Assembly (NCBI RefSeq): GCF_008087665.1
Contig: NZ_CP042912.1
Coordinates: 6,386,001 to 6,450,000 of the forward strand
DNA from: Mariniblastus fucicola
Lineage (GTDB): Bacteria > Planctomycetota > Planctomycetia > Pirellulales > Pirellulaceae
Reading direction: 5' to 3'
Length of the DNA stretch: 64,000 nucleotides
The position numbers were made by a program, and so were the translations under genes. This document shows positions 1 through 64,000 of the stretch, in pieces (the stretch's first letter is position 1; each line of letters begins with the position of its first letter). The notes beneath the pieces are model-generated. The model did not search any database, was not told the DNA's origin, and worked only from the letters and a program-made list of their open reading frames with translations.

Positions 1-2
1 CG

Positions 3-239
3 GTGCGAATGGCGTTGAGTTGGCTGCTCCCGATTCTGATGGCGACGACTTTTGTTGGGCTACAGGCTGCTGCATTGAGTATCGATCCGGAAGGTCCACC
101 GCCGTTTGGATTTCTAATCGTCGTTCTGGCATTTCCAGCCGTCGTTATCGCGATGCTAATCGTGACGCTGTTCAATCTGGCCAGCCCAAGTCGGGGAGTC
201 GCCGACTTTCTCAGTGGCACTTTGTTGATGAGGAAATAA
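3..239 (+). CDS. Small membrane protein, 5'-partial
   Basis: The reading frame is open to the window edge, so the true start may lie upstream; the first candidate codon is GTG at 3 followed by an ATG. The 78 visible residues contain two hydrophobic segments (roughly residues 5-25 and 35-60) separated by a short acidic/proline loop, so it is probably an integral membrane protein. Its stop codon overlaps the start of the next gene in a TAATG arrangement, which implies translational coupling with the zinc-ribbon protein. No family was recognised. Confidence 0.55.
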   Translation: MRMALSWLLPILMATTFVGLQAAALSIDPEGPPPFGFLIVVLAFPAVVIAMLIVTLFNLASPSRGVADFLSGTLLMRK

Positions 240-1099
240 TGAATTGCCCAAACTGTCAGTCGTATTTGCTTGTCGAAGTTTTCGGGAACTCGAACCCGAT
301 TCGATGTGCAGCCTGCGGCAACGTCTCGATTCCTCCCAACAAAGCCGCGACGCAGGTGAACCGGTTTGCGTGGCGTAGTTTCTGGCTTGGGCTGAGCTCG
401 ATCGTGTTGCTTTTTCTGACGGGAATTCCGGCGATCTGGTACGGGGTTCGAAGTCTGCTGCAGATGCGGTTTGCCCGTGCTCAAAAGAGCGATCGAAAGG
501 CAGCCGTTGCCGGTGTCGCGCTGGGTGTAATCTTTGGCATCATCGGTACCGGGTTTGTCACGATTGTCGGCGGCGTCATCATCTTGATGATGATGATGAT
601 CGAAGACACAAAAGATCCGGCGCGGATTGAGGAAATTCTGGCCACCATTGGATCGATCGATTTGCCGGAAGACTTTGAACCCGTCGAAGCCAACCGATTA
701 CAGAACCAGTTCCGCCGCATCGATTGGCGCGATGGTTCGTCAGCCGAAGATGCTCTGGGACGCATCCGGCTGGTTGAAGCGATTCGCGAAACCCAGATAG
801 GAGGCGTTCAGATCAGTCGCCCGAAAGTTTCATTCAAGCTTCATCCTGACATCGATGTCGATCACGATTCCACAGCGACCGAGACGCTTTCCTGGCATTT
901 CGCGGGCCAGGAACGAGACGTTTTGCGAACAACGGAGCCAGCGAAAGACGGTCCGTTTCAGGTGGTTCGCTATTTTGCGTCAACGGACGATGAAGAGGAA
1001 AAGGAGACGTTTGTCCTGGTGATGAGTGTTCGCAAAGACGGCAAGTACTCGGACGAAGACGTACGGAAACTCTTCGAGTCATTCAAGCCAAAACGATGA
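239..1099 (+). CDS. Zinc-ribbon / DUF4190 membrane protein
   Basis: The ATG at 239 overlaps the upstream stop (TAATG); a longer frame opens from 20 but would read through the upstream gene. The 286-residue product starts with a CxxC...CxxC zinc ribbon (CPNC at residues 3-6, CAAC about 20 residues later). Two membrane segments follow, separated by a short basic loop in the pattern of DUF4190 (about residues 45-120). The second ends in a run of methionines. The C-terminal ~170 residues are soluble and acidic with no motif I recognise. The topology suggests a cytoplasmic zinc ribbon anchored to the membrane; the function is unknown. Confidence 0.75.
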   Translation: MNCPNCQSYLLVEVFGNSNPIRCAACGNVSIPPNKAATQVNRFAWRSFWLGLSSIVLLFLTGIPAIWYGVRSLLQMRFARAQKSDRKAAVAGVALGVIFGIIGTGFVTIVGGVIILMMMMIEDTKDPARIEEILATIGSIDLPEDFEPVEANRLQNQFRRIDWRDGSSAEDALGRIRLVEAIRETQIGGVQISRPKVSFKLHPDIDVDHDSTATETLSWHFAGQERDVLRTTEPAKDGPFQVVRYFASTDDEEEKETFVLVMSVRKDGKYSDEDVRKLFESFKPKR

Positions 1100-1150
1100 T
1101 CGGGCGGCGGGACGAGCAAGCTTTGACTTCGTTACTGCTTCAACCCTGCC

Positions 1151-1810
1151 CTATTTTCGACCGAAGTCTGCCGGAATTTCTCCCCAAAGCTTCGTCTCCC
1201 ATTTCAGGATCGGATTTTCGACAGGGTTCTCCTTGAGCCACTTCTCGGCTCGTTTGATCAGCTGAAAAAGCTGTTTGTTCGCAACGGTCTGAGTCAGTTT
1301 CGTCTTGCACTTTCCGCCTTTGACCCAGCTCATACCGATCCGCGAATCAGAGTAAATGACTCGGTCGGTGTGGCCTCCATGTTTCAAAAGCGCCAACGCA
1401 TGCACGATCGCCAGGAACTCGCCAATGTTGACCGTGCCATCCGGAAACGGTCCCTGATGAAACAGGCAGACGTTGCTTTCGATTTCGACGCCCTGATACT
1501 CAAGCGGGCCGGGGTTTCCCTTGCAGGCCGCGTCGACAGCCAACGCAGTCAAATCGACGCCCATCTCTCGCAGCTCTTCCAACGTTCGCTTGGGCGTTTT
1601 CGTTTTGGCTGTTTTGCTACCGTCGGACTTGCCCCAATGGTCGTCGACCGATTCGGTGTAGGCTTTTTCAGCGGCAGCCAACGAGGGAAACGATTTGAAT
1701 TTGGCTCCAGAGAATCCTGCGATTTGTTTCTGACATTCTGACCAGGATTGATAGACTCCCGGAGTGTTTCCTTCCCAGACAACGTAGAACTTCGGTTTCT
1801 TTTTGGCCAT
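1151..1810 (-). CDS. rnhA: Ribonuclease HI with viroplasmin-like N-terminal domain
   Basis: The 219-residue protein starts at the ATG at 1810, which gives the usual MAKKKPKFYVVWEG start; a frame extending to 1933 adds unlike sequence. Residues ~5-55 form the caulimovirus-viroplasmin/RNase H1 hybrid-binding domain (YVVWEG..PGVY.SW.EC). The rest is an RNase H fold. Acidic catalytic candidates are in AVDAACKGNPG, NIGEFLA and YSDSRIG. It cleaves the RNA strand of RNA-DNA hybrids in the cytoplasm. This two-domain form is common in bacteria that lack a plain rnhA, so the assignment is confident. It is convergent with the upstream gene. Confidence 0.88.
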   Translation of the reverse strand: MAKKKPKFYVVWEGNTPGVYQSWSECQKQIAGFSGAKFKSFPSLAAAEKAYTESVDDHWGKSDGSKTAKTKTPKRTLEELREMGVDLTALAVDAACKGNPGPLEYQGVEIESNVCLFHQGPFPDGTVNIGEFLAIVHALALLKHGGHTDRVIYSDSRIGMSWVKGGKCKTKLTQTVANKQLFQLIKRAEKWLKENPVENPILKWETKLWGEIPADFGRK

Positions 1811-1960
1811 GAAATGTTTGTTTGAATTGCAGGAGTTTCGCAAATCATAACCCGAAGCGTGAACAGGTGCAGCAGCCGATTGCTGATGCACCTTTCGATC
1901 GTTCTCACGAGATTTCGACGCTCTCACGCACACTTCCGGGCAGAATCACCCGGCAACGAT

Positions 1961-2920
1961 TTACCCTTCGCCAGCGTTGATCACCGGTTGGGCGTGTCGA
2001 TCACTACACAGGACGACCAACAGGTTGGACACCATTTGGGCGCGGCTTTTGTCGTCCAGTTCCACAATCTTTTCGCCAGACAATTGATCCAAAGCCATCT
2101 TTACCATGCCCACCGCACCGTCGACGATTTTAGTTCGGGCCGCGACGACCGCCGAAGCTTGTTGACGTTGCAGCATCGCCGCCGCGATCTCCTGCGAGTA
2201 AGCCAGGTGGCTGATGCGAGCTTCGATGACTTGAACGCCAGCGCTATGCAGTCGCTCCTGTATATCGTGTTCAAGCTGCTCGGAAACTTCGGTCGTGCTG
2301 CCTCGCAACGAAACCTCGTGGTCCTCGCTGTCGTACGGGTGTCGCGTCGCGAGAACTCGAAGGGCGGCTTCGCTTTGCACGCGAACAAAGTCTTCATAGT
2401 CGTCGACTTCGAAGAGTGCCTCGGCAGTATCGACAACTTTCCAAACGACAATCGCGGAGATGTCGATCGGATTCCCGTCTCGGTCGTTGACCTTGGAAGG
2501 ACGGCCGGCAGTGCGTGATTTCTGCGACACGACGGTTCCGGCCGCGTCTTTCTTTTCAGGCGTATGGATCGAGCCAGTTTCGAAGTTGCGAATCCGCAAC
2601 GAGATCTTCTTCTTGCTGAAAAACGGATTGACCCAGTAGAAACCTGATTCCTTGAGCGTGCCCTGGTAGTCGCCAAACAGGAGCAACACCCGAGCACTGT
2701 TTGGCTGAATCGCGACCAGTCCGCACAGGACCAGAAAGGCGGACAGAAAAATCACAATCGCCGGAACGATCAGCCATGGAGACTCGTTCCCAACTCCCAA
2801 AATGAACATCAGAACAGAGAGAGCGATCACTCCGAGCATTCCGAGCAACATGCCCCATCCGCTCATCGCTTTGAATGGCTTTTCCAGGATCGACGGTTCT
2901 TTCAACAGATCACTTTTCAT
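1961..2920 (-). CDS. SPFH/band-7 (prohibitin-like) membrane protein
   Basis: The start at 2920 is set by a strong GGAGG seven bases upstream; the frame extends to 3025 but that part lacks a ribosome site. The 319-residue product has two closely spaced N-terminal membrane segments (about residues 20-65), then an SPFH domain (starting with [16 protein letters not shown]) that includes the conserved [16 protein letters not shown] stretch, and a helical C-terminus rich in Ala/Gln/Arg. Proteins of this type form ring or cage assemblies on membrane microdomains and can bind proteases. No NfeD or protease partner is adjacent here, so a specific role cannot be given. Confidence 0.82.
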
Positions 2921-3021
2921 CACACCTCCAGGACATACGGTTTGTTTGCCCTCTGTTCGCCATGCGAATACAAATATTGGAAGAATCGCAGCGGAGGGCA
3001 AAAATGCAACAAAAATGCGGC

Positions 3022-3936
3022 TCAAACGGCTTTTATTGCGAGTCGTGATCGGCGATGCAGTGCGTACAAGTAGACGCTGACTCCGATCCAGACAAAAACG
3101 AATCCGAACAATCGTGTCGAATCAACCGGTTCTCCGAAGGCAAACAGGCCAAGAAAAAACTGAATCGTTGGGCCAATAAATTGCAGCAGCCCAACGGTCG
3201 ACAGCGAAAGATGCTTGACGGCGATCGCGTAAAGAAACAGTGGCGCGATGGTCACGAATCCACTGCACGCCAACAGAATGCTCAACGTCGCGGACTGCGG
3301 AATAACCGATACGCCAACGGAGAAAGTCCGCCACGCGAACCAGGCGATAACGGGCAGAAACATCAAACCTGTTTCCATCGTCAGCCCTTCGGCAGCCGAA
3401 AGCTGTGTCTTCTTTTTGATTAACGAGTACAGTGCAAAAGCCACGGCCACGACCAACCCGATCCAGATATTGCTGTTGGCGGACCAGGTCATAATCGTAA
3501 CGCCGACTGTCGCCAACAGGACTGCGATCCATTGCAGCGGCGTGAGTCTCTCTCTCAAAAACACCACGCCCAGCAGGACAACGATCTGTGGACAAATGTA
3601 GTAGCCGAGACTTGCGTCGATCGCGTGATCGTTGGAAACCGCCCAAACGAACATGAGCCAGTTGACGACGATCGCGACCGCAGCGAAAACCGAAATTCGT
3701 ATCGTTTTCGATTGCCCAAAAAGTCGCTGCTGCAACGAAGGTTGTGCTGGAACGTCGCTGGCCGAATTCCGAGACCTGGCGAGGCGTGAGGCGATTGCCA
3801 GCCAGATCGCCAACACCAAAAATGACCACAGCGCGCGATGAGCAACCAGATCCAGAGGAGCGATGACTCCCTGGAACAGCTTGATATACGCGGGAAAGAT
3901 GCCCCAGAAAACCTGGGCTCCGACCGCGGCAGCCAA
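3022..3936 (-). CDS. rarD: RarD-like EamA permease
   Basis: The protein of about 304 residues has ten hydrophobic segments and the N-terminal pattern of RarD/EamA drug-metabolite transporters ([15 protein letters not shown]...[10 protein letters not shown]). The second half repeats the fold ([24 protein letters not shown]). RarD family members are predicted inner-membrane permeases; the substrate is not established. The first usable start in frame is TTG at 3936, and the frame continues upstream without an ATG, so the start is uncertain by a few residues. It lies 101 bases upstream of the SPFH gene on the same strand. Confidence 0.8.
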
Positions 3937-4136
3937 ACCGAGTTTCAGATTTGGCTGAGTTTTCGATTGTCGACTTATGGCGTTCAGCGGAAATATCTTC
4001 CGGTGGTTGAGGGTTGGTTTCGCCGACCGGAATTCAGCCGGGAGGGCGATTGGAGAAGATCAACATGTTCTTGGCAATCCCTGGACCGACTACAATCTGA
4101 AAAGCCAAACATTTATCGTGAACTGGGAGCAACTCA

Positions 4137-5108
4137 ATGAAACGTCGTACATTTCTTGCCGCCGCGGGCGCAGCTGCAACTTCAACTGCGATCGCCTCCA
4201 GCAGCGAGACAGGTGTTTGCACCGCTGGCCTGAAACCGGTTCAGGACAAAGCCACGACCACGCTGGTGCCGAACCGAATTGCCGTTTCGACGTATTCGTT
4301 TTTCACGTTCAAGGGTGGATCCAAGCTGACCATGCCAGAGTGCATTGATGCCGCGGCACGAATGGGTTTTGACGGCGTGGAACTGCTGCTGGTTCAAATG
4401 GAAGACACGTCGGATGGCTTTCTGCAAAAGCTCAAGCGACAAGCTTTCGTCAACGGTCTGGACCTGTGCGGAATGTCGACTCACCAGGGATTCGTCCGCC
4501 CCGACAAAGAGTACCGCGACAAAAATATCGCACTGACCATCAGTCAGATTGAGACGGCTTACAAGCTGGGCATTCCGACGATCCGTGTGAACACGGGACG
4601 CTGGGGAACGTCGAAGAGTTTTGAAGAGCTGATGAACAACAAGGGCATTGAGCCACGTTTGCCGAACTGCACCGACGACGAGGGATTCAAGTGGGTGATC
4701 GACGCGTTCGAGCAATGCATTCCGACCGCAGAAAAATGCGGAGTTGTGATGGGACTGGAAAATCATTGGGGGCTGGGCCGAACCGCGGAAGGCGTGTTGC
4801 GAATCGTGAACGCGATTGATTCGCCATGGCTGCGAGTGACAATGGACAGCGGAAACTTTTTCGAGCGGCGATACGAGCAGCTTGAAATGCTGGCTCCCGA
4901 AGCGGTGTTCATGCAAGCCAAAACCTATTTTGGCGGCGGCGTCTACTATGACCTGGACATGGACTACGATCGGATCGCAAAGATCTGTCAGGCAGCGAAC
5001 TATCGCGGCTATGTCTCGCTGGAGTTTGAGGGCAAGGAAGATCCCTGGACGGCGGTTCCGAAGAGCCTTGCGATGCTGCGGGATGCGTTTGGAAAAGTGC
5101 AAAGCTAG
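4137..5108 (+). CDS. Tat-exported sugar phosphate isomerase/epimerase-like TIM barrel
   Basis: The product is 323 residues. It opens with a twin-arginine leader (MKRRTFLAAAGAAATS) and continues as a xylose-isomerase-like TIM barrel (AP endonuclease 2 family). Visible barrel features are the MGFDGVELLLVQM strand, the GLENHWG strand with its putative metal glutamate, TMDSGNFF, and a C-terminal YVSLEFEGKEDPW with another acidic ligand. Proteins of this kind are very frequent in Planctomycetes and are presumed to act on sugars or inositols in the periplasm; the substrate is unknown. The gene stands alone. Confidence 0.82.
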   Translation: MKRRTFLAAAGAAATSTAIASSSETGVCTAGLKPVQDKATTTLVPNRIAVSTYSFFTFKGGSKLTMPECIDAAARMGFDGVELLLVQMEDTSDGFLQKLKRQAFVNGLDLCGMSTHQGFVRPDKEYRDKNIALTISQIETAYKLGIPTIRVNTGRWGTSKSFEELMNNKGIEPRLPNCTDDEGFKWVIDAFEQCIPTAEKCGVVMGLENHWGLGRTAEGVLRIVNAIDSPWLRVTMDSGNFFERRYEQLEMLAPEAVFMQAKTYFGGGVYYDLDMDYDRIAKICQAANYRGYVSLEFEGKEDPWTAVPKSLAMLRDAFGKVQS

Positions 5109-5226
5109 GCACTGATCGGCAGACTTCGGCTCTTCCCCGAATCGTCGAACATTGTTTCGTATTGCCATGGCGGACTTTGCAGCGTTCGCGGAGCGGGGGA
5201 TCGCAGTTGCAGCACGCAAAAAAATT

Positions 5227-5401
5227 CAGTCAATCGAAACGGGGCGACAAGGAATCGAAGAAACGTTTACCTTGCTCTATCCACTGAGCTACAGCCCCAA
5301 ACCGAATCTGCATTCAAGTAGGGCTGGTGGGACTCGAACCCACGACCTTGGGACTAATAATCATGTAGTTCCCCCAGCATTCGCCACGTTTCGATTGACT
5401 G
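5227..5401 (-). ncRNA. Y RNA-like RNA 1 (tRNA-mimic type, YrlA-like)
   Basis: The two ends pair in a near-perfect stem: 5227-5247 with 5381-5401, 20 pairs and one mismatch. The stem is followed on the minus strand by a T7 tract, like an intrinsic terminator. The motif GGCGAATG at the inner stem end fits the bacterial Y RNA consensus GNCGAAN0-1G (from memory). The interior holds a T-arm with a TTCGAGT loop (5327-5343), an acceptor-like stem (5321-5326 with 5292-5297) closed by a small hairpin, the two linker bases TA as in tRNA positions 8-9, and a D-arm with a GG-containing loop (5274-5289). The order is that of a permuted tRNA, as expected for YrlA. It lies downstream of the Ro60 gene. Confidence 0.85.
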
Positions 5402-5422
5402 AATATTTGCGTTCGAACTCCG

Positions 5423-5596
5423 ATTGAAAAAATGACACAACGACAAGGATTGGAGAAACGTAAACCGCGTTCTACCGTTGAACAATCGCTCCAAAGTTGC
5501 TTGGGTGAAGCACTTCAAAGCGAGTGGGATTCGAACCCACACCTCGGGGTTGTGAGCCATGTAGTTTCCCCAGCATTCGCCGCGTCATGGTTCAAT
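5423..5596 (-). ncRNA. Y RNA-like RNA 2 (tRNA-mimic type, YrlA-like)
   Basis: The layout matches RNA 1. The terminal stem includes 11 continuous pairs with GU wobbles (TGACGCGGCGA with TCGTTGTGTCA) plus an outer ATTGAA/TTCAAT helix, with a T6 tract in the 3' arm. The Ro-type motif GGCGAATG is followed by the shared ACTACAT box. The T-arm is GTGGG-TTCGAAT-CCCAC. The acceptor-like stem (TCGCT/AGCGA) continues into a second hairpin (AAGTGCTT with AAGC-A-ACTT). The D-arm is GTTC-AACGGTA-GAAC. A tRNA scan could misread it as a broken tRNA because the T-arm is perfect. The 3' flank (ACGTTTCT...CCTTGTCG) is shared with RNA 1. Confidence 0.84.
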
Positions 5597-5605
5597 ATGA
5601 ATTGT

Positions 5606-5735
5606 AAAAAAGCCGGCAACAAGTTCTGAAAAGACGTAGCTCAGTGTTTCCACTGTCGAGGCTCGAACTCGAACGATCGCTTTCGCAACCGCGCCCTGTC
5701 CAATGTAGTCCTTTCGGCATTTGCCTGGCCGTATT
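5606..5735 (-). ncRNA. Y RNA-like RNA 3 (compact tRNA-mimic)
   Basis: The terminal stem is GCC-A-GGCAA paired with TTGCCGGC, followed directly by a T6 tract on the minus strand (5606-5611), a terminator-like end. Relative to RNA 1 the core pair has changed from G-C to A-T on both strands (GGCGA/TCGCC to GGCAA/TTGCC), which is a compensatory change. The ACTACAT box is present. The T-arm is TCGAG-TTCGAGC-CTCGA. The acceptor-like stem is short and closed by a GAAA tetraloop (CAGTG-GAAA-CACTG). The D-arm is degenerate. The 5' end abuts or slightly overlaps RNA 4, so the two may be processed from one transcript. Confidence 0.72.
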
Positions 5736-5818
5736 GAAGAAGTCGACAAGGAGTCAGTTAGACATCAGGCTTTGGATAAAAAGATGTAGTCCAACCTGCA
5801 TTCGACTTCTGTTTCAAT
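5733..5818 (-). ncRNA. Y RNA-like RNA 4 (minimal type, no tRNA module)
   Basis: The ends pair as ATTGAA-(ACA)-GAAGTCGA with TCGACTTC-TTCAAT, 14 pairs with a three-base bulge. The inner stem end carries GTCGAATG, an exact match to GNCGAANG, then the shared GGACTACAT box, which here pairs with GATGTC to make a small hairpin. CTTGTCG recurs at the 3' side as in RNAs 1 and 2. There is no T-arm, acceptor-like stem or D-arm, so this would be the short class of Y RNA. No terminator of its own is visible. Confidence 0.7.
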
Positions 5819-5823
5819 GAGTC

Positions 5824-5871
5824 AAAAATCGCTCTCCGTCGCGAGTGCTTTTGACTCGGCGACGGAGAGCG
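5824..5871 (-). terminator. Intrinsic terminator of the Ro60 gene
   Basis: An 11-bp GC-rich stem (5830-5840 with 5861-5871, CGCTCTCCGTC/GACGGAGAGCG) has an inner CGAGT/ACTCG extension and is followed on the minus strand by ATTTTT. It lies 23 bases past the Ro60 stop. It separates the mRNA from the Y RNA genes, so those need read-through or their own promoter. Confidence 0.85.
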
Positions 5872-5893
5872 GGAATAACAAATGTGTCTCTGT

Positions 5894-7468
5894 CTAAACT
5901 TCGACACGAGTTTGCTTGATCTGGTTCACCCAAAAATCTTTGGAAGCTTCACCAGACGCCACACTTGAAATCAGGCGAAACACCTGATCACTAAATCCGG
6001 CAACATGAATGATGTCATCACGCTCAATCGTTTGAGATGTCCCATACGGTTGGATGTCGATGCAAATCATTTTTGCCTGTGGGTTGCGAGCCTTGAACGC
6101 TTCCCACTGGGTCATCGTTGCCGTAGCCTGACGACCGCCGCGTCGAGAATCGATCCACGACTCGTTGTCGGAAACGTAAATCACAAGATCGCTCTTGGCC
6201 TTCTTGCGGTTCAGCTCCTTCAACGGCGCGCTGCAATTCGTTCCTCCACCCCAAATGCCTGACAAACGCTTGGCGTTGGTCATCACAGAATCACGAGGAT
6301 TCAACTTGCAATTGGCAACAGAGTTCTCAAACGGCATGACGACCGTACGGTCGTTGACTCGTAGCATCGCCGCAGCCACCAAAGCAGCCACGTCCACGCA
6401 ACGAACTTTCGATGTCGCACCCTTCCGGTAACCCGAAACGCTCGATCCCATGCTGCCCGAAACGTCCGGAAACACGAACACCTGCCCGCTGATCTTTGGT
6501 ACGTTCTCGATCGCAATTTCCATCGCGTCCTGCAGCGCATCTCGCACCTGCGACGGCAACTCGTCGTTCACGTTCATGAACGCCGCCATCAACTGGTACG
6601 GGAAAACACGGGCCTTCTGAATCAGCGAACGATCCCGCAAACGGTTAGCGACCATGTTGACCAACGCACCGTCTTTGAAAACGCCGTGACGCAGAAACGT
6701 GTTCAGGTTCATGCGTGTCATCTGCCACGAGCCGTTGCGCGCGATCTGCTTCCAGTCTCGCTCCTGCAGGTCAACCGAAGTCAACATCTGGAACGGGACG
6801 TCAGGAACGATCCGCTGCTTCGAGTCCGTTGTTCGCTTGAACTTTTCAAACGAGTGGACGACTTCAGGCAGCTTTGACGAATCCACTTCGCGACCGATCA
6901 GGTAACCCAGCATTGCAGCGCGACGATCATCACGCGGCTTTGGGTGAACCATCTTGATTACGTCCGCCAGCGACGGCGACTGACCTACCGAGCCGAAGAA
7001 CAGCTGTTGGTCAGAGCGGGCGTCGATCCAGTTTCGAATCATCCGCTTCGGCAAGCTACCAAGGCTCTTACGACCTACAACGCCGCTTCGCATGATCTGC
7101 ACGAACGTACGGAGCATCTTCGGCGAGTCGATGACCCAATCAAAGATCGCTTCGAACCGTTGTCCGTCTTTTGTTGAAAGCACGGCCAGCAACAGGGCTG
7201 GCATGTCTTTCATGAAAGCAGATTTTCGCGAGTAGACTGCAACTTGAGCCAGGAACTCCGGGTCCACGGTTTCACTTAGATGCAGAATCTGATCCAGCTG
7301 CGTTTCCGCAGTCGCGTAGAAAGTGCCATTGAGGCAACCGGTTGCCGCGAACTGAGCCAGCTGGTGCTGTGCATCAAGCTGGTACGCTCGGCCACCGGCT
7401 TCGTTTGTGAACGTAGCCACGGGCGCTTTGTTGCCTCGATGGCTTTCAAAGAGTGATCGGTTTGCCAT
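5894..7468 (-). CDS. rsr: Ro60/Rsr TROVE-domain RNA-binding ring protein
   Basis: The protein is 524 residues from the ATG at 7468, which has GGAGG 12 bases upstream; the open frame to 7747 is untranslated by this reading. An N-terminal TROVE HEAT-repeat ring (about residues 1-320) precedes a von Willebrand A domain with an intact MIDAS (FPDVSGSMGSS near residue 335, and a later GGGTN and SDN). Ro60 proteins form a ring that holds misfolded RNAs in its hole and Y RNAs on its outer face. In Deinococcus, Y RNA tethers Rsr to PNPase for structured-RNA decay. The four Y-RNA-like genes immediately downstream on the same strand make the assignment strong. Confidence 0.95.
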   Translation of the reverse strand: MANRSLFESHRGNKAPVATFTNEAGGRAYQLDAQHQLAQFAATGCLNGTFYATAETQLDQILHLSETVDPEFLAQVAVYSRKSAFMKDMPALLLAVLSTKDGQRFEAIFDWVIDSPKMLRTFVQIMRSGVVGRKSLGSLPKRMIRNWIDARSDQQLFFGSVGQSPSLADVIKMVHPKPRDDRRAAMLGYLIGREVDSSKLPEVVHSFEKFKRTTDSKQRIVPDVPFQMLTSVDLQERDWKQIARNGSWQMTRMNLNTFLRHGVFKDGALVNMVANRLRDRSLIQKARVFPYQLMAAFMNVNDELPSQVRDALQDAMEIAIENVPKISGQVFVFPDVSGSMGSSVSGYRKGATSKVRCVDVAALVAAAMLRVNDRTVVMPFENSVANCKLNPRDSVMTNAKRLSGIWGGGTNCSAPLKELNRKKAKSDLVIYVSDNESWIDSRRGGRQATATMTQWEAFKARNPQAKMICIDIQPYGTSQTIERDDIIHVAGFSDQVFRLISSVASGEASKDFWVNQIKQTRVEV

Positions 7469-7890
7469 TTCTAATTCGTACCTCCAAAAATTCATTTCTG
7501 AACAGTACAGTTGCCAACTCCCAACAAAAGTTCGCGGTTCATTGACACGAGCATTCAAGTTTGGCTCAGGACCGATTCCTGCCAGCCGCCCCGGGACCTC
7601 ATGCGATGGCAGACTGCTCTTCTGTGATCGCGATTGGAATCCGGCTTCGATTTTGACCAAGAGGTTCTTCCGCGGTGCCGAATCGAGCGAAGCCTGAACG
7701 CGATGGATGAGGGACGAAAAGACAAACTTGGTTCGAAGGCGAACCATTTGGACCGTTCGGGCTCCAGATTGCAGAGGGAAACACGGTTTTTACCGGTTCC
7801 CAAAAGCGAAAAATCCGGCCTTGCCGGAGCGAAATTCTTGACCTAAACTGTCGCGTCTATTTGGAGCATTCGTGTTCCAAACCGCTACAT
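7469..7890. other. Intergenic region upstream of Ro60 and tRNA-Asn
   Basis: About 420 bases between the divergent Ro60 and tRNA-Asn genes. The Ro60 ribosome site (GGAGG) lies at its left edge. A TTGACC at about 7838 could be a -35 for the tRNA, but the matching -10 is poor. A frame continues open through this region in phase with Ro60 but lacks a ribosome site and family similarity, so it is not called. Confidence 0.4.
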
Positions 7891-7963
7891 TCCCCTGTAG
7901 CTCAGTTGGTAGAGCAACGGACTGTTAATCCGTTTGTCGCAGGTTCGAGCCCTGCCGGGGGAG
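7891..7963 (+). tRNA. tRNA-Asn(GTT)
   Basis: Complete cloverleaf: acceptor TCCCCTG/CGGGGGA, TA linker, D-arm GCTC-AGTTGGTA-GAGC, anticodon arm ACGGA-CTGTTAA-TCCGT with anticodon GTT, T-arm GCAGG-TTCGAGC-CCTGC and discriminator G. CCA is not encoded. The 3' part from 7918 is duplicated at 38373, which marks it as the integration site of the neighbouring element. Confidence 0.97.
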
Positions 7964-7968
7964 CTTCA
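7918..7968 (+). repeat. Left attachment site (attL), 51-bp repeat in tRNA-Asn
   Basis: Covers the anticodon 3' half, T-arm, acceptor 3' strand and five bases beyond; identical to 38373-38423. It lies inside the integrase reading frame, where it encodes a PPAGLEPATNGLTV segment near the C-terminus. Confidence 0.92.
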
Positions 7969-8000
7969 GCACTGACTCGCAAATCGGTGCAAGAATTCGC

Positions 8001-8029
8001 AAAGACCCCAGTTTTCTGGGGTCTTTTTT
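8001..8029 (+). terminator. Intrinsic terminator after tRNA-Asn
   Basis: GACCCCAG (8004-8011), TTTT loop, CTGGGGTC (8016-8023), then T6. It is on the tRNA strand 38 bases past the gene and inside the element, within the antisense of the integrase C-terminus, so the element supplies a terminator for the interrupted tRNA transcript. Confidence 0.8.
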
Positions 8030-8101
8030 CTTTGGTGTTCTCTGCTGTTTCTTCAGCTTCATCGCAACCGGTCGCAGCAGCATACTCCTCAATCGCAGCA
8101 A

Positions 8102-8122
8102 GTTTGCTGTGTATTTGCTGTG
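8102..8122 (+). repeat. 21-bp direct repeat, left copy (possible integrase arm site)
   Basis: The sequence GTTTGCTGTGTATTTGCTGT plus one more G is identical to 38305-38325 in the same orientation. Itself made of two TTTGCTGTG-like halves, it lies 134 bases inside attL, where arm-type integrase or excisionase sites are expected. Function is inferred. Confidence 0.5.
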
Positions 8123-8703
8123 GACCCGCATTGAGGGCCTCAACAGCGGATGCTTCCGCCCCGTCCAACAGATGGCCGTAAGTGTTCAGTGTCAAAGTTG
8201 GTGTGGAATGCCGCATGACTGTTTGAACTGTTTTAACGTCCACTCCAGCAATGATCAGCCAAGCGCCGCAGGTATGTCGCAGTGCGTGGAAATCAAGTTT
8301 CAATCCGCTGTCGTTTTCGTATTTGAGGAAGTCAGATTTTACACGTTCTTTCCGCTTTTCTTCGTCGATGCCTTCCTCGTTGATCCAGCTGGCCCTGGCC
8401 GATTCAAGATCGTCCTTCAGCATCCTCGCCACATTGGCTGATGCGGGCATTTTGAATATCTCAGCATTGGGATTGAGATTGTTCACGTGTTTGAAGAGTT
8501 CCGTGGCCAGCTCTTTGGAAAGGTACTGTTTGGCGGCTTTCCCATTCTTGGTGATATCGCCCTCGGCACAAATGGAGACTCTTCCGTTCATATTCCGCAG
8601 GTCGGACTTCCGCAGCTTTCGAAGTTCGCCAGACCGGTATCCAGTCTCGATGGCGGTCCAATAAAGCAACTTGCGAGCAGGTCCCGTCATGTTCCAGCGA
8701 TAC

Positions 8704-8739
8704 TTGCCGTTGCTGGTTGCCGTTGCTGGTTGCCGTTGC
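8704..8739. repeat. 13-bp tandem repeat causing the integrase frameshift
   Basis: TTGCCGTTGCTGG occurs twice in tandem (8704-8716, 8717-8729) followed by a partial third copy (8730-8739). Thirteen is not a multiple of three, so each gain or loss of a unit shifts the integrase frame. Confidence 0.93.
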
Positions 8740-9417
8740 CAACCAGAACCATTCTTCCCTGGTCGCCATGCGCCTTTCATGACGGCGATCCTTGGTCGGT
8801 GAGGGCTTTTTGATGCCTTTGGTAGGATTGCTGGAGATGACGCCAGTATCAACCAGATGATTGAAAAATGTTCTCATCGCTGCGATGTGCTTCTGAATCG
8901 TCCGATGTGATTTTCCGTTCTGAACCAACGAATTGATGTAACCTCCAACTCGAACAGAATCAGCATCTGAAACCACGCTTACCTTCTGATTCTCGATGAA
9001 GGAATTCAAGATGGAAACCTGCTCTTCGATATGCTTGTTCGTCAGCTTGGCATTTTCCATTTTCATGCGATAGGCCCCCACATGCTCCTGAAGGGGGCTG
9101 TTCAAGTTTGCAACTAAAGATCCCTGCTTGGCAACTGAGACACCCGTCTTGATTTTGAGAGCCTCAGACTCGCGTCTGTTGGCTTCAGCAAGAGCTGTCT
9201 GTTTGCAAGTTGTTCCGCTTGAGAGGTCCTTCCAACGGCCACGCTCATCCTTGAATCGCATCCGCCATTTGGCACCACGTTTCGGCTTGCCCGTTTCTTT
9301 GTCATTGGGTTTGTAAACTGAGGCCATTCCGGCTTTTCTCCTTTCGTTACGATTCGTTGTTCATGATCGAATTATCGGCTCTTCAATAGGTTGCGTACGT
9401 CGTGTTCACCAAACTAG

Positions 9418-10818
9418 TTACCACATACACTCGTCGCCCTGATCGTGAATAAAGTCAAAACGACTTAAGATCTGCTTATTTATTCCATTCAATCGAAAAG
9501 TAGAATCATCAAACGATCCGAATCCATCCTCAGCAAGACGATTCAAGGATATTCTAGCTGAATCTGCCGTAGGGTATTTTTTGGAGTTTGAATTCTGAAG
9601 TTCACGTACGGTGATAGTTCCTTTGTTCCGTCTCGCAATAAAGCAGACCAGATCTTTCTGTTTCGCTTCGTCGGATCTGGTGTCAAAGATACGGTAGACA
9701 CGCATAGTCTCGTTGCGGAACCAGTGGACTATGCCGACTGCTGCTTCCAGCGTCTCTTTGGAGATCGCAGGGAGATCAACAACACCTGCGTGTTTAATTG
9801 CATGTAGAACCAACGCAATCCGCAGGGCATACTGGTCATGTTTGGCCAAAGGATAGGCGTCTTCGCTCTCTGACAGATGGATCAGCTCTTGGTTCTCGTT
9901 GAAAAACCGCTCCCATACGTTCATTGCTGCTTCATCTAAAGTCACAGTTTCGCGGTCTTCGCTTTTGTCCCTGGCTGATATCAGTTGGCCAACAAGCTTT
10001 TCCATATCCAAAATTGCCTCTTCAGCGATCTTGTTGGAATTCCATGTCTGAGGGTAGCTAGGCGGATATGCAAACAAAAGTCTGGCAAAAAGACCATTCT
10101 CAACATGTTCCGCGACTGCTTTCCGTAGTGTGTCCGGCTGGATAGTCCCTGTCAGGTTTACTACCGGATTACAAATACGTGTGTGTTTCTTATCCCCGGA
10201 TTTTCGGTCTACTGAGATTTCATCTCCATTCCAGGCACTCAACCACTTGGGGGCATCCCCCCCTTTTCCTTTAACATATCGGTCAAATCCTGCGAACCAT
10301 GCTTTAAGTTCATCGGTAATTACCATGACGCCGTGTTCATTCTCGTCCAGTACTTGGACGAGTGCTTCCATGGTCGTGTCATCTACATAGTACCTCTTCA
10401 TTGTTGGCTCGACCGGCTTGTCGCCACGAACACTTTTTTTGGTACTTTTCCACGCTGCCAAGTCCGCTTCGTATTGCGGGATTTTAGATTCGTAATCTGA
10501 ATGAGCTTTATCTTCCAAGTCCTTGAAGAACTTTTTAACAGTGCGTAGAGCTGGCGATTTGGTTGTGCCTGATTCACCAATGATGGCGGTCCAAAAAATC
10601 GGCGGTGCTTCCCAAGTGTCTCCGGGGGAAACGACTAGTCCACTCCCAATAGACTGTCCAAGACAACTCAAGAGAGGCAAGACAATGTATGCCGGAGGGC
10701 AGCCGACTGCAGCAGCAGCTTGCTCCACATAGTTCTTGACTGGCTCGGGCAAGTGTTCAACAGGAAATGGGACGTAGTTCTCAAGTTCATTGCCTGGTTT
10801 TTGTTTGATTGCGTTCAT
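9418..10818 (-). CDS. DUF3987 P-loop protein of mobile elements
   Basis: The protein of 466 residues starts near MNAIKQKPGNELENYVPFPVEHLPEPVKNYV..., typical of the DUF3987 family found in prophages and integrative elements beside integrases. A P-loop-like GESGTTKSP is at about residue 79, followed by a Walker-B-like VMVITDELKAWF and a C-terminal winged-helix-like part. The family is thought to act in element replication as a primase/helicase-associated ATPase, but that is not proven. The integrase lies 90 bases downstream on the same strand, so the two are probably co-transcribed from the promoter at 11631-11658. Confidence 0.8.
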   Translation of the reverse strand: MNAIKQKPGNELENYVPFPVEHLPEPVKNYVEQAAAAVGCPPAYIVLPLLSCLGQSIGSGLVVSPGDTWEAPPIFWTAIIGESGTTKSPALRTVKKFFKDLEDKAHSDYESKIPQYEADLAAWKSTKKSVRGDKPVEPTMKRYYVDDTTMEALVQVLDENEHGVMVITDELKAWFAGFDRYVKGKGGDAPKWLSAWNGDEISVDRKSGDKKHTRICNPVVNLTGTIQPDTLRKAVAEHVENGLFARLLFAYPPSYPQTWNSNKIAEEAILDMEKLVGQLISARDKSEDRETVTLDEAAMNVWERFFNENQELIHLSESEDAYPLAKHDQYALRIALVLHAIKHAGVVDLPAISKETLEAAVGIVHWFRNETMRVYRIFDTRSDEAKQKDLVCFIARRNKGTITVRELQNSNSKKYPTADSARISLNRLAEDGFGSFDDSTFRLNGINKQILSRFDFIHDQGDECMW

Positions 10819-11304
10819 ATTAAATATTCTTTCTGGTCCAAAGTTCTAACAAAGTTCTAAAAATCGAAATTGAGGATTTGGTTGGCGCGTACCTCGACCG
10901 CGTTGATTTGTCTGGCGTCGGACCGTCGTCCAACTTTTGAGAAAAATCAAATTTTTGAACGAAGGTCTTTTTGAATACAAAATGAGATATCTATCTAACT
11001 GATATCTATATTCACATTGACCCAACTCTTCTTTCTTTTGCAAAAGCTACCGACAGCCCGACAGCCGACAAAGAATGAGATCGTCCTAACGGCGTTTTGC
11101 AATGTAGATGCGTGGCAGTTCCAATAGGAGCGTGCTGAAGCCGTGGAATTCGTTTAGATGCACATCAAGTGTGCTGATTTACCGGAAGCGCCGGGAGAGA
11201 ATTTGAAAAACCAATACTTAGATATTGACCTGTCCACTTGTGGACCCTATCCTTTTAGTGTCATCCAAAAGAACTTTCAGTTCCCCCGGGCTTACCAGCC
11301 TCTC
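10819..11304. other. Gene-poor gap between DUF3987 and excisionase-like genes
   Basis: The stretch is AT-rich. A 65-codon minus-strand frame (10846-11043) has no ribosome site or recognisable product and is not called. No hairpin-plus-T-tract terminator separates the excisionase-like gene from the DUF3987 gene, so the region may be an untranslated spacer in one operon. Confidence 0.4.
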
Positions 11305-11493
11305 TTACATACCGCCTCCGCTTTTCAACTGTTGGTCGATCCAACGTGCGAGGTACCTTGGGCAGTAAAATACAGACCTGCCCACTTTTAAGCACTGAAT
11401 TGTGCCATCTTCTGTTAGTGACCATAGCTTTCGCTTGCTCATGGATAGAAGTTTTGCGGCTTCATCTGCCTTAATTAGTAATTGAGGAATCAT
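11305..11493 (-). CDS. Excisionase/AlpA-like helix-turn-helix protein
   Basis: The 62-residue protein starts at ATG 11493 with AGGA seven bases upstream; a GTG ten codons earlier is less likely. It contains the MerR-like helix-turn-helix of excisionases: DEAAKLLSMSKRKLWSLTEDG, then a basic wing (QCLKVGRSVFYCPRYLARWIDQQL). Small proteins of this kind bend DNA at att sites to favour excision or activate integrase genes. Position upstream of the DUF3987 and integrase genes on the same strand supports that role here. Confidence 0.78.
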   Translation of the reverse strand: MIPQLLIKADEAAKLLSMSKRKLWSLTEDGTIQCLKVGRSVFYCPRYLARWIDQQLKSGGGM

Positions 11494-12442
11494 CCTGTTT
11501 TCCTCAGAGCTCAGAGTATTCACTTACAATCTGACCCTTTCTTTTAAGTCTACAAATAGTAAAAGCCTCGCTAAAAGCGGGCTACGATAAAAAATTTGCC
11601 AAAAACTCTGATTCGCCTTGACATGACACTATTATATGAGTATCGGCGGTTTTGTCAATACACTTTTTACCCACATTTCAAGTGCAATAGTATGTTATGA
11701 CATGAAAATTGTGAGCCCGAGAAACACCGCATGAAATAGCTTGGCTATTTCGAAATCGAAGCAGTTGCAGCATGGGGATTTGAAAAAATCTGGGGAGATT
11801 GCCGATCACGGCTCAGGTAAATTGTCGATTTAGATCACTCTGTGCTTTAGGAATTCAGGAAGACCGCTGTATTGCTAAGTTGTCGCAGCCATCCTGTCTG
11901 GCTCATCTCGCACAGAATGTTGAGCGCGCAGCATTCCCTGAAACGCGTCGCTCGTGCACTGGCATCCTCGGTCACTGTAATGAAGTAGAGTTTTGGACTC
12001 TGGCCGCCTTCCTCAAGGCGTTGGCAACAATCTGTGTCAACAGTTGATTGCTCATCTGCCAGCCAACAACCTTACAACTGAACAAGTCCAGCTAACAGCC
12101 AGACGAACCCACCAGCTATTCGTTCGCAAGCAAGTGATGTCAGCCACTCATTTGTGATTCGGAGAGGCTCGAACTCTAGGGAGAGGATATTCTCAGAAGG
12201 TTTCTTGTCAGGATTTGACGTGATCTTGGTCGGTTTGAATTTGCGTGAAACACACCTGTTAAGCTCCATTTCTCGCATGGCAGCTGCCACCGTGTTGTTG
12301 CGAAAGTCGCCATTTTGAATCGAATCCATCGTGGATCCCACTGAGCAACGGGACCGATTCGACACCCAGAGGTTCTCCTTGAAAACCTCTACGACAACGA
12401 TCTACGACACTTCATCTAGTGAGAAAGGTTTTGTAACTGCCT
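11494..12442. other. Long noncoding stretch with a promoter near its left part
   Basis: About 950 bases. The left part contains the consensus promoter at 11631-11658 and, between it and the excisionase-like gene, a small hairpin (AGCCCGCT/AGCG-A-GGCT on the minus strand) followed by only three T residues. Two frames, 11799-12047 (+) and 12072-12365 (-), have no ribosome site, no domain and unusual composition; I do not call them. Otherwise nothing is recognisable. Confidence 0.45.
11631..11658 (-). promoter_or_regulatory. Consensus sigma70 promoter for the excisionase-DUF3987-integrase genes
   Basis: On the minus strand, TTGACA (11653-11658) and TATAAT (11631-11636) are both perfect hexamers with a 16-bp spacer. 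The start of transcription would leave a leader of about 130 nt before the excisionase-like ATG. Confidence 0.7.
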
Positions 12443-12703
12443 CTAGTGTCGATAGTTGCTTTCCTTGATGACGTAATAATGGTTGCGTTCAGGCATGACT
12501 TTGCGTTTGACGCATCGCTCAGGGTCTTCCCAGATAATTATTGTCACTCTACCGTCACCGTGATCAGTGACAGATTCAATCGTTCTAGAGCTGATTGAAT
12601 CCCCTTTTTGATTCTTCCTGAAAACGGCAATTTCGTCATCAGGCTTTGCGATCCGCAGTTTCCAATGCGAAGGCGACACCAAGCCATCCGCGATTCGAAT
12701 CAA
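12443..12703 (-). CDS. Small hypothetical protein
   Basis: An 86-residue frame beginning with TTG at 12703, with GGTGG five bases upstream. The product is mixed charged with several beta-like stretches (VTDHGDGRVTIIIWEDP, KVMPERNHYYVI) and no membrane segment or motif I know. It lies 93 bases downstream of the large FtsK-type gene on the same strand and could be the last member of that operon. Support is moderate. Confidence 0.4.
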   Translation of the reverse strand: MIRIADGLVSPSHWKLRIAKPDDEIAVFRKNQKGDSISSRTIESVTDHGDGRVTIIIWEDPERCVKRKVMPERNHYYVIKESNYRH

Positions 12704-12796
12704 GCTGCCACCGTGAATCAGGCGTGTTTGGAAGCAAATGCCTTTTGGCTATGTAGTCTTCTTGTACCAGTTCTTTTGCATAGTCGCTCGACTTAA

Positions 12797-15700
12797 TTAT
12801 TGGAGGTTGTCTAGGATTTCGCTGACCAATACTTCAGGTGGGAATGGAACCTGTGCGAACACAAGGCCTGACTCTCCTTCGAGTTTGGCCAACAAATGTC
12901 CCTTGCCCAGAAGCTTTTCAGCTCCCTTGTCACCAAGGGAAACTTCGGAAGTGCCCTCTGAATCGACCCGCAAGATAAGTCGATTACCAAGGTTCGCTCG
13001 CAATTGCATTGGCATCACGTTTACGTCTGGCCTTTGAGCGGCAAAGACCAAGTGGATGCCAGCCGCGCGGGCCTTCACGCCAAGACGCTGTACTGTGGAG
13101 GAAACATGATCTTTGTATTCGTCGATCAGCATCCATTCAGCGAACTCGTCATGTATCAGCCAAATCGTTGCCATACGATCCTCTGACTGAGCCTTCTTGT
13201 TAAACGCGGTAATGTTGGCTGCCTTGGCTTGTCGAAAGGCCGTGTACCTTTCGTCCATTAGCGTCACAAGCTCTTGAAGTTTCGAGATTGCTTGCTGCTC
13301 TTCGACAATCAGCCCTCCATCCAGATGCGGGACATCCTCAAACTGGAAATAGTCGACTCCTTGTTTTGGGTCGATCAGGATCAACTTGGCCTCATCCGGA
13401 GTGTTGGTCGCTACGATGCCGAGAATTAGGTTTTGAATCAGAACGGATTTTCCACTTCCCGTAGAGCCCGCAATGAGTGTATGAGGCGCGTGCTTCTTGT
13501 TCGGGTCTAGATATAGAATCGAACCATCGTTCTCGCGAACGGCGATCGCAATGTTCTGATTTCCGTTCGTGCGTTCGGGGCTCCATCTCTTCCAAACTGA
13601 GGCAAGATTGACGACTTCTCGCGTTGGCCGCTCGATTGCGATAGATACTACGCCCGGCTCTGGTTGAACAGAAATGATATTGAGTCCATGAGTGGTCAAG
13701 AACTCAGATCGTCGCTTCGAAACCTGATCGACGGTTAAATGTGCACTGCCTGCAAACTTCAGCAAAGCAGCGTTTGGCGTCATTTTGGATTCAAGCAGCT
13801 TTGCTTGCAGGTTAAACTGTTGCAGGCCAGTCTTAATGCCTTTCACCGTTTTCTTCAGCCATTGTTCATCGGCCTCAGATGTTTGGCGTTCTTCAGCGTT
13901 TTGTTCAACGATTGACGCAAGCTTGTCGTGCGCCCAGCGTGTGTTGTCAACGGTCAATTCACTTTCTAGATGCACGGCATTGTTAACTTGCCCTTCGCTT
14001 TCTTGCTGACTAGTAACTTCCGCCTTTACTTCCTTTCCATCATCGACGCTGTCTACATCTGTTTCTGGTTCGACCGACACTGGGCGGGTCACAGTATTCT
14101 CTTTCCTTTCAATCGAAGTTGGCGGCTTGAACTCATGTGGGTTCAAGGAAGGAGGGAAATCAAAACTGCGATTTCGAGCTTCCCCAGGCGACGCGTCGTT
14201 CCAGTATGCGATCACCAAGTCCCTTAGTTCTTTTCTCGCAAACACTTCTTGGTAGCAACCTTCAACCTCTGCGACCTCAAATGAATTCGAGTCGTCAAAT
14301 TCTGGCGAGTGGACGAACACATGAGAGTAGCCTCGAAGCATGATCTTGCAGTTGCCGGAGCGTATAGCATGTCGCCATTTCCCAACGTCAGGAGACTGGC
14401 CAGCGGCGAATTGAACGCCATCCAGCACTAAATCAGAAAGCCTTGCGAGCCAGAGTTCACGATCCAACCGATCCGGATTCCCAAAAAGGGCATCATGAAT
14501 TCGTCTAACGGTATCGCGAAGTTGTTTCTGACTCTCCTTCTTCTTTTTGGACAAGTTTGCTTCATCAATATACTTCGCTTCCGAAACGACGATCGAAAGC
14601 AGCAACTCCCCGTTCTCATTTTCTTCAGGGCTAACAATCATCAAGTCAGCGATTTGCTCTTCCCGTTGCCCAAGCCATTCGGCATAGTCATCTAAGAAGT
14701 ACCAACCGAAATAGCGATCGCCATCCAATTCGTTGCGAATCAGAAAGCGGCTCAGAACCACGCCCATCAACTCAAAAGCGCTGCGTCCCCGTTTTGCAGC
14801 ACGTAATGCGAGATCACCTGAAATTGAATTAGCATCAGCGATCATTTTGTCTGCAAGTTTGTCGAAGTCCTCGTCGCCTAATTCGAGAGTGAGCTTCCTC
14901 AGCCGACTCTTTAGCATCGTTTTTAAAAGTCCAGAACTTGCCTTGGACGAAATAACAAGGTTTCGGCCCTGCGTTGCGGACTGCTTATAGCGAATGATTC
15001 GCACGCTTTGGTTCTGAAGCTGTCGACGATCGAGAAGCTCGTCATAGTTCACAACCCAATTTGCCAGGTTGTGGGTCTCTTCAAAAATCTGTGACGTTTC
15101 TCGATCGTTGAAGTCGAGTTGTCTTACTGGGAGTAGGCGTGTTCCGTCTTTGCCGTCCCAGTCACCTTTTTTGAAAGTCGTGATCGCAGTTAGGAATGCC
15201 CATGTTTCTTCACTTTGAACAGGACAACACAAATAAACTACTGATTTCAAATCGTCTTTGGCTGCAGGGCGTCGACGGGACCATCGTGGTGGAACCAATT
15301 CATCAAGTGGAACAGGCTTGTATGTTTCTGGATACCACTCCAATTGAGCATGGCGAGCGATGACATCTTGAGAAAACGAAACGTCATGTGGACATCCGTC
15401 CTTCGGATCAGGCGGAGCGGCTTGGTCAGCAAGAATGCCAATTCGAAGTCTGGCAAGAAAATCTTCAGTGGCTTCACTTGGACTATATGAGTCAACATCT
15501 TCATCCGCCGACTCGATAATTTCTTGATAAAGATGCCGCAATCTTTTGGGTTTAGTATGCCGCAAAATAATCTGGCAGTGCACTTCTTCGTCGTCTTCGT
15601 GCAGTGAACCAATCTTGTTTACAACCGCCTGCGGTAACCGAGATGAATCACTGTTGAATAGAACGAGCGAGAGGTTTGCTCGCTCATGAGGGTGCAACTT

Positions 15701-18040
15701 CACGTATTGGTTCAGAAGCTCCATGACGCGGGTTGCAGCCGGCGCAGGATTCTCGTTCGTCGCCGCCACTCGTTTCTTTTCCAAAATTGGAGGCTCATGA
15801 AGGCTGTAGTCGCCAACGGTGTCGGTAACCGTTAAAACGTGGGCCTCATTCTCGATCCATCCAACGACGACTTCAGGATAGAAAGGATGCTCAAGTTCTC
15901 GAATCATCTCTTTGAAATACAAACGCTGATCGCCGAACTCAACATTCTCTTCAAAGAGAAGCCGTTTTATTATGTCGCTAACCAGTTTGGCCTTCCTTGC
16001 GATGGCCGCCATTCGGAGGGGATGCCATGGAGCGACAACAACTGTTGGGATATCCGCGTTAATCGCAACTGAGCCAATCTCCAGAATTGGCCTTAGTAGT
16101 AGCTGACGATTTGAGTCTCCCTTGGCTTCACTGCAAATTGTCGTCAAAAGCTGCGAATAGAACGTCAGCTGCGTTGAAAGCGACTTGGCGGAGACACCTG
16201 ACTCTGTAAAGCCATTGATTGCATTCGTGTATTCAGCGGCAAACTGCTCGAACTGATCGTTCAGCTTTGCACGGACTTCATCTGAAACCAGCCCTTCGTT
16301 CGCAGCATGCTCAAGGTTCGCTTTCCAAATTAATGCAATGTCATGCTTTTTCTTATACGCCGAAACGAACGACCCCTTATTCCGATCGTATGAGGCGACG
16401 AACGTTTTAACATTGGACAAATCAACCGCTTGGTAAATCCCTTTGGAACTGATTGGATCAAGATCCGTTTCACATCTAACGAGCGGATTTTTCTTGAGCC
16501 GTTTCCAGTCCGCCACAAACTCACTTGCTACTGAATTCGGATCATAAAACCAAACCAATTGTGTTGAAGAGTTTTCCACCGTCCCTTCGGTAGTCTCTGT
16601 TGTAACTTCAAGAATAAATTTGAGTTTAAGAGCCTTCTTTGCCTGCGAACGATTCAGCCGAATCTTTTTGTTGCCACTCCACTCCGTTACGAGTTCTGGA
16701 AAATCAAACAATTTGCCAACGTTCCATCTGACGCCCTTCCCAAGCAATGACTTTAGTCCAGCATAGCGGTTGGCAAAAAATGCTCCTGCATGAATGTTGA
16801 CATCGCGGAGTTCGCGTTTTGTCGCACTGTCACAGCGAATTAGTAGTGTTCGCTTCTTGGCGTCGGTGATTTGATTGAAGAGCGATTCAATACTTGCTGC
16901 TAGTCCAACAACAAAATCAGTACACTCTCTTGGGCGACCGTAAATGAACTTATCCCATGCAGAGCGAAGCTTTCGATCCTCTTTGAGCTCGTTTCGATGA
17001 GACTCGTAAAAAGCTTGGTCTTCCTCCGTAGGATCGTTGGCCTTTGGGCGCTTGGAAAGCAATTCCAAATAGTCTGAGTCGTCTTCGCTCAGGAGGTCCG
17101 GACTTCGTTCGTCGTAGAAAAGCGTTGTCACTTCCCCGAGGTTGAGCTTTACGCGTCGCAAACCGTCGAACAATGGTCTTATCTCTTGCCACTCGCAATT
17201 GGCAAGTGCCTCCGCTTCTGCATTCCAACCGCTTGAAGCAGAAATGAATTGTTGAATTACCTCATGATGTTCGTCACTAATTTCGGGTTTAGCTTTCTCG
17301 AATGCTTTTACAAGATCCTCTTCGCTGAGCAAAAGCTGAGAGGTATTCTGTTTCTCCAAGAAGCATGCATTCTTTCGATAGACACGATTGAACTCGCGTT
17401 GCCAAACTGACTTGTGAGTGCGGCGTCCTTCTTTGATGCGATCAAAGAAAGTTGAGTCTTTAGGGAAATGCAACGCCGGCATGGCTTGCCCCAAAGCGAC
17501 GCCGATCGGAAGACCTTCGTTCTCGTTCAATTCTCGAGTGAGAACGATGTACGACGCTAATCGCTCCAACGCGACAACACGCAGGTCACAAAGCCCAGCA
17601 ATCGCTTTTTCCCACCACTTTTTCTGTTCGTCGGTAACCGACAAGCCTTCACTTGCGCAAGCCACCCACAAATCGGGGCTTGCGGTTAACTCGTCGGCTC
17701 CGATACGCACAAATTCTTTCAACGACTGCTCTTCGTCGTCGCCGGTGCTCGCGACCAGCAATATCGGTAACTCACAATTGCAATTCCGATAGTATGTCGC
17801 TGGGTTAGTTGTAAGAACTTGAGCCGGCAACCCAGAATCGCCGACAAAGTCCTTGTTCAACTTTAGCTCGACAATATCCTTCAAAGTCTCATGTTGAAGC
17901 ACTGCTTTTGCAATTGCGATAGTTTGCTGTGCTGACAAATGGTCAATCATCAGCCTGGCCGCGCCTTGGTCGCTTTCTTTTTCGATCGACGAATCGAGAT
18001 GACGCGTAAAAACATCGCCAATTAGTTCGACAGAATTCAT
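12797..18040 (-). CDS. sspH: SspH/DptH-like protein with C-terminal FtsK ATPase
   Basis: The start at 18040 has GGAGG seven bases upstream and overlaps the preceding stop by four bases (ATGA). The 1747-residue protein has no recognisable motif over most of its length. It ends in an FtsK/HerA-type translocase domain: Walker A AGSTGSGKS near residue 1520, Walker B LILIDPKQG, sensor region WLIHDEFAEW and AAQRPDVNVMP. Third gene of a three-gene operon opposite an SspB/SspC pair, it fits the restriction module SspFGH, reported to damage DNA that lacks phosphorothioate marks, or its DptFGH counterpart. The letter assignment rests on order, size and the FtsK domain. Confidence 0.72.
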   Translation of the reverse strand: MNSVELIGDVFTRHLDSSIEKESDQGAARLMIDHLSAQQTIAIAKAVLQHETLKDIVELKLNKDFVGDSGLPAQVLTTNPATYYRNCNCELPILLVASTGDDEEQSLKEFVRIGADELTASPDLWVACASEGLSVTDEQKKWWEKAIAGLCDLRVVALERLASYIVLTRELNENEGLPIGVALGQAMPALHFPKDSTFFDRIKEGRRTHKSVWQREFNRVYRKNACFLEKQNTSQLLLSEEDLVKAFEKAKPEISDEHHEVIQQFISASSGWNAEAEALANCEWQEIRPLFDGLRRVKLNLGEVTTLFYDERSPDLLSEDDSDYLELLSKRPKANDPTEEDQAFYESHRNELKEDRKLRSAWDKFIYGRPRECTDFVVGLAASIESLFNQITDAKKRTLLIRCDSATKRELRDVNIHAGAFFANRYAGLKSLLGKGVRWNVGKLFDFPELVTEWSGNKKIRLNRSQAKKALKLKFILEVTTETTEGTVENSSTQLVWFYDPNSVASEFVADWKRLKKNPLVRCETDLDPISSKGIYQAVDLSNVKTFVASYDRNKGSFVSAYKKKHDIALIWKANLEHAANEGLVSDEVRAKLNDQFEQFAAEYTNAINGFTESGVSAKSLSTQLTFYSQLLTTICSEAKGDSNRQLLLRPILEIGSVAINADIPTVVVAPWHPLRMAAIARKAKLVSDIIKRLLFEENVEFGDQRLYFKEMIRELEHPFYPEVVVGWIENEAHVLTVTDTVGDYSLHEPPILEKKRVAATNENPAPAATRVMELLNQYVKLHPHERANLSLVLFNSDSSRLPQAVVNKIGSLHEDDEEVHCQIILRHTKPKRLRHLYQEIIESADEDVDSYSPSEATEDFLARLRIGILADQAAPPDPKDGCPHDVSFSQDVIARHAQLEWYPETYKPVPLDELVPPRWSRRRPAAKDDLKSVVYLCCPVQSEETWAFLTAITTFKKGDWDGKDGTRLLPVRQLDFNDRETSQIFEETHNLANWVVNYDELLDRRQLQNQSVRIIRYKQSATQGRNLVISSKASSGLLKTMLKSRLRKLTLELGDEDFDKLADKMIADANSISGDLALRAAKRGRSAFELMGVVLSRFLIRNELDGDRYFGWYFLDDYAEWLGQREEQIADLMIVSPEENENGELLLSIVVSEAKYIDEANLSKKKKESQKQLRDTVRRIHDALFGNPDRLDRELWLARLSDLVLDGVQFAAGQSPDVGKWRHAIRSGNCKIMLRGYSHVFVHSPEFDDSNSFEVAEVEGCYQEVFARKELRDLVIAYWNDASPGEARNRSFDFPPSLNPHEFKPPTSIERKENTVTRPVSVEPETDVDSVDDGKEVKAEVTSQQESEGQVNNAVHLESELTVDNTRWAHDKLASIVEQNAEERQTSEADEQWLKKTVKGIKTGLQQFNLQAKLLESKMTPNAALLKFAGSAHLTVDQVSKRRSEFLTTHGLNIISVQPEPGVVSIAIERPTREVVNLASVWKRWSPERTNGNQNIAIAVRENDGSILYLDPNKKHAPHTLIAGSTGSGKSVLIQNLILGIVATNTPDEAKLILIDPKQGVDYFQFEDVPHLDGGLIVEEQQAISKLQELVTLMDERYTAFRQAKAANITAFNKKAQSEDRMATIWLIHDEFAEWMLIDEYKDHVSSTVQRLGVKARAAGIHLVFAAQRPDVNVMPMQLRANLGNRLILRVDSEGTSEVSLGDKGAEKLLGKGHLLAKLEGESGLVFAQVPFPPEVLVSEILDNLQ

Positions 18041-19584
18041 TGACTTACCTCCGCATATGGATTCAAGACATAGGCACACGCATCGGAGAGTCGCTTCAAC
18101 ATTCCGAGACTACTCAAACGTTGCTCCAGACGGCTTGAGTTAGATTGAAACGCCTTGTTGTCAAAGTCGCTGTCGTTCATAACGATCTTGGCCTCACGTT
18201 CGCCAAGAACAATTCCGTACCGATCAAACAGCCGCTTTAAGAAAACCTTAAACTCCATTCGACCGTGAACATTCGCGAGGATCAGTGCCTTTAAGAGCGA
18301 ATCATTAGGTGCATATCGGAGCTTGTTCGTTCCACGTTTAGAAATCAGGCCAATTGATCGGCCATAAGCACGATGTACGTTGCCAGCGTGTTGACGATGA
18401 CGCGACAAAGCGCTTTGGCGAAGGTGCTTGACCATTAAATCTGGATCGTGCGCCCCTTCGTAATCGCCTTCATCGCGTGGCCATGCGATCTCGCGAATCA
18501 ATATTTCTTTGCACTGTGGAAACGCGTCAGTTGCAGCCTTCGCTTTATTCCATTCGTCTGTGCTTACTAGATCGCCTACAAACTTGGAAACGGCGATCGA
18601 AGATAGCTGACTATTTCGCTGGTAACTTTGAATCGAAAGTTCACGTACCAGAGTCTTTCTTGGTGCAACGATTTCGCAAATCATTACTGGGCGATCACCG
18701 CCAGCAACCTGCCACGCTACTTCGAGCTGGTAAAGCATGACGTGCATTGCGGCCAGCAATGTGACATGAGGATAGCCATCGAACCTTGGTAAACCCAACT
18801 CAAACAAGTGCAAGATGTCTTCACCGGCACGATCAAAGGATGCGTGTTGCTTGTATGGGAGATAGCAACTGTTTCGGTGACTTGTGTTGGGTTGCTCAGT
18901 TTTTTGCAATTGGGAAACGAGAGAATTCCATGGGTTTTTGTTCGTCACAACCTTGCAGAAGTGTTGCTTTAGTTCACTGGCCGACTTCGATCGCGACAAC
19001 ATTAGATAGAGCAGCTCCCCAGTTCGTCCAAAGTTGATGTATTCACTAGTCGGCTTATCTTGAGTTGAAATTCCTACGTCTTCATATAGACAGTCTTCGC
19101 CAAACGGAAAAATGAATCTCGACGACCATCTGCGGTTCGATTCGCTTTCCACCGTCGCAGTACGGATCATCGCAATTAACTTCGAAAATTTTCCGAAGTC
19201 AGAGAAACGTTCGCCGACATAATCGAAATCACGCTCGATGACTCCCCTTGCATTGCTCTTCATCCACTCTGACCATTTCTCCCATGCCCGGCTATTGTCC
19301 GGATACCTATCTAAAATGAATGGCATGATCTGGTTGTTGTAGAGAATGTTTCTCAGCATCATCCGTTGATAGGGATTGAAAATCAGCGGGTAGTACTTGC
19401 CGTTTTCGTCAAACAGGTTGCCTTCGCGATTGGCAGACTCAGCGATACCAAGTAGCTCCAGAAAAATTAGCCAAGGGCTTTGGTTGTCCCAAATGCGATG
19501 CCCCCAGATTCGCTCATCAATCCAGTAATTGATTCTTTTGTGATCCTGCCAAGGCAGTTCAATATCGTTCTTGAGCACGCTCAT
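18037..19584 (-). CDS. sspG: SspG/DptG-like protein
   Basis: A 515-residue soluble protein that overlaps both neighbours by four bases, so translation is coupled. I see no nuclease or ATPase motif. The N-terminus is rich in aromatic residues (RINYWIDERIWGHRIWDNQSPWL) and the C-terminus has a small helical, possibly winged-helix, part. The name is given by position between an SspF-like P-loop ATPase and an FtsK-type protein. It probably forms a complex with them, acting on unmodified invading DNA. Function of the individual subunit is not known to me. Confidence 0.6.
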   Translation of the reverse strand: MSVLKNDIELPWQDHKRINYWIDERIWGHRIWDNQSPWLIFLELLGIAESANREGNLFDENGKYYPLIFNPYQRMMLRNILYNNQIMPFILDRYPDNSRAWEKWSEWMKSNARGVIERDFDYVGERFSDFGKFSKLIAMIRTATVESESNRRWSSRFIFPFGEDCLYEDVGISTQDKPTSEYINFGRTGELLYLMLSRSKSASELKQHFCKVVTNKNPWNSLVSQLQKTEQPNTSHRNSCYLPYKQHASFDRAGEDILHLFELGLPRFDGYPHVTLLAAMHVMLYQLEVAWQVAGGDRPVMICEIVAPRKTLVRELSIQSYQRNSQLSSIAVSKFVGDLVSTDEWNKAKAATDAFPQCKEILIREIAWPRDEGDYEGAHDPDLMVKHLRQSALSRHRQHAGNVHRAYGRSIGLISKRGTNKLRYAPNDSLLKALILANVHGRMEFKVFLKRLFDRYGIVLGEREAKIVMNDSDFDNKAFQSNSSRLEQRLSSLGMLKRLSDACAYVLNPYAEVSQ

Positions 19585-21464
19585 TCTCCCAGCTCCACAA
19601 ATTCTTCAAACGGGTGCCCAAGCTCGTCCAGTTCAAGTAATCGGAAGACCATGCTGTCCTCTTCGATACCCAATTCCTCTCGCCGTTGTTGAGATGCGGT
19701 TAGGATTCGCGACTTGAAAGACAAGATGTCTTCATGGCACTCTTTGGAGAAACTCCCAGGCAAGACACCGTCCGCTACCCTACTAAGGAATTCGAAACGC
19801 GTAAGCGTCAGGTGTAGATCGACCCAGATCTTTTCGGTCAACGAAACCCTTAGAATCGGAAAGCCGGTTTCGTCTCCTAAAATTTCTATGCACTCAGTCA
19901 TTCGTTTGGCAACTGAAACGCGATCTTCAAGGATGCAACTCACCTTCGAAGCTGAACCCGACAGTCCCGTAGCCAAAAGCAATTCACGATCAGAAGAAAC
20001 CAGCATTCCGACAAAGACGCGATTGAGCCCTCTCGTAAGCCGAGCCAACACTCCTTTCTCAATACGTTGACCATCCCGCAACTTCTTGACAATCTTGCTC
20101 AAATACTCGCCAGCAAAGCTGAATACCGTCAACTGCCATGGAGATAATTCATCTTCCATCGCATCTGGAATCTTGAAGAACAATCCACGCCGTTGCGACA
20201 CTAGCAATTCAAGGAAAACTTCCGTTTCCTCACCGCTTTCATCATCTCCTTCGATGTATTGCTCTTGGGCTGCAAGGTAAGTGCTATCCGCTCCATAAAA
20301 GGGGTCGTTAGAGAGAAACTGGTCGAAGTACTTTTGCAGCTCGACATCCGAATGACCATATATCAGCAGGTTGTCAAAACGATTCGACGTTTCATGTCCA
20401 ATTCTGAATCGTCCAAGATAGTTGAAAATGTCCAAGGACTTCCGGCGGTATCGCGTGAGGTTTCCGCCAAAAATATTGTTATAGATACTGGCTTTTGCAA
20501 TTTGATTGGACGCAATCACCCGTGGAACATCGACAGCTCTTAAAAGACGATCATTAACTTTCTTGCCTTCAGCCTCTCTGCCCGCAAATCCCAAAACCGA
20601 ATTCGCCAGCAATAACAAAAGGCGTCGAATAGAAAAATGGACTTCGTTGTGGTCGCACAATTCGAGTAGATCCCGAAGTCGATTTTTTACATGATCTTCT
20701 TTGATCAACTCGTAGTTTCGACGGATTGGGCAGTTATCACCGAACAAAGCGGTTTCAGATTCAGCCTCGTCATAGCAAAACTGCCAACCTTCGTGATTTA
20801 CAAATGCGTCTAGCGAGCGGTCGAATAGCTCTGCAGATGAAATCCGACTCAGATTGAATAGTTTCAACCTACTGCCAACTTTTTCTTGTTGGTTGTTGAA
20901 CAACAAGTCTTCCAAGAGACGGCCAGTATTGTCGACGTCATCGTCGCTTCGATTCAGCCGAGCCCACGTGTCAACGAGCTGGCCATCGTTCGCGGCGATA
21001 AGAAAAACACTGTTCGAATCGTCATCGAAGATCGCGTGCGAGAAAAACTCAAGCAAGTCAGTCTTGGTGCCAAAACCGCCGCTTTCGCCATTCTCTGGAA
21101 GACCCGTCAGATCTCGAACAATATGAACAGTCGTTTCCTTACCGGCAATTTCGGTGTCGATATGGAAATAGACTCTGTCGGTCTCCCAGTCTTCGTTGCT
21201 TCCGCCAAGCTTGTTCCAAACGATACGGCAAAGATGGGTTTTTCCATCCCCAGCCGTTCCCGTAAGAATGACTGATGTTCGGCCGCTTGCCTTCGGCTCA
21301 AACAGCGCCAGAAGTTCTTTTTCCTTCGGGTGCTCAAAAAGTAGCGGTTTCATTTTGCTTCGAGCTGCAGAACGACGAATATGCTCGTCGTACATATTGT
21401 CGTTGCGTGCGATAGGGCCATACTGTCGGAGAAAACGAATCCACTTTTCAGCTTTACCTGCCAT
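19581..21464 (-). CDS. sspF: SspF/DptF-like P-loop ATPase
   Basis: A 627-residue protein with Walker A GTAGDGKT at residues 69-76, a Walker-B-like VFLIAANDGQLVD at about 155 and a sensor-like arginine region afterwards, in the style of STAND/AAA-like ATPases. The rest is helical. First gene of the minus-strand operon, divergent from sspB across about 100 bases, it fits the ATPase subunit of SspFGH or DptFGH. The ATP-binding site looks intact. No clear Shine-Dalgarno precedes 21464. Confidence 0.68.
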   Translation of the reverse strand: MAGKAEKWIRFLRQYGPIARNDNMYDEHIRRSAARSKMKPLLFEHPKEKELLALFEPKASGRTSVILTGTAGDGKTHLCRIVWNKLGGSNEDWETDRVYFHIDTEIAGKETTVHIVRDLTGLPENGESGGFGTKTDLLEFFSHAIFDDDSNSVFLIAANDGQLVDTWARLNRSDDDVDNTGRLLEDLLFNNQQEKVGSRLKLFNLSRISSAELFDRSLDAFVNHEGWQFCYDEAESETALFGDNCPIRRNYELIKEDHVKNRLRDLLELCDHNEVHFSIRRLLLLLANSVLGFAGREAEGKKVNDRLLRAVDVPRVIASNQIAKASIYNNIFGGNLTRYRRKSLDIFNYLGRFRIGHETSNRFDNLLIYGHSDVELQKYFDQFLSNDPFYGADSTYLAAQEQYIEGDDESGEETEVFLELLVSQRRGLFFKIPDAMEDELSPWQLTVFSFAGEYLSKIVKKLRDGQRIEKGVLARLTRGLNRVFVGMLVSSDRELLLATGLSGSASKVSCILEDRVSVAKRMTECIEILGDETGFPILRVSLTEKIWVDLHLTLTRFEFLSRVADGVLPGSFSKECHEDILSFKSRILTASQQRREELGIEEDSMVFRLLELDELGHPFEEFVELGE

Positions 21465-21566
21465 TTACAACTCAGCGGGAGGTTTGAGGGAGGAGAACAG
21501 AAGAAGAAAACTTGTTAGTATAAGGGCCACATCACCGCGACACGAGAGTTGGCCAGGAATTTGAAT

Positions 21567-22514
21567 ATGGACGGACGCAATTATAGGTTTTCTGGGCACG
21601 AAACGTTCCCCTGCCGATACGCTTGGCTTCCCAAAGGAGTAAGTGCATTACGCGACAACGACTTGGTATTCAGCCAAATGGACGACGCGATTGTCTTGAT
21701 GGGGCTGGGGAAGAATATGGTCAAGGCACTGCGATTTTGGGTCACGGCTATGAAAGTCGCTGAGCCAAAACCAAACGTTCGACATGGTTTTCAAGTCAGT
21801 GCGTTCGGCGAGAAGATCTTCGGAACGAAGCGCAAGAAGGGCTATGACCCGTATCTCGAGGATATTTCGACTCTCTGGCTGCTTCACTGGCAGCTTTGTT
21901 CGCATGACGACGAGCCAATTTTTGCATGGGAGTTTTTGGTTTCCCGATTTCAGGACGCTGAAATTCGAAAATCCAATGTCGTTCCCATTATCGCACGTGA
22001 AGCACAGCAGCTTGATCGTCCCCTTTCCCCAGTAACACTCGCTCAGCACTTCGACGTTTTTCTTCATTCTTACGTGCCGACACGCGGCAACAAGTCCGCA
22101 ATTGTCGAAGACAGCCTGGACTGCCCGCTGACTGAGTTGGAACTCATCCAATACATCGGCAAACGAGAGTCTGACGATGGTAAGTCAGAGCCGGCTTACG
22201 CTTTTCGTCGTGAGCCAAAGCCCGAGATTTCACCCGCGTTGTTCGCATATTGCTTAAACGATTTTTGGAATCGTCTTAGGCCAAATGCATCCAGCATTTC
22301 CCTGAAAGACATTGCAACCTCAGTCGGTAGCCCGGGGCAGGTTTTCAAGTTGCCAGAGGATGACATTAGAGAACGGCTGTTTGCGATCGAGAAAGACACT
22401 GGTGGAGATTTCAAATTCTCTGATTCTTCAATGATCGAACAGGTTTCACGTACAGAAGGCGTCGAAGTTGATTTGCTCGAATGCGTCTACCACGGAGGAT
22501 TGGTCAATGCCTAA
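21567..22514 (+). CDS. sspB: SspB (DUF4007) phosphorothioation protein
   Basis: The ATG at 21567 has AGGA eight bases upstream; a TTG at 21549 is the only earlier start. The 315-residue product begins with the DUF4007 signature YRFSGHETFPCRYAWLPKG and continues MVKALRFWVTAMKV. In Ssp systems SspB is a DUF4007 protein reported as a nickase needed to place phosphorothioate in one DNA strand. It overlaps sspC by eight bases. The DUF4007 call is firm, the sspB name follows from the neighbouring ATPase, SspD-like and SspA-like genes. Confidence 0.85.
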   Translation: MDGRNYRFSGHETFPCRYAWLPKGVSALRDNDLVFSQMDDAIVLMGLGKNMVKALRFWVTAMKVAEPKPNVRHGFQVSAFGEKIFGTKRKKGYDPYLEDISTLWLLHWQLCSHDDEPIFAWEFLVSRFQDAEIRKSNVVPIIAREAQQLDRPLSPVTLAQHFDVFLHSYVPTRGNKSAIVEDSLDCPLTELELIQYIGKRESDDGKSEPAYAFRREPKPEISPALFAYCLNDFWNRLRPNASSISLKDIATSVGSPGQVFKLPEDDIRERLFAIEKDTGGDFKFSDSSMIEQVSRTEGVEVDLLECVYHGGLVNA

Positions 22515-25500
22515 TCGAATTGCAGACTACTTAAAGCCAAATCCACGTTTCGCTCGATCGATAAACATCGAGCGTGATTTTCGCGACCCGCATGCGCTCG
22601 ACGGCTATTTCGTAACGGATAGAATCGAACAGCTGCTAGAACGCGTTTCTGTCGCGTTTGCCAAAGACTCAACTGAACGAGCTTGGCGCATCACGGGTGA
22701 CTACGGTACTGGAAAGTCATGCTTTGCTTTGGCACTTGCCCACATCTGTTCAAACGCGGCCAAAGATCTGCCTAAGCCACTGAAGCCATTTGCCAAACCG
22801 ATGGCAAAGGGAAAGGTGTTCCCTGTCCTGGTGTCTGGATCGCGCGAACCAATATCAAAAGCCATCATTCGCTCACTCGTTGAGGCACTTCAAGATGCCG
22901 GCGCTAGCAGCAAGCTCCGCATCTTTGGCAAAGCGAAAAAGGCACTGAACGGTGTGTCTTCGGCTGAACGCGACCGACTTGCTGTCGACCTACTGCAAGA
23001 GGCATCTACATACGTCGAAAGTTCGGGCCGTGGCAAAGGAATCCTGTTGATACTGGATGAACTTGGGAAAGGGCTTGAATACGCCACGCAGAACCCAGAT
23101 CAGCAAGACATCTTCTTCTTGCAAACACTCGCGGAAACTGCGTCCAGAAGTTCGAAGACGCCGATCGTTGTGTTTGGGATTCTGCACCAGGCATTCAGTG
23201 CCTATGCCGATCAAATGAACCCGAACGACCAAAGAGAATGGGACAAGATTGGCGGGCGATTCGAAGAGCTGCTATTCAATCAACCTTTGGAACAGTTGAT
23301 CCCTCTGGTCTCGAGCGCCTTGCGAGTTGACACTAAACGCTTGCCAGCAAACATGCGTAAGCAAGCGATGCAACAAATGAAGAAGGCAATCGACCTCGGA
23401 TGGTTTGGGGCAGTAGCAAACCCGAAGACACTGATCGACCAAGCACCTTCCATCTATCCTTTGCATCCAACAATCCTTCCGGTACTGGTCAGATTCTTCA
23501 GTCGATTCGGACAGAACGAAAGATCATTGTTTAGCTTTCTGAACTCATCAGAACCAAGCGGTTTGCGAACTTTTGCTGAAGAGAACATTGTCAAGAATGG
23601 CTTCTACGGAATTCAGCACTTGTTCGACTTCGCTCGCTCATCACTTGGCCACCGTTTAACGACGCGCAATCTCAACAGCCGCTGGAATCAAGTAGAGTCG
23701 GTTGTTGAAGCGGGACTATCAGGAAGTGAATCGGAAGTTGCCGTTTTGAAAACAGTGGGGCTGCTGAACATGCTCGACTCACAGGCAATGGTCCCAACCC
23801 TTGAAGGCATTCAACTGGCGCTTTCGGACCAATGCTTGCCAACAAAGCCTGCAATCAAATCGGTTGTTGACCGTCTCAGCAACAAGCGGAAAGTTCTATA
23901 TCAGCGAGGTGCCAAGGGAGGCTATTGCCTCTGGCCTCACACTAGCGTCAATATAGAGATGCAATACCTTGAGGCTGAGAAACGAGTTGGCTCAGTACGA
24001 GACGTCGTTGAAGCAGTTGCCTCAAACTTGCAGGAACGTCCCATCGTAGCGCGACGTCACTATATCGAAACAGGAAATCTTCGCTACTTCGAAGTTTCGT
24101 ACGTGCGAAGCGATCAGCTCAATGCCTGCATAAAGAAGTGGAAGCCTGCGAAAGCCGACGGAGTGATTTTCGTTCCTCTGTGCCGCACCAAAACTGATCG
24201 CCAGAAAGTTGTGGCGGGCATCAGCAAGCTCGGAATAAGGAACCGGCCAGAGATAATGATTGCGGCCCCCGAATCCGTAAGTGGATTTGCTGGGTTCGTC
24301 AACGAGATTCGAAAATGGGAGTGGGTTCAAACGAATACAGCTGAGCTAAATGGCGACCGCTTTGCGATGCAGGAAGTCTCTCGACAGATCACTGCTGCGA
24401 AGACAGTACTCAAAGACCGCACGAACCATTTGTTGAACGTTCGGCACTTTCGTGACGGGCAGAGCATTGCATGGTTTCACAAAGGCAAACCACTGCGGAA
24501 ATTTGAGTCGGCAAAGGCGCTATTCACTCATGTCTCAAAGATCTGCGATTCCCTCTTCCCTGATTCGACTCGTTTGACGAATGAACTACTGAATCGAAGA
24601 AAGCTAAGTTCAGCTGCGGCCGGCGCGAGGTCACGGCTTATTGGACATGTATTGGAAAATGCGACTCTTCCTTTCTTGGGGATGGATCCAAGTAAAAAGC
24701 CTCCTGAAATGTCGATGTACCTTTCGGCACTTAAAGCATCCAACTTGCATTTTGAGGGCAAAAGCGGCTGGCGAATTCAATTGCCCTCTTCAAAGAATGA
24801 CACTTGCAATTTCAAACCAGCGTTTGATTTGCTCCGACAGATACTGCAGAGCAAATCTGGAGGGCGAATCAAGTTGTCGGACTTGTTCAGCGAGCTTTCA
24901 AGACCGCCGGTCGGAGCTCGCGAAGGAGTGCTGCCGCTCTTGCTTGCAGTTTTTTGTGTTGCAGAGTCTCAGCATGTCGCAATGTATGAAGAGGGTGCTT
25001 TTGTGCAGGACATTGACGGTCCGCTCTTCGAGAGGCTTGCTAAAGTGCCTGAGCTGTTCGAAATGCAATACTGCAAGTTAAGTGGCGTTCGCTCAGAAGT
25101 CTTTAACAAACTGCTGAAGGTCGTAGATGCAAATGTTGATGATTCACGAGAGCCAGATTTGATTGATGTGGTTCAGCCGCTTGTCCAGTTTGCCGCAACG
25201 TTGCCGGAATACACTCGGAACACGACTAAGCTTAGTAAGTCATCACTTGCGATTCGCGATGCTTTGATGAACGCTGAAGAGCCTGCAACGCTTCTTTTCA
25301 AGGAGCTTCCAAAAGCTTGCGGCGTACCAGCTGTTTCCGCAAGTAGGAGAATGGATCCAAAACTGGTCCAGAAATACGTGCGAGGCTTGAAAAAATCCTT
25401 GGGAGAGATTCGCGGTTGCTTCCCGTCACTGTTGTCACGAATCGAAAAGTCATTGGCAAAAGAGTTCGGATTGAAGAGCGAAGGCGAAAAATTAAGAGCC

Positions 25501-25944
25501 AATCTGGCTCAACGCGGGCGCGACCTCGCAGTTCATGTCACAGAAGCGAGCATAAAAGCGTTTGCGCTCCGCCTGGGCGACGATAGGCTTCCACAGGATA
25601 AATGGTTGGAATCACTTGGCAGCCTTGTTGCCGCTAAGCCACCAATCCGATGGTACGACCAAGACGAACTTAAATTCAATCAGGCGCTGATTGAGCTCGT
25701 ATTGCGATTCAAAGACACCGCAAGTTTGGTCTATCCTAAGGGCGCGGCCTCAACCTCTGAATCTGTAAGATTGAGCCTGCTGCAATCGAGTGGTGTCGAG
25801 AAAAGCTGCGTGCTTGAAATATCGCCAAAGCAAAAGTCTGAGGCCACTCGGGTCGAAAAGGAAATTGAGAAGTTGTTTAAGAAAAACCGGCAACTTGCTT
25901 TAGCCGTTACGGCGAAAATCCTTATAAAAAATATTGGAAAGTAA
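22507..25944 (+). CDS. sspC: SspC-like large P-loop ATPase
   Basis: The start at 22507 has GGAGG eight bases upstream. The product is 1145 residues with an N-terminal ATPase core: Walker A GDYGTGKS at 64-71 and Walker B LILDELGKG from about 181. There follow an arginine-rich sensor region (GRFEELLFNQPLEQLIPLV), winged-helix-like stretches and a long helical C-terminus ending in Lys-rich helices. In Ssp modification, SspC is the ATPase partner of SspB and SspD. It resembles BREX BrxC in overall plan, but no PglZ or methylase is present here. Co-transcribed with sspB. Confidence 0.78.
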   Translation: MPNRIADYLKPNPRFARSINIERDFRDPHALDGYFVTDRIEQLLERVSVAFAKDSTERAWRITGDYGTGKSCFALALAHICSNAAKDLPKPLKPFAKPMAKGKVFPVLVSGSREPISKAIIRSLVEALQDAGASSKLRIFGKAKKALNGVSSAERDRLAVDLLQEASTYVESSGRGKGILLILDELGKGLEYATQNPDQQDIFFLQTLAETASRSSKTPIVVFGILHQAFSAYADQMNPNDQREWDKIGGRFEELLFNQPLEQLIPLVSSALRVDTKRLPANMRKQAMQQMKKAIDLGWFGAVANPKTLIDQAPSIYPLHPTILPVLVRFFSRFGQNERSLFSFLNSSEPSGLRTFAEENIVKNGFYGIQHLFDFARSSLGHRLTTRNLNSRWNQVESVVEAGLSGSESEVAVLKTVGLLNMLDSQAMVPTLEGIQLALSDQCLPTKPAIKSVVDRLSNKRKVLYQRGAKGGYCLWPHTSVNIEMQYLEAEKRVGSVRDVVEAVASNLQERPIVARRHYIETGNLRYFEVSYVRSDQLNACIKKWKPAKADGVIFVPLCRTKTDRQKVVAGISKLGIRNRPEIMIAAPESVSGFAGFVNEIRKWEWVQTNTAELNGDRFAMQEVSRQITAAKTVLKDRTNHLLNVRHFRDGQSIAWFHKGKPLRKFESAKALFTHVSKICDSLFPDSTRLTNELLNRRKLSSAAAGARSRLIGHVLENATLPFLGMDPSKKPPEMSMYLSALKASNLHFEGKSGWRIQLPSSKNDTCNFKPAFDLLRQILQSKSGGRIKLSDLFSELSRPPVGAREGVLPLLLAVFCVAESQHVAMYEEGAFVQDIDGPLFERLAKVPELFEMQYCKLSGVRSEVFNKLLKVVDANVDDSREPDLIDVVQPLVQFAATLPEYTRNTTKLSKSSLAIRDALMNAEEPATLLFKELPKACGVPAVSASRRMDPKLVQKYVRGLKKSLGEIRGCFPSLLSRIEKSLAKEFGLKSEGEKLRANLAQRGRDLAVHVTEASIKAFALRLGDDRLPQDKWLESLGSLVAAKPPIRWYDQDELKFNQALIELVLRFKDTASLVYPKGAASTSESVRLSLLQSSGVEKSCVLEISPKQKSEATRVEKEIEKLFKKNRQLALAVTAKILIKNIGK

Positions 25945-27774
25945 AGAAGCTGCTAGTCTATGCCATTCAAAATTACGGCGAGAACGATTCTGCAACTAGG
26001 AGCTGAGTTAATCAGTTCCGATGGGATTGCATTTTATGAATTGATAAAAAACGCGTTCGACGCTGGCTCCAAGAAGGTTCACGTTGATGTGCTGATGCGC
26101 ATTCCGATTGAGATAGTTCAAGAGATTGCCGACTCGTATGAAGAGCTAGAATTTGAAAATGAGGACTTGGCGGAATCCGAGCAGGCGCAAGTGAATGGGT
26201 GGCTCTCAGCAAGCAAAGCACTTGCAAGAAAGCACCTGATTTCGAGTTCCCCGTTGGCTAAAGATTGGCTTGCAACAATTGATTCCATATTCGATTGTGA
26301 TGAATTGATGGAAGCCTTTTATGACGCCAACGCAATTACATTCTCCGACTATGGTGATGGTATGTCCTTGGATGACTTGGATCGCTATTACCTGACAGTA
26401 GGTACGCCCCATCGACACAACCAAAGGAAAGAAGCCGAAGACGGAGAAAACGAAGGCGAGAGTAATGGAGTAATCCTTGGCGAGAAAGGTATCGGAAGGC
26501 TTTCAGCAATGAGGCTTGGCCGTCAGCTCTCTGTTAAGACGGCGACAGAAGAAGATGCCTTTTGGAATCACTTAGATATTGACTGGGATGACTTCGGTGA
26601 AGAAATAGGCAAACTGGTTGGAGAGGTTCACGTCGAGCCTGAGGAAGGAGAAGAGATTACCAAAGAGGAAGACCGTGGAACGACTATTCGTGTTTCTTGC
26701 TTGAATGAAAATTGGTCTTCAACAAAGCTTCAAGAGATTGCCAATAGCGATATCGCTAGGTTGCTAGATCCGTTTACCAAGAAAAAGCGAATTTCCGTTT
26801 TCTTAAGGTTCAATGGACGGAAGGTCGTGATCCCAAAAATCAGCGAGATTTTACTCGATCGAGCCCACGCAATCCTTGATGCCGAATTTCAAATTGTTGA
26901 AAACGAGAAGGGTGAGCCAGATGTCTGCCTTTCAGGAAATGTTCAATATCTCGTTTCAAGCGCTACCGGAGCGAAGCTTCGGAATCGAGTGAATCCATTC
27001 GAAAAATCTTACGTGGATTTAATGGGCATTTTCGAAAATGAAGATGATGTCGACTTAGATACTTGTATTAGCCTAGGTCCCTTTTCGATCAAATGCTATT
27101 GGTTCAATCGCCGCCTAATTAAGAAGATAACTATTAATGAAGAAACCCTAGACTTGAAGAAAATCATTCGGCAATGGTCAGGAGGGTTGGCGCTCTACCG
27201 CGATGGGTTTCGTGTTCCACCCTATGGAAGTGGTGACGATGACTGGTTGGACTTAGACCGTGGGGCGTTAGCTTCGCAAGGATACAAAGTCAATCGCGCG
27301 CAGCTCATTGGGAAAGTCGACATTACTGGCACCGACAACCCCCACTTAGTAGATCAGACCAATCGTGAAGGATTGCGCAACAGCAGGCAAACCCGGGCAC
27401 TGGTCTTACTCTGCAAGAATGTTTTAGAAGTAGAGTTGCGCGGATACCTTAAGGACGTCGACGACGAGATTCGCGAAGAGGAAAAGATCTCATTTGGCGA
27501 TCTCTCAGAACAGCTCGACGAAGTCGAAAGCAAAATCAATAATTCGCTTGACGATTTAGCGGCTGTCCACGATCAAAACGTCGAGCTTGGGCTAGCGAAA
27601 GTTGAGAAGCGACTGCGATCGGCGTATAGGACTGTGGTAAATGTAGTAGACGAAATGCAAGGCGTTGTTGAAGCGACAGAGGATGAGAAAAGTAAGCTCC
27701 TCCACCTTGCAGCTCTAGGCCTTTCTGTTGAAAAGCTCGCCCATGAATTAAATCGAACAACTCGTCACGCCTTA

Positions 27775-28653
27775 GAAGGTGTTTTGAAATTGCTCTGAGT
27801 TGAAAAAATCGCTACAGCCCCGTTTGCATTTAAACCGTAAACGGAAGGAGCCGTAGCGATGAGTATTGAGTATCCCAGCAGTCTCAGTGATGATCAATGG
27901 CGATTGCTTCGTCGTCTGATTCCGCCAGCAAAACTTCGCGGCCGCAAACGAATCGATCGGCGTCAAATTGTCGATGCGATATTGTATTGGTGTCGAACGG
28001 GCTGCCAGTGGCGGTTGCTTCCGGACTGCTTTCCGAATTGGAACACGGTTTATGGAGTTTATCGAGCTTGGCGTATTGATGGGACATGGCAACGCATTCA
28101 CGATCGTCTTCGCGAAAAGGTACGCCGCAAAGAAGGCAGGAAGCCAACGCCAACAGCAGCCATCATTGATTCGCAAAGCATTCGCAGTGCTGAAGGAGGA
28201 GAATTACGCGGGTATGACGCGGCGAAACGAATTACCGGACGAAAGCGTCACATCCTGGTGGATACGTTGGGGCTTGTGATGGTCGTTGTTGTCCACTCGG
28301 CCGATCTACAAGACTACGAAGGTGCACATCTTGTTCTTGAAAACATCAGACAGAAGTTTCGTCGGCTTCGAGTCATCTTCGCGGACTCGATTTACGGGCG
28401 GGCTGATTTGCCGGAGTTCCTGAAGCAATGGTATCGTGTCATCTTGCAAACCGTTAAGCGTCCGGTCGAAGCCGAAGGGTTCGTTGTCTTACCCAAGCGA
28501 TGGATCGTTGAACGGACTTTCGCATGGCTTGGAAAATTCAGAAGGCTCTCAAAGGACTATGAAAGACTGACTCAAAACAGCGAAACTGTCATACGAATCG
28601 CAATGATTCAATTCATGCTAAACAGGCTGGAAAAATAATTTTAAAACACCCTC
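27775..28653 (+). mobile_element. IS5-family insertion sequence (879 bp)
   Basis: Ends are imperfect inverted repeats (GAAGGTGTTTTGAAATT at 27775 and the complement of a GAGGGTGTTTTAAAATT end at 28653, 15 of 17 matching). A TTA target duplication flanks it at 27772-27774 and 28654-28656. It carries one transposase in the same orientation as the interrupted kinase gene. The intact ends and duplication point to a recent insertion. Confidence 0.93.
27859..28638 (+). CDS. IS5-family transposase
   Basis: A 259-residue single-frame DDE transposase. The N-terminus (LSDDQWRLLRRLIPPAK...GRKRIDRRQIVDAILYWCRTGCQW) is the DUF4096-type helix-turn-helix of IS5/IS1031/IS427 groups. Catalytic candidates are in IIDSQSIRS (first Asp), FADSIYGRADL (second Asp) and the RWIVERTFAWL motif (Glu). 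GGAG lies upstream of the ATG. It appears complete and may be active. Confidence 0.93.
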   Translation: MSIEYPSSLSDDQWRLLRRLIPPAKLRGRKRIDRRQIVDAILYWCRTGCQWRLLPDCFPNWNTVYGVYRAWRIDGTWQRIHDRLREKVRRKEGRKPTPTAAIIDSQSIRSAEGGELRGYDAAKRITGRKRHILVDTLGLVMVVVVHSADLQDYEGAHLVLENIRQKFRRLRVIFADSIYGRADLPEFLKQWYRVILQTVKRPVEAEGFVVLPKRWIVERTFAWLGKFRRLSKDYERLTQNSETVIRIAMIQFMLNRLEK

Positions 28654-29272
28654 TTAGAGTCAATCCAGGCGATTGGTCGTGGTGAGGATCAAGAGTCGCT
28701 TCGAAAAACCTCGGAAATTCAATTGGTCTCATTGCAAAAAAGGTTACAGAACCTTGACCCGCAATTAGGGCCGAAACGAAATCGCAAGGAGAGTTTTTCT
28801 TTGAACGACTGCTTGTCATTGGTTGTCGATGCATACCGGGCAAAGGCATTGCGCCACGACGTTTCAATCGACTTAGTGTTCAAGCCTCGCAGACAGTCTG
28901 CGTTGAAGACGGTAAAGGCTTGCGTAATTCAGGTAGTTCAAAACCTGCTCGAGAATTCGTTTTTCTGGCTAACAACTAAGCGGCGTAAGTTCGACACTGA
29001 CCAAGCCGATCGCGCAATTGATATCGTCGTTCTAGGTCGACGCGGTCTCCTTAAAATTAGCGACAATGGTCCAGGCATTGCCCCTGAAAACAAAGAGCGA
29101 ATTTTTAAGGAATTCTATACAACCAGAAAGTCAGGCGGAGGACGCGGTCTAGGGCTATATATTGCTCGTGAACTCCTAGAACTATACGGTGGGACAATTG
29201 AACTATCCGATGAAATCGTCAACGAAAACGGAAGATTGAATACATTCATCATTGATTTCTCGGCAATGAAAG

Positions 29273-30382
29273 ATGACAGCAATGAATGAACAATCGAGAC
29301 CGATACAGATTCGTGTTGGTGTTGTGGACGATGTATTTGCACCACCAAACTTGAGCTCTGTTCGTACGCATAATCTGGAGGAGTTTCTCGATGCTGTCGA
29401 TGAGCATGATCTTGGCGAAGTGCTGCATCGCATAGTTGGAGCTGAGCAGCTCGATGCTTCCGCGGTAACCGACATCCAAATTGGCAGCCTATTCGAACAC
29501 AAAAAGGCGTTTCAAACGATCTCTCGAGAATTTGAATTGTTATTTGGAGACTTTCAAAATCGCAAAAATGACTTAAAGGCAATCGTTGCAGGAATCGAAA
29601 AGTTCCCCAACGCAAAAATTTCTACATACGATTCGCAAAAAGCAATCGAAGAGGAAAGCAATCACTTGCATGTCGTCTTTCTTGACTATCAGCTCGCTGG
29701 TGGGCCCGAGGAAGCAAGAGAAGTTGCCAAACAACTTTATTCACAGCATAGAGCATTTATTTTCTTAATGTCTGATCAAGCGGCTACTTCCGATAAAGAA
29801 GAAGGTTTTAGAAAAGACTTAAAATTGCTTCGCGGTTTTTTTCGCTACTGCCCAAAAGCCTCGTTGAAAGACGCGGAAACAGTCGAACGCAACCTACTTT
29901 TTGTGCCGACAGATATTGAGATCTGTCGTCTCATCCATGAATTAGTTGAAGGACTTGAGGTCACGCTTGGTGGAAATATTGAAAGCTTAGACGCGTCTCA
30001 AGTGTCGTCATCGAGACCGGTGCCAGGACAGGCCGTGCGCAGGTTTATGAGCGTACTCAGAGACATGCCTTTGCAAGACTATGCTACCCTCTGCGAGCTA
30101 ACCCTTTATGATGTGGGTTTTCCATTGGGCGACTACATCCGAAGATTATTGGGGGCGTTTCTCGTTGATCAAGTGTTTCGAAGTCAAAACGTGAGTAACA
30201 GCCTGCGCCAGCTTGATTCCACTCGTTTTACTGAGTTTTTGCCTGTGGTTTCCCAGCCGTCAGAATCATTGAAGGAGATTTATGCTGCGTCGCTTGCTGA
30301 GCCAATTGCAAATCCTTGGGGCTCGCATCCTTGGGAGGGTGAAGGAGATGAAGAAAGTAGAGAAGCCAGCGATGGTGAATAA
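29273..30382 (+). CDS. Receiver-domain-like protein with a long insertion
   Basis: A 369-residue protein overlapping the kinase-like gene by 17 bases. Receiver features are visible but far apart: acidic pair VVDD at residues 17-20, the phospho-acceptor candidate FLDYQL with Asp at 138, and a Lys in YCPKASLKD near 190. Ordinary receivers have about 35-40 residues between the acidic pair and the acceptor, so about 80 extra residues are inserted. The C-terminal ~150 residues have no known output domain. It may receive phosphate from the neighbouring kinase. The start at 29273 or 29282 cannot be decided. Confidence 0.65.
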   Translation: MTAMNEQSRPIQIRVGVVDDVFAPPNLSSVRTHNLEEFLDAVDEHDLGEVLHRIVGAEQLDASAVTDIQIGSLFEHKKAFQTISREFELLFGDFQNRKNDLKAIVAGIEKFPNAKISTYDSQKAIEEESNHLHVVFLDYQLAGGPEEAREVAKQLYSQHRAFIFLMSDQAATSDKEEGFRKDLKLLRGFFRYCPKASLKDAETVERNLLFVPTDIEICRLIHELVEGLEVTLGGNIESLDASQVSSSRPVPGQAVRRFMSVLRDMPLQDYATLCELTLYDVGFPLGDYIRRLLGAFLVDQVFRSQNVSNSLRQLDSTRFTEFLPVVSQPSESLKEIYAASLAEPIANPWGSHPWEGEGDEESREASDGE

Positions 30383-31274
30383 TGAGTCCTTAGATATTTC
30401 AAGCGTGTCAGGTTTATTTGGATTTTTGGACGATAATCGGCCATTGCCACTGATTCATCTAGGTGACCTTTTTATCAAATCACCAAGTTCGCTAGTGTTT
30501 GCAGTAATTAGTGCCTCTTGTGATCTGCAGTTCGTCCCCGAAAGTGTTTGGCGTTCACGAGGAGTCAAGAAAAATGAAGCCAGAATCAAACTTCGAGATG
30601 AGTCAGTTCTTTTAATACCAGGGACAACTCGTGAAATTGATGCTTCGCCCACAAGTCAAATAGTGACGGGGCTGATTCGAATTAAAAATGGATGGTATTC
30701 AATTGATTGGCATCGAGAACGAGTGTTTTCGCTCCCGCATTCGGCGTTGCGATCAATTTTAGAGGATCGCGGTTATGAACACTCTACACGTTTGCAATTG
30801 GATCGCGCAATAGAGTTGCAGCAGAAGTGTTTTGCTCAGTTGGGACGCGTTGGTTTGGCTATACAACCACCTATGCAAAAAGAGTATCAAATAAGAACGT
30901 TCAAGTGGCATGAAGAGGCTTGGGTTGAGTTTGGGAAAACGTCTCAAATAGAAGCCGTGGCTTTTCATTCAAGTAAGAAGAATGTAGCCGTAGTAAAATA
31001 CGATTCGCTAACAAGGCTTCGAAATAGCCTTCAAGAGGATTCGAATCTTGCGTCGTCGCTGGCAAGTTTGGCGTCCATTTTTGTCAGGCTACATAAAACG
31101 CCACTTGTGCTACCTGACAAAAACAAGCCTGGGCAGCTAAACCTGCTGATAGATCGAGAAAAAAAGAAGGTTCCTAAGATTGGTGCGACGTTGGAAGAAC
31201 CCAATGTCAAGAAGAAGGGTATCGAACTAATGCTGATGTTCGTTGAAAAGGCTGGAGCTATAAATGACGAGTGA
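30348..31274 (+). CDS. Unknown protein of the phosphorothioation locus
   Basis: The ATG at 30348 is preferred because GGAGG lies nine bases upstream; the gene overlaps the receiver gene by 35 bases. An in-frame ATG at 30372 is possible. The 308-residue product is mostly beta in its first half (LVFAVISASCDLQFVPESVW, VTGLIRIKNGWYSIDWHRERVFSL) and helical afterwards. The Cys in SASCDL is a candidate functional residue, by analogy only. No family recognised. It overlaps the next gene by 11 bases, so it belongs to the same transcript and probably the same system. Confidence 0.6.
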   Translation: MKKVEKPAMVNNESLDISSVSGLFGFLDDNRPLPLIHLGDLFIKSPSSLVFAVISASCDLQFVPESVWRSRGVKKNEARIKLRDESVLLIPGTTREIDASPTSQIVTGLIRIKNGWYSIDWHRERVFSLPHSALRSILEDRGYEHSTRLQLDRAIELQQKCFAQLGRVGLAIQPPMQKEYQIRTFKWHEEAWVEFGKTSQIEAVAFHSSKKNVAVVKYDSLTRLRNSLQEDSNLASSLASLASIFVRLHKTPLVLPDKNKPGQLNLLIDREKKKVPKIGATLEEPNVKKKGIELMLMFVEKAGAINDE

Positions 31275-32094
31275 GGTTAGGCACATTTTGAGTTTGTCTG
31301 GCGGTAAAGATAGTGCTGCCCTCGCGATTTACATGCGTGATCGCGTGCCTGAAATGGAATATCTGTTTCACGACACTCACAAGGAACTTGACGAAACTTA
31401 TGAGTACCTTGAACGTCTGCAGGCGATTCTTGGGAAAGAAATTCACCAAAGCAATTCTAAACGGGGTTTTGACCACTGGATGACGGTCTACAAAGGGATG
31501 ATCCCCTCGAATCAGCGTCGTTGGTGTACAAAGAACTTGAAGCTTAAACCGTTTGAAAAATGGATTGGCGACGGCCCGGTTGTTAACTACGTTGGGCTAC
31601 GGGCGGATGAGAAACGATCAGGCTTTATCAGTGCGAAGCCGAATATAAAAACCGTTTTCCCATTTCGCGAAGATGGACTTGTCTACGAAGACATCATGCG
31701 GATCTTGGAAGAGTCCGGCTTGGGCTTGCCCAAGTACACCGATTGGGGACGTACACGATCTGGCTGTTTCTTTTGCTTCTACCAACAGAAAATCGAATGG
31801 GTTCGGCTCAAGCAGAAGTACCCCGAAAAGTATGAGGAAGCAAAGGCGTATGAGGAAGCACAACTCAAATACGCCAAGCACATCGAAGGGGGTGGCAAAA
31901 AGTTCTACTGGAGCGGTGACGAAACTCTTGAAGAACTCGAACAGCCTGAGCGAATGAAAGAAATTGAAAAAGAATGGGAAGAGCGGAAGAAACGACGAAA
32001 GAGAAAGTCAAACAAGCTTGTACAAATCTTGACGGACGTTGAATTCGAAGACGATCCCGGTCGTGAAGATGGCTGCCTTATCTGCCAGCTATAA
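31264..32094 (+). CDS. sspD: SspD/DndC-like PAPS-reductase-family sulfurtransferase
   Basis: The 276-residue protein has the PP-loop ATP-pyrophosphatase motif SLSGGKDSAALAIYMRD at residues 11-26 and a PAPS-reductase-like core (HDTHKELDETYEYLERL). Cysteines in RRWCTKNLK and GCFFCFYQQ resemble DndC, where they ligate an iron-sulfur cluster. The C-terminus is Lys/Glu-rich and ends GREDGCLICQL. SspD activates the DNA backbone with ATP and inserts sulfur supplied by SspA. It overlaps the upstream gene by 11 bases. Confidence 0.87.
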   Translation: MTSEVRHILSLSGGKDSAALAIYMRDRVPEMEYLFHDTHKELDETYEYLERLQAILGKEIHQSNSKRGFDHWMTVYKGMIPSNQRRWCTKNLKLKPFEKWIGDGPVVNYVGLRADEKRSGFISAKPNIKTVFPFREDGLVYEDIMRILEESGLGLPKYTDWGRTRSGCFFCFYQQKIEWVRLKQKYPEKYEEAKAYEEAQLKYAKHIEGGGKKFYWSGDETLEELEQPERMKEIEKEWEERKKRRKRKSNKLVQILTDVEFEDDPGREDGCLICQL

Positions 32095-32097
32095 TTC

Positions 32098-32832
32098 ATG
32101 ACGATCCACGAAGCAGCCCACAAAGCCTTGCTCGAACTCGGCACACCGACTCATGTTAATCCCCTTTGCCAATACATTGTTGACAAAGGGTATTACGATT
32201 TTGGTGCCAAGAACCCCGCAAATGCTCTGGCTATTCAGTTAAGTCGTCGTTCGATTAACGTTTACATTGGGAAGTCCAACCCAGACAAGGTCTTTTATAG
32301 ATCGGCCCCAGCAACCTATGGGCTGTCTAGTTGGCTGGAAGCCGACGCAAGCGATCCTCGACGGGAGATGTCAAAGGAGTTGGACTTAGTTTCGATCCTT
32401 AGATCTGACTCGCCACAAACAGAGAAGGAACAGTTGGTTCTTGCCAGGATTGGACAAGGAAAGTTTCGCGATCAAGTCTTGCGCCTATGGGAACACCAGT
32501 GCGCTGTCACCGGAGCTGCATTTACGCTTCGCGCTTCACACATCAAACCTTGGCGCGAGTCTGACGATCAAGAACGGCTTAATCCCAATAACGGATTGCC
32601 TCTCTGTGCAAACCTAGACAGCCTTTTCGACCAATTCCTTATTACCTTTGATTCCGATGGCTGCATCGCGGTTTCAAATAGGCTCAGCAGTGACGAGCAA
32701 TTGAAATTGGGGATTGATCGAGGAATGCGTCTGCGCAAAAAACCTTGGGCAGAACTTGAAGAGTTTCTCGCGTTTCACCAAGGTGAGTTTCAATCTTTGG
32801 AATCCGACGAGCAGACGCCTGAAGACTCTTGA
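32098..32832 (+). CDS. HARE-HTH / HNH endonuclease
   Basis: The ATG follows the sspD stop by three bases. The 244-residue product starts with a HARE-HTH winged helix (IHEAAHKALLELGTPTHVNPL...YGLSSW, residues 3-80), a domain often fused to restriction nucleases. It ends with an HNH_2 nuclease: CAVTGA, ASHIKPW, NPNNGLPLCANLDSLFD. All expected residues of the fold are present. Position directly after sspD suggests a DNA cleavage role tied to phosphorothioate status, in place of an SspE-type protein. Its end overlaps the end of the convergent sspA by 43 bases. Confidence 0.85.
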   Translation: MTIHEAAHKALLELGTPTHVNPLCQYIVDKGYYDFGAKNPANALAIQLSRRSINVYIGKSNPDKVFYRSAPATYGLSSWLEADASDPRREMSKELDLVSILRSDSPQTEKEQLVLARIGQGKFRDQVLRLWEHQCAVTGAAFTLRASHIKPWRESDDQERLNPNNGLPLCANLDSLFDQFLITFDSDGCIAVSNRLSSDEQLKLGIDRGMRLRKKPWAELEEFLAFHQGEFQSLESDEQTPEDS

Positions 32833-34019
32833 GTCAAAGCTCGACAGGATTTAATTGCTTCAATGACCAGGCCTACTGCCGCATCGACCTCCTCCGCCGT
32901 GTTGTCTTTGCCAAACCCGAATCGCAACGAACATTCTTCAGTGTTGCTTCCAAGAGCCTTCAGGACATGGCTTGGTTGAAAACTTGCCGTGTGACATGCT
33001 GATCCTGTGCTTGCCACCAACTCAGGCATCATTGTCAGGGCGTCTTCGTTTTCAATTCCATCGAATGACAAATTGGAAATGTGTGGCAAACGGAAATCAT
33101 TTCCGTTTATTTTGACCTTGTTGAGCCCGTCTAAGATTTGTCTTTCGAATTGCTCACGGAGGCTACGGATCCTTTGATTCCAAATTTCCATATTTCTTGC
33201 AGCCAATTCACAGGCATGGCCTAAGCCAACGATTCCAGGGACGTTTAATGTTCCGCTACGAACGCCCTTTTCCTGTTCGCCTCCCAGCAATTGCGGAGCG
33301 ATATCATTCCGCTTTGAGAGATCGCGAATGTAAAGTGCGCCTGCTCCCTTAGGGCCATAGATCTTGTGAGCTGATACAGTCAAAAACTCTGCGTGTACCT
33401 CTGACAAGTCAATCTCAACCTTGCCGACGGTTTGAGCAGCGTCACAATGCCATGGTACTCCAGCCTCGCGACAAACGTCCCCAATGGCATTGACGTCTTG
33501 AATCGTTCCAATTTCGTTGTTGCCCCACATGATCGAAACCAAAGCAGTGTCACTGGAAATCTCACGCTTCAGCTGATCAACGTTGATCAATCCAGAATTG
33601 TCTACGGGCAAATACGAGACTTTCCAACCAGCTTTTTCAAGGCTTCTCAATGGTTCAAGCACTGCAGAATGCTCTGTGACTTGGGTAATCAAATGCCGCT
33701 TGTTGGCAGCCAGAGTGCCGGTGAAACCAAAAATAGCAAGGTTGTTCGATTCTGTTGCCCCACTCGTCCAGATGATTTCATTGGGATGGCAAACAAGAAG
33801 ATCCGCCACTTGTTCCCTCGCTTTACGTACCGCACGCTGGGCGACTCCGCCTAGATCCGGATGGGAGGTGCCTGGATTGCCAAATTGCTCGCGAAAATAG
33901 GGCAGCATCGCTTCCAACACCGATTCGTCTACCGGGGTCGTGGAGCAATGATCGAGAAAAATTGGATATTTGAGAGGCAAGGACCTGTCCTGCTGTTTTG
34001 GCGACGACAACTGAGTCAC
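32790..34019 (-). CDS. sspA: Cysteine desulfurase (SspA/IscS type)
   Basis: A 409-residue class-V aminotransferase-fold protein: substrate loop LDHCSTTPVD, TSGATESNNLA, PLP lysine in SAHKIYGPKG and the catalytic Cys in ASTGSACHTAS. It supplies persulfide sulfur from cysteine. Within this locus its partner is SspD. The gene is transcribed opposite to sspBCD, which is not unusual since sspA is often separate or replaced by iscS. The first start is GTG at 34019 with a weak ribosome site. Confidence 0.9.
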   Translation of the reverse strand: MTQLSSPKQQDRSLPLKYPIFLDHCSTTPVDESVLEAMLPYFREQFGNPGTSHPDLGGVAQRAVRKAREQVADLLVCHPNEIIWTSGATESNNLAIFGFTGTLAANKRHLITQVTEHSAVLEPLRSLEKAGWKVSYLPVDNSGLINVDQLKREISSDTALVSIMWGNNEIGTIQDVNAIGDVCREAGVPWHCDAAQTVGKVEIDLSEVHAEFLTVSAHKIYGPKGAGALYIRDLSKRNDIAPQLLGGEQEKGVRSGTLNVPGIVGLGHACELAARNMEIWNQRIRSLREQFERQILDGLNKVKINGNDFRLPHISNLSFDGIENEDALTMMPELVASTGSACHTASFQPSHVLKALGSNTEECSLRFGFGKDNTAEEVDAAVGLVIEAIKSCRALTQESSGVCSSDSKD

Positions 34020-34062
34020 AATATCTTAGCAAACCAACGACAATCCAATACCAATCGCACTC

Positions 34063-34344
34063 ATGAACGACCGACCTAGCCCCAGTCTAACGCGAGACCA
34101 TGTCCTTGCAGCAATAGCCGACTTTGAGGCCAATGGTTATCCAACCGGCTATAAACCGTCGCACAGCTACAGCGTTGTCCATGAAAACAAACACTATCCG
34201 CCGCCTTCGATTTATGCGTTGTCGATAAAGCAACTAACCGGCGAGTTACCCAAGACCAAATTCAGCGTCGGTAAGAATTCAAAGTGCTTCAAGATTCTTG
34301 AAAGCCTTGGATTCAACATCATCAGAAAGTCCAAGCCAGTTTAA
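34063..34344 (+). CDS. Small protein resembling the N-terminal head of ScoMcrA
   Basis: A 93-residue protein divergent from sspA. Its pattern (TRDHVLAAIADFEANGYP, VVHENKHYPPPSIYAL, then KILESLGFNI at the end) resembles the head domain found at the N-terminus of ScoMcrA-type HNH nucleases, which cut modified, including phosphorothioate, DNA. Here it stands alone with no HNH or sulfur-binding domain. It could be a DNA-recognition adaptor or a remnant. The resemblance is from memory of the pattern and needs a profile search. Confidence 0.5.
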   Translation: MNDRPSPSLTRDHVLAAIADFEANGYPTGYKPSHSYSVVHENKHYPPPSIYALSIKQLTGELPKTKFSVGKNSKCFKILESLGFNIIRKSKPV

Positions 34345-34365
34345 ATTTGCCGTTTGGAGGTTGCT

Positions 34366-35304
34366 GTGAATGCAAGTGAGATTAGCTCAATGTGTGACTC
34401 GCACGAGTTCTTTGACGCGAGTTTGGAGCGACTAGCAGAAGAATTGAAAACCGAAATCGTAGTTGCAAAACAATTGCGTGGTTTGCATCCGCTTGTTGAA
34501 CGTCGGCGAGAGGAATTCGGTATTGGCTCCAGTGATTTTTCAAAATGGTCTTCTCGTTTCCGTGACCTGCCAGGACTGAATATCAGTGTTGGCAAACCGC
34601 TGCAGCGCCGGTCATTGCTGATCATGGATGCTGTGGTCAAGACTGCTGAGTCATTAGGGTTCGAATTTGGAACAGCCAAAGACGCATGGAGGAAAGGACT
34701 TTATGCGAACGGCTTCGGATTCTCGGTTCAATTTAAGTTGCGTGAGTCCGCGAAACGCAAACTTCGCCCACCGACTGAAGACGAGAAACGAGACATGAAA
34801 AAGTATTCGTGGATGCGAGGTCCCAAGTACGAGATGATAAGTACTGGGAAGCTATTGCTCGAGCTGGATGGCCCGCTAGGAACGGCTTGTTACAGCGTAA
34901 AGGACGGCCAGAAAGTGAAAGTTGAAGACAACATCAACCGACTGTTCATGTTTTTGATCATTGAAATAGATCGAATTCGCAAGATCTGGGCAGCCAGAGA
35001 GAGTGAAAAACGGGAGGCAGAACGCCGAAGGCTACAACTGGCCGAAGAAAAAGCGGCCAGAGAAATGATCGAAGAGAAAGAACGTGCTTTGTTCGCTGAG
35101 GCAATGCAATGGCAGCAGTGCAAAACTCTTCGTCTATACATTGAAGCAGTGCAGAACGACGACGAATTCCCATTCTCTCCAGACGCAAAGGAGTGGGTTG
35201 CTTGGGCCCTTTCAGTTGCCAACAAGTATGACCCAACCAAGTGTGAACCTGGCGGGCACATCTCTAACGCTACGCACGCGGACTGTTCCCAGACAAAAAG
35301 TTGA
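34366..35304 (+). CDS. Coiled-coil protein of unknown function
   Basis: The start is GTG at 34366, fixed by GGAGG five bases upstream; a TTG four codons earlier lacks a site. The product of 312 residues has a mixed N-terminal half and a strongly charged coiled coil in the middle (around residues 200-245, rich in Arg/Glu/Lys with AEEKAAREMIEEKERAL). It ends with a short C-terminal domain (SPDAKEWVAWALSVANKYDP). No catalytic motif seen. It follows the McrA-head-like gene by 21 bases and is probably co-transcribed. Confidence 0.6.
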   Translation: MNASEISSMCDSHEFFDASLERLAEELKTEIVVAKQLRGLHPLVERRREEFGIGSSDFSKWSSRFRDLPGLNISVGKPLQRRSLLIMDAVVKTAESLGFEFGTAKDAWRKGLYANGFGFSVQFKLRESAKRKLRPPTEDEKRDMKKYSWMRGPKYEMISTGKLLLELDGPLGTACYSVKDGQKVKVEDNINRLFMFLIIEIDRIRKIWAARESEKREAERRRLQLAEEKAAREMIEEKERALFAEAMQWQQCKTLRLYIEAVQNDDEFPFSPDAKEWVAWALSVANKYDPTKCEPGGHISNATHADCSQTKS

Positions 35305-35604
35305 CTTAGCGATTCAGGGCGTTGATCGCGGGCGCGATGACTCTACATTCAACCGTTGCACCTCTTTGTGGAGACTCGTACTACTTTGGCTAGATGGTTT
35401 ATTGGATTGCTGTTGACGAAGCAATCAAGCGAGGTCTCAAGGATGGGTGTCGCGGGAACAAGATAAAGACAAAAGGAATTCGAATCGAAATCGTGGCTGC
35501 TCTTCGTGACGCCAAATCGGATGCTTCACTCCAAACTGGAAGGGACGCCGACAACATCAAAAGCGATCATGAAGACTATTCGACATCAAAGAAGGATGTT
35601 GAAA
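35305..35604. other. Gap without a convincing gene
   Basis: A 74-codon plus-strand frame (35394-35618) overlaps the end of the next gene and lacks a ribosome site and family similarity. Nothing else is visible. Confidence 0.4.
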
Positions 35605-36057
35605 CTATTCCTGAGTAAACTGAAACGAAAACTGATAACGAATCAATGTGAGTGCAGGAACGACTTTAGCAGCAGCACGCGCCTTTCTGTCAAAGTCAGA
35701 AGCGACAAGCATTCCCCGAACATCACCGACATCCTCTTCGTCCATGACACTTCCGATATAGCTCAATACTTGGGCAACGGCCCTTTGTCCCGCGACGCCG
35801 GTTTTTAACTCGATAACAACCGTTTTGCCATCCGCGTCCGTAGCACAAATATCTATGAATCCTGTTTCAACAGACCGCTCTTTGCCTCCGTCAGTGATTC
35901 TGAGACCGGGTTCCAACTGCTCAATGTTCAAACGGATTGCAGTTTGCATATCTCGTTCAAGCCCTATCGTTTGGGTCGCAACTTGTTCGGGCAATTCGTT
36001 ACTGGCAGGTTCAGTGGTCCCCTGTTTCGATCCACCAACATGAAGTTGTGCAACCAT
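35605..36057 (-). CDS. NucS-like PD-(D/E)XK nuclease domain protein
   Basis: A 150-residue protein that corresponds to the C-terminal catalytic half of NucS/EndoMS (DUF91). The core is FIDICATDADGKTVVIELK (Asp...Glu-x-Lys), then AGQRAVAQVLSYIG with a Gln and Tyr as in PD-(D/E)XK nucleases, preceded by LEPGL. The N-terminal DNA-binding half of NucS is missing, replaced by about 40 polar residues. It probably cuts DNA within the defence island; target unknown. It is separated from the ArdC gene by 440 bases. Confidence 0.72.
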   Translation of the reverse strand: MVAQLHVGGSKQGTTEPASNELPEQVATQTIGLERDMQTAIRLNIEQLEPGLRITDGGKERSVETGFIDICATDADGKTVVIELKTGVAGQRAVAQVLSYIGSVMDEEDVGDVRGMLVASDFDRKARAAAKVVPALTLIRYQFSFQFTQE

Positions 36058-36499
36058 TAAAAATCATGATTTCAGCCGTGCAGCCAAGAAACAGAAGAGT
36101 AAGCATTGAAAAAGTCCGCAGGGAAGGATCGGTAGGAGTAAAATTGTAACAACCGCATTGGAGCCAGACAGGCTCGTTTGGCCGTTGGGAAAACCAAAAA
36201 GCGTAAAATCTGACGTTTTACAAAATGTAAAATCGGGGCCAAATCCAAGGAAAAAAGCGCCAAGCCGCAGAAAGTGTCAACTTTACACTTTCAACAATGC
36301 AGTGTTTTCCAGCAACGCATTGAATTGCAAAACAGTTCTGCGGTCCCAAGGTTTCACCAAAAAAATTCCTTCCATTAGGGAAGTGGCGTCAGGCAATTCG
36401 GGATCTGGGCATAGGGGGAGGGGGTGGCTCGTAAAGCAAGGGATGCCGGTGCCAGAACTTTGGCACCAGCGGTCTCAATTAATCCCTCTCTGTTGCCCG
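36058..36499. other. Noncoding stretch with several short inverted repeats
   Basis: Contains GTAAAA-TCTGACG-TTTTAC followed by another TGTAAAA, then AAAGTGT-N6-ACACTTT, and GGTGCCA-GAACTT-TGGCACC near 36448-36467. None is followed by a T-tract on either strand, so they are not terminators. They could be protein-binding sites or part of a transfer or replication origin. No gene is called. Confidence 0.4.
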
Positions 36500-37297
36500 C
36501 TATGCGGCTACTGTTTGCATCTGTTCCATGATCTGATCTGCAAGTTTGCAGGCTCTCTCGGCGGCTGTGATGACTTCTTCAGGCTTCTCTGCCCAACCAG
36601 CCAGATACGCAAATGAATAGTCTGATGTATCCAATCCCAGCGAGTCACAAATCATGTAAGCTGCTGATTCTGCTTCCAGTTCCATGACGTGTCTTGGCTG
36701 GTCGCTGGTGCCGTGATCTAGCATGGCGTGACTAATTTCATGTATCAGCGTCTTCAAGCGATGTGCTGCGGGTAGATGCTTATCAATGAGGATCTTGGCG
36801 TATTGTGGCAAGTAGACTCCACATGGTCCCTCAAGCGTCTTGTATTCGACTTCCAGCCCCAATGACTCTGCCAGTTCTTCGCATGCTTTTCTGGCGTCCT
36901 GTATGGCTTTGTTGTCGCCCAGGATGGTTCTTGCCTCTGGCATTGCTGGGATTTCTTCACCAACGGTTTGGCCGATGTCGAATACGCTGACTGATCTGTA
37001 ACCAATTAGCTTTTGGTCCCCAGTCTGCTCATCTTTCTTTAGCATTGGGGCCAGAATCGCGATGCTTCTTTCTCCTTTCTTTACTTGGCGGCCAATTGCC
37101 TGCCATTTGCGATAGCCTGCGATCATTCGGGCTTCTGGGCACTGGGAGAAGATCAGAAACAGGTTCCGGAAGCTGTAGTGGTGTTGGAAGTTCTGCCGGA
37201 AAGACAAAGCAGCTTTGTACTGCTCTGAGTTGATCAAGTCGGTTACGTTTTCAACAAGGATCTCTTTAGCGCGATTGTTCTTGGTAGCAGTAGTCAT
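36500..37297 (-). CDS. ArdC-like antirestriction / ImmA-IrrE-type metallopeptidase
   Basis: The ATG at 37297 has AAGGAAAT seven bases upstream; the frame extends to 37363 but without a site. The 265-residue protein has an ArdC-type ssDNA-binding N-terminus (SFRQNFQHHYSFRNLFLIFSQ...MIAGYRKWQAIGRQVKKGE) and a zincin domain with HEISHAMLDH at the centre, followed by an ELEAESAAYM helix with the third ligand Glu. Such proteins protect incoming DNA or cleave a repressor. A small helix-turn-helix gene lies upstream on the same strand with a shared operator, so an ImmA/ImmR-like pair is plausible. Confidence 0.82.
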   Translation of the reverse strand: MTTATKNNRAKEILVENVTDLINSEQYKAALSFRQNFQHHYSFRNLFLIFSQCPEARMIAGYRKWQAIGRQVKKGERSIAILAPMLKKDEQTGDQKLIGYRSVSVFDIGQTVGEEIPAMPEARTILGDNKAIQDARKACEELAESLGLEVEYKTLEGPCGVYLPQYAKILIDKHLPAAHRLKTLIHEISHAMLDHGTSDQPRHVMELEAESAAYMICDSLGLDTSDYSFAYLAGWAEKPEEVITAAERACKLADQIMEQMQTVAA

Positions 37298-37385
37298 CTC
37301 AATTTCCTTTGTGCGATCTAGGCTCGCATGTGGCCTGTCAGGAAAAACGCCTGACTCGTTCAAGTACGCATATCAATGTATCGCC

Positions 37386-37407
37386 AGTGTTGACGATCGT
37401 CAACACT
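37386..37407 (-). promoter_or_regulatory. Perfect 22-bp palindromic operator upstream of the ArdC-like gene
   Basis: The core TGTTGACGATCGTCAACA is perfectly symmetric. On the minus strand its TTGACG is a plausible -35, and TACATT lies 17 bases later, so a bound repressor would cover the promoter. It nearly matches the site at 37631-37652. Confidence 0.7.
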
Positions 37408-37425
37408 TAATCCAAAAAATATTGA

Positions 37426-37617
37426 CTACTTTTTCTTCAGTTCAAAACCAGCCCAATTCGCGATGGCGTCCAATGTATCACCACGAGGGATCTTGTCACC
37501 TGACAGCCATCGGGACAGGACAGCGGGTTCAACGCCAGACTCTCTGGCGACTGATCGCATGCTTTGTTGCTTGACGGCCTTTTCAACGGCTTTTTTAAGT
37601 GTGTCTGAAATGCTCAT
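37426..37617 (-). CDS. Small helix-turn-helix repressor
   Basis: A 63-residue Cro/CI-type protein: MRSVARESGVEPAVLSRWLSGDK is the helix-turn-helix and IPRGDTLDAIANWAGFEL its continuation. It lies between two nearly identical palindromes, one in front of its own gene and one in front of the ArdC-like metallopeptidase. It therefore probably represses both, and the metallopeptidase may in turn remove it. Confidence 0.82.
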   Translation of the reverse strand: MSISDTLKKAVEKAVKQQSMRSVARESGVEPAVLSRWLSGDKIPRGDTLDAIANWAGFELKKK

Positions 37618-37630
37618 ATGTAATAATTCT

Positions 37631-37652
37631 CTTGTTGATGTTCGTCAACAAG
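37631..37652 (-). promoter_or_regulatory. Palindromic operator/promoter of the repressor gene
   Basis: Arms CTTGTTGA and TCAACAAG around a six-base centre. On the minus strand TTGACG is followed 17 bases later by TATTAC immediately before the repressor ATG, so the transcript would be nearly leaderless. The site also lies about 80 bases before the divergent DUF1874 gene and could control it. Confidence 0.65.
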
Positions 37653-37733
37653 AGTATCCTTCACATTGATCGGTCGTCAAGCTCGTTTTACAGGGTTGGG
37701 GCGCGAACACTATCACGTTTTACAGGATTTTTG

Positions 37734-38051
37734 ATGCTTCTTATCGTCACAAAGCCGCCGAAGTTCTGTGCTGGGAATTTCAAATGCATCGAACTGAGTC
37801 GAGAGGATGCTTCAATTTTGATCAAGGGTAGTCACTCGAATGATCAAGTCGCACCTTACATATTTCACGGCTCGACCAAGCGAGCTTTGGCTGTGTTGAC
37901 GGGTATTGATTTTGAGATTGTGCAAAAAACGGAAGTGCCTCAACCGCGAGACGGCGATCTGTTTTTGCTTATTCAAGTAAGCCCTAGTGCACCTAGAGGA
38001 CGTCCACGGGTCGAAGATCTCGAGTTTCTCCAAATAGAATTCAGCCTTTAG
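37734..38051 (+). CDS. DUF1874 (AcrIII-1/Crn2-like) protein
   Basis: The ATG at 37734 has AGGA six bases upstream. The 105-residue product follows the DUF1874 plan: MLLIVTKPPK strand, ELSREDASILIKG helix, FHGSTKRALAVLTG, then QPRDGDLFLLIQVSPSAPRGRPRVEDLEFL. In DUF1874 ring nucleases of archaeal viruses and bacteria the helix opens with a catalytic His in GHxxT; FHGST keeps the His and Thr. Those enzymes degrade cyclic tetra-adenylate and so block type III CRISPR signalling. Activity here is an inference. It is the last gene before attR. Confidence 0.6.
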   Translation: MLLIVTKPPKFCAGNFKCIELSREDASILIKGSHSNDQVAPYIFHGSTKRALAVLTGIDFEIVQKTEVPQPRDGDLFLLIQVSPSAPRGRPRVEDLEFLQIEFSL

Positions 38052-38188
38052 CAAATCGCAGTCGATTTTTCTCTATGTCAGAGAATCATCCGCCAACAAC
38101 TTTCATCGTTTAGCGGCCTGGCACTCCCTTCTTTAGCTGATCAGTTTTTGGGACGGATGGACCGATGCGTATATTTAAATATTCTGCT

Positions 38189-38372
38189 TCAGTCAGCTTT
38201 GCGAACCCCGACCTTCAACAGACTCTTGATTGCCAGTTTGATTTCGTTTGGCAACTTCTCCCAATCCCTGACGATCTGCCGCAAGACTGGATCCGTTTGA
38301 TTGGTTTGCTGTGTATTTGCTGTGCGGCCTTCTCCAACACCAATTTTTACGGGGTTTTTCGGGCTATGTCTT
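38189..38372 (-). other. Displaced C-terminal tail of the integrase
   Basis: Reading the minus strand from the attR core in the same phase as the integrase reads the attL core gives 60 further open codons and a stop at 38189. The last ~35 residues (DPVLRQIVRDWEKLPNEI, then a short basic helix) resemble the tail seen on many planctomycete integrases, as I recall it. In the excised circle the core would connect the two, so integration cuts off this tail and replaces it with five tRNA-derived codons. Confidence 0.65.
38305..38325 (+). repeat. 21-bp direct repeat, right copy (possible integrase arm site)
   Basis: Identical to 8102-8122 and in the same orientation, 48 bases inside attR. It lies in a different reading phase from the left copy, so shared coding does not explain the identity. 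Confidence 0.5.
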
Positions 38373-38423
38373 CGGACTGTTAATCCGTTTGTCGCAGGTT
38401 CGAGCCCTGCCGGGGGAGCTTCA
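38373..38423 (+). repeat. Right attachment site (attR), 51-bp repeat
   Basis: Identical to 7918-7968; a tRNA-Asn 3' half with no 5' half beside it. Marks the right end of the element. Confidence 0.92.
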
Positions 38424-38430
38424 AGATGAC

Positions 38431-38463
38431 GCCGTTATCTGAAATTCAGGTGACGGCTTTCTT
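38431..38463 (+). terminator. Probable original terminator of tRNA-Asn
   Basis: GCCGT-TAT-CTGA-AAT-TCAG-GTG-ACGGC hairpin (38431-38457) followed by TTTCTTC, eight bases beyond the attR core. Before integration this would have been directly downstream of the tRNA. Confidence 0.65.
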
Positions 38464-38500
38464 CATATCTTGTTTTTGTCTGCTTCTGGAGGCGTGAAAA

Positions 38501-38655
38501 ATGTTTCATGTCTACATTCTTCAGACCCAAACCAGCGCGTTGGCCAGACGGTACTGACTCCCATCAACCCCAGCGAGCCACTCCGCCTAAAAACTTTCCG
38601 TCGGGCTAGCCATGGACGGAAGCAACAACTGATCGGCAACCGCGATCACCCGTGA
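38501..38655 (+). pseudogene. GIY-YIG nuclease relic
   Basis: ATG 38501 has a perfect GGAGG eight bases upstream. The first residues are MFHVYILQTQTS, the usual opening of UPF0213 GIY-YIG proteins. The text then jumps to ALARRY and a stop at 38557, as if the segment carrying YVG...DD had been deleted. A second frame continues to 38655 with a tail like that of family members (RASHGRKQQLIGNRDHP). It looks like a decayed gene that lay beside tRNA-Asn before the element arrived. Confidence 0.45.
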
Positions 38656-38663
38656 GTGGTGTT

Positions 38664-39914
38664 CTACAAATAAGTGCCGCATGATTCACGGACGATAAGT
38701 TCTGCGGGCAACAGGTATTGCCGTGGCGGAACGACGACTTTTTCAATGCTGTCCGCCATTGCGCGAAAGGCGACGACCGCAATGTCCCGACAGGGTTGGC
38801 GAATCGTTGTCAGCGGTGTGGTCAATAGTTGAGCATACGTCACGTCGTCGAATCCGATTAACCGAATGTCAGATGGGATCGAAATCTTCAATCTAGCCAG
38901 CGTTTGCATCAATGTGGCAGCCACTCGGTCGTTGGAACAAATGATCGCATCGATGTCGTCGATCGACGCTTTGCCCTTCGCGTTCGTGGTTGCCGCAGAG
39001 GCATTTTTTTGTTGCGATAAGGTTCGGCTTCTGGTCCTGCTGGAAAAGCACCTGACAAGATCGGAAACCTGCTCGGTTTGATCCGGTTCAACGTATACCA
39101 CGTTCAGCGAAGACTCGACCGAATGGTGCTCACTGTTCTGTTGCAAAACCGCTTCGCGTGCACCGGAGATGCGCTGGCAGACGGTTGGTGCAATTCTCGG
39201 GGGCGCCAGAAACAAGAGGCGCTTGCATTTCATTCGCAATAAATGAGCTGCAGCTTTGAATCCTGCACCAAAGTTGTCGATGCCCACCAAGTCAAACTCA
39301 CTGCGCGAAGGAAACGGTGTGATATCCCGGTCCAGCAAAATGACTGAGATTCCAGCTTGCCGCAAACTCTTGGTGATACTCAGGTTCAGGCTTGCGCTGT
39401 CGTCGTGATTTTCAAAGGGTGCAAAGAAAACTCCTTGGACATCGCGTTTAATGAACTGGTCGCACGCCTGACGGGCAGCCTCAGCGGCATCAACTTCGGC
39501 TGCACGGGCGTTCTGATCTTTCCGGTCTTCCGCTCGCTCCGGATCATTTGACTCTTCGCGTTCATTACCCCACAGCACGGCGTAGTCATGGAGTCGAGCA
39601 AGTCGCGCCAAGTCGCCACAAATGACTTCGAGGATTTCGGTCGAGCTAATGTCCGGAGCGAGCATTCCGATCACCTGTTGCCCATCCGCGACAGAGGCAG
39701 TCTTGTGGCGAAGAAACGAACCGGACCCGGTGCGACGCTCAATTAACCCTTGATCCTCAAGCTCCTTGAGTGCTCTTGCGGCGGTCGGTCGCGAAACTTC
39801 ATACTGCCTTACAAGTTGGGTTTCACTTGGCAGCTTTCCCGTCGGGTAAAACTTGCCAGCTGCAATATCAGAACGCAGTTCGTTGGCAATCCTGCGGTAC
39901 TTGGAAACGCTCAT
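38664..39914 (-). CDS. GntR-HTH / LacI-type sensor transcription regulator
   Basis: The ATG at 39914 has AAGGGA seven bases upstream; the frame runs on to 39986 without a site. The 416-residue protein starts with a GntR winged helix (KYRRIANELRSDIAAGKF, PSETQLVRQYEVSRPTAARAL) fused to a LacI/periplasmic-binding-like sugar sensor (IGMLAPDISSTE, DAIICSNDRVAATLMQTL, IRLIGFDDVTYAQLLTTPLTTIRQP). This AraR-like plan is usual for sugar-responsive repressors. It is divergent from a HAD phosphatase and MFS transporter, its likely targets. Confidence 0.87.
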   Translation of the reverse strand: MSVSKYRRIANELRSDIAAGKFYPTGKLPSETQLVRQYEVSRPTAARALKELEDQGLIERRTGSGSFLRHKTASVADGQQVIGMLAPDISSTEILEVICGDLARLARLHDYAVLWGNEREESNDPERAEDRKDQNARAAEVDAAEAARQACDQFIKRDVQGVFFAPFENHDDSASLNLSITKSLRQAGISVILLDRDITPFPSRSEFDLVGIDNFGAGFKAAAHLLRMKCKRLLFLAPPRIAPTVCQRISGAREAVLQQNSEHHSVESSLNVVYVEPDQTEQVSDLVRCFSSRTRSRTLSQQKNASAATTNAKGKASIDDIDAIICSNDRVAATLMQTLARLKISIPSDIRLIGFDDVTYAQLLTTPLTTIRQPCRDIAVVAFRAMADSIEKVVVPPRQYLLPAELIVRESCGTYL

Positions 39915-40004
39915 GATTTCCCTTAACAAAATATTCACGTTGAAAAATCTGGATGTCTTTCGGGCCAACGGAACCCTCCACTCCATTATGGCATTCGTGC
40001 GGCC

Positions 40005-40039
40005 TGTAATTGACAGGTTACATGAAAAACCTGACAGGT
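40005..40039. promoter_or_regulatory. Candidate operator between the regulator and the HAD gene
   Basis: TGTAA-N8-TTACA (40005-40022) encloses TGACAGG, and ACCTGACAGGT (40029-40039) is a near-palindrome repeating it. Two related symmetric sites in a divergent regulatory gap suit a dimeric GntR-type repressor. Confidence 0.5.
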
Positions 40040-40226
40040 ATTGTGACCGATTTCTTCGATCTGTCTATGTCTTCCGGCGGCGGTCGCCGTAGGATTGTCG
40101 AAGCAAGGAGGAAGTGGATCGTTGCGGAAGTACTTTTCGCGGACACCGCTTTGATCGGGCCGTGCGTCTTGTTGGCGCTCTTCCCAAAAGCTTCTGAATT
40201 CGAACATTCGGTCAGTGGAGGCAAAC

Positions 40227-41144
40227 ATGAATACGACGTTACCAAGGACAGAAAATGGCACGGCGACTAAACGCGTGGCCAGCGAGCGGCGTAGCGAACA
40301 ACCGGAATCCGCCGTCGCCACAAGGCCAAAGCACCTTTTGTTGGCCAGTGACTTTGACCAGACGCTCAGCTTCAACGATACCGGCGTGGAACTGAGCGAT
40401 ATGCTCGGCTTGCCCGACTTTGAGCAGCGAGTTGCTGGATTGGCGAGTTCCCATTTGGTACAGCAGGGTGGCGAGCTGACTTATCTGCTGTTGCATGACC
40501 CGGACTACAGGCAAGTCCGCCGTGAGCACTTGGTGGAAGCTGGCAAGCGAATCCGGCTGAAGAAGAATCTTGCGCCGCTGATGGAGCTGTTGATGGAGGG
40601 AATCGACGGCCACCGATTCACGTTCTTCGTCGTATCGGCCTCTCCCGAAGAAGTCGTACGATCAGCACTGGATGGAATCGTGGCACCGGAGAACATTGTT
40701 GGAACTCAATTGAACTATCACCCGCAGAGTGGTGAGATCACATCGGTTTCGCAATTGACAGCGGGATACGGAAAAGTGACCGTATTGACGGAATTGCAGG
40801 AGCGACTGGGAATACCGTGGGACCGCGTGGTCTACATGGGCGACGGCAGTTCAGATGTTCACGTCATGCTGCATGTCAACAGTTGTGACGGGTACACGAT
40901 TGCGCTTTCGGAAAACCGGCACCTGGCTCAGATCGCGAGACGGACGGTATTGAGTGATAACGCATTCAGTGTGCTTGTCCCCATTCTCGAAGATGTCGTT
41001 GGCTGGAAAGATCGCGCGATGATTCGTGAACTGTTTGAAAAATGCGGACTCGAAGTACAGGGTTGGGAAAGGAATCAGGTCGATCGGCTGACGATTTTAC
41101 CGACAAACTTTGTTTCCACTTCGCCGGAGATGCGTTGTGAATAG
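40227..41144 (+). CDS. HAD-superfamily phosphatase
   Basis: The ATG at 40227 has GGAGG five bases upstream. The 305-residue product has motif [10 protein letters not shown], motif [11 protein letters not shown], a Lys in GYGKVTVL and motif [17 protein letters not shown], typical of HAD class IB (phosphoserine-phosphatase or MtnX-like) enzymes. An N-terminal extension of about 35 polar residues precedes the fold. It overlaps the MFS gene by eight bases. A metabolite-phosphate phosphatase acting with the transporter is likely; substrate unknown. Confidence 0.82.
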
Positions 41145-42423
41145 TCGCAGCCATGGATCGGAACTGGGAGTGAGCTTGTGGGCGGTACGAGCTTTGTTTT
41201 GCCTGAACGGATTTGTGTATGCCACGTGGGCGACACGGATTCCGGCGATTCAGTCAAGCTACGAACTGTCGCACGCGATGCTTGGTATTGCGTTGATGGC
41301 TGTTGCCTTGGGGGCACTGATCGCCATGCCGGTCGCAGGCTGGTTGTCCACGCGGTTCGGCAGTCGCGCTATGGTCGCTTGCGGAGCGGCCATCTATCTG
41401 ATCGGCCTGCCGATCATCCCGTGGGTGCCTGACATGTCGCTTTTGTACGTCGCCCTATTTGTGTTCGGAGTCGGGCACGGCACGCTGGATGTAGCGATGA
41501 ACGTTCAGGCGGTTGAGATCGAACGTCGTTGGACTAAACCAGTCAATTCGTCGATCCACGCCTGGTGGAGCGGCGGCGGATTGCTGGGGGCGATGGTCGG
41601 TGGAGGCGTTGCGTCGATGGGCCTGGTTCCAGCCTGGCACTTTGGATTCACGACGATTGCTTTGACAATTGCCATTTTGCCGATCGTGTCGCGACTATTG
41701 CCTGTTGATCGCGAGTGCGACGTCGTACGGTCGCAGAGAGACGAGGCTGTGCCAGGCGTCACAATCAAGCGGAATTTACGTAGTGCAGGATTCGGTCGGA
41801 AGTCCATATTCCGATTGGGAATGCTGGGTGCGATCGCGTTTTGCATTATGGCAGGCGAAGGCGCGATGGCCGATTGGAGTGCCGTCCTCTTGCGAGACAA
41901 CCTCGGTGCGGGTGAAGGCTTGGCGGCCATGGCTTACGCCATCTTCGCGATCGCGATGGCAGGTGGACGTTGCGCAGGCGACCAACTCTCGTACCAACTG
42001 GGCCCGAGACGTCACGTACGTGTCTGTGCAATGGTGGCACTGGCCGGTGTCCTGATGATCGTGCTCGCTTCCAATATTTTCATCGCGTTGGCCGGGTTTG
42101 CGCTGATTGGCATCGGGTTCTCCAGCATCGTACCGGTCGCGTTTAGCGAATGCGGACGGCTCGAAGGCGTGAGTTCCAGCGCGGCGTTGGCATCGGTCTC
42201 TACGATTGGATATTTTGGCTTCTTGCTCGGGCCACCGTTGATTGGGTTCATTGCCCAGTGGGTTGGGCTGGCTTGGGCACTGAGTCTGTTGGTCTTAACG
42301 TCCGGTTGTACGATCTTATTTGCCGCAGCGCTCGCCGAAACTGTTTCCTCGGAGACGCTCCGAGATCGCAACTCGACAGAGTCTGAACCGGCGAGTTGCT
42401 CCGTTGACCTTCCTGCAGCATAA
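41137..42423 (+). CDS. MFS transporter
   Basis: The GTG start at 41137 has GGAG seven bases upstream. The 428-residue protein has about 12 hydrophobic segments and the MFS loop 2-3 motif [11 protein letters not shown]. It resembles the YbjJ-like MFS branch ([19 protein letters not shown]), whose members are predicted sugar or drug transporters. Co-transcribed with the HAD phosphatase and probably under the divergent GntR/LacI regulator. A strong terminator follows at 42521. Confidence 0.85.
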
Positions 42424-42520
42424 CGCTTTGCAAGACAAGATGAAGCCACGAGAACGCAACGCGGTTGGCTATATCTGGCCGGTTACGACTCAATTGGGGT
42501 CGTGTTCAGACAGAAATTGA

Positions 42521-42553
42521 GAGGCTTGGGCGTCTGTCCCAAGCCTCTTTTTT
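42521..42553 (+). terminator. Intrinsic terminator of the HAD-MFS operon
   Basis: Perfect 10-bp stem GAGGCTTGGG/CCCAAGCCTC with a seven-base loop, followed by T6. Confidence 0.9.
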
Positions 42554-42653
42554 GTTGACCCTACCCTCTCTTTTCCCGGAAGTTCAGTTCCCATGTTTGA
42601 GCAGCAATCGAGACCGAGTCGGAAGAATGAATGTGCGTTTGATGGCATCCGCA

Positions 42654-44192
42654 TCATTCGTCGCTCGAAGGCAGAAATTCCACGTCGCGATCATTCGGCA
42701 CACTTCCACCCTGAGTGCAGCGGCCTCGTGTCACTTCATCCTCAAGCAACGACATCAGGTACTCAGCCTGATCCGGGTTGGATGCCACCAGATTGCTTCG
42801 CTCGCCACGATCGGACTTGAGGTTGAACAACTGCATAGACGGCAGACCTTTCGTTTTCGCAGTTTTTTCTCGTGGGCTGCTCCATCCACCGCTTCCGGCT
42901 GACACGCACAACTTCCAGTCGCCTTCGCGAATTGAAAACGAGCCGCCGATCGAATGGCTGATCAGCGACTTGCGATTCGATGGCTCGCCCTTGAAAACCG
43001 GCAACAAACTGTAGGAATCTTCTCCGCCAAGATCTTCCGCGGGTTGCCCGGTGATGTCCCGTAGCGTCGCGTAAAAATCAGTCAGGCACGCCAACGCGTT
43101 GGTGGTTTGACCGGACTCGATGCCATCTGGCCAGCGCACAATCAGCGGAACTCGATGACCGCCTTCGTAGATGTCGGCTTTGTGACCGCGAAAGCCTGCG
43201 CTCGGATCGTGGCCATGTTTTTTGAGCACGCCGAAGTTGGCTTCGGGAGAACAACCGTTGTCGCTGGTGAAAAAGATGATCGTATTGTCGTCGATGCCGG
43301 CTTCTTTGACCGCGGCCATTAACTGCCCCATGTGGTGGTCCACTTGCATCACAAAGTCCGCGTAGGGATTGATTCCGCTGGCGTCTTTGAAAGGAGGCAC
43401 TGGCACGATCGGAGTGTGGGGTGCGGGCAACGGCAGGTACAAAAAGAACGGCTTGCCATCCGTCGTCGATGCACGTTGCTTGATGTGGTCGATGCTCTTT
43501 TGGAACAAGTGCGGCAACACGTTGTCGATCTCGAAGTCCGGGCTGATCGGACCTTTTCGGTACCATCCGTAACTGTTCTGTTTCTTTGTCACGCCTTCCT
43601 TACGAACTGGGACGGCCGTGGCTTTTCCAGTGTCGACCCACACATAGGGTGGCATGTCGAGCGAACCGCAATGTCCGTAGTAGCCATCAAATCCATTAAC
43701 GTCGGGGCCGTTTTTCACTGGCTGAGTAAAATCAATTTCCTTCCCGTCTGAACCGGGGACTTTGGCCCAATCCCAACCCAGATGCCATTTGCCGATCATC
43801 TGATTGTGGTAGCCAGACTGGTGCAGCAAATGAGCAACCGTCGGGCGATCGGCGGGAATCAAATGGCGACTGGTTCCGCTGAGGACGCCGCGAGCCAAAC
43901 GCGAACGCCAGTTGTATCGCCCTGTCAGGACCCCGTATCGTGTCGGCGTGCAGACGGAACTGGGCGAATGCGCGTCGAGGAAGGTGATACCTTCGTTGGC
44001 CATCGTTTGCAGGTTCGGCGTCCTGATTTTGCATTCAGGATTCGTGGGTGAGATGTCTCCAATCCCAAGATCATCGGCCATGACGAAGATCACGTTTGGA
44101 AGCTCGTCGGCTTGAACGTGCGGCAGCAAAAACAGAGACGAGAGAAGAAGCGTCGCAGAGAACTTGAATTTGAGCTGGTTCATGAAGTGCAT
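42654..44192 (-). CDS. Secreted sulfatase (arylsulfatase type)
   Basis: A 512-residue protein with a signal peptide (LLLSSLFLLPHVQADE; cleavage near residue 28). The sulfatase core starts NVIFVMADDLGIGD with the metal aspartates. The formylglycine motif is SVCTPTR (C-x-P-x-R), followed by GVLTGRYNWRS; the later FFTSDNGCSPE completes the metal site. It hydrolyses sulfate esters, presumably of polysaccharides, outside the cytoplasm once Cys is converted to formylglycine. A second ATG three codons in is an equal candidate start. It follows the PQQ-sulfatase gene by 174 bases on the same strand. Confidence 0.92.
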   Translation of the reverse strand: MHFMNQLKFKFSATLLLSSLFLLPHVQADELPNVIFVMADDLGIGDISPTNPECKIRTPNLQTMANEGITFLDAHSPSSVCTPTRYGVLTGRYNWRSRLARGVLSGTSRHLIPADRPTVAHLLHQSGYHNQMIGKWHLGWDWAKVPGSDGKEIDFTQPVKNGPDVNGFDGYYGHCGSLDMPPYVWVDTGKATAVPVRKEGVTKKQNSYGWYRKGPISPDFEIDNVLPHLFQKSIDHIKQRASTTDGKPFFLYLPLPAPHTPIVPVPPFKDASGINPYADFVMQVDHHMGQLMAAVKEAGIDDNTIIFFTSDNGCSPEANFGVLKKHGHDPSAGFRGHKADIYEGGHRVPLIVRWPDGIESGQTTNALACLTDFYATLRDITGQPAEDLGGEDSYSLLPVFKGEPSNRKSLISHSIGGSFSIREGDWKLCVSAGSGGWSSPREKTAKTKGLPSMQLFNLKSDRGERSNLVASNPDQAEYLMSLLEDEVTRGRCTQGGSVPNDRDVEFLPSSDE

Positions 44193-44366
44193 CTTTGCGT
44201 GAGCCTACAGGATGAGCTAATGTCGCAGTTTCGACACGTCTATTGTAAACGCGAGCGGCGAGGAAGTCCGCCCTGCTCGCGTTGATAGCCTGGCTTCGGC
44301 CCGAAGAAATGCGACTTCGTATGAAGCCGGTACTTCGAACGAATCGACTCAGCTTCTGAGGAGCTG

Positions 44367-47300
44367 CTATTTGCGGATGACGACAGGCCTTGGCGGCCAG
44401 CAAGGCGAATGGACCTCGTGAATCGTACCGTCAGCGCTTTCGACAACGTACGCACCACCGATGCGACCTTTGAGGTTTAACGACTTGCCCGGCGCGATTT
44501 TCTTGCCACGATTCCGCTTCCCACTGGAAACAATTGGATAGACGGTAATCTCAACGTCCGTTTCATTTTCAAACGAGATGTCTGCCGCCAGGCGACCGGC
44601 ACCTGATGGGCTGGTGTGGATCGCCGGAACCAACTCAAGCTTCTTCGGCGGATGAGTTGACTTGAGCAGCGCGGAAAGCCCCTCCACCGCGCCGGGCGAA
44701 ACGGACGCGATCAGATTCTCGGTTTCCATCTCGTTCTCGTAGTGGTCGTACAATTCCTGTTCGACCAGTTCACCCGTGCCAAAATCCCGCCACTCAATGT
44801 AGCGATACTGGTCCGTCCGCATCGAATAACCCATGTATTCGCGGCCTTGGTGCTTGCGATAGTACTGACTGACCGCCGACTCGCGGACGCGTGCCTTGGA
44901 GTCCTGTAACACCGGAGCCAAGCTCTTGCCTTCCACGAAATCCGGCACCTCGATGCCTGCCAACTCACACAAGGTCGGATAGATGTCGATCAGTTCCGCC
45001 AGCGAGTCTGTGCTTTCTCCCGCGGTTTTCATGCCGGGCGCGGAAATGATCATCGGAACTCGTGCATCGATTTCGTAGTTGGTCATCTTTCCCCAGCCAC
45101 GGTACTCGCCAAGCTTCCAGCCATGGTCGCTCCACAGAACAACGATCGTGTTCTCGCGCAGTCCTTCCTCGTCCAACGTCTTCAGTAATCGTCCGATCTG
45201 TGAGTCGACGTAGCTGACGCACGCGTAGTAGCCGTGAATCAGCTGACGCATTTTCTCTGGCGGCAACGTTTCGTCGTCCCATGGCTTGGGCATATCGATC
45301 AAGTCGACGTAGTGCGAAAGTTCACTGTTGTTGTGCATCGAATATTGCGGAGCACCAATTGGCGTATGCTGGTCGACCGGAACAGGAAGCTGCTCCGGGT
45401 CGTACATATCCCAATACTTTTTCGGTGCGATAAAAGCCAAATGCGGACGGACGTAGCCCATCGCCAGCATGAACGGTTGTGATGATTTCCCAAGCCGCTT
45501 CAGATCTTCGATGCATTGGTCTGTTCGGGCGCCGTCGAGCACTTGATTGTCGGGCAAATCAGGAGCCGAAGTGCTCGGTCGGCGCAGGTTGTTTTTCCGC
45601 CAATCTTTCTGCGGGAGCTTTTCCATCGCTTCGTTAACCAATTCTCTGGTCCCTTCCGGATAGGGGTACGGCAGCTTCGGAAGTCTGCGAATTGGCTCGC
45701 TCCACGACTGCGGATCCGGAGTCGGGTTGTGGTAAATCTTGCCGTGACTCGCCGCCGCATAGCCCGACTTTCTGAACCATTGTGGAATCGTGACCGCGTC
45801 CGGTTTGGCTTCACGGAAATGGATCGGCAACGTCCACACGCCCAACGAATCCGGGCTCAATCCGGTCATCAGGCTCGCACGCGACGGATTGCAAACCGCC
45901 ACCTGACAATAGGCTCGATTGAACGTCATCCCTCGCGCCGATAGCGCGTCAATGTTCGGAGAAACCGCCACTTCGTCACCATAGCAACCCAGCGACGGAC
46001 GCAGATCGTCGACAGCGATAAACAGAATGTTGGGCTTTTTGGCTTTCTTCGTCACGTCCGTTTCTTCAGCCGTTTCGGCGTCGCTGTTGGGGCCGATCGC
46101 GATCAACGAGTACGCGGTGCGGAAGAACAAAACGCCGGCTGAAATTGCTGGCGTCGCCAGACAGGGGGCTCCAAGTCGATTGCGAGCAAGGACTTCATAT
46201 TCCGGTCCGGCTTTGATCACGTAGACCGTTCCGTCTTCGGCCGTGCAATAGATTTTGTCATTGGCTGCGACCAGCGAGGACACGATATAGGCGCCGCTGG
46301 CGATGCGTTTTTCGTAGACCTTCTCGCCGGATTTCACGTTGAAGCATCGCAACACGCCGTTGGTGTTCCCAAGATACATGTGCTCGCCAACAACGACCGG
46401 CGTCGACATGTAGCTACCACCCTTTTCGGTTCGCCAGGCGAGTCCGGCATCGTCAGGCGATTCGGTTTCGTCGAGGTTACCTTTCGCATCGGTGCGGACC
46501 GCGATGATGGGCGACCTTCCACCGTGAGCGTTGGTGATGAAAATATGTTCATCGACTACAAAAGGCGTGGGGATCGGATTGTCGCCACCACCTTTGACTC
46601 GCCAAACTTCATCGCCCGTCGCCAGGTCGTAGCTGATAATCCACGGCCAGCCATTGACGACAACCTTCGCGCCGTCATCGGCCGAGTGAATCAACGGAGT
46701 GCCCCAACTTCGTTCGCAGTCTTTGTCACGAGTCTTCCGCCAGACTTCTTCGCCGTCAGCCAGTTTCAGCGCCACGACGTACGGATGTTCCGGATCGTCA
46801 CAAACCAACACGATATGGCCATCGTGAATCGCCGGAGAACTTCCGTAGCCCCAGCCCGTGCCGTACTTGCTGACGTCGACGACGCCAAGGTCTTTCTTCC
46901 ACTTCAGGTTGCCCTCAAGGTCATAGCAGTACAGCCCTTCGGAACCGAAGAAAGCCACCACGTTGTCTCCGTCGACAGCCACCGTCGTGTTCGCATGCGT
47001 CGCTTTGGTGTGTCGGGTTGCTTTCGGGATTCCGGTGTGAGCTGTCTTTCGCCAAAGTTCCTTGCCCGTTGTTTTGTCAAAACACAGCACCATCCAGGAC
47101 TGTTCGCTATCGTCATCAGCAGCATCAATGTTGCCGGCTCGACCAAACTGAAGCTTGGCTTCCCCGTCCTCTGCGACCGCGGTAGCGACGAAGATTCGGT
47201 TGCCGACAATCGTCGGGCAGGAATGCCCCAAGCCGGGAACCGGTGACTTCCACAGAATGGATTTGTCATCCGGGTTCGTCACGTCCCACTCAAGTGCAGT

Positions 47301-47462
47301 CTCGAATCCGTTCGCGACGCCAACAGCGCCGGTGCCTCGAAAGCCTGGCCAGTCCGTGTTTTCCTGCTGGGCGTGAACTTGCAATGCGGAGACCGAAACC
47401 AAGATCGCGATCGCAATGCCAACCACAATTGCGACCGTGGGACGAATTCTAAAATGAGCCAT
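44367..47462 (-). CDS. PQQ-like beta-propeller fused to a sulfatase
   Basis: The 1031-residue secreted protein joins two domains. Residues ~36-460 are a PQQ/quinoprotein-like propeller (TDWPGFRGTGAVGVANG, repeated GEEVWRK/GDEVWRV blades). Residues ~478-1000 are a sulfatase of the iduronate-sulfatase type (NILFIAVDDLRPSLGCYG, formylglycine motif VCNPSRASLMTG, LWSDHGWKLGE). A short beta tail follows. Both domains look complete, and a threonine/lysine-rich linker connects them with no frame change. The propeller may bind a substrate or a partner. It is seven bases downstream of the FG-GAP gene. Confidence 0.9.
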   Translation of the reverse strand: MAHFRIRPTVAIVVGIAIAILVSVSALQVHAQQENTDWPGFRGTGAVGVANGFETALEWDVTNPDDKSILWKSPVPGLGHSCPTIVGNRIFVATAVAEDGEAKLQFGRAGNIDAADDDSEQSWMVLCFDKTTGKELWRKTAHTGIPKATRHTKATHANTTVAVDGDNVVAFFGSEGLYCYDLEGNLKWKKDLGVVDVSKYGTGWGYGSSPAIHDGHIVLVCDDPEHPYVVALKLADGEEVWRKTRDKDCERSWGTPLIHSADDGAKVVVNGWPWIISYDLATGDEVWRVKGGGDNPIPTPFVVDEHIFITNAHGGRSPIIAVRTDAKGNLDETESPDDAGLAWRTEKGGSYMSTPVVVGEHMYLGNTNGVLRCFNVKSGEKVYEKRIASGAYIVSSLVAANDKIYCTAEDGTVYVIKAGPEYEVLARNRLGAPCLATPAISAGVLFFRTAYSLIAIGPNSDAETAEETDVTKKAKKPNILFIAVDDLRPSLGCYGDEVAVSPNIDALSARGMTFNRAYCQVAVCNPSRASLMTGLSPDSLGVWTLPIHFREAKPDAVTIPQWFRKSGYAAASHGKIYHNPTPDPQSWSEPIRRLPKLPYPYPEGTRELVNEAMEKLPQKDWRKNNLRRPSTSAPDLPDNQVLDGARTDQCIEDLKRLGKSSQPFMLAMGYVRPHLAFIAPKKYWDMYDPEQLPVPVDQHTPIGAPQYSMHNNSELSHYVDLIDMPKPWDDETLPPEKMRQLIHGYYACVSYVDSQIGRLLKTLDEEGLRENTIVVLWSDHGWKLGEYRGWGKMTNYEIDARVPMIISAPGMKTAGESTDSLAELIDIYPTLCELAGIEVPDFVEGKSLAPVLQDSKARVRESAVSQYYRKHQGREYMGYSMRTDQYRYIEWRDFGTGELVEQELYDHYENEMETENLIASVSPGAVEGLSALLKSTHPPKKLELVPAIHTSPSGAGRLAADISFENETDVEITVYPIVSSGKRNRGKKIAPGKSLNLKGRIGGAYVVESADGTIHEVHSPCWPPRPVVIRK

Positions 47463-47468
47463 ATGAGT

Positions 47469-48698
47469 TCAGTTTTCTTTAACAGGTTGATTCACGAAGA
47501 TTCGATTTTGTTGGTTGGAGTTGGCGATGACGATGTCGGCGTAACCGTCGCCAGTCAAGTCGCTCACGCAAACTCCATAGCTGGCGGATTCGGAGCCGCC
47601 GAACTGATTTAGATTAAACGTGCCGTCTTTCAAATTGAAGGCGACCGCGTTCTTTTGCCCAGTATTTCCAGCCACGAAATCAGGCCGACCGTCCTTGTTG
47701 AAGTCAGCGACTGCGATGCAATACGTTCGGCTCTCTGCTGACCCGACGTTGAGCTCGCGAGCAACGCCACCTTTGCCATCGCCGAAGAAAATGGTGTTCG
47801 CAGCTTCAATGTTTCCCATGACCCAATCCATATGTCCGTCGAGATTGAAGTCGGCCGTGGCGACCGCGCGGCTGGAGATTTCAGTTTTGCCAAACGGTGT
47901 TCCAGACGCGAACTTTCCGTCGCCTTCACCCAACAGAATCATGTTTGCTTGAGCGTCCCGGTTCGCCAGAATCAGATCGACATGACCGTCTTCGTTCAAG
48001 TCAGCGACTGCCACATCGATCGTCGAATCGTCTTTGGAGCCGAACGTGGTTGACTTCTCAAATCCAGCCTTCCCGTCGTTGAAAAAAATTCGATTCGGTC
48101 GGCCTCGGCAAGTCAGCAACAGGTCGATGTGACCGTCGCCATTGACGTCTGCGGTAGTCATGCTACGAACGCTGGTCGGTTCGCCAATTTCGCAATGACG
48201 CGTGAACCTTCCGCGGCCGTCGTTCTCGAAAACGAGGCAAGGAGCCATGTCGTTGCCGACGGCGATATCAAGGTCACCGTCTCCGTCGAGGTCGGCAAGC
48301 TCGCAGGCGTAACTGGTGGAAAGGTCGACTCCCAGCGGACGCGCAACATTAAATCGGGCTCGGGACTGATTGAAAAATGCGTAGTTCTGCTGAGGCCAGT
48401 GTCTGCCATTGGCGACCACCAAATCCGTGTCGCCATCGCCATCGATGTCTCCGGCTCGAACGGAAGCCGACAACTGCGTCTCCGTCCCGAGAACCATCCG
48501 CGAGTTGGAAACAAATCGCCTCTGCTGCGCGTCAGCCGAAGCGACAAAGCAGAATAACGAAACCAGGCTCAGCGTGGCAAGAAACAGGTGATCAGCAAAA
48601 ACGTGACGCAAGTCGAAGCCTTTTGGGTTAGCAATCTGCAGATGCGATTCAACATGCCACGAGCGACATCGATCACCGCAACTTAACCATCCTCTCAA
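47469..48698 (-). CDS. Secreted FG-GAP/VCBS repeat protein
   Basis: The mature part consists of about seven repeats with calcium-loop sequences (DIDGDGDTDLVVANG, DLDGDGDLDIAVGN, DVNGDGHIDLLLT and so on), forming a beta-propeller. A signal segment is visible (FLATLSLVSLFCFVASADAQ) but far from the first ATG; TTG at 48611 with AAAGG upstream may be the true start. Likely extracellular carbohydrate or protein binding. It heads the minus-strand run of PQQ-sulfatase and sulfatase genes and probably shares their transcript. Confidence 0.83.
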   Translation of the reverse strand: MRGWLSCGDRCRSWHVESHLQIANPKGFDLRHVFADHLFLATLSLVSLFCFVASADAQQRRFVSNSRMVLGTETQLSASVRAGDIDGDGDTDLVVANGRHWPQQNYAFFNQSRARFNVARPLGVDLSTSYACELADLDGDGDLDIAVGNDMAPCLVFENDGRGRFTRHCEIGEPTSVRSMTTADVNGDGHIDLLLTCRGRPNRIFFNDGKAGFEKSTTFGSKDDSTIDVAVADLNEDGHVDLILANRDAQANMILLGEGDGKFASGTPFGKTEISSRAVATADFNLDGHMDWVMGNIEAANTIFFGDGKGGVARELNVGSAESRTYCIAVADFNKDGRPDFVAGNTGQKNAVAFNLKDGTFNLNQFGGSESASYGVCVSDLTGDGYADIVIANSNQQNRIFVNQPVKEN

Positions 48699-48965
48699 TT
48701 TTTCAATCAGAAAGTCAGTCGGAGATCGTATCTCACGCAGCTTTTTCGCACCACACTTTGATTCTAACCCCGAAGATTACGGAATGAGTCGGATCTTTTT
48801 CGATGGGATTTTCGACGGTCCCACGGAGACACGCAGATCGGCGGTTCATTTGCCGTAAGCTGGTGGTACGGGGAATGCTCCCGGGTGAGCAACGCTCCGT
48901 CGAATATCGGAGGCCATCCCGGCTATCCTGACAACCACGATGCAAAGATAGCCTAGCGAGGAATT

Positions 48966-50510
48966 ATGAAGATGCCACTGTTTCTAAAACTTGCGACCGC
49001 GATTGCCGTTTCGATGGCCAGCATTGATGTCGGCATTGATGTCGCGCCTGCTTGTGCAGACGAACCGACAGTCGGAGAAAGCCGCCCAAACATTCTGTTC
49101 GCGATCGCCGACGACTGGGGTTGGCCACACGCGAGCATTTACGGAGATCCGGTCTGCAAAACGCCGACTTTTGATCGTGTCGCCAAAGAAGGCATTCTGT
49201 TCGAGCACGCGTTTATCTCCTCGCCATCATGCACGCCGTCTCGCAACGCCATCCTGACGGGCCAGCATTTCTGGCGGCTGGGCGGAGGAGCGAATCTGCA
49301 TTCCGTGCTCGACACCAAACATCAGGCCTTCGTACATTTGCTCGATCGTGCCGGATACGAAACGGGTCATATGAGAAAAATGTGGGGGCCGGGCGATGCT
49401 TCGAACTGGGAAGTGAATCCAGCCGGGAAGAAGTTCAAGGACTTCGATCAATTCCTCGAAATGCGGGACTCGGACAAACCGTTCTGCTTTTGTTTTGGAG
49501 CCTACGATCCTCATCGCGGATACAAAAAAGGTTCAGGGAAAAAGAGCGGCATGGACCTGGACGAAATCAGGCTGTTCGATTGCTTTCCCGATTCAGAAAC
49601 AATTCGCAGCGATGTTGCTGACTATTATTTCGAAGTCCAACGTTTCGATTCGGAACTTGGCCAGGCGTTAAAGCGACTTGAAGAATTGGGCCAGCTCGAC
49701 AACACCGTCGTTGTCGTCACCGGCGATCACGGCATGCCGTTTCCGCGTTGCAAAAGCAATCTCTACGATTCCGGGGCTCGCGTCCCGATGGCGGTTCGCT
49801 GGCCGAAGAAAATCAAAGCGAATCGAGTCGTCACGGATTTCGTCAGCACGACAGATCTGGCTCCGACGTTTCTGGAAATCGCTGGCGTTGAAATTCCGAA
49901 AACCATGACGGGCCAGAGCTGGATGCCGCTGTTTGAGTTTTCGGGCACCGAGGATGTCGCGTTGATTGAGGACGACCGCGACCATGTGATCTTCGGCAAA
50001 GAGCGACACGTGCCGGCGCAGGAAGCTCCTGACGTTGGCGGCTTTCCGATGCGAGCGATTCGCACGGCCGAGTTTCTGTTGATCGAAAATTTTCGTCCGG
50101 ATCGCTGGCCCAACGGCACGCCGAACTACAAACAGGCCCAGATTCCTTCTGCGTGGCTGGCCGACACCGACAACGGTCCGACCAAGACTTACATCGTTGA
50201 GAATCGCGACAAGGACGACAACCATCGACGTTGTTACGAGCTGTGTTTCGCAAAACGTCCTCGCTTTGAACTGTTCGACATTCAAGCCGATCCCGAGCAG
50301 CTAACGAACCTCGCGTACGATCCGGAATTCGCCGAAGTCCGCGACAAACTTCACGGTCGATTGACCGAAGAACTGTTGGCGAGCGACGATCCGCGAGCCA
50401 AGGACTCAGCCGCGGCGACGAAGTATTTTGACTCGTTCAAGTACCTCGGCCAGGGCCCGCGTCATCCGAGCTTCAAGAAACAGAAGCGGAACTCGAAAGC
50501 GAAAAACTGA
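48966..50510 (+). CDS. Secreted sulfatase
   Basis: GAGGAATT precedes the ATG. The 514-residue product has a signal peptide (residues 1-31), NILFAIADDWGW at the first metal site, formylglycine motif PSCTPSRNAILTG and VVVTGDHGMPFPR. It ends in a Lys-rich tail. Substrate is probably a sulfated polysaccharide. Its end is four bases from the end of the convergent esterase. Confidence 0.92.
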   Translation: MKMPLFLKLATAIAVSMASIDVGIDVAPACADEPTVGESRPNILFAIADDWGWPHASIYGDPVCKTPTFDRVAKEGILFEHAFISSPSCTPSRNAILTGQHFWRLGGGANLHSVLDTKHQAFVHLLDRAGYETGHMRKMWGPGDASNWEVNPAGKKFKDFDQFLEMRDSDKPFCFCFGAYDPHRGYKKGSGKKSGMDLDEIRLFDCFPDSETIRSDVADYYFEVQRFDSELGQALKRLEELGQLDNTVVVVTGDHGMPFPRCKSNLYDSGARVPMAVRWPKKIKANRVVTDFVSTTDLAPTFLEIAGVEIPKTMTGQSWMPLFEFSGTEDVALIEDDRDHVIFGKERHVPAQEAPDVGGFPMRAIRTAEFLLIENFRPDRWPNGTPNYKQAQIPSAWLADTDNGPTKTYIVENRDKDDNHRRCYELCFAKRPRFELFDIQADPEQLTNLAYDPEFAEVRDKLHGRLTEELLASDDPRAKDSAAATKYFDSFKYLGQGPRHPSFKKQKRNSKAKN

Positions 50511-50514
50511 AGCT

Positions 50515-51735
50515 CTACTTCAGGTGCTGTTCGAAAAACGCTTTCATTTTCGCCGCGTAGGGAACGCCGAATTTGCGGAAGGTCGCTTTCGTTGTGTCGT
50601 TTGGTTTCCAGTCAAAGAAAGCATGACCTGCGCCGGCAACCTTGTCGTAGACCACGACTTGACCTTTGGATTCGAGTGCATCAGCAAACGCTTGGACTTT
50701 CTCGTCACGGATTAGCGAATCCTTGTCGCCAAGCGTCAGATACTGAGGCACCGATCGGACGCGCGATTCGGGGATGTGGCTCTGCGGAGCCGTTGCTTCG
50801 GCGGCTGCTTGGGGCAGATCCTGCATGAAATCTTTCAAGCGATCCGAAGCAAAGACTCCGTAGCTCGGCGCGGCGGCCTTGATCGAGCCCAGCATTTCTT
50901 CGCGGACTTCATCCACCGATTTGCCTTCGGGAATATAGGTCGGACGGTATTGGTAAACGCCATCGGTTTCGCCAAAGCCACCGTCTCCGATTTTCTCAAT
51001 CAGGATCGAAGCCGAAGCGGACAGATGGCCTCCCGCACTATCGCCGGTGACTCCGATTCGCGTTGCATCGCCACCGTAATCTTTGGCGTGTTCCATGATG
51101 TGAGCGATCGCACCAAAGACGTCTTCGATCAGGTTGGCCATCGAGTTCGGTTCTTCGTCGCCGTCGAGCTTTCCAATCCAGCGATAGTCGATACTGCAAA
51201 CCACGAACTTGCCGCCTTTGGTTAGCTCACGAGCCAGACCGCGCATCACGTCTTCGTCGTTCGTTGCCCAACCGCCGCCGTGAATGATGACGATGATTGG
51301 CAGATCGGATGCTCCTTGGGGCGAGTAAACGTCGTATTTCAAGGGCTTTTTGCCGGGTTGTGCGTAAACGATGTTGTGCTTGACCGAAACATGAGCGACT
51401 TCTTCGGCTTCGATAAACGATGCGCCAACGTGCTTGTCCTGATCGAATGTGATTTCGAAATCAGCCGTCAGTGACTCGTGATACATCGCTCCCCAGCGGC
51501 CCGGAACGGAGTAATAAATCGAATCGACAGCAAAGCCATCCGCCGGCGTTGCTCGAACGGTGACAGCGGTCCCAGAAGGATACTGTCCATCGGCGGGCAC
51601 GGGTGGATCGAGCTCAATCGAACCGTGCTTGACCGGGTCCAGAGTGATGGAAAACGATTCGTCCTGGGCGGATACGTTCATCGTGCAAACAGAGACAACT
51701 GCGAAAATGGAAACGGCGAAGGCAACAGATTTCAT
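50515..51735 (-). CDS. Secreted alpha/beta-hydrolase (esterase)
   Basis: The 406-residue protein has a signal peptide (1-23) and a short beta N-terminal domain (about 30-110) resembling a bacterial repeat domain (SIELDPPVPADGQYPSGTAVTV). An esterase fold follows with oxyanion HGGGWATND and the nucleophile in GDSAGGHLSAS; the catalytic His is probably in AGAGHAFFDW. It likely removes acyl groups from polysaccharide or small esters, in keeping with the neighbouring sulfatases. Confidence 0.87.
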   Translation of the reverse strand: MKSVAFAVSIFAVVSVCTMNVSAQDESFSITLDPVKHGSIELDPPVPADGQYPSGTAVTVRATPADGFAVDSIYYSVPGRWGAMYHESLTADFEITFDQDKHVGASFIEAEEVAHVSVKHNIVYAQPGKKPLKYDVYSPQGASDLPIIVIIHGGGWATNDEDVMRGLARELTKGGKFVVCSIDYRWIGKLDGDEEPNSMANLIEDVFGAIAHIMEHAKDYGGDATRIGVTGDSAGGHLSASASILIEKIGDGGFGETDGVYQYRPTYIPEGKSVDEVREEMLGSIKAAAPSYGVFASDRLKDFMQDLPQAAAEATAPQSHIPESRVRSVPQYLTLGDKDSLIRDEKVQAFADALESKGQVVVYDKVAGAGHAFFDWKPNDTTKATFRKFGVPYAAKMKAFFEQHLK

Positions 51736-52027
51736 GGCGACACTCGGGATGGGTGAGTTTAATCAGTCAAAACGATTTTAACCGATATTCAATTCCAGCT
51801 GCTACGACCGAACTGCAATCCCCCAATCGAGCTGGCGGGCCGACTTATTGCATTGGCTGCGAACATAAAAACGCATTTGCTTACGGTCCTGACGGATTCG
51901 AAGAAACGTTTTCGCTTATGGATTGTTTCATTCCAAAAGTTCCTGCTTGAATTGACGACATGGCCATGCCACTATGGAAAGCCAAGCCGTACACCCGCGT
52001 CCCGCTTCCTGAGAATAAAGTCCAGCA

Positions 52028-54544
52028 ATGCAATTTCTTCGTCGATTTCGAATTGCGACCATCGTCTTTGGCTTATCCCTGACACTTTTCGCGACGACTG
52101 CGGCTGTCGGAGACGACACCGACGACAAGAAAAAACAGGACTCGACCGGCCCTTCGATCGTCCTCAAAGACGCGACGATTCACTCTTCTGGCCCCGCGGG
52201 AACCTTCGTTGGATCAATCGTGGTTACCGATGGAAAGATCGCTGCGATTGGCGAAAACGTAGAATCCCCCGACGATGCGAAGGTTTACGACCTGACTGGT
52301 TTTCACATCACGCCCGGGCTGATCGAGAGCCGCGGCAAGCTTTGGCTGACGCCTCAAGCGGTCTCTGAAAGTAACGCCAAAGCCGAATTGAAAGTCGTCG
52401 ACGCGATCGACCCGTGGAATGAAGACTGGCAAGAACTTGCGGCGCAAGGCATCACTTCGGTTTACGTCCAACCCAACTCCGTCAGTGCGGTCGGAGGGAT
52501 GGGGGCCGTTTTGCGAGTCGGTCCTCACGGCTCGGTGGAAGACATCGTGATGAAGGACGATGTCGCGGTGCAGGTTTCGATCGGGACTCGCGGCAAGTCT
52601 TCGAAAGATCGCTACGCCCAGATTCAGGCCCTCGAGAAACTGCTCAAGAGCGCTCAGGAAAAAAAGAAAGACGGCGACAAGGATAAAGAAAAGAAGGACG
52701 CCAAAGAGGACTCCGACAAAAAGAAAGCGGACTCGGACGACAAGGACAAAGAAGATAAAGACGACAAGGATGCCGACGAAGACAAAAAGAAAGACGACGA
52801 GAAAAAAGACGACAAGGACGCAGACGACAAGAAAGATGTCACCAAAGAGATCTTTAAACGCGTACTGAAACGCGAGATTCCGCTGTTTGTTGAAGTTCAC
52901 CATTCCGATTCGCTCAAGCGGGTGATCGCTCTGGCGAAGGAGTTTGAGATCCGTGTTGTGCTTGATGGACTGACGAAAGTCACCAGTTGCGCCGACGAAC
53001 TTGCGGATAGCAATCACGCGATGGTGGTGGGGCCGTTTTTTGAACCCGGTGCGGCACCCGAATATCGCAAGGACGGCGACCTGGATTGGTTTGCTGAATT
53101 GGATTCGGATGAAAAGCTGTGGACTTTGTCGACTTTCGCGGGTTCGGCTCGCGGATCTCAGGCCCTGCGAATCAACGCGGCTCATGCTGTTAGTCTCGGC
53201 ATCGATTCAGATGAAGTGTTGAAGGCTCTGACCGCAAACGCGGCTCGAATGCTGGGCGTTGCCGATCATGTCGGCACGCTGGAAAAAGGAAAACAGGCTG
53301 ATATCGCCGTGTTTGCTGGCGATCCAATGGATTCAAGTACACCGGCTCGCCTGGTTTTGAGTCACGGCAAAGTCATTTTTGAAAGCGACGTTGCGGCAAT
53401 GGAATCGGCTGCGGCAAAAACTGGTGAGGCGATCGCGTTGCCTTCGCTTTTGCCCAAAAGCTATGTCGTGACGACCACTCGCATGCTTCGCGATGGCAAG
53501 CTCGGCCCGGGAGCAATCACCGTAGTCGACGGAAAGATCACGCTGGTTGCAAAAGGCGTTGTCACAGTTGAAGGCGAAAGTACAGCCGACGAACCTCAAG
53601 TCTTTGACCTTGGCGATACGATCGTGACACCGGGGCTGGTGATCGCTCATTCGTCGCTGGGCCAGGCGGCTGCGATCAACGATTCCACGGAATCAGACGC
53701 CAGCCATCTTCGCGCCGTCGACGCCTTTGATCCGACAACCAAACAAGCCAAAGAAACTCTGGCGGCCGGATTCGTTCACATCGGATTGGCGCCGGGAACT
53801 TCGAATACTTCATCCGGAGCGATGGGGCACGTGCGACTCGGGGTCGGCGAATATGTTGTATCACCGACGATCGCCAACCAGTTTGTGTTGGGCAACTCGG
53901 CTCGCAATGCCGAACGATTTCCTGCTTCGCTCAACGGCCAAGTCCGGATGATCAGCGACCTGTTTGGTGGGTCTTTGGTCGATTCACGAGTCTACCTTTC
54001 GGACGCGATTGCAAAATCAGTCGCCGACGAAAAGCTGGCTTGCGTGAAAGAAGTCATCGACGGAAAACGCAAACCGATTTTCCTGGCCAACGACGAAGTC
54101 GAAATCCGCTCGGTCATTGCACTCGCGAAAAAGAATAAGCTTTCCGCTCCGACGCTGGCCTCCAATGGTTCGGTTGGCGACCTCGCGGACCAGCTCGCAG
54201 AAAACGATATGGGATTGTTGGTCTATCCCATTGGCACCGCGGACTTGAACCGACGTCCGCTGCAAACCAAAGCCGCGGTTGATGCCGGCGTGCCGATCGG
54301 GTTCGTCGCGGATTCAGCACAGCAAGTGCGCACAACCGCTTCGATGCTGGTATCAGCAGGCGTTCCTGCAGAGAAAGTTCTCAGCGGCCTGACCGAAGGC
54401 GGTGCGGCGCTCGTCGGGATGGAAAACGTTGGACTTGAGCCCGGAGCCAACGCGGACTTCGTCGTCTGGAGTGCCTCGCCGGTCAACCTTGCCGCGAAAC
54501 CACTGAACGTGATTGTCGATGGAAAACCTGTTTCTAAAAAGTAA
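52028..54544 (+). CDS. Secreted double amidohydrolase-like protein, active site degenerate
   Basis: The 838-residue protein has a signal peptide and two amidohydrolase-fold modules (about 40-455 and 470-838). Each opens with the small beta domain (VVTDGKIAAIG; VVDGKITLVAK). The metal motif HxH, expected after PGL, is replaced by PGLIESRG in module 1 and PGLVIAHSS in module 2. Other ligand His and Asp are also not evident. A Lys/Asp/Glu run of about 70 residues (around 217-280) lies in module 1. It is probably a non-catalytic paralogue. First gene of the array. Confidence 0.85.
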   Translation: MQFLRRFRIATIVFGLSLTLFATTAAVGDDTDDKKKQDSTGPSIVLKDATIHSSGPAGTFVGSIVVTDGKIAAIGENVESPDDAKVYDLTGFHITPGLIESRGKLWLTPQAVSESNAKAELKVVDAIDPWNEDWQELAAQGITSVYVQPNSVSAVGGMGAVLRVGPHGSVEDIVMKDDVAVQVSIGTRGKSSKDRYAQIQALEKLLKSAQEKKKDGDKDKEKKDAKEDSDKKKADSDDKDKEDKDDKDADEDKKKDDEKKDDKDADDKKDVTKEIFKRVLKREIPLFVEVHHSDSLKRVIALAKEFEIRVVLDGLTKVTSCADELADSNHAMVVGPFFEPGAAPEYRKDGDLDWFAELDSDEKLWTLSTFAGSARGSQALRINAAHAVSLGIDSDEVLKALTANAARMLGVADHVGTLEKGKQADIAVFAGDPMDSSTPARLVLSHGKVIFESDVAAMESAAAKTGEAIALPSLLPKSYVVTTTRMLRDGKLGPGAITVVDGKITLVAKGVVTVEGESTADEPQVFDLGDTIVTPGLVIAHSSLGQAAAINDSTESDASHLRAVDAFDPTTKQAKETLAAGFVHIGLAPGTSNTSSGAMGHVRLGVGEYVVSPTIANQFVLGNSARNAERFPASLNGQVRMISDLFGGSLVDSRVYLSDAIAKSVADEKLACVKEVIDGKRKPIFLANDEVEIRSVIALAKKNKLSAPTLASNGSVGDLADQLAENDMGLLVYPIGTADLNRRPLQTKAAVDAGVPIGFVADSAQQVRTTASMLVSAGVPAEKVLSGLTEGGAALVGMENVGLEPGANADFVVWSASPVNLAAKPLNVIVDGKPVSKK

Positions 54545-54548
54545 GCGA

Positions 54549-55775
54549 ATGAAACGATTGAGATCCATTTTTAATTCAGCTCTCGCTTGCTCCGTTGGCA
54601 TAGCGATCGTCGTGGCTGCTGTCGTGCCGTCCACGTTTGCTGACAACAGTGATTCGAAGAACAGTGAATCTTCTGCGACGCTGTACAAGGCCAGCAAGGT
54701 CTACACGATGGACGGCGATCCGCTTTCGCCAGGCCAGGTGTTGGTCATTGACGGCAAAATCAAAGCGGTCGCTGAAACGGTAGATCTCGGCGGCGTCGAA
54801 GCCGAATCGGTCGACCTTGGCGAAGGCAGCGTTTTGATGCCGGGCCTTGTCGATGCGTATTCGCAAACTCCGCTCAGCAGCACTGGCATGGACGAAATTA
54901 CCAGCGAAGTAACCCTGGACTTTCAGGCGATCCATTCGATCGACTGGGACAAAAACTCGCTTCGCCGGCAACTTCAAGCCGGAACAACAACGGTCAATGC
55001 ATCTCCGGGCACGCAAAACGTTTTGGGTGGAACAGCGGCTGTCATCAAAACCATGGACCACGGCGATTCGGTTCTGGTCGAAGACGGAGCCATGCTGGCC
55101 GCGATGTGCAACGATCCGGCGTCACGAAATCGTTCACGTTCCCGACCCGACACGATCTACGTTCGCCAACCAACGAATCGGATGGGCGTCGTTTGGATCC
55201 TGCGAAACACATTCAGCAAAGCGGAACGTTCGAAAGACGAAAACGCTTACGCAAAACTGAAACAGGCGGTGGCCGCCGATCGCCCTTTGATGATGGTCAG
55301 CCGCATGTCGTACGACATCGAAACCGTTGGAACGTTGGCCGATGAGTTCGGATTCAAACCGATCATTGTCGGTGGCGAGGAAGCTTACAAGGTCAAAGAA
55401 GAGTTGGTCGAGCGAGACTATCCGCTGGTTCTGAAGTACGACAATCCTGGCACAACGCAGGGCGCCGAACGTTCAGAACTTTGCTGGAACAATCCGGGCA
55501 TTCTGGCGGAAGCCGGCCTTACGTTTGCGATCGCCGGGGACAACTTGCTTGAGAAAGCTCGCTTCGCCCGTCGATTCGGGCTCGATGCGGACGTTGCTCT
55601 GGCTTCGATCACATCAACGCCAGCCCAGATCATTGGGGTTTCGGATCGAGTCGGCAAAATTGCTGCCGGCTACGACGCGGACTTGATTGCTCTCTCGGGC
55701 GAACCACTTGAATTAACAACTTCGATTCGTTGGGTCATGGTCAACGGTAAGACGACCACTGAAAAGGAAAACTAA
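54549..55775 (+). CDS. Secreted amidohydrolase-like protein, active site degenerate
   Basis: The ATG at 54549 follows the previous stop by four bases. A 408-residue product with a signal peptide (1-32) and one amidohydrolase fold. The metal motif after PGL is DAYSQ in place of DAHxH. The C-terminal signature (ADLIALSGEPLELTTSIRWVMVNGK) is typical of imidazolonepropionase-related amidohydrolases. There is no acidic linker. Probably inactive alone; an association with other products of the array is an inference. Confidence 0.84.
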   Translation: MKRLRSIFNSALACSVGIAIVVAAVVPSTFADNSDSKNSESSATLYKASKVYTMDGDPLSPGQVLVIDGKIKAVAETVDLGGVEAESVDLGEGSVLMPGLVDAYSQTPLSSTGMDEITSEVTLDFQAIHSIDWDKNSLRRQLQAGTTTVNASPGTQNVLGGTAAVIKTMDHGDSVLVEDGAMLAAMCNDPASRNRSRSRPDTIYVRQPTNRMGVVWILRNTFSKAERSKDENAYAKLKQAVAADRPLMMVSRMSYDIETVGTLADEFGFKPIIVGGEEAYKVKEELVERDYPLVLKYDNPGTTQGAERSELCWNNPGILAEAGLTFAIAGDNLLEKARFARRFGLDADVALASITSTPAQIIGVSDRVGKIAAGYDADLIALSGEPLELTTSIRWVMVNGKTTTEKEN

Positions 55776-55777
55776 AC

Positions 55778-57196
55778 GTGCTCAAAAAGACATACTTTCT
55801 GGCCGCCGTTGCCGTGGCGACATTGGCAACGATATCGAACGTGCAAGCGCAGAAACCTCTTGCGTTTAAAGGTGCCAAAATCATCACGATGGCTGGCGAG
55901 ACCATCGAAAACGGCACGATCGTTTTCCGTGATGGCAAAATCTCCGACGTCGGAACCGACATCAAAGTTCCTGTCGAAGCTCGCGTCATCGACGCCAGTG
56001 ACAAAGTCATCATGCCGGGTTTCGTCGAAGCTCATACTTCTTCAGGCATGAGTCAGGCTAACGAAACGAACCCGGTTGTGCCCTACGTTTCGGTGATTGA
56101 TTCGATCGACCCCATGAACTCATACTTTCGTTCTGCACGCCGAAACGGTGTGACGACCGTCCGAGTGGTTCCCGGGAACTCGACATTGATCGGCGGTCAG
56201 GCTGCCGTGATCAAAACCGGTGGCGAATTCATCGATGACATGGTGCTCAAGTCCGACGCTGGCGTAAAGATTTCGTTGCGTCCGGTCAGCGGCAGTCGCA
56301 TGGGTCACCTTGCCAAGCTTCGCAAAGCACTCGATCAGGCCAAACGGAAGCTGGACAAAAAGAACAAGGCCAAGGAAGAGGAAAAGAAGGAAGGCAAAGA
56401 CAAGGACGCGAAGAAGAAGCCCGGCGACAAAAAGAAACGCGTCAAGAAAAAGGAAGCTGACAAGAAGGAAGACAAAAAAGAAGGCGACAAGGAGGAGAAG
56501 AAGAAAGAAGAAGACAAGGACGAGAAGAAATCTGAAGACAAAAAGGCCGAGAAGAAGGACGACGACAAGAAGCCCGAAGAAGTCGAATCGGAACTCGACA
56601 AGGCGATGTTCGCCATCCTTTCGGGCGAGCTTCCTGTGATGATCTATTGCGACAAGGCGATGGATGTCGGCCAAGCGATGCGATTGATCAAGGAGTACAA
56701 CTTCAAAGCTTCACTGATCCTCGGTCGCGAATGCTACAAGGCCGCCAAGCAGGTCGCCGCCGCGGACTTGCCTGTCGTGCTCGATTCGCAGCTTGTGTTC
56801 TTCGAAGAAGACCCTCGCACGAAAGAGGAAACAAAAGTCATCCTTCCGAAAGTGTTCCGCGACAACGAAGTCAAGTTCGTCTTTCAGGTCGGACGTGGCG
56901 GCGGCACAACGCTTGGAAGCACTTACTTCTGGTATCAGGCGGCAACAGCCGTTAAATACGGTATGCCCGTCGAAGAAGCCCTGGCAGCACTCACAACTCT
57001 GCCGGCAGAATTCCTCGGCGTTGACGAGTTCGTTGGCTCGATCGAAAAAGGCAAAGACGCCGACATCATCGTGCTTTCCGGTGAACCGCTGAGCGTTGAC
57101 ACATGGGTCGACATGACCGTCGTCAACGGAGAGATCGTGTACGAAAAAGAAAAAGACGAACAGCTGAAACTGTTGCTCAATGGCGAAACGGAGTAA
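55778..57196 (+). CDS. Secreted amidohydrolase-like protein with Lys/Glu linker
   Basis: The GTG start at 55778 has AAGGAAA about nine bases upstream and is two bases from the previous stop. The 472-residue product has a signal peptide (1-24). After PGF the metal motif is EAHTS, keeping only the first His. A run of about 85 residues that is almost all Lys, Glu and Asp (around 190-270) lies between the first and second halves of the barrel. The C-terminus has DADIIVLSGEPL. Probably non-catalytic or altered. Confidence 0.84.
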   Translation: MLKKTYFLAAVAVATLATISNVQAQKPLAFKGAKIITMAGETIENGTIVFRDGKISDVGTDIKVPVEARVIDASDKVIMPGFVEAHTSSGMSQANETNPVVPYVSVIDSIDPMNSYFRSARRNGVTTVRVVPGNSTLIGGQAAVIKTGGEFIDDMVLKSDAGVKISLRPVSGSRMGHLAKLRKALDQAKRKLDKKNKAKEEEKKEGKDKDAKKKPGDKKKRVKKKEADKKEDKKEGDKEEKKKEEDKDEKKSEDKKAEKKDDDKKPEEVESELDKAMFAILSGELPVMIYCDKAMDVGQAMRLIKEYNFKASLILGRECYKAAKQVAAADLPVVLDSQLVFFEEDPRTKEETKVILPKVFRDNEVKFVFQVGRGGGTTLGSTYFWYQAATAVKYGMPVEEALAALTTLPAEFLGVDEFVGSIEKGKDADIIVLSGEPLSVDTWVDMTVVNGEIVYEKEKDEQLKLLLNGETE

Positions 57197-57205
57197 GTGA
57201 ACGTG

Positions 57206-57268
57206 GTTGTGGCTTCCAGCCGCAATCATTTCGCGAAACAGCACACGATTGCGGCTGGAAGCCGCAAC
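57206..57268. repeat. Palindromic REP-like element
   Basis: Two 22-bp arms (57206-57227 and 57247-57268) are complementary at 21 of 22 positions around a 19-base loop; the arm contains GGCTTCCAGCCGCAATC. It fills the gap between two array genes. Related half-sequences occur at about 61756-61780. Confidence 0.75.
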
Positions 57269-57301
57269 TACGAACACCTGAGATTGGGAAACTTTGACAT
57301 C

Positions 57302-60300
57302 ATGAAACTTGTTCCAAACAGTTTGGTCTTCGGCCTCTTGTTTGCCATCGCGATCGGTTCGACCTTTTCGAACGTCGTCGCACAGCAATCAAAGACGGAT
57401 GTCTACTTTGCTGACCAGATCTGGCCTGGCGATGGTGAGCCGATTGAGAACGGAGCCATGGTTGTCGTTGATGGAATCATCACTGCGATCGGCCCACGCG
57501 ATGAAGTCTCGATTCCCGGCGTTGCGAAGCAACACGATTTTGGATCACAGATCCTGATTCCCGGCCTGGTCCTTCCGCAAACCAGCCTTGGTGGAAACCA
57601 AACCGAAGAGCGAACCATCACGCCGCAAGTTCGTGCACTCGATGGATTCGACTTCTTTGCCGATCGCGACACGCTGATCGAGAGCGGCATTACGACGGTA
57701 CAAGTCTCTCCGGCACGCGTTCGTCTGATGCCTGGTGTTGGAGGAGTCGTCAAACTTGCCGGCGATGACATTAACGATCGAATCTTGCAGGAAAAAGAAA
57801 GCCTGCAGATCGTTTTGACTTCGGCGTCCCGGCAGCCTCCTCGAATTTACGAACCCGCCGTCGGTCCGGTTTCCGAAGATCGACCGCTTATGGCGACTCG
57901 TCCTCAAGTCGCCACGCTTTCGGCCTCGATGGCGGCTCTGCGTCAGATCTTCAAAGCGGCTGCCGCTGGAGAAAACGGCGACGAAATCATCGAAGCCGTT
58001 GCTGAAATCATTGAGTCAAAGAAACCTGTTCGTATCGCGGCCTCAACGGCGCCAGAAATTCGCGGCGCGGTTTCGTTAGCCAAAGAGTTTGGCGTCAAAG
58101 TCATCCTGACCGATTGCGAAGGCCTGGAAGCTTTCGAAGGCGTGTTCGCCGATTGGAAAGACTCGGTTGCCGGTGTCGTCCTGACAGCGAACGTTCCCGG
58201 ATCGATTTCGAATCCAACGCTTGAGCAAATTGAATCGAAAAAGGAGCCATGGACTTTCGCACGTGAGTTGCTCGACGCGGGAATTCCGGTTTCAATCGCA
58301 CCACGACAGTCGACATCGCTGACGTCATCCATGTTCGTCGCTGGCCAGTTTATGCGTGATGGTTTGAGCCATTCGGAATTGCTGTCGGCGTTGACGCACT
58401 CTTCGGCGGCCATGATGGGAGTCGACGATCAGGTTGGTTCGCTGGCCGAAGGAAAACACGCGGACTTCGTCGTGCTTTCCGGCAAACCTTTCGCGATGCA
58501 TTCTCGAGTCCGATCAACCTACGTCGGCGGTGAAGCGCTTTTCGAACGCAGCATGTCGCCGGCCACAACCGTTGTTTCTGCGGGACGAGTTTACATCGGG
58601 GACGGCAAATATCTGGACAACGGACAGGTCGTCGTCAAAGGTCACACCGTTCGCGGCGTTGGCAATAGCGTTTCGGCGCCTGCAGAAGCCAACATCCGCC
58701 AATTCAAAGACGCCGTGATCGTTCCAGGGTTCGTCGACATGGGAACGGGACTCGGGCTCGGCGGTCCGCTTTCCGGCAGCACGACTCTGGCGACCAAGCT
58801 TGGCGAACAACTCTACGGCGACGATCCTGCGATCGAATACGCTCGGCAAAACGGAATCACAACCGCTCTGCTTTCCGGCGGCGGTGGCAATGCGACTCCG
58901 GTCGTTGCGTTCAAGCTTGGCAACGACGCTCGCGTGATCGGCGATCCGGTTGCGATCAAGTTCGTTCTCTCTGGCACGACGACGGCGGCTATTGCGTCGG
59001 CTGAAAAACAACTTGCGGCGGGCAAAAAGTATGTCGACTCTTGGAAAAAGTACGAGAAGGATTTGGCTGAGTACAAAGAGAAACTAAAAGCCGAAGCCGC
59101 CAAGCCGAAACCGAAACCAGAAGCCAAGAAGGACGAGAAGAAATCGGATTCCAAGGAAGCGGATTCGAAAAAGGATGCCGACAAAAAGGATTCTGAGAAG
59201 GACAAACCCAAACCGGAAGAGAAAAAAGAGACTGACAAGGATAAAGACAAGGAAGACGAAAAGAAAAAGAAGAAGCCTCTGCCCGATCCGATCACCGGAA
59301 CGTGGGAAGGCGAGATCGACGTCGAACGGATTCCGCCTGAGTTCCGTGTCTTTTCGCTCGAGCTGGAACTCGCTGAAGACGGAACCGTCACCGGCACGAT
59401 CGCGATGATGCGTCAGGAAGTGGAACTCTCGAACGGCTCCTATGATCGGGACTCCAGAAAACTTTCCATGACCATGGAACGGCGTGGCCAGGAAGTTGAA
59501 ATCAGCAGCGAACTCGATGCCGACGGAGCATTCGAAGGCACGATGGAGTTGGGCCGCATGGGCGAAGTCAAAGTGACCGCCAAGCGAACGGTCGACAAAA
59601 GCAAAAAGCCTGAACCGGAAGAAGACGACAAGGACGAAGAGGAAGAGAAAAAGGACAAGCCGGAAAAGAAAGATAAACCTTCCGAAGGCGACAAGGATAA
59701 AGAGAAACCGGCGGACAAAGACAAAAAGGAAACTGAAAAGAAGTCTGACGCCAAAGATGCGGACAAGAAAGACGAAAAGGCTGCTGAGAAGAAGGAAGAG
59801 AAAAAGCCTGCTCTGAAGGAGCCGAAAAAGCCAAAGAAGAACGACGCGTTGGAACCTTACAAGGCTCTGTTCGCGAAAGAGATTCCGGCTCTGGTCGAAA
59901 CACGTGAACTGTTCACGATCAAAGAGGCCGCGAAACTGTTCACCGAAAAATACGGTGTCCGCACGGTCATCGTCGGCGCCGACGCACTGGCTCGCGAGCC
60001 TGACGCACTGGCTGACTACGACGTTTCCGTCATCGCCGGCCCCAAGCTTTCCATCGCGGTTCCGAAACAACTCGAAGCCACCAACTTGCCACAGCTTTTG
60101 GCCAACGAGCGATTGTCTTTCGCCTTTCAGTCTTCGGGCACAACGGGCTCGGGACAACTCCCGGGAGCAATTCAGTATTCCGTCAGTCGCGGACTGTCGA
60201 CCAACGATGCACTCAACGGTTTGACTTCCGCGCCAGCGAAAATGCTTTCGGACAAGATGACTTTCGGCTCGATCGCTGCTGGCAACGACGCGGACCTGGT

Positions 60301-60400
60301 GGTTCTCAGCGGACCGCCATTTGAGTTTTCGACCCAAATCCTCGCCGTGATGATCGATGGCGTTTGGGTATACGAACGCGAAGCGACTGACAGCGAGTAG
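57302..60400 (+). CDS. Large secreted double amidohydrolase-like protein
   Basis: The ATG at 57302 begins a signal peptide (residues 1-29); the frame opens at 57197 but that part is the palindromic repeat. The 1032-residue protein has amidohydrolase-like modules (about 35-455 and 456-1032) whose metal motifs are missing (PGLVLPQTS, PGFVDMGTG). The second module is split by two Lys/Glu/Asp runs that flank a small beta domain (TGTWEGEIDVERIPPEFRVF...). Likely a structural or binding paralogue. Confidence 0.83.
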   Translation: MKLVPNSLVFGLLFAIAIGSTFSNVVAQQSKTDVYFADQIWPGDGEPIENGAMVVVDGIITAIGPRDEVSIPGVAKQHDFGSQILIPGLVLPQTSLGGNQTEERTITPQVRALDGFDFFADRDTLIESGITTVQVSPARVRLMPGVGGVVKLAGDDINDRILQEKESLQIVLTSASRQPPRIYEPAVGPVSEDRPLMATRPQVATLSASMAALRQIFKAAAAGENGDEIIEAVAEIIESKKPVRIAASTAPEIRGAVSLAKEFGVKVILTDCEGLEAFEGVFADWKDSVAGVVLTANVPGSISNPTLEQIESKKEPWTFARELLDAGIPVSIAPRQSTSLTSSMFVAGQFMRDGLSHSELLSALTHSSAAMMGVDDQVGSLAEGKHADFVVLSGKPFAMHSRVRSTYVGGEALFERSMSPATTVVSAGRVYIGDGKYLDNGQVVVKGHTVRGVGNSVSAPAEANIRQFKDAVIVPGFVDMGTGLGLGGPLSGSTTLATKLGEQLYGDDPAIEYARQNGITTALLSGGGGNATPVVAFKLGNDARVIGDPVAIKFVLSGTTTAAIASAEKQLAAGKKYVDSWKKYEKDLAEYKEKLKAEAAKPKPKPEAKKDEKKSDSKEADSKKDADKKDSEKDKPKPEEKKETDKDKDKEDEKKKKKPLPDPITGTWEGEIDVERIPPEFRVFSLELELAEDGTVTGTIAMMRQEVELSNGSYDRDSRKLSMTMERRGQEVEISSELDADGAFEGTMELGRMGEVKVTAKRTVDKSKKPEPEEDDKDEEEEKKDKPEKKDKPSEGDKDKEKPADKDKKETEKKSDAKDADKKDEKAAEKKEEKKPALKEPKKPKKNDALEPYKALFAKEIPALVETRELFTIKEAAKLFTEKYGVRTVIVGADALAREPDALADYDVSVIAGPKLSIAVPKQLEATNLPQLLANERLSFAFQSSGTTGSGQLPGAIQYSVSRGLSTNDALNGLTSAPAKMLSDKMTFGSIAAGNDADLVVLSGPPFEFSTQILAVMIDGVWVYEREATDSE

Positions 60401-60484
60401 TTACCAACAGTTAGCGAAACAAAGAAACAAAATTGCGGAGCGATCTCAGGTGAGTCCCAACCGCCTTTCGGCTAAGGAAGAAAA

Positions 60485-61753
60485 GTGATTCCAAACTACC
60501 TCAAGAAAATTCTGACTGCTTCATTGCTGTGCTTGGCCACGGTGTCGCTGGCGGTGGCTGATGATTCGGACGGCAAAGATGCTGACACCGAATCAACCGG
60601 CGTCGCGGTTCACGTTGGAAAAATCTTCACGTGTGCGGGCGATCCGATCGCTGATGGCACGATCCTGATCAAGGACGGCAAAATCGAAGCCGTTGGCCCG
60701 CGGAAAGAAATCGAAGTCCCCGAAGGCTACGAAGTCGTCGATCACTCCGACCAGTTCGCGATGCCTGGTTTGGTGGAAGCTCACAGCCACGTCGGCGGTT
60801 CGGGTGACCTTAATGAAATGGTTTACCAGACGAACCCCGAGCTACGAAACTGGGACCAAATCATTCCTCACAACGATCAGCTAAAGGTCGCGATTGCGGG
60901 TGGCGTCACCACGATCTGCTACATCCCTGGCAGCGGAACCAACATGGGCGGCTTCGGCGTGCTGATGAAAAGCGGCCCCGGAAAACCGGAAGACGTCATC
61001 ATTCGTGCTCCTGGCGTTTTAAAGATCGCTCAAGCCGGTAACCCGGAGCGACGTGGCGGCGAAACGGGGTCTGGCCGAATGGGTATGAACTACGTTATTC
61101 GCCAACAACTGCTGGAAGGAAAATATTACGTTCGTCAGTACGACGCGTTCCTTAAAGGCAAAGCCAAAGAGCCAGAATTCAATTTGCGTTTGGAGAACTT
61201 CAAACCGTTGTTCCATCGCGAGATTCCGGTGGTCGTTCACACGCAGCAGTACCAGGTGATTCAATCGACCATTCGCATGTTGCATGACGAAATGAATCTG
61301 AAAGTCGTCATCGACCACGGCACGTTTGATGCTTACAAGATCGGTGACGAACTGGCCAAACGTGACATCCCTGTGATGGCTGGCCCGCGTTCGTTTCAGC
61401 TTGATCGCGACCGTGGTCAAATCGTTGGCGTTGTGAACGAATACGAAAAACGTGGCGTGAAAGTGCTTGGCGTGAACACCGACGCACCGGTCATTCCGCA
61501 AGAAGAGCTTTTCTTCCAGGCGACGATGGCAGTTCGGTTTGGCTGGAGCGAAGAACGAGCCATTCGTGGAGTCACCATCGAGGCAGCGAAGGCTCTGATG
61601 ATCGACGATCGAGTCGGTTCGCTCGAGCCCGGCAAAGACGCTGACATCGTGATCAGCACCGGTTCGATTCTTGATCCTCGCAACTATGTGAAGCAGGTTT
61701 TCATCGACGGGAAAAGCGTTTACGACACTTCGAAAGATCGACGACGGTTTTAA
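60485..61753 (+). CDS. Secreted amidohydrolase with intact metal site
   Basis: GTG start with AAGGAAG four bases upstream. The 422-residue product has a signal peptide (1-26). Metal-site residues are visible: HSH in PGLVEAHSHVGG, His in VVVHTQQ, His in VIDHGTFDA and Asp in GVNTDAPVIPQE. It is the only array member in the window with this full set and has no charged linker. By family it would hydrolyse a C-N bond in a small amide, cyclic imide or peptide outside the cytoplasm; substrate unknown. Confidence 0.88.
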   Translation: MIPNYLKKILTASLLCLATVSLAVADDSDGKDADTESTGVAVHVGKIFTCAGDPIADGTILIKDGKIEAVGPRKEIEVPEGYEVVDHSDQFAMPGLVEAHSHVGGSGDLNEMVYQTNPELRNWDQIIPHNDQLKVAIAGGVTTICYIPGSGTNMGGFGVLMKSGPGKPEDVIIRAPGVLKIAQAGNPERRGGETGSGRMGMNYVIRQQLLEGKYYVRQYDAFLKGKAKEPEFNLRLENFKPLFHREIPVVVHTQQYQVIQSTIRMLHDEMNLKVVIDHGTFDAYKIGDELAKRDIPVMAGPRSFQLDRDRGQIVGVVNEYEKRGVKVLGVNTDAPVIPQEELFFQATMAVRFGWSEERAIRGVTIEAAKALMIDDRVGSLEPGKDADIVISTGSILDPRNYVKQVFIDGKSVYDTSKDRRRF

Positions 61754-61793
61754 CGTGATTGTGGCTCCTGGCCGCGATCGTTTAAGCAGAAAA

Positions 61794-61852
61794 GGTGGCG
61801 TAGGCCTGGAGCCTGTGAACATGCAGAACACGGGCTCAAAGCCTGTGCCACC
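61794..61852. repeat. Palindromic REP-like element
   Basis: 24-base arms (61794-61817 and 61829-61852) related as an imperfect inverted repeat, GGTGGCGTAGGCCTGGAGCC against the complement of a GGCTCAAAGCCTGTGCCACC arm. Preceded at about 61756 by half of the other element type. Confidence 0.7.
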
Positions 61853-61873
61853 GAACAACTTTTTGGTTCAAAT

Positions 61874-63109
61874 ATGAAATCAATCAACAACATTTTTTCC
61901 GCTTCGGCATGTGCGTTGACCGCCTTCGCAGTCATGGCTGTCACCAGTGTTACAGCTCATGCTCAAAGCGTCGCTTACACCGGTGCCACGATCGAAACGC
62001 TGGGCGAATCCGGACGTCTTGAGAACGCAACGATCGTCGTATCGGGTGGCAAGATCACAGATGTCGGTACCGATGTTGAAATCCCGGACGATGCCAGGCT
62101 GGTCAGCATGTCGGGCAAAACGATCATGCCCGGAATCGTTGATCCCTATCACGTTTACAAAAGCACTTCCGCCAACACCACACGCACTGTGGTCTTTCGC
62201 GGTCGCACAATCAACGTCGCTGGCGGCGGGCCATTCTCTGCGGGTGCTTTCATTCGAGTGGGAGAGTACTTCGACCCCTACAATCTGAATTTCAATGCCG
62301 CAAAACGCACTGGAATCACAACCGCGAACCTGGTCACTGACGGCCGCGGCCTGTCCGCATTCGCAAACCTGACCGAGGAAGCCAACGCTGACATGCTGTT
62401 CGAACCGAAGGGGTTGATGTTCGCGAAGGTCACCAATTCAACGTCGGCGTTGGATGTGATTCGAAAACCGCTCGAACCGTCGAAGAAGAAACCGACAAAG
62501 AAAGATTCAACGGCCACTGATGACAAAGAAAAAAAGCTGACTCCCGCGGAAGAGGTCAAGAAGCTTTGGGAGGCTGTTCAAAAAGGCGAATCACCGCTGT
62601 TCGTCAACGTGAATAACGAAGCCGCCGTCGCTTATGTGCTTCAATTCGTTAAGAAGCAGGAGAAACTGAAACTGGTTCTCGTTGCCACCGGCCCCAACCT
62701 TTATCAGTCACTGAAGCAAATCAAGGACAACAAGAACGTGACCGTCGTTTTGCAACCTGGCATTGATCGCGTCCCTTTTTCGGCAGACCTGATGAACGTT
62801 TCTCAGATGCTGGCAGAAGAAGAAATTCCGTTCTGCATCTCGATGTCGTTGAGCAAATCTCAACTGTCCGCCAGCCAGGACGATCCCATGTTTCCTGTGG
62901 CGATGTTGGTAAAAACCGGCCTTGATCGGGACGTCGCGCTCAAGAGCATTACAATGAAACCTGCAGAACTGTTGGGACTTGAGAAGACTCACGGTTCACT
63001 GGAAAAAAAGAAACACGCCAACTTCCTTGTCTTTGACGGCGATCCGCTGAAAACAGGCAGCCGTCTACAGCAAGTCTTTTTGAATGGAGACAAGATCCAT
63101 GAAAACTAG
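61874..63109 (+). CDS. Secreted amidohydrolase-like protein, active site degenerate
   Basis: A 411-residue product with a signal peptide (1-30). After PGI the motif is DPYHVY in place of DAHxH. A Lys/Thr-rich linker (PSKKKPTKKDSTATDDKEKK) sits near residue 205. The C-terminus keeps the signature HANFLVFDGDPL...VFLNGDKI. It overlaps the next gene by 11 bases. Confidence 0.83.
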   Translation: MKSINNIFSASACALTAFAVMAVTSVTAHAQSVAYTGATIETLGESGRLENATIVVSGGKITDVGTDVEIPDDARLVSMSGKTIMPGIVDPYHVYKSTSANTTRTVVFRGRTINVAGGGPFSAGAFIRVGEYFDPYNLNFNAAKRTGITTANLVTDGRGLSAFANLTEEANADMLFEPKGLMFAKVTNSTSALDVIRKPLEPSKKKPTKKDSTATDDKEKKLTPAEEVKKLWEAVQKGESPLFVNVNNEAAVAYVLQFVKKQEKLKLVLVATGPNLYQSLKQIKDNKNVTVVLQPGIDRVPFSADLMNVSQMLAEEEIPFCISMSLSKSQLSASQDDPMFPVAMLVKTGLDRDVALKSITMKPAELLGLEKTHGSLEKKKHANFLVFDGDPLKTGSRLQQVFLNGDKIHEN

Positions 63110-64000
63110 TGCCAATAATTCAAATACCAGCCCGAAACGCAGCTTTGGCGGCGTAGGCTTCCTGCCTGCGGGCGTGCAGTTCAAAGGGCAGAGGCCTATG
63201 CTACCGCTGTTTCGTTTGGCCCTCACGTTGGCCCTGCTGACTCTTGTTTGCCTGCCGCTTCAGGCCGAAGAAAAGTCGGACGAAAAAGACCAAAAGGAAA
63301 AGCCCGAAGTCGTCGCGATCGTCGGCGGCGATATCCACACCGTGACCGGTCCTGTCGTTCGCAAAGGCACGATCCTGGTCGAAGACGGAAAGATCAAGGA
63401 AATCGGCCAATCAGTCAAAGTTCCGGAAGACGCCAAAGTCATCGATGCCGCCGGCAAGACGGTCACTCCCGGTTTCGTCGCGATCAGCATGAGCCGTGTT
63501 GGCGTTGGGCAAACACCTTCTGGAAAAGAGAAACTTGTCGACGGACTCAACCCGTTTGATCGCAATCTGAAATACGCACTGGGCGTTGGAATTACATCCG
63601 GCTGCATTGAACTTTCCTCCGGCGGAGGACGTCGCGGCCGTCGAGCCGAAGGCGCTCCTGTCGAGATGTATCCTGGCCTGGAGGAACCGATCGAAGAATA
63701 CGTCACCGAAGCCATGATGGACTTTGGCGACCTGAATACTTCGCTGTGTCCCTGCTGTGGCCTCCCCATTTTGCCAACTGAACCGATCACGTCACAGCCA
63801 CCGGCGGCGCCCAAGCCACGAAAAATGGCGGCGTTGAAACTGAGCTTCAGCGATCTCGATTCGATGTTGATGAGCGAAGATGTTTTTTACAGCGTCTCGC
63901 CTGGAGCACTCAACGGGGCTTTGGCCAAGCATAATTTCCGCAAGAATCTGCAACTTGCTCGCGAAGCCATCGAAGCAGAAAAGAAAGCGGGCTCTGAAAA
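63099..64000 (+). CDS. Secreted amidohydrolase-like protein, 3'-partial
   Basis: ATG 63099 has GGAGA eight bases upstream and overlaps the previous stop; the frame is open to the window end (about 300 residues seen). The signal peptide core (LFRLALTLALLTLVCLPLQA) begins only at about residue 37, after a segment encoded by a palindromic repeat, so ATG 63198 is an alternative start. The small beta domain and PGFVAISMS are recognisable; no HxH is present. A CPCCGLP motif at about 220 could bind metal. Confidence 0.78.
   Translation, partial: MKTSANNSNTSPKRSFGGVGFLPAGVQFKGQRPMLPLFRLALTLALLTLVCLPLQAEEKSDEKDQKEKPEVVAIVGGDIHTVTGPVVRKGTILVEDGKIKEIGQSVKVPEDAKVIDAAGKTVTPGFVAISMSRVGVGQTPSGKEKLVDGLNPFDRNLKYALGVGITSGCIELSSGGGRRGRRAEGAPVEMYPGLEEPIEEYVTEAMMDFGDLNTSLCPCCGLPILPTEPITSQPPAAPKPRKMAALKLSFSDLDSMLMSEDVFYSVSPGALNGALAKHNFRKNLQLAREAIEAEKKAGSE
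63147..63207. repeat. Palindromic REP-like element inside a coding frame
   Basis: Imperfect inverted repeat (63147-63170 against 63186-63207) of the same type as 61794-61852. Here it lies within the 5' part of the next gene and is open in that frame. Confidence 0.6.

Follow-up and report, generated by a model that had tools for sequence, protein, structure and literature searches.

The window (the whole stretch of 64,000 nucleotides of Mariniblastus fucicola DNA analyzed here) carries an array of four tandem structured elements, RNA1 to RNA4, on the minus strand at about 5226 to 5810, just 3' of a gene for an orthologue of Ro60 (Table 1). This Ro60 is the single TROVE match found in the whole genome, and the nearest solved structure by sequence is 2nvo (Ro sixty-related protein RSR; E = 2.5e-22); the Pfam comparison was run with the reference protein, which has one extra codon at its 5' end. 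RNA1 begins 83 nt 3' of the Ro60 stop codon on the same strand, and the gap between them holds a GC-rich hairpin (-33.8 kcal/mol, z = -6.54 for the stretch 5820-5893). A stable hairpin is also predicted in the gap between Ro60 and the RNAs in nine relatives (-25 to -83 kcal/mol, deepest in the longest gap). The sequence AUUUUU lies directly 3' of the hairpin in the window, and by eye no comparable T-run was seen in the relatives; the hairpin could be either a terminator or a processing or stability element. A tRNA-Asn gene and an integrase open reading frame are found about 0.4 kb beyond the Ro60 start.

Table 1. Features of the Ro60 locus in the window; the ends of RNA1 to RNA4 were set from predicted folds.
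Feature	Position	Strand	Description
RNA1	about 5738-5810	minus	Short Y RNA-like (S-type): a small loop on a basal and a second helix, without tRNA module
RNA2	5611-5730	minus	Y RNA with putative T-arm and GAAA-capped acceptor-like stem, followed by six T
RNA3	5432-5588	minus	Permuted tRNA mimic of the YrlA type (L-type) with T-arm, capped acceptor stem and D-arm; a T-run lies after it
RNA4	5226-5402	minus	YrlA-type (L-type) with the longest basal stem (~21 bp; 16 + 5 pairs), D-arm and T-arm both canonical; a T-run lies after it
Ro60 orthologue (rsr)	5894-7468	minus	524 aa; Pfam vWA_Ro60 (E = 2.4e-15), partial TROVE (E = 9.8e-8)
Strong GC-rich hairpin	5830-5871	minus	Between the Ro60 stop and RNA1

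The first-pass annotation had proposed Y RNA-like genes with their ends paired in stems, and the minimum free energy (MFE) fold of each of the four indeed pairs the ends, with z-scores against dinucleotide shuffles of -2.80 (RNA1), -2.25 (RNA2), -3.90 (RNA3) and -6.53 (RNA4). All four end stems carry a GNCGAANG/UUGNCG motif. The 5' motif reads GUCGAAUG in RNA1, GGCAAAUG in RNA2 and GGCGAAUG in both RNA3 and RNA4, with 3' partners UUGUCGAC, UUGUUGCC, UUGUCGUU and UUGUCGCC, respectively; the pair in RNA2 identifies it as the one copy with a compensated change (A-U), again as first described. An internal box claimed to be shared is present too, as RACUACAU in all four RNAs. In each RNA, a covarying basal helix bears the CGA-AUG/(C)UUG-UCG motif, and an internal loop joins it to a second helix in which a G.U pair is mostly conserved; a UACAU box and an apical module that differs between the RNAs complete the common anatomy. 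Two helices recognized by comparison are missing from single-sequence MFE folds, namely, helix 2 of RNA4 and the T-arm of RNA2.

Two of the RNAs match a known family over its full length: the Rfam model of YrlA (RF02553) scores RNA4 at 57.7 bits (E = 2.5e-12) and RNA3 at 55.7 bits (E = 9.4e-12), and the covariance-model check thus bears out the YrlA layout first suggested for two of the RNAs, in which a Y stem bears a permuted series of T-arm, capped acceptor stem and D-arm. RNA2 is matched weakly (26.7 bits, E = 0.0023); it lacks a standard D-arm, and the permuted set is absent from RNA1. All three scores fall below the YrlA gathering score of 69 bits, which is a curation cut-off and not a biological feature. 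RNA1 was considered as YrlB (RF02565), but the match was not significant (19.4 bits, E = 0.57, gathering score 97), and it is filed here as a short Y RNA-like RNA. A tmRNA was likewise rejected, as the tmRNA and permuted tmRNA models gave weak partial matches only. ARAGORN calls no tRNA in the array in native order, and at gathering thresholds Rfam finds a tRNA at 7891 alone in the window and nothing in the array; annotation would therefore leave the array blank, as had been predicted. A search of the 6.57-Mb genome with the core pattern AATGC-N5-9-RAYTACAT returned seven matches, of which four are the window RNAs, against one in the reversed control. The genome-wide top three of a covariance model of the L-type (R1) were RNA4 (127.8 bits), RNA3 (103.7 bits) and RNA2 (41.9 bits), followed by a match at 24.0 bits; RNA3 and RNA4 match by construction because both are among the 17 training RNAs, which do not include RNA2.

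The association of such RNAs with Ro60 extends across the order. Relatives of Ro60 were found in 55 of 296 genomes and YrlA matches at E ≤ 1e-5 in 52; both occurred in 43, Ro60 only in 12 and YrlA only in nine, that is, in 43 of 55 Ro60-positive and 9 of 241 Ro60-negative genomes (Fisher P = 8.5e-32, uncorrected for kinship). Of the 74 YrlA matches listed, 63 were no more than 4 kb away from Ro60. A script found two to five such RNAs on the Ro60 strand in 12 of the 13 nearest Ro60 loci (L037 to L049; aligned members 53 to 63% identical); the exception, L049, is cut at a contig end and gave none. The RNAs lie downstream of Ro60 in L037 to L045 and upstream in L046 to L048. Downstream sets usually open with a short RNA (S), continue with one that has T-arm and capped acceptor but lacks a D-arm, and end with one to three YrlA types; the short RNA stands first after Ro60 in L037 to L039 and L041 to L045, as in the window.

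Linkage to the Ro60 strand is strict. Across 160 loci (80 from genomes and 80 viral, with 75 of the 80 viral sequences distinct), the signature occurred 324 times on the Ro60 strand and never on the opposite one, compared with five times in 2.11 Mb of Markov-shuffled sequence read on both strands. It was missing in 6 of the 80 genome loci and 43 of the 80 viral loci with Ro60, and the search is incomplete, since further RNAs are visible by eye in the spacers of L038 and L045. A more distant Ro60 group (43 to 48% identity) lacks the exact signature because its core motif differs (GCGACUG/UUCGUCGCC-like in the copies inspected); of the 19 such loci searched with Rfam at an E-value threshold (L050 to L068), 18 had YrlA-like RNAs upstream of Ro60, the exception being L062. 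A set of four RNAs had been thought to be exceptional, a view that we dropped: 27 of the 80 genome loci have four or more signatures (four to eight each), as do 3 of the 80 viral loci, and within the order itself, the script counts four or five RNAs at 6 of the 13 loci L037 to L049. The size of the set is therefore not unusual. What stands of the remark that planctomycete sets of this size are little described is that our search of the open-licence literature found nothing joining Ro60, Y RNA and Planctomycetes.

The stems are conserved in related Ro60 loci, so the lack of conservation named as a refutation in the first-pass annotation is not seen, and they covary. Among 41 RNAs from 12 loci, 309 of 328 pairs in helix 1 and 313 of 328 in helix 2 are standard, compared with means of 242.6 and 272.7 when the 3' arms are shuffled within loci (none of 10,000 shuffles as high), a comparison that favors the cognate counts because the 3' anchors were picked with pairing as a criterion. 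Five of 46 records had been dropped from this count for misassigned or unclear 3' arms (two from L040, one from L038 and two from L046). For the 17 L-type RNAs, RNAalifold recovered both helices, the T-arm, the acceptor and the D-arm unaided, with 18 of 30 pairs changed on both sides. Standard pairs make up 97.8% of that structure, a share that drops to 39 to 54% in slid versions of it; on each of five measures, no shuffle out of 500 reached the observed value.

RNA3 and RNA4 follow the known YrlA design, in which the Y stem takes the place of the tRNA anticodon region. They share with YrlA a whole-model match, a gene beside Ro60 and the sequence of parts (basal helix, CGAAUGC, second helix ending in ACUAC, T-arm, capped acceptor, D-arm and CUUGUCG), but they score below gathering and have a capping loop about 20 nt longer than that of the model. 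The array further differs from YrlA in that several RNAs stand in tandem, RNA1 has no tRNA module and RNA2 probably has another permutation point. This second layout, which we call P-type, runs UACAU-GG..AGAGC, hairpin, T-arm, acceptor, short loop, acceptor, UAGCUCAGU and second helix. Here the Y stem interrupts a canonical D-arm, GCUCAGU|GGAUAGAGC, sitting in the D-loop with AGU on one side and GG on the other. Most P-type copies, read by eye, have an anticodon loop that is shortened or sealed by a tetraloop; the exceptions are L142, L176, L205 and L058, which could hold loops of 7 to 8 nt, and L131, in which the loop is longer.

Clear P-type copies come from L099, L102, L114, L118, L120, L128, L129, L131, L132, L142 and L176, whose records are labeled as Planctomycetota, Acidobacteriota, Verrucomicrobiota or groups within them. 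A covariance model of this type (R2), run over 58 Ro60 loci, adds L052, L053, L058 and the viral contig L205. A strict finder returned eight copies in 80 genome loci, none in 80 viral loci and one in 33 loci of the order, with none on the other strand and none in shuffles. The P-type alignment (A5) includes L114, L120 and L131, which fail the rules of the finder and were added by eye, and L118, with a 3' end set by hand; L052 was left out (basal helix 4/8). RNAalifold paired the split D-stem unaided in 11 P-type copies, and this stem gives no covariation because its four pairs never vary. A further form, with T-arm and capped acceptor alone, is the second RNA in L037 and L039 to L043. For orientation and not as evidence, a rough classifier sorted 245 signatures (4 in the window and 241 in 80 loci) into 90 L, 70 S, 29 T-arm only, 6 odd and 50 unassigned, mislabeling window RNA3 as without D-arm.

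Rearranging the RNAs in silico exposes the likeness to tRNA. ARAGORN then called a tRNA in seven of nine P-type RNAs, in 66 of 83 L-type RNAs (7 of the 90 labeled L were dropped, as the script found no start of the D-arm) and in the apical parts of window RNA3 and RNA4. None of the nine P-type RNAs was called in native order and none after shuffling, a control made for the P-type only. Because the L-type controls scored too, the test does not separate the two types; it supports the view that both are permuted forms of tRNA.

RNA2 may be a window example of the second layout. We lean toward the view that it is a reduced P-type mimic, with the Y stem in the D-loop and a GAAA-capped hairpin for the anticodon arm. 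It is the best match in the window of R2, which was built without it (45.9 bits, E = 1.7e-9), although its score under R1 differs little. The P-type fold (-42.3 kcal/mol) costs 1.0 kcal/mol against the MFE fold (-43.3 kcal/mol), and RNA2 aligns with L099 and L118, sharing an L099-like CGAGUUCGA..CUCG T-arm and GNAA-type caps. The T-arm has a pair probability of 0.11 in the ensemble, the D-stem has by eye only three pairs and ARAGORN called no tRNA in rearranged RNA2. The alternative is that RNA2 is a plain T-arm and acceptor RNA like the second RNA of the relatives named above, but the additional GAAA hairpin, together with how RNA2 aligns to L099 and L118, favors the P-type. At least two, and probably three, of the window RNAs carry a permuted tRNA look-alike.

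The array is thus an instance of known Ro60 and Y RNA biology of the YrlA type; both Y RNAs beside bacterial Ro60 and tRNA mimicry were already known, and Chen and colleagues are said to have described them in 2014. In vertebrate Y RNAs, the ends pair as well, and the resulting stem binds Ro60 through a conserved motif. The window RNAs likewise have their ends paired in a motif-bearing stem; vertebrate Y RNAs, to our knowledge, have no tRNA mimicry. Judging from sequence and predicted structure, we hold with good confidence that the array is a tandem set of four noncoding Y RNAs that would serve the Ro60 encoded upstream, arising from a precursor, carrying tRNA-like docking handles and taking part in gating or tethering. 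The basal helix would bind Ro60, as in other Y RNAs. Since only 7, 22 and 29 nt separate the helix ends of neighboring RNAs, a longer precursor that is then processed probably gives rise to at least part of the array. A sigma-70 scan of 5150-7600 gave two promoter-like sites against 1.1 expected, which is chance level, and no such site upstream of RNA1. The sole one in the array (minus strand, 5630-5601; 9 of 12 matches) ends about 13 nt before RNA3, which would have its own promoter if this chance-level site were real. The tRNA-like modules could act as docking handles for tRNA-binding partners such as PNPase or tRNA-modifying or tRNA-repair enzymes. A single Ro60 ring might in this way accept several gates and tethers, by which structured RNA, and especially tRNA, would be directed to decay or quality control. 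Several types recur in similar order, each with its own covarying helices, which suggests a division of labor among the Y RNAs of one ring.

By analogy, the most likely arrangement would be a gate and tether of the kind seen in RYPER, the complex of Ro60 (Rsr), Y RNA and PNPase in Deinococcus radiodurans, here with several exchangeable Y RNAs. The likeness to RYPER is a Ro60 orthologue with adjoining Y RNAs; the window differs in having four Y RNAs of different apical types, and tethering of PNPase would apply here by analogy only. RYPER and YrlA are treated in the available parts of PMC8394870, PMC8058203 and PMC7790460; according to the first, both DusA and TruB use YrlA as a substrate, and PNPase binds to the tRNA-like part of YrlA. 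The available part of PMC7790460 states that bacterial Ro60 and Y RNA functions have been studied in D. radiodurans only and treats their role elsewhere as an open question. That the client is tRNA is suggested both by a second tRNA permutation and by the strand linkage of tRNA genes.

Such tRNA genes are common near Ro60 and Y RNAs elsewhere. At 80 bacterial loci, 270 lay on the Ro60 strand and 9 on the opposite one, with at least three tRNAs in 20 loci and fewer in 60; around the 80 viral loci, the counts were 457 and 0, with at least three in 34. At L104, in Adhaeretor mobilis, the order is rtcR (on the opposite strand), ro60, Y RNAs, rtcB, an open reading frame without Pfam match, rtcA and 23 tRNAs, and 29 of the 74 tRNA matches in that genome (G107) fall in this cluster. 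The window locus has no tRNA array, and the Y signature was absent from the stretches examined around the tRNA clusters of its genome at 2.66, 2.75 and 5.02 Mb. Among known systems, the RNA repair operon rsr-yrlBA-rtcBA of Salmonella resembles the window locus in pairing Ro60 with more than one Y RNA, and relatives such as L104 also have rtcR, rtcB and rtcA; no RtcB or RtcR gene was found beside the window locus, and L104 adds a tRNA array, which the available part of PMC7790460 does not mention for Salmonella. The tRNA arrays near Ro60 also find a parallel in the trn operon of Anabaena PCC 7120, a tRNA array that is induced by stress and shares its repressor with rtcB according to the available part of PMC10272220, in whose text neither "Y RNA" nor "TROVE" occurs.

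These neighbors bear on the strongest rival, according to which the RNAs are Y RNAs that serve RNA repair by RtcB and RtcA, or act as decoys for anticodon nucleases, and do not work with PNPase. RtcB is encoded near Ro60 and Y RNAs in the two loci examined for it (L104, where rtcR and rtcA are also present, and L133, where there is a HEPN gene), and tRNA decay and competition with an anticodon nuclease have both been suggested as roles in the available part of PMC7790460. The window genome, however, has its RtcB genes at 3.86 and 0.73 Mb, far from Ro60 at 6.39 Mb, and no RtcR was found in it; we regard this account as a tentative possibility.

Far less probable is a role of the elements only in cis, for stability or termination in the 3' untranslated region of the Ro60 mRNA. 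The position of the array 83 nt after the stop codon on the same strand, the strong hairpin between and the T-runs after RNA2 to RNA4 would suit such a role, but the RNAs lie upstream of Ro60 in L046 to L048 and in the distant Ro60 group and kilobases from it in some phage loci, and tRNA mimicry would be needless in cis.

Circularly permuted tRNA genes are processed into working tRNAs in some algae and archaea, and the ARAGORN calls on rearranged RNAs would be expected if the array held genes of this kind from which the Y stem is removed. We judge this very improbable: many copies have acceptor ends that are closed off by short loops (GAAA, GCAA), most P-type copies show by eye a shortened or sealed anticodon loop, the L-type has the Y stem in place of that loop, the Y stems are strongly conserved and rearranged RNA2 is not called. 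Least credible of all is an array of broken tRNA genes that mobile elements left behind close to the tRNA-Asn integration site, for which the T-arm and D-arm sequences, the partial tmRNA matches and the nearby integrase could speak, since no native-order tRNA is called in the window or in nine native P-type relatives and the conserved, covarying Y stems around the modules, with helices 1 and 2 that are found in no tRNA, speak against degenerate tRNAs, as do the similar order of types in relatives and the linkage to the Ro60 strand in 160 loci.

Returning to an array of Y RNAs that serve Ro60, two aspects may be new: the P-type variant, a permuted tRNA form whose D-loop holds the Y stem, together with the mixed tandem set, and, away from the window, the same-strand tRNA genes at many Ro60 and Y RNA loci. 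We speculate that a Y RNA scaffold with two tRNA permutations, the L-type and a P-type with its anticodon loop usually sealed or shortened, sometimes in one array, and with same-strand tRNA sets in many bacteria and phages and in at least one case in an rtcR-ro60-rtcB-rtcA locus, might form a kit for tRNA surveillance and tRNA replacement that is switched on by tRNA damage and in which each Y RNA would show a different tRNA face; we put this forward as a conjecture that is more doubtful than probable. The arrays also reveal a practical gap: the Rfam cut-off is passed in only 5 of the 296 genomes of the order (for example, G107 at 74.7 bits) compared with the 52 that have a YrlA match at the E-value threshold above. 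The open-licence literature yielded nothing joining Ro60 with a tRNA array, or circularly permuted tRNA with Y RNA. ROT/TROVE proteins have been noted in jumbo phages (available part of PMC7824862). Within the same literature, tRNA gene clusters and TROVE came up together in one paper, on archaeal tRNA clusters.

Transfer RNA genes near Ro60 and its Y RNAs lay almost entirely on Ro60's strand in other loci, with 270 on that strand versus 9 opposite in 80 bacterial loci, and 457 versus 0 in 80 viral loci (L179-L258). At least three stood beside Ro60/Y RNAs in 20 of the 80 bacterial and 34 of the 80 viral loci. Bacterial examples on Ro60's strand include L104, L114, L120, L132, L133, L135, L141, L142 and L159, among others, and the largest set, 31 tRNAs, is in L141. 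RNA repair genes accompany this arrangement in Adhaeretor mobilis (L104; rtcR, rtcB and rtcA), as do a HEPN gene and an intein-bearing RtcB in L133.

P-type Y RNAs (L099, L128, L118, L052 and others) have a permuted tRNA-like fold with the Y stem set into its D-loop, and their anticodon loop is usually shortened. In three close relatives (L037, L040 and L045), one L-type (YrlA-like) RNA carries, by eye, one to several GC-rich repeat-like units in the loop capping the acceptor stem, reaching at least 200 nt in L040; this capping loop therefore tolerates insertion. Several L-type acceptor mimics of relatives L037, L039, L041, L042, L043 and L045 read as having a G3.U70-like pair (GGGGCCG/CGGCTCCA or CGGCTCTA) together with A73, the combination that marks tRNA-Ala identity. 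The acceptor mimic of RNA4 in the window, read likewise, lacks this combination.

A stable GC-rich hairpin is predicted in the gap separating the Ro60 stop codon from the Y RNA array in 10 loci, namely the window and relatives L037-L045. Inspection by eye found no long T-run at the hairpin in these relatives, and the element perhaps serves in processing or mRNA stability.

Features of Y RNA loci and of the window's Ro60 neighbourhood
Feature	Locus	Position	Strand	Remark
P-type Y RNA	L099	11072-11206		
P-type Y RNA	L128	3813-3948		
P-type Y RNA	L118	8144-8281		
P-type Y RNA	L052	580-729		
L-type RNA with insertion	L037	2516-2723		
L-type RNA with insertion	L040	about 2400-2700		
L-type RNA with insertion	L045	3862-4143		
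Hairpin	window	5830-5871		
SPFH/Band-7 gene	window	1961-3025	Ro60's strand	2.2 kb beyond Y RNA array
tRNA-Asn	window	7891-7964	+	
Phage-type integrase ORF	window	7902-8852	opposite tRNA-Asn	
SspH, SspG, SspF (-) and SspB, SspC (+) matches	window	12797-25944	- and +	PADLOC

Burroughs and Aravind (2016) reportedly named SPFH modules, of the kind found beyond the array, together with RNA repair. In Anabaena, the genes that are de-repressed along with rtcB include one for a slipin, according to a table in PMC10272220.

On the other side, just beyond the Ro60 start, the end of the integrase ORF overlaps tRNA-Asn on the other strand, and this spot is perhaps an island integration site. Both features separate Ro60 from the genes with Ssp matches, names that belong to a phosphorothioate-type defence system.
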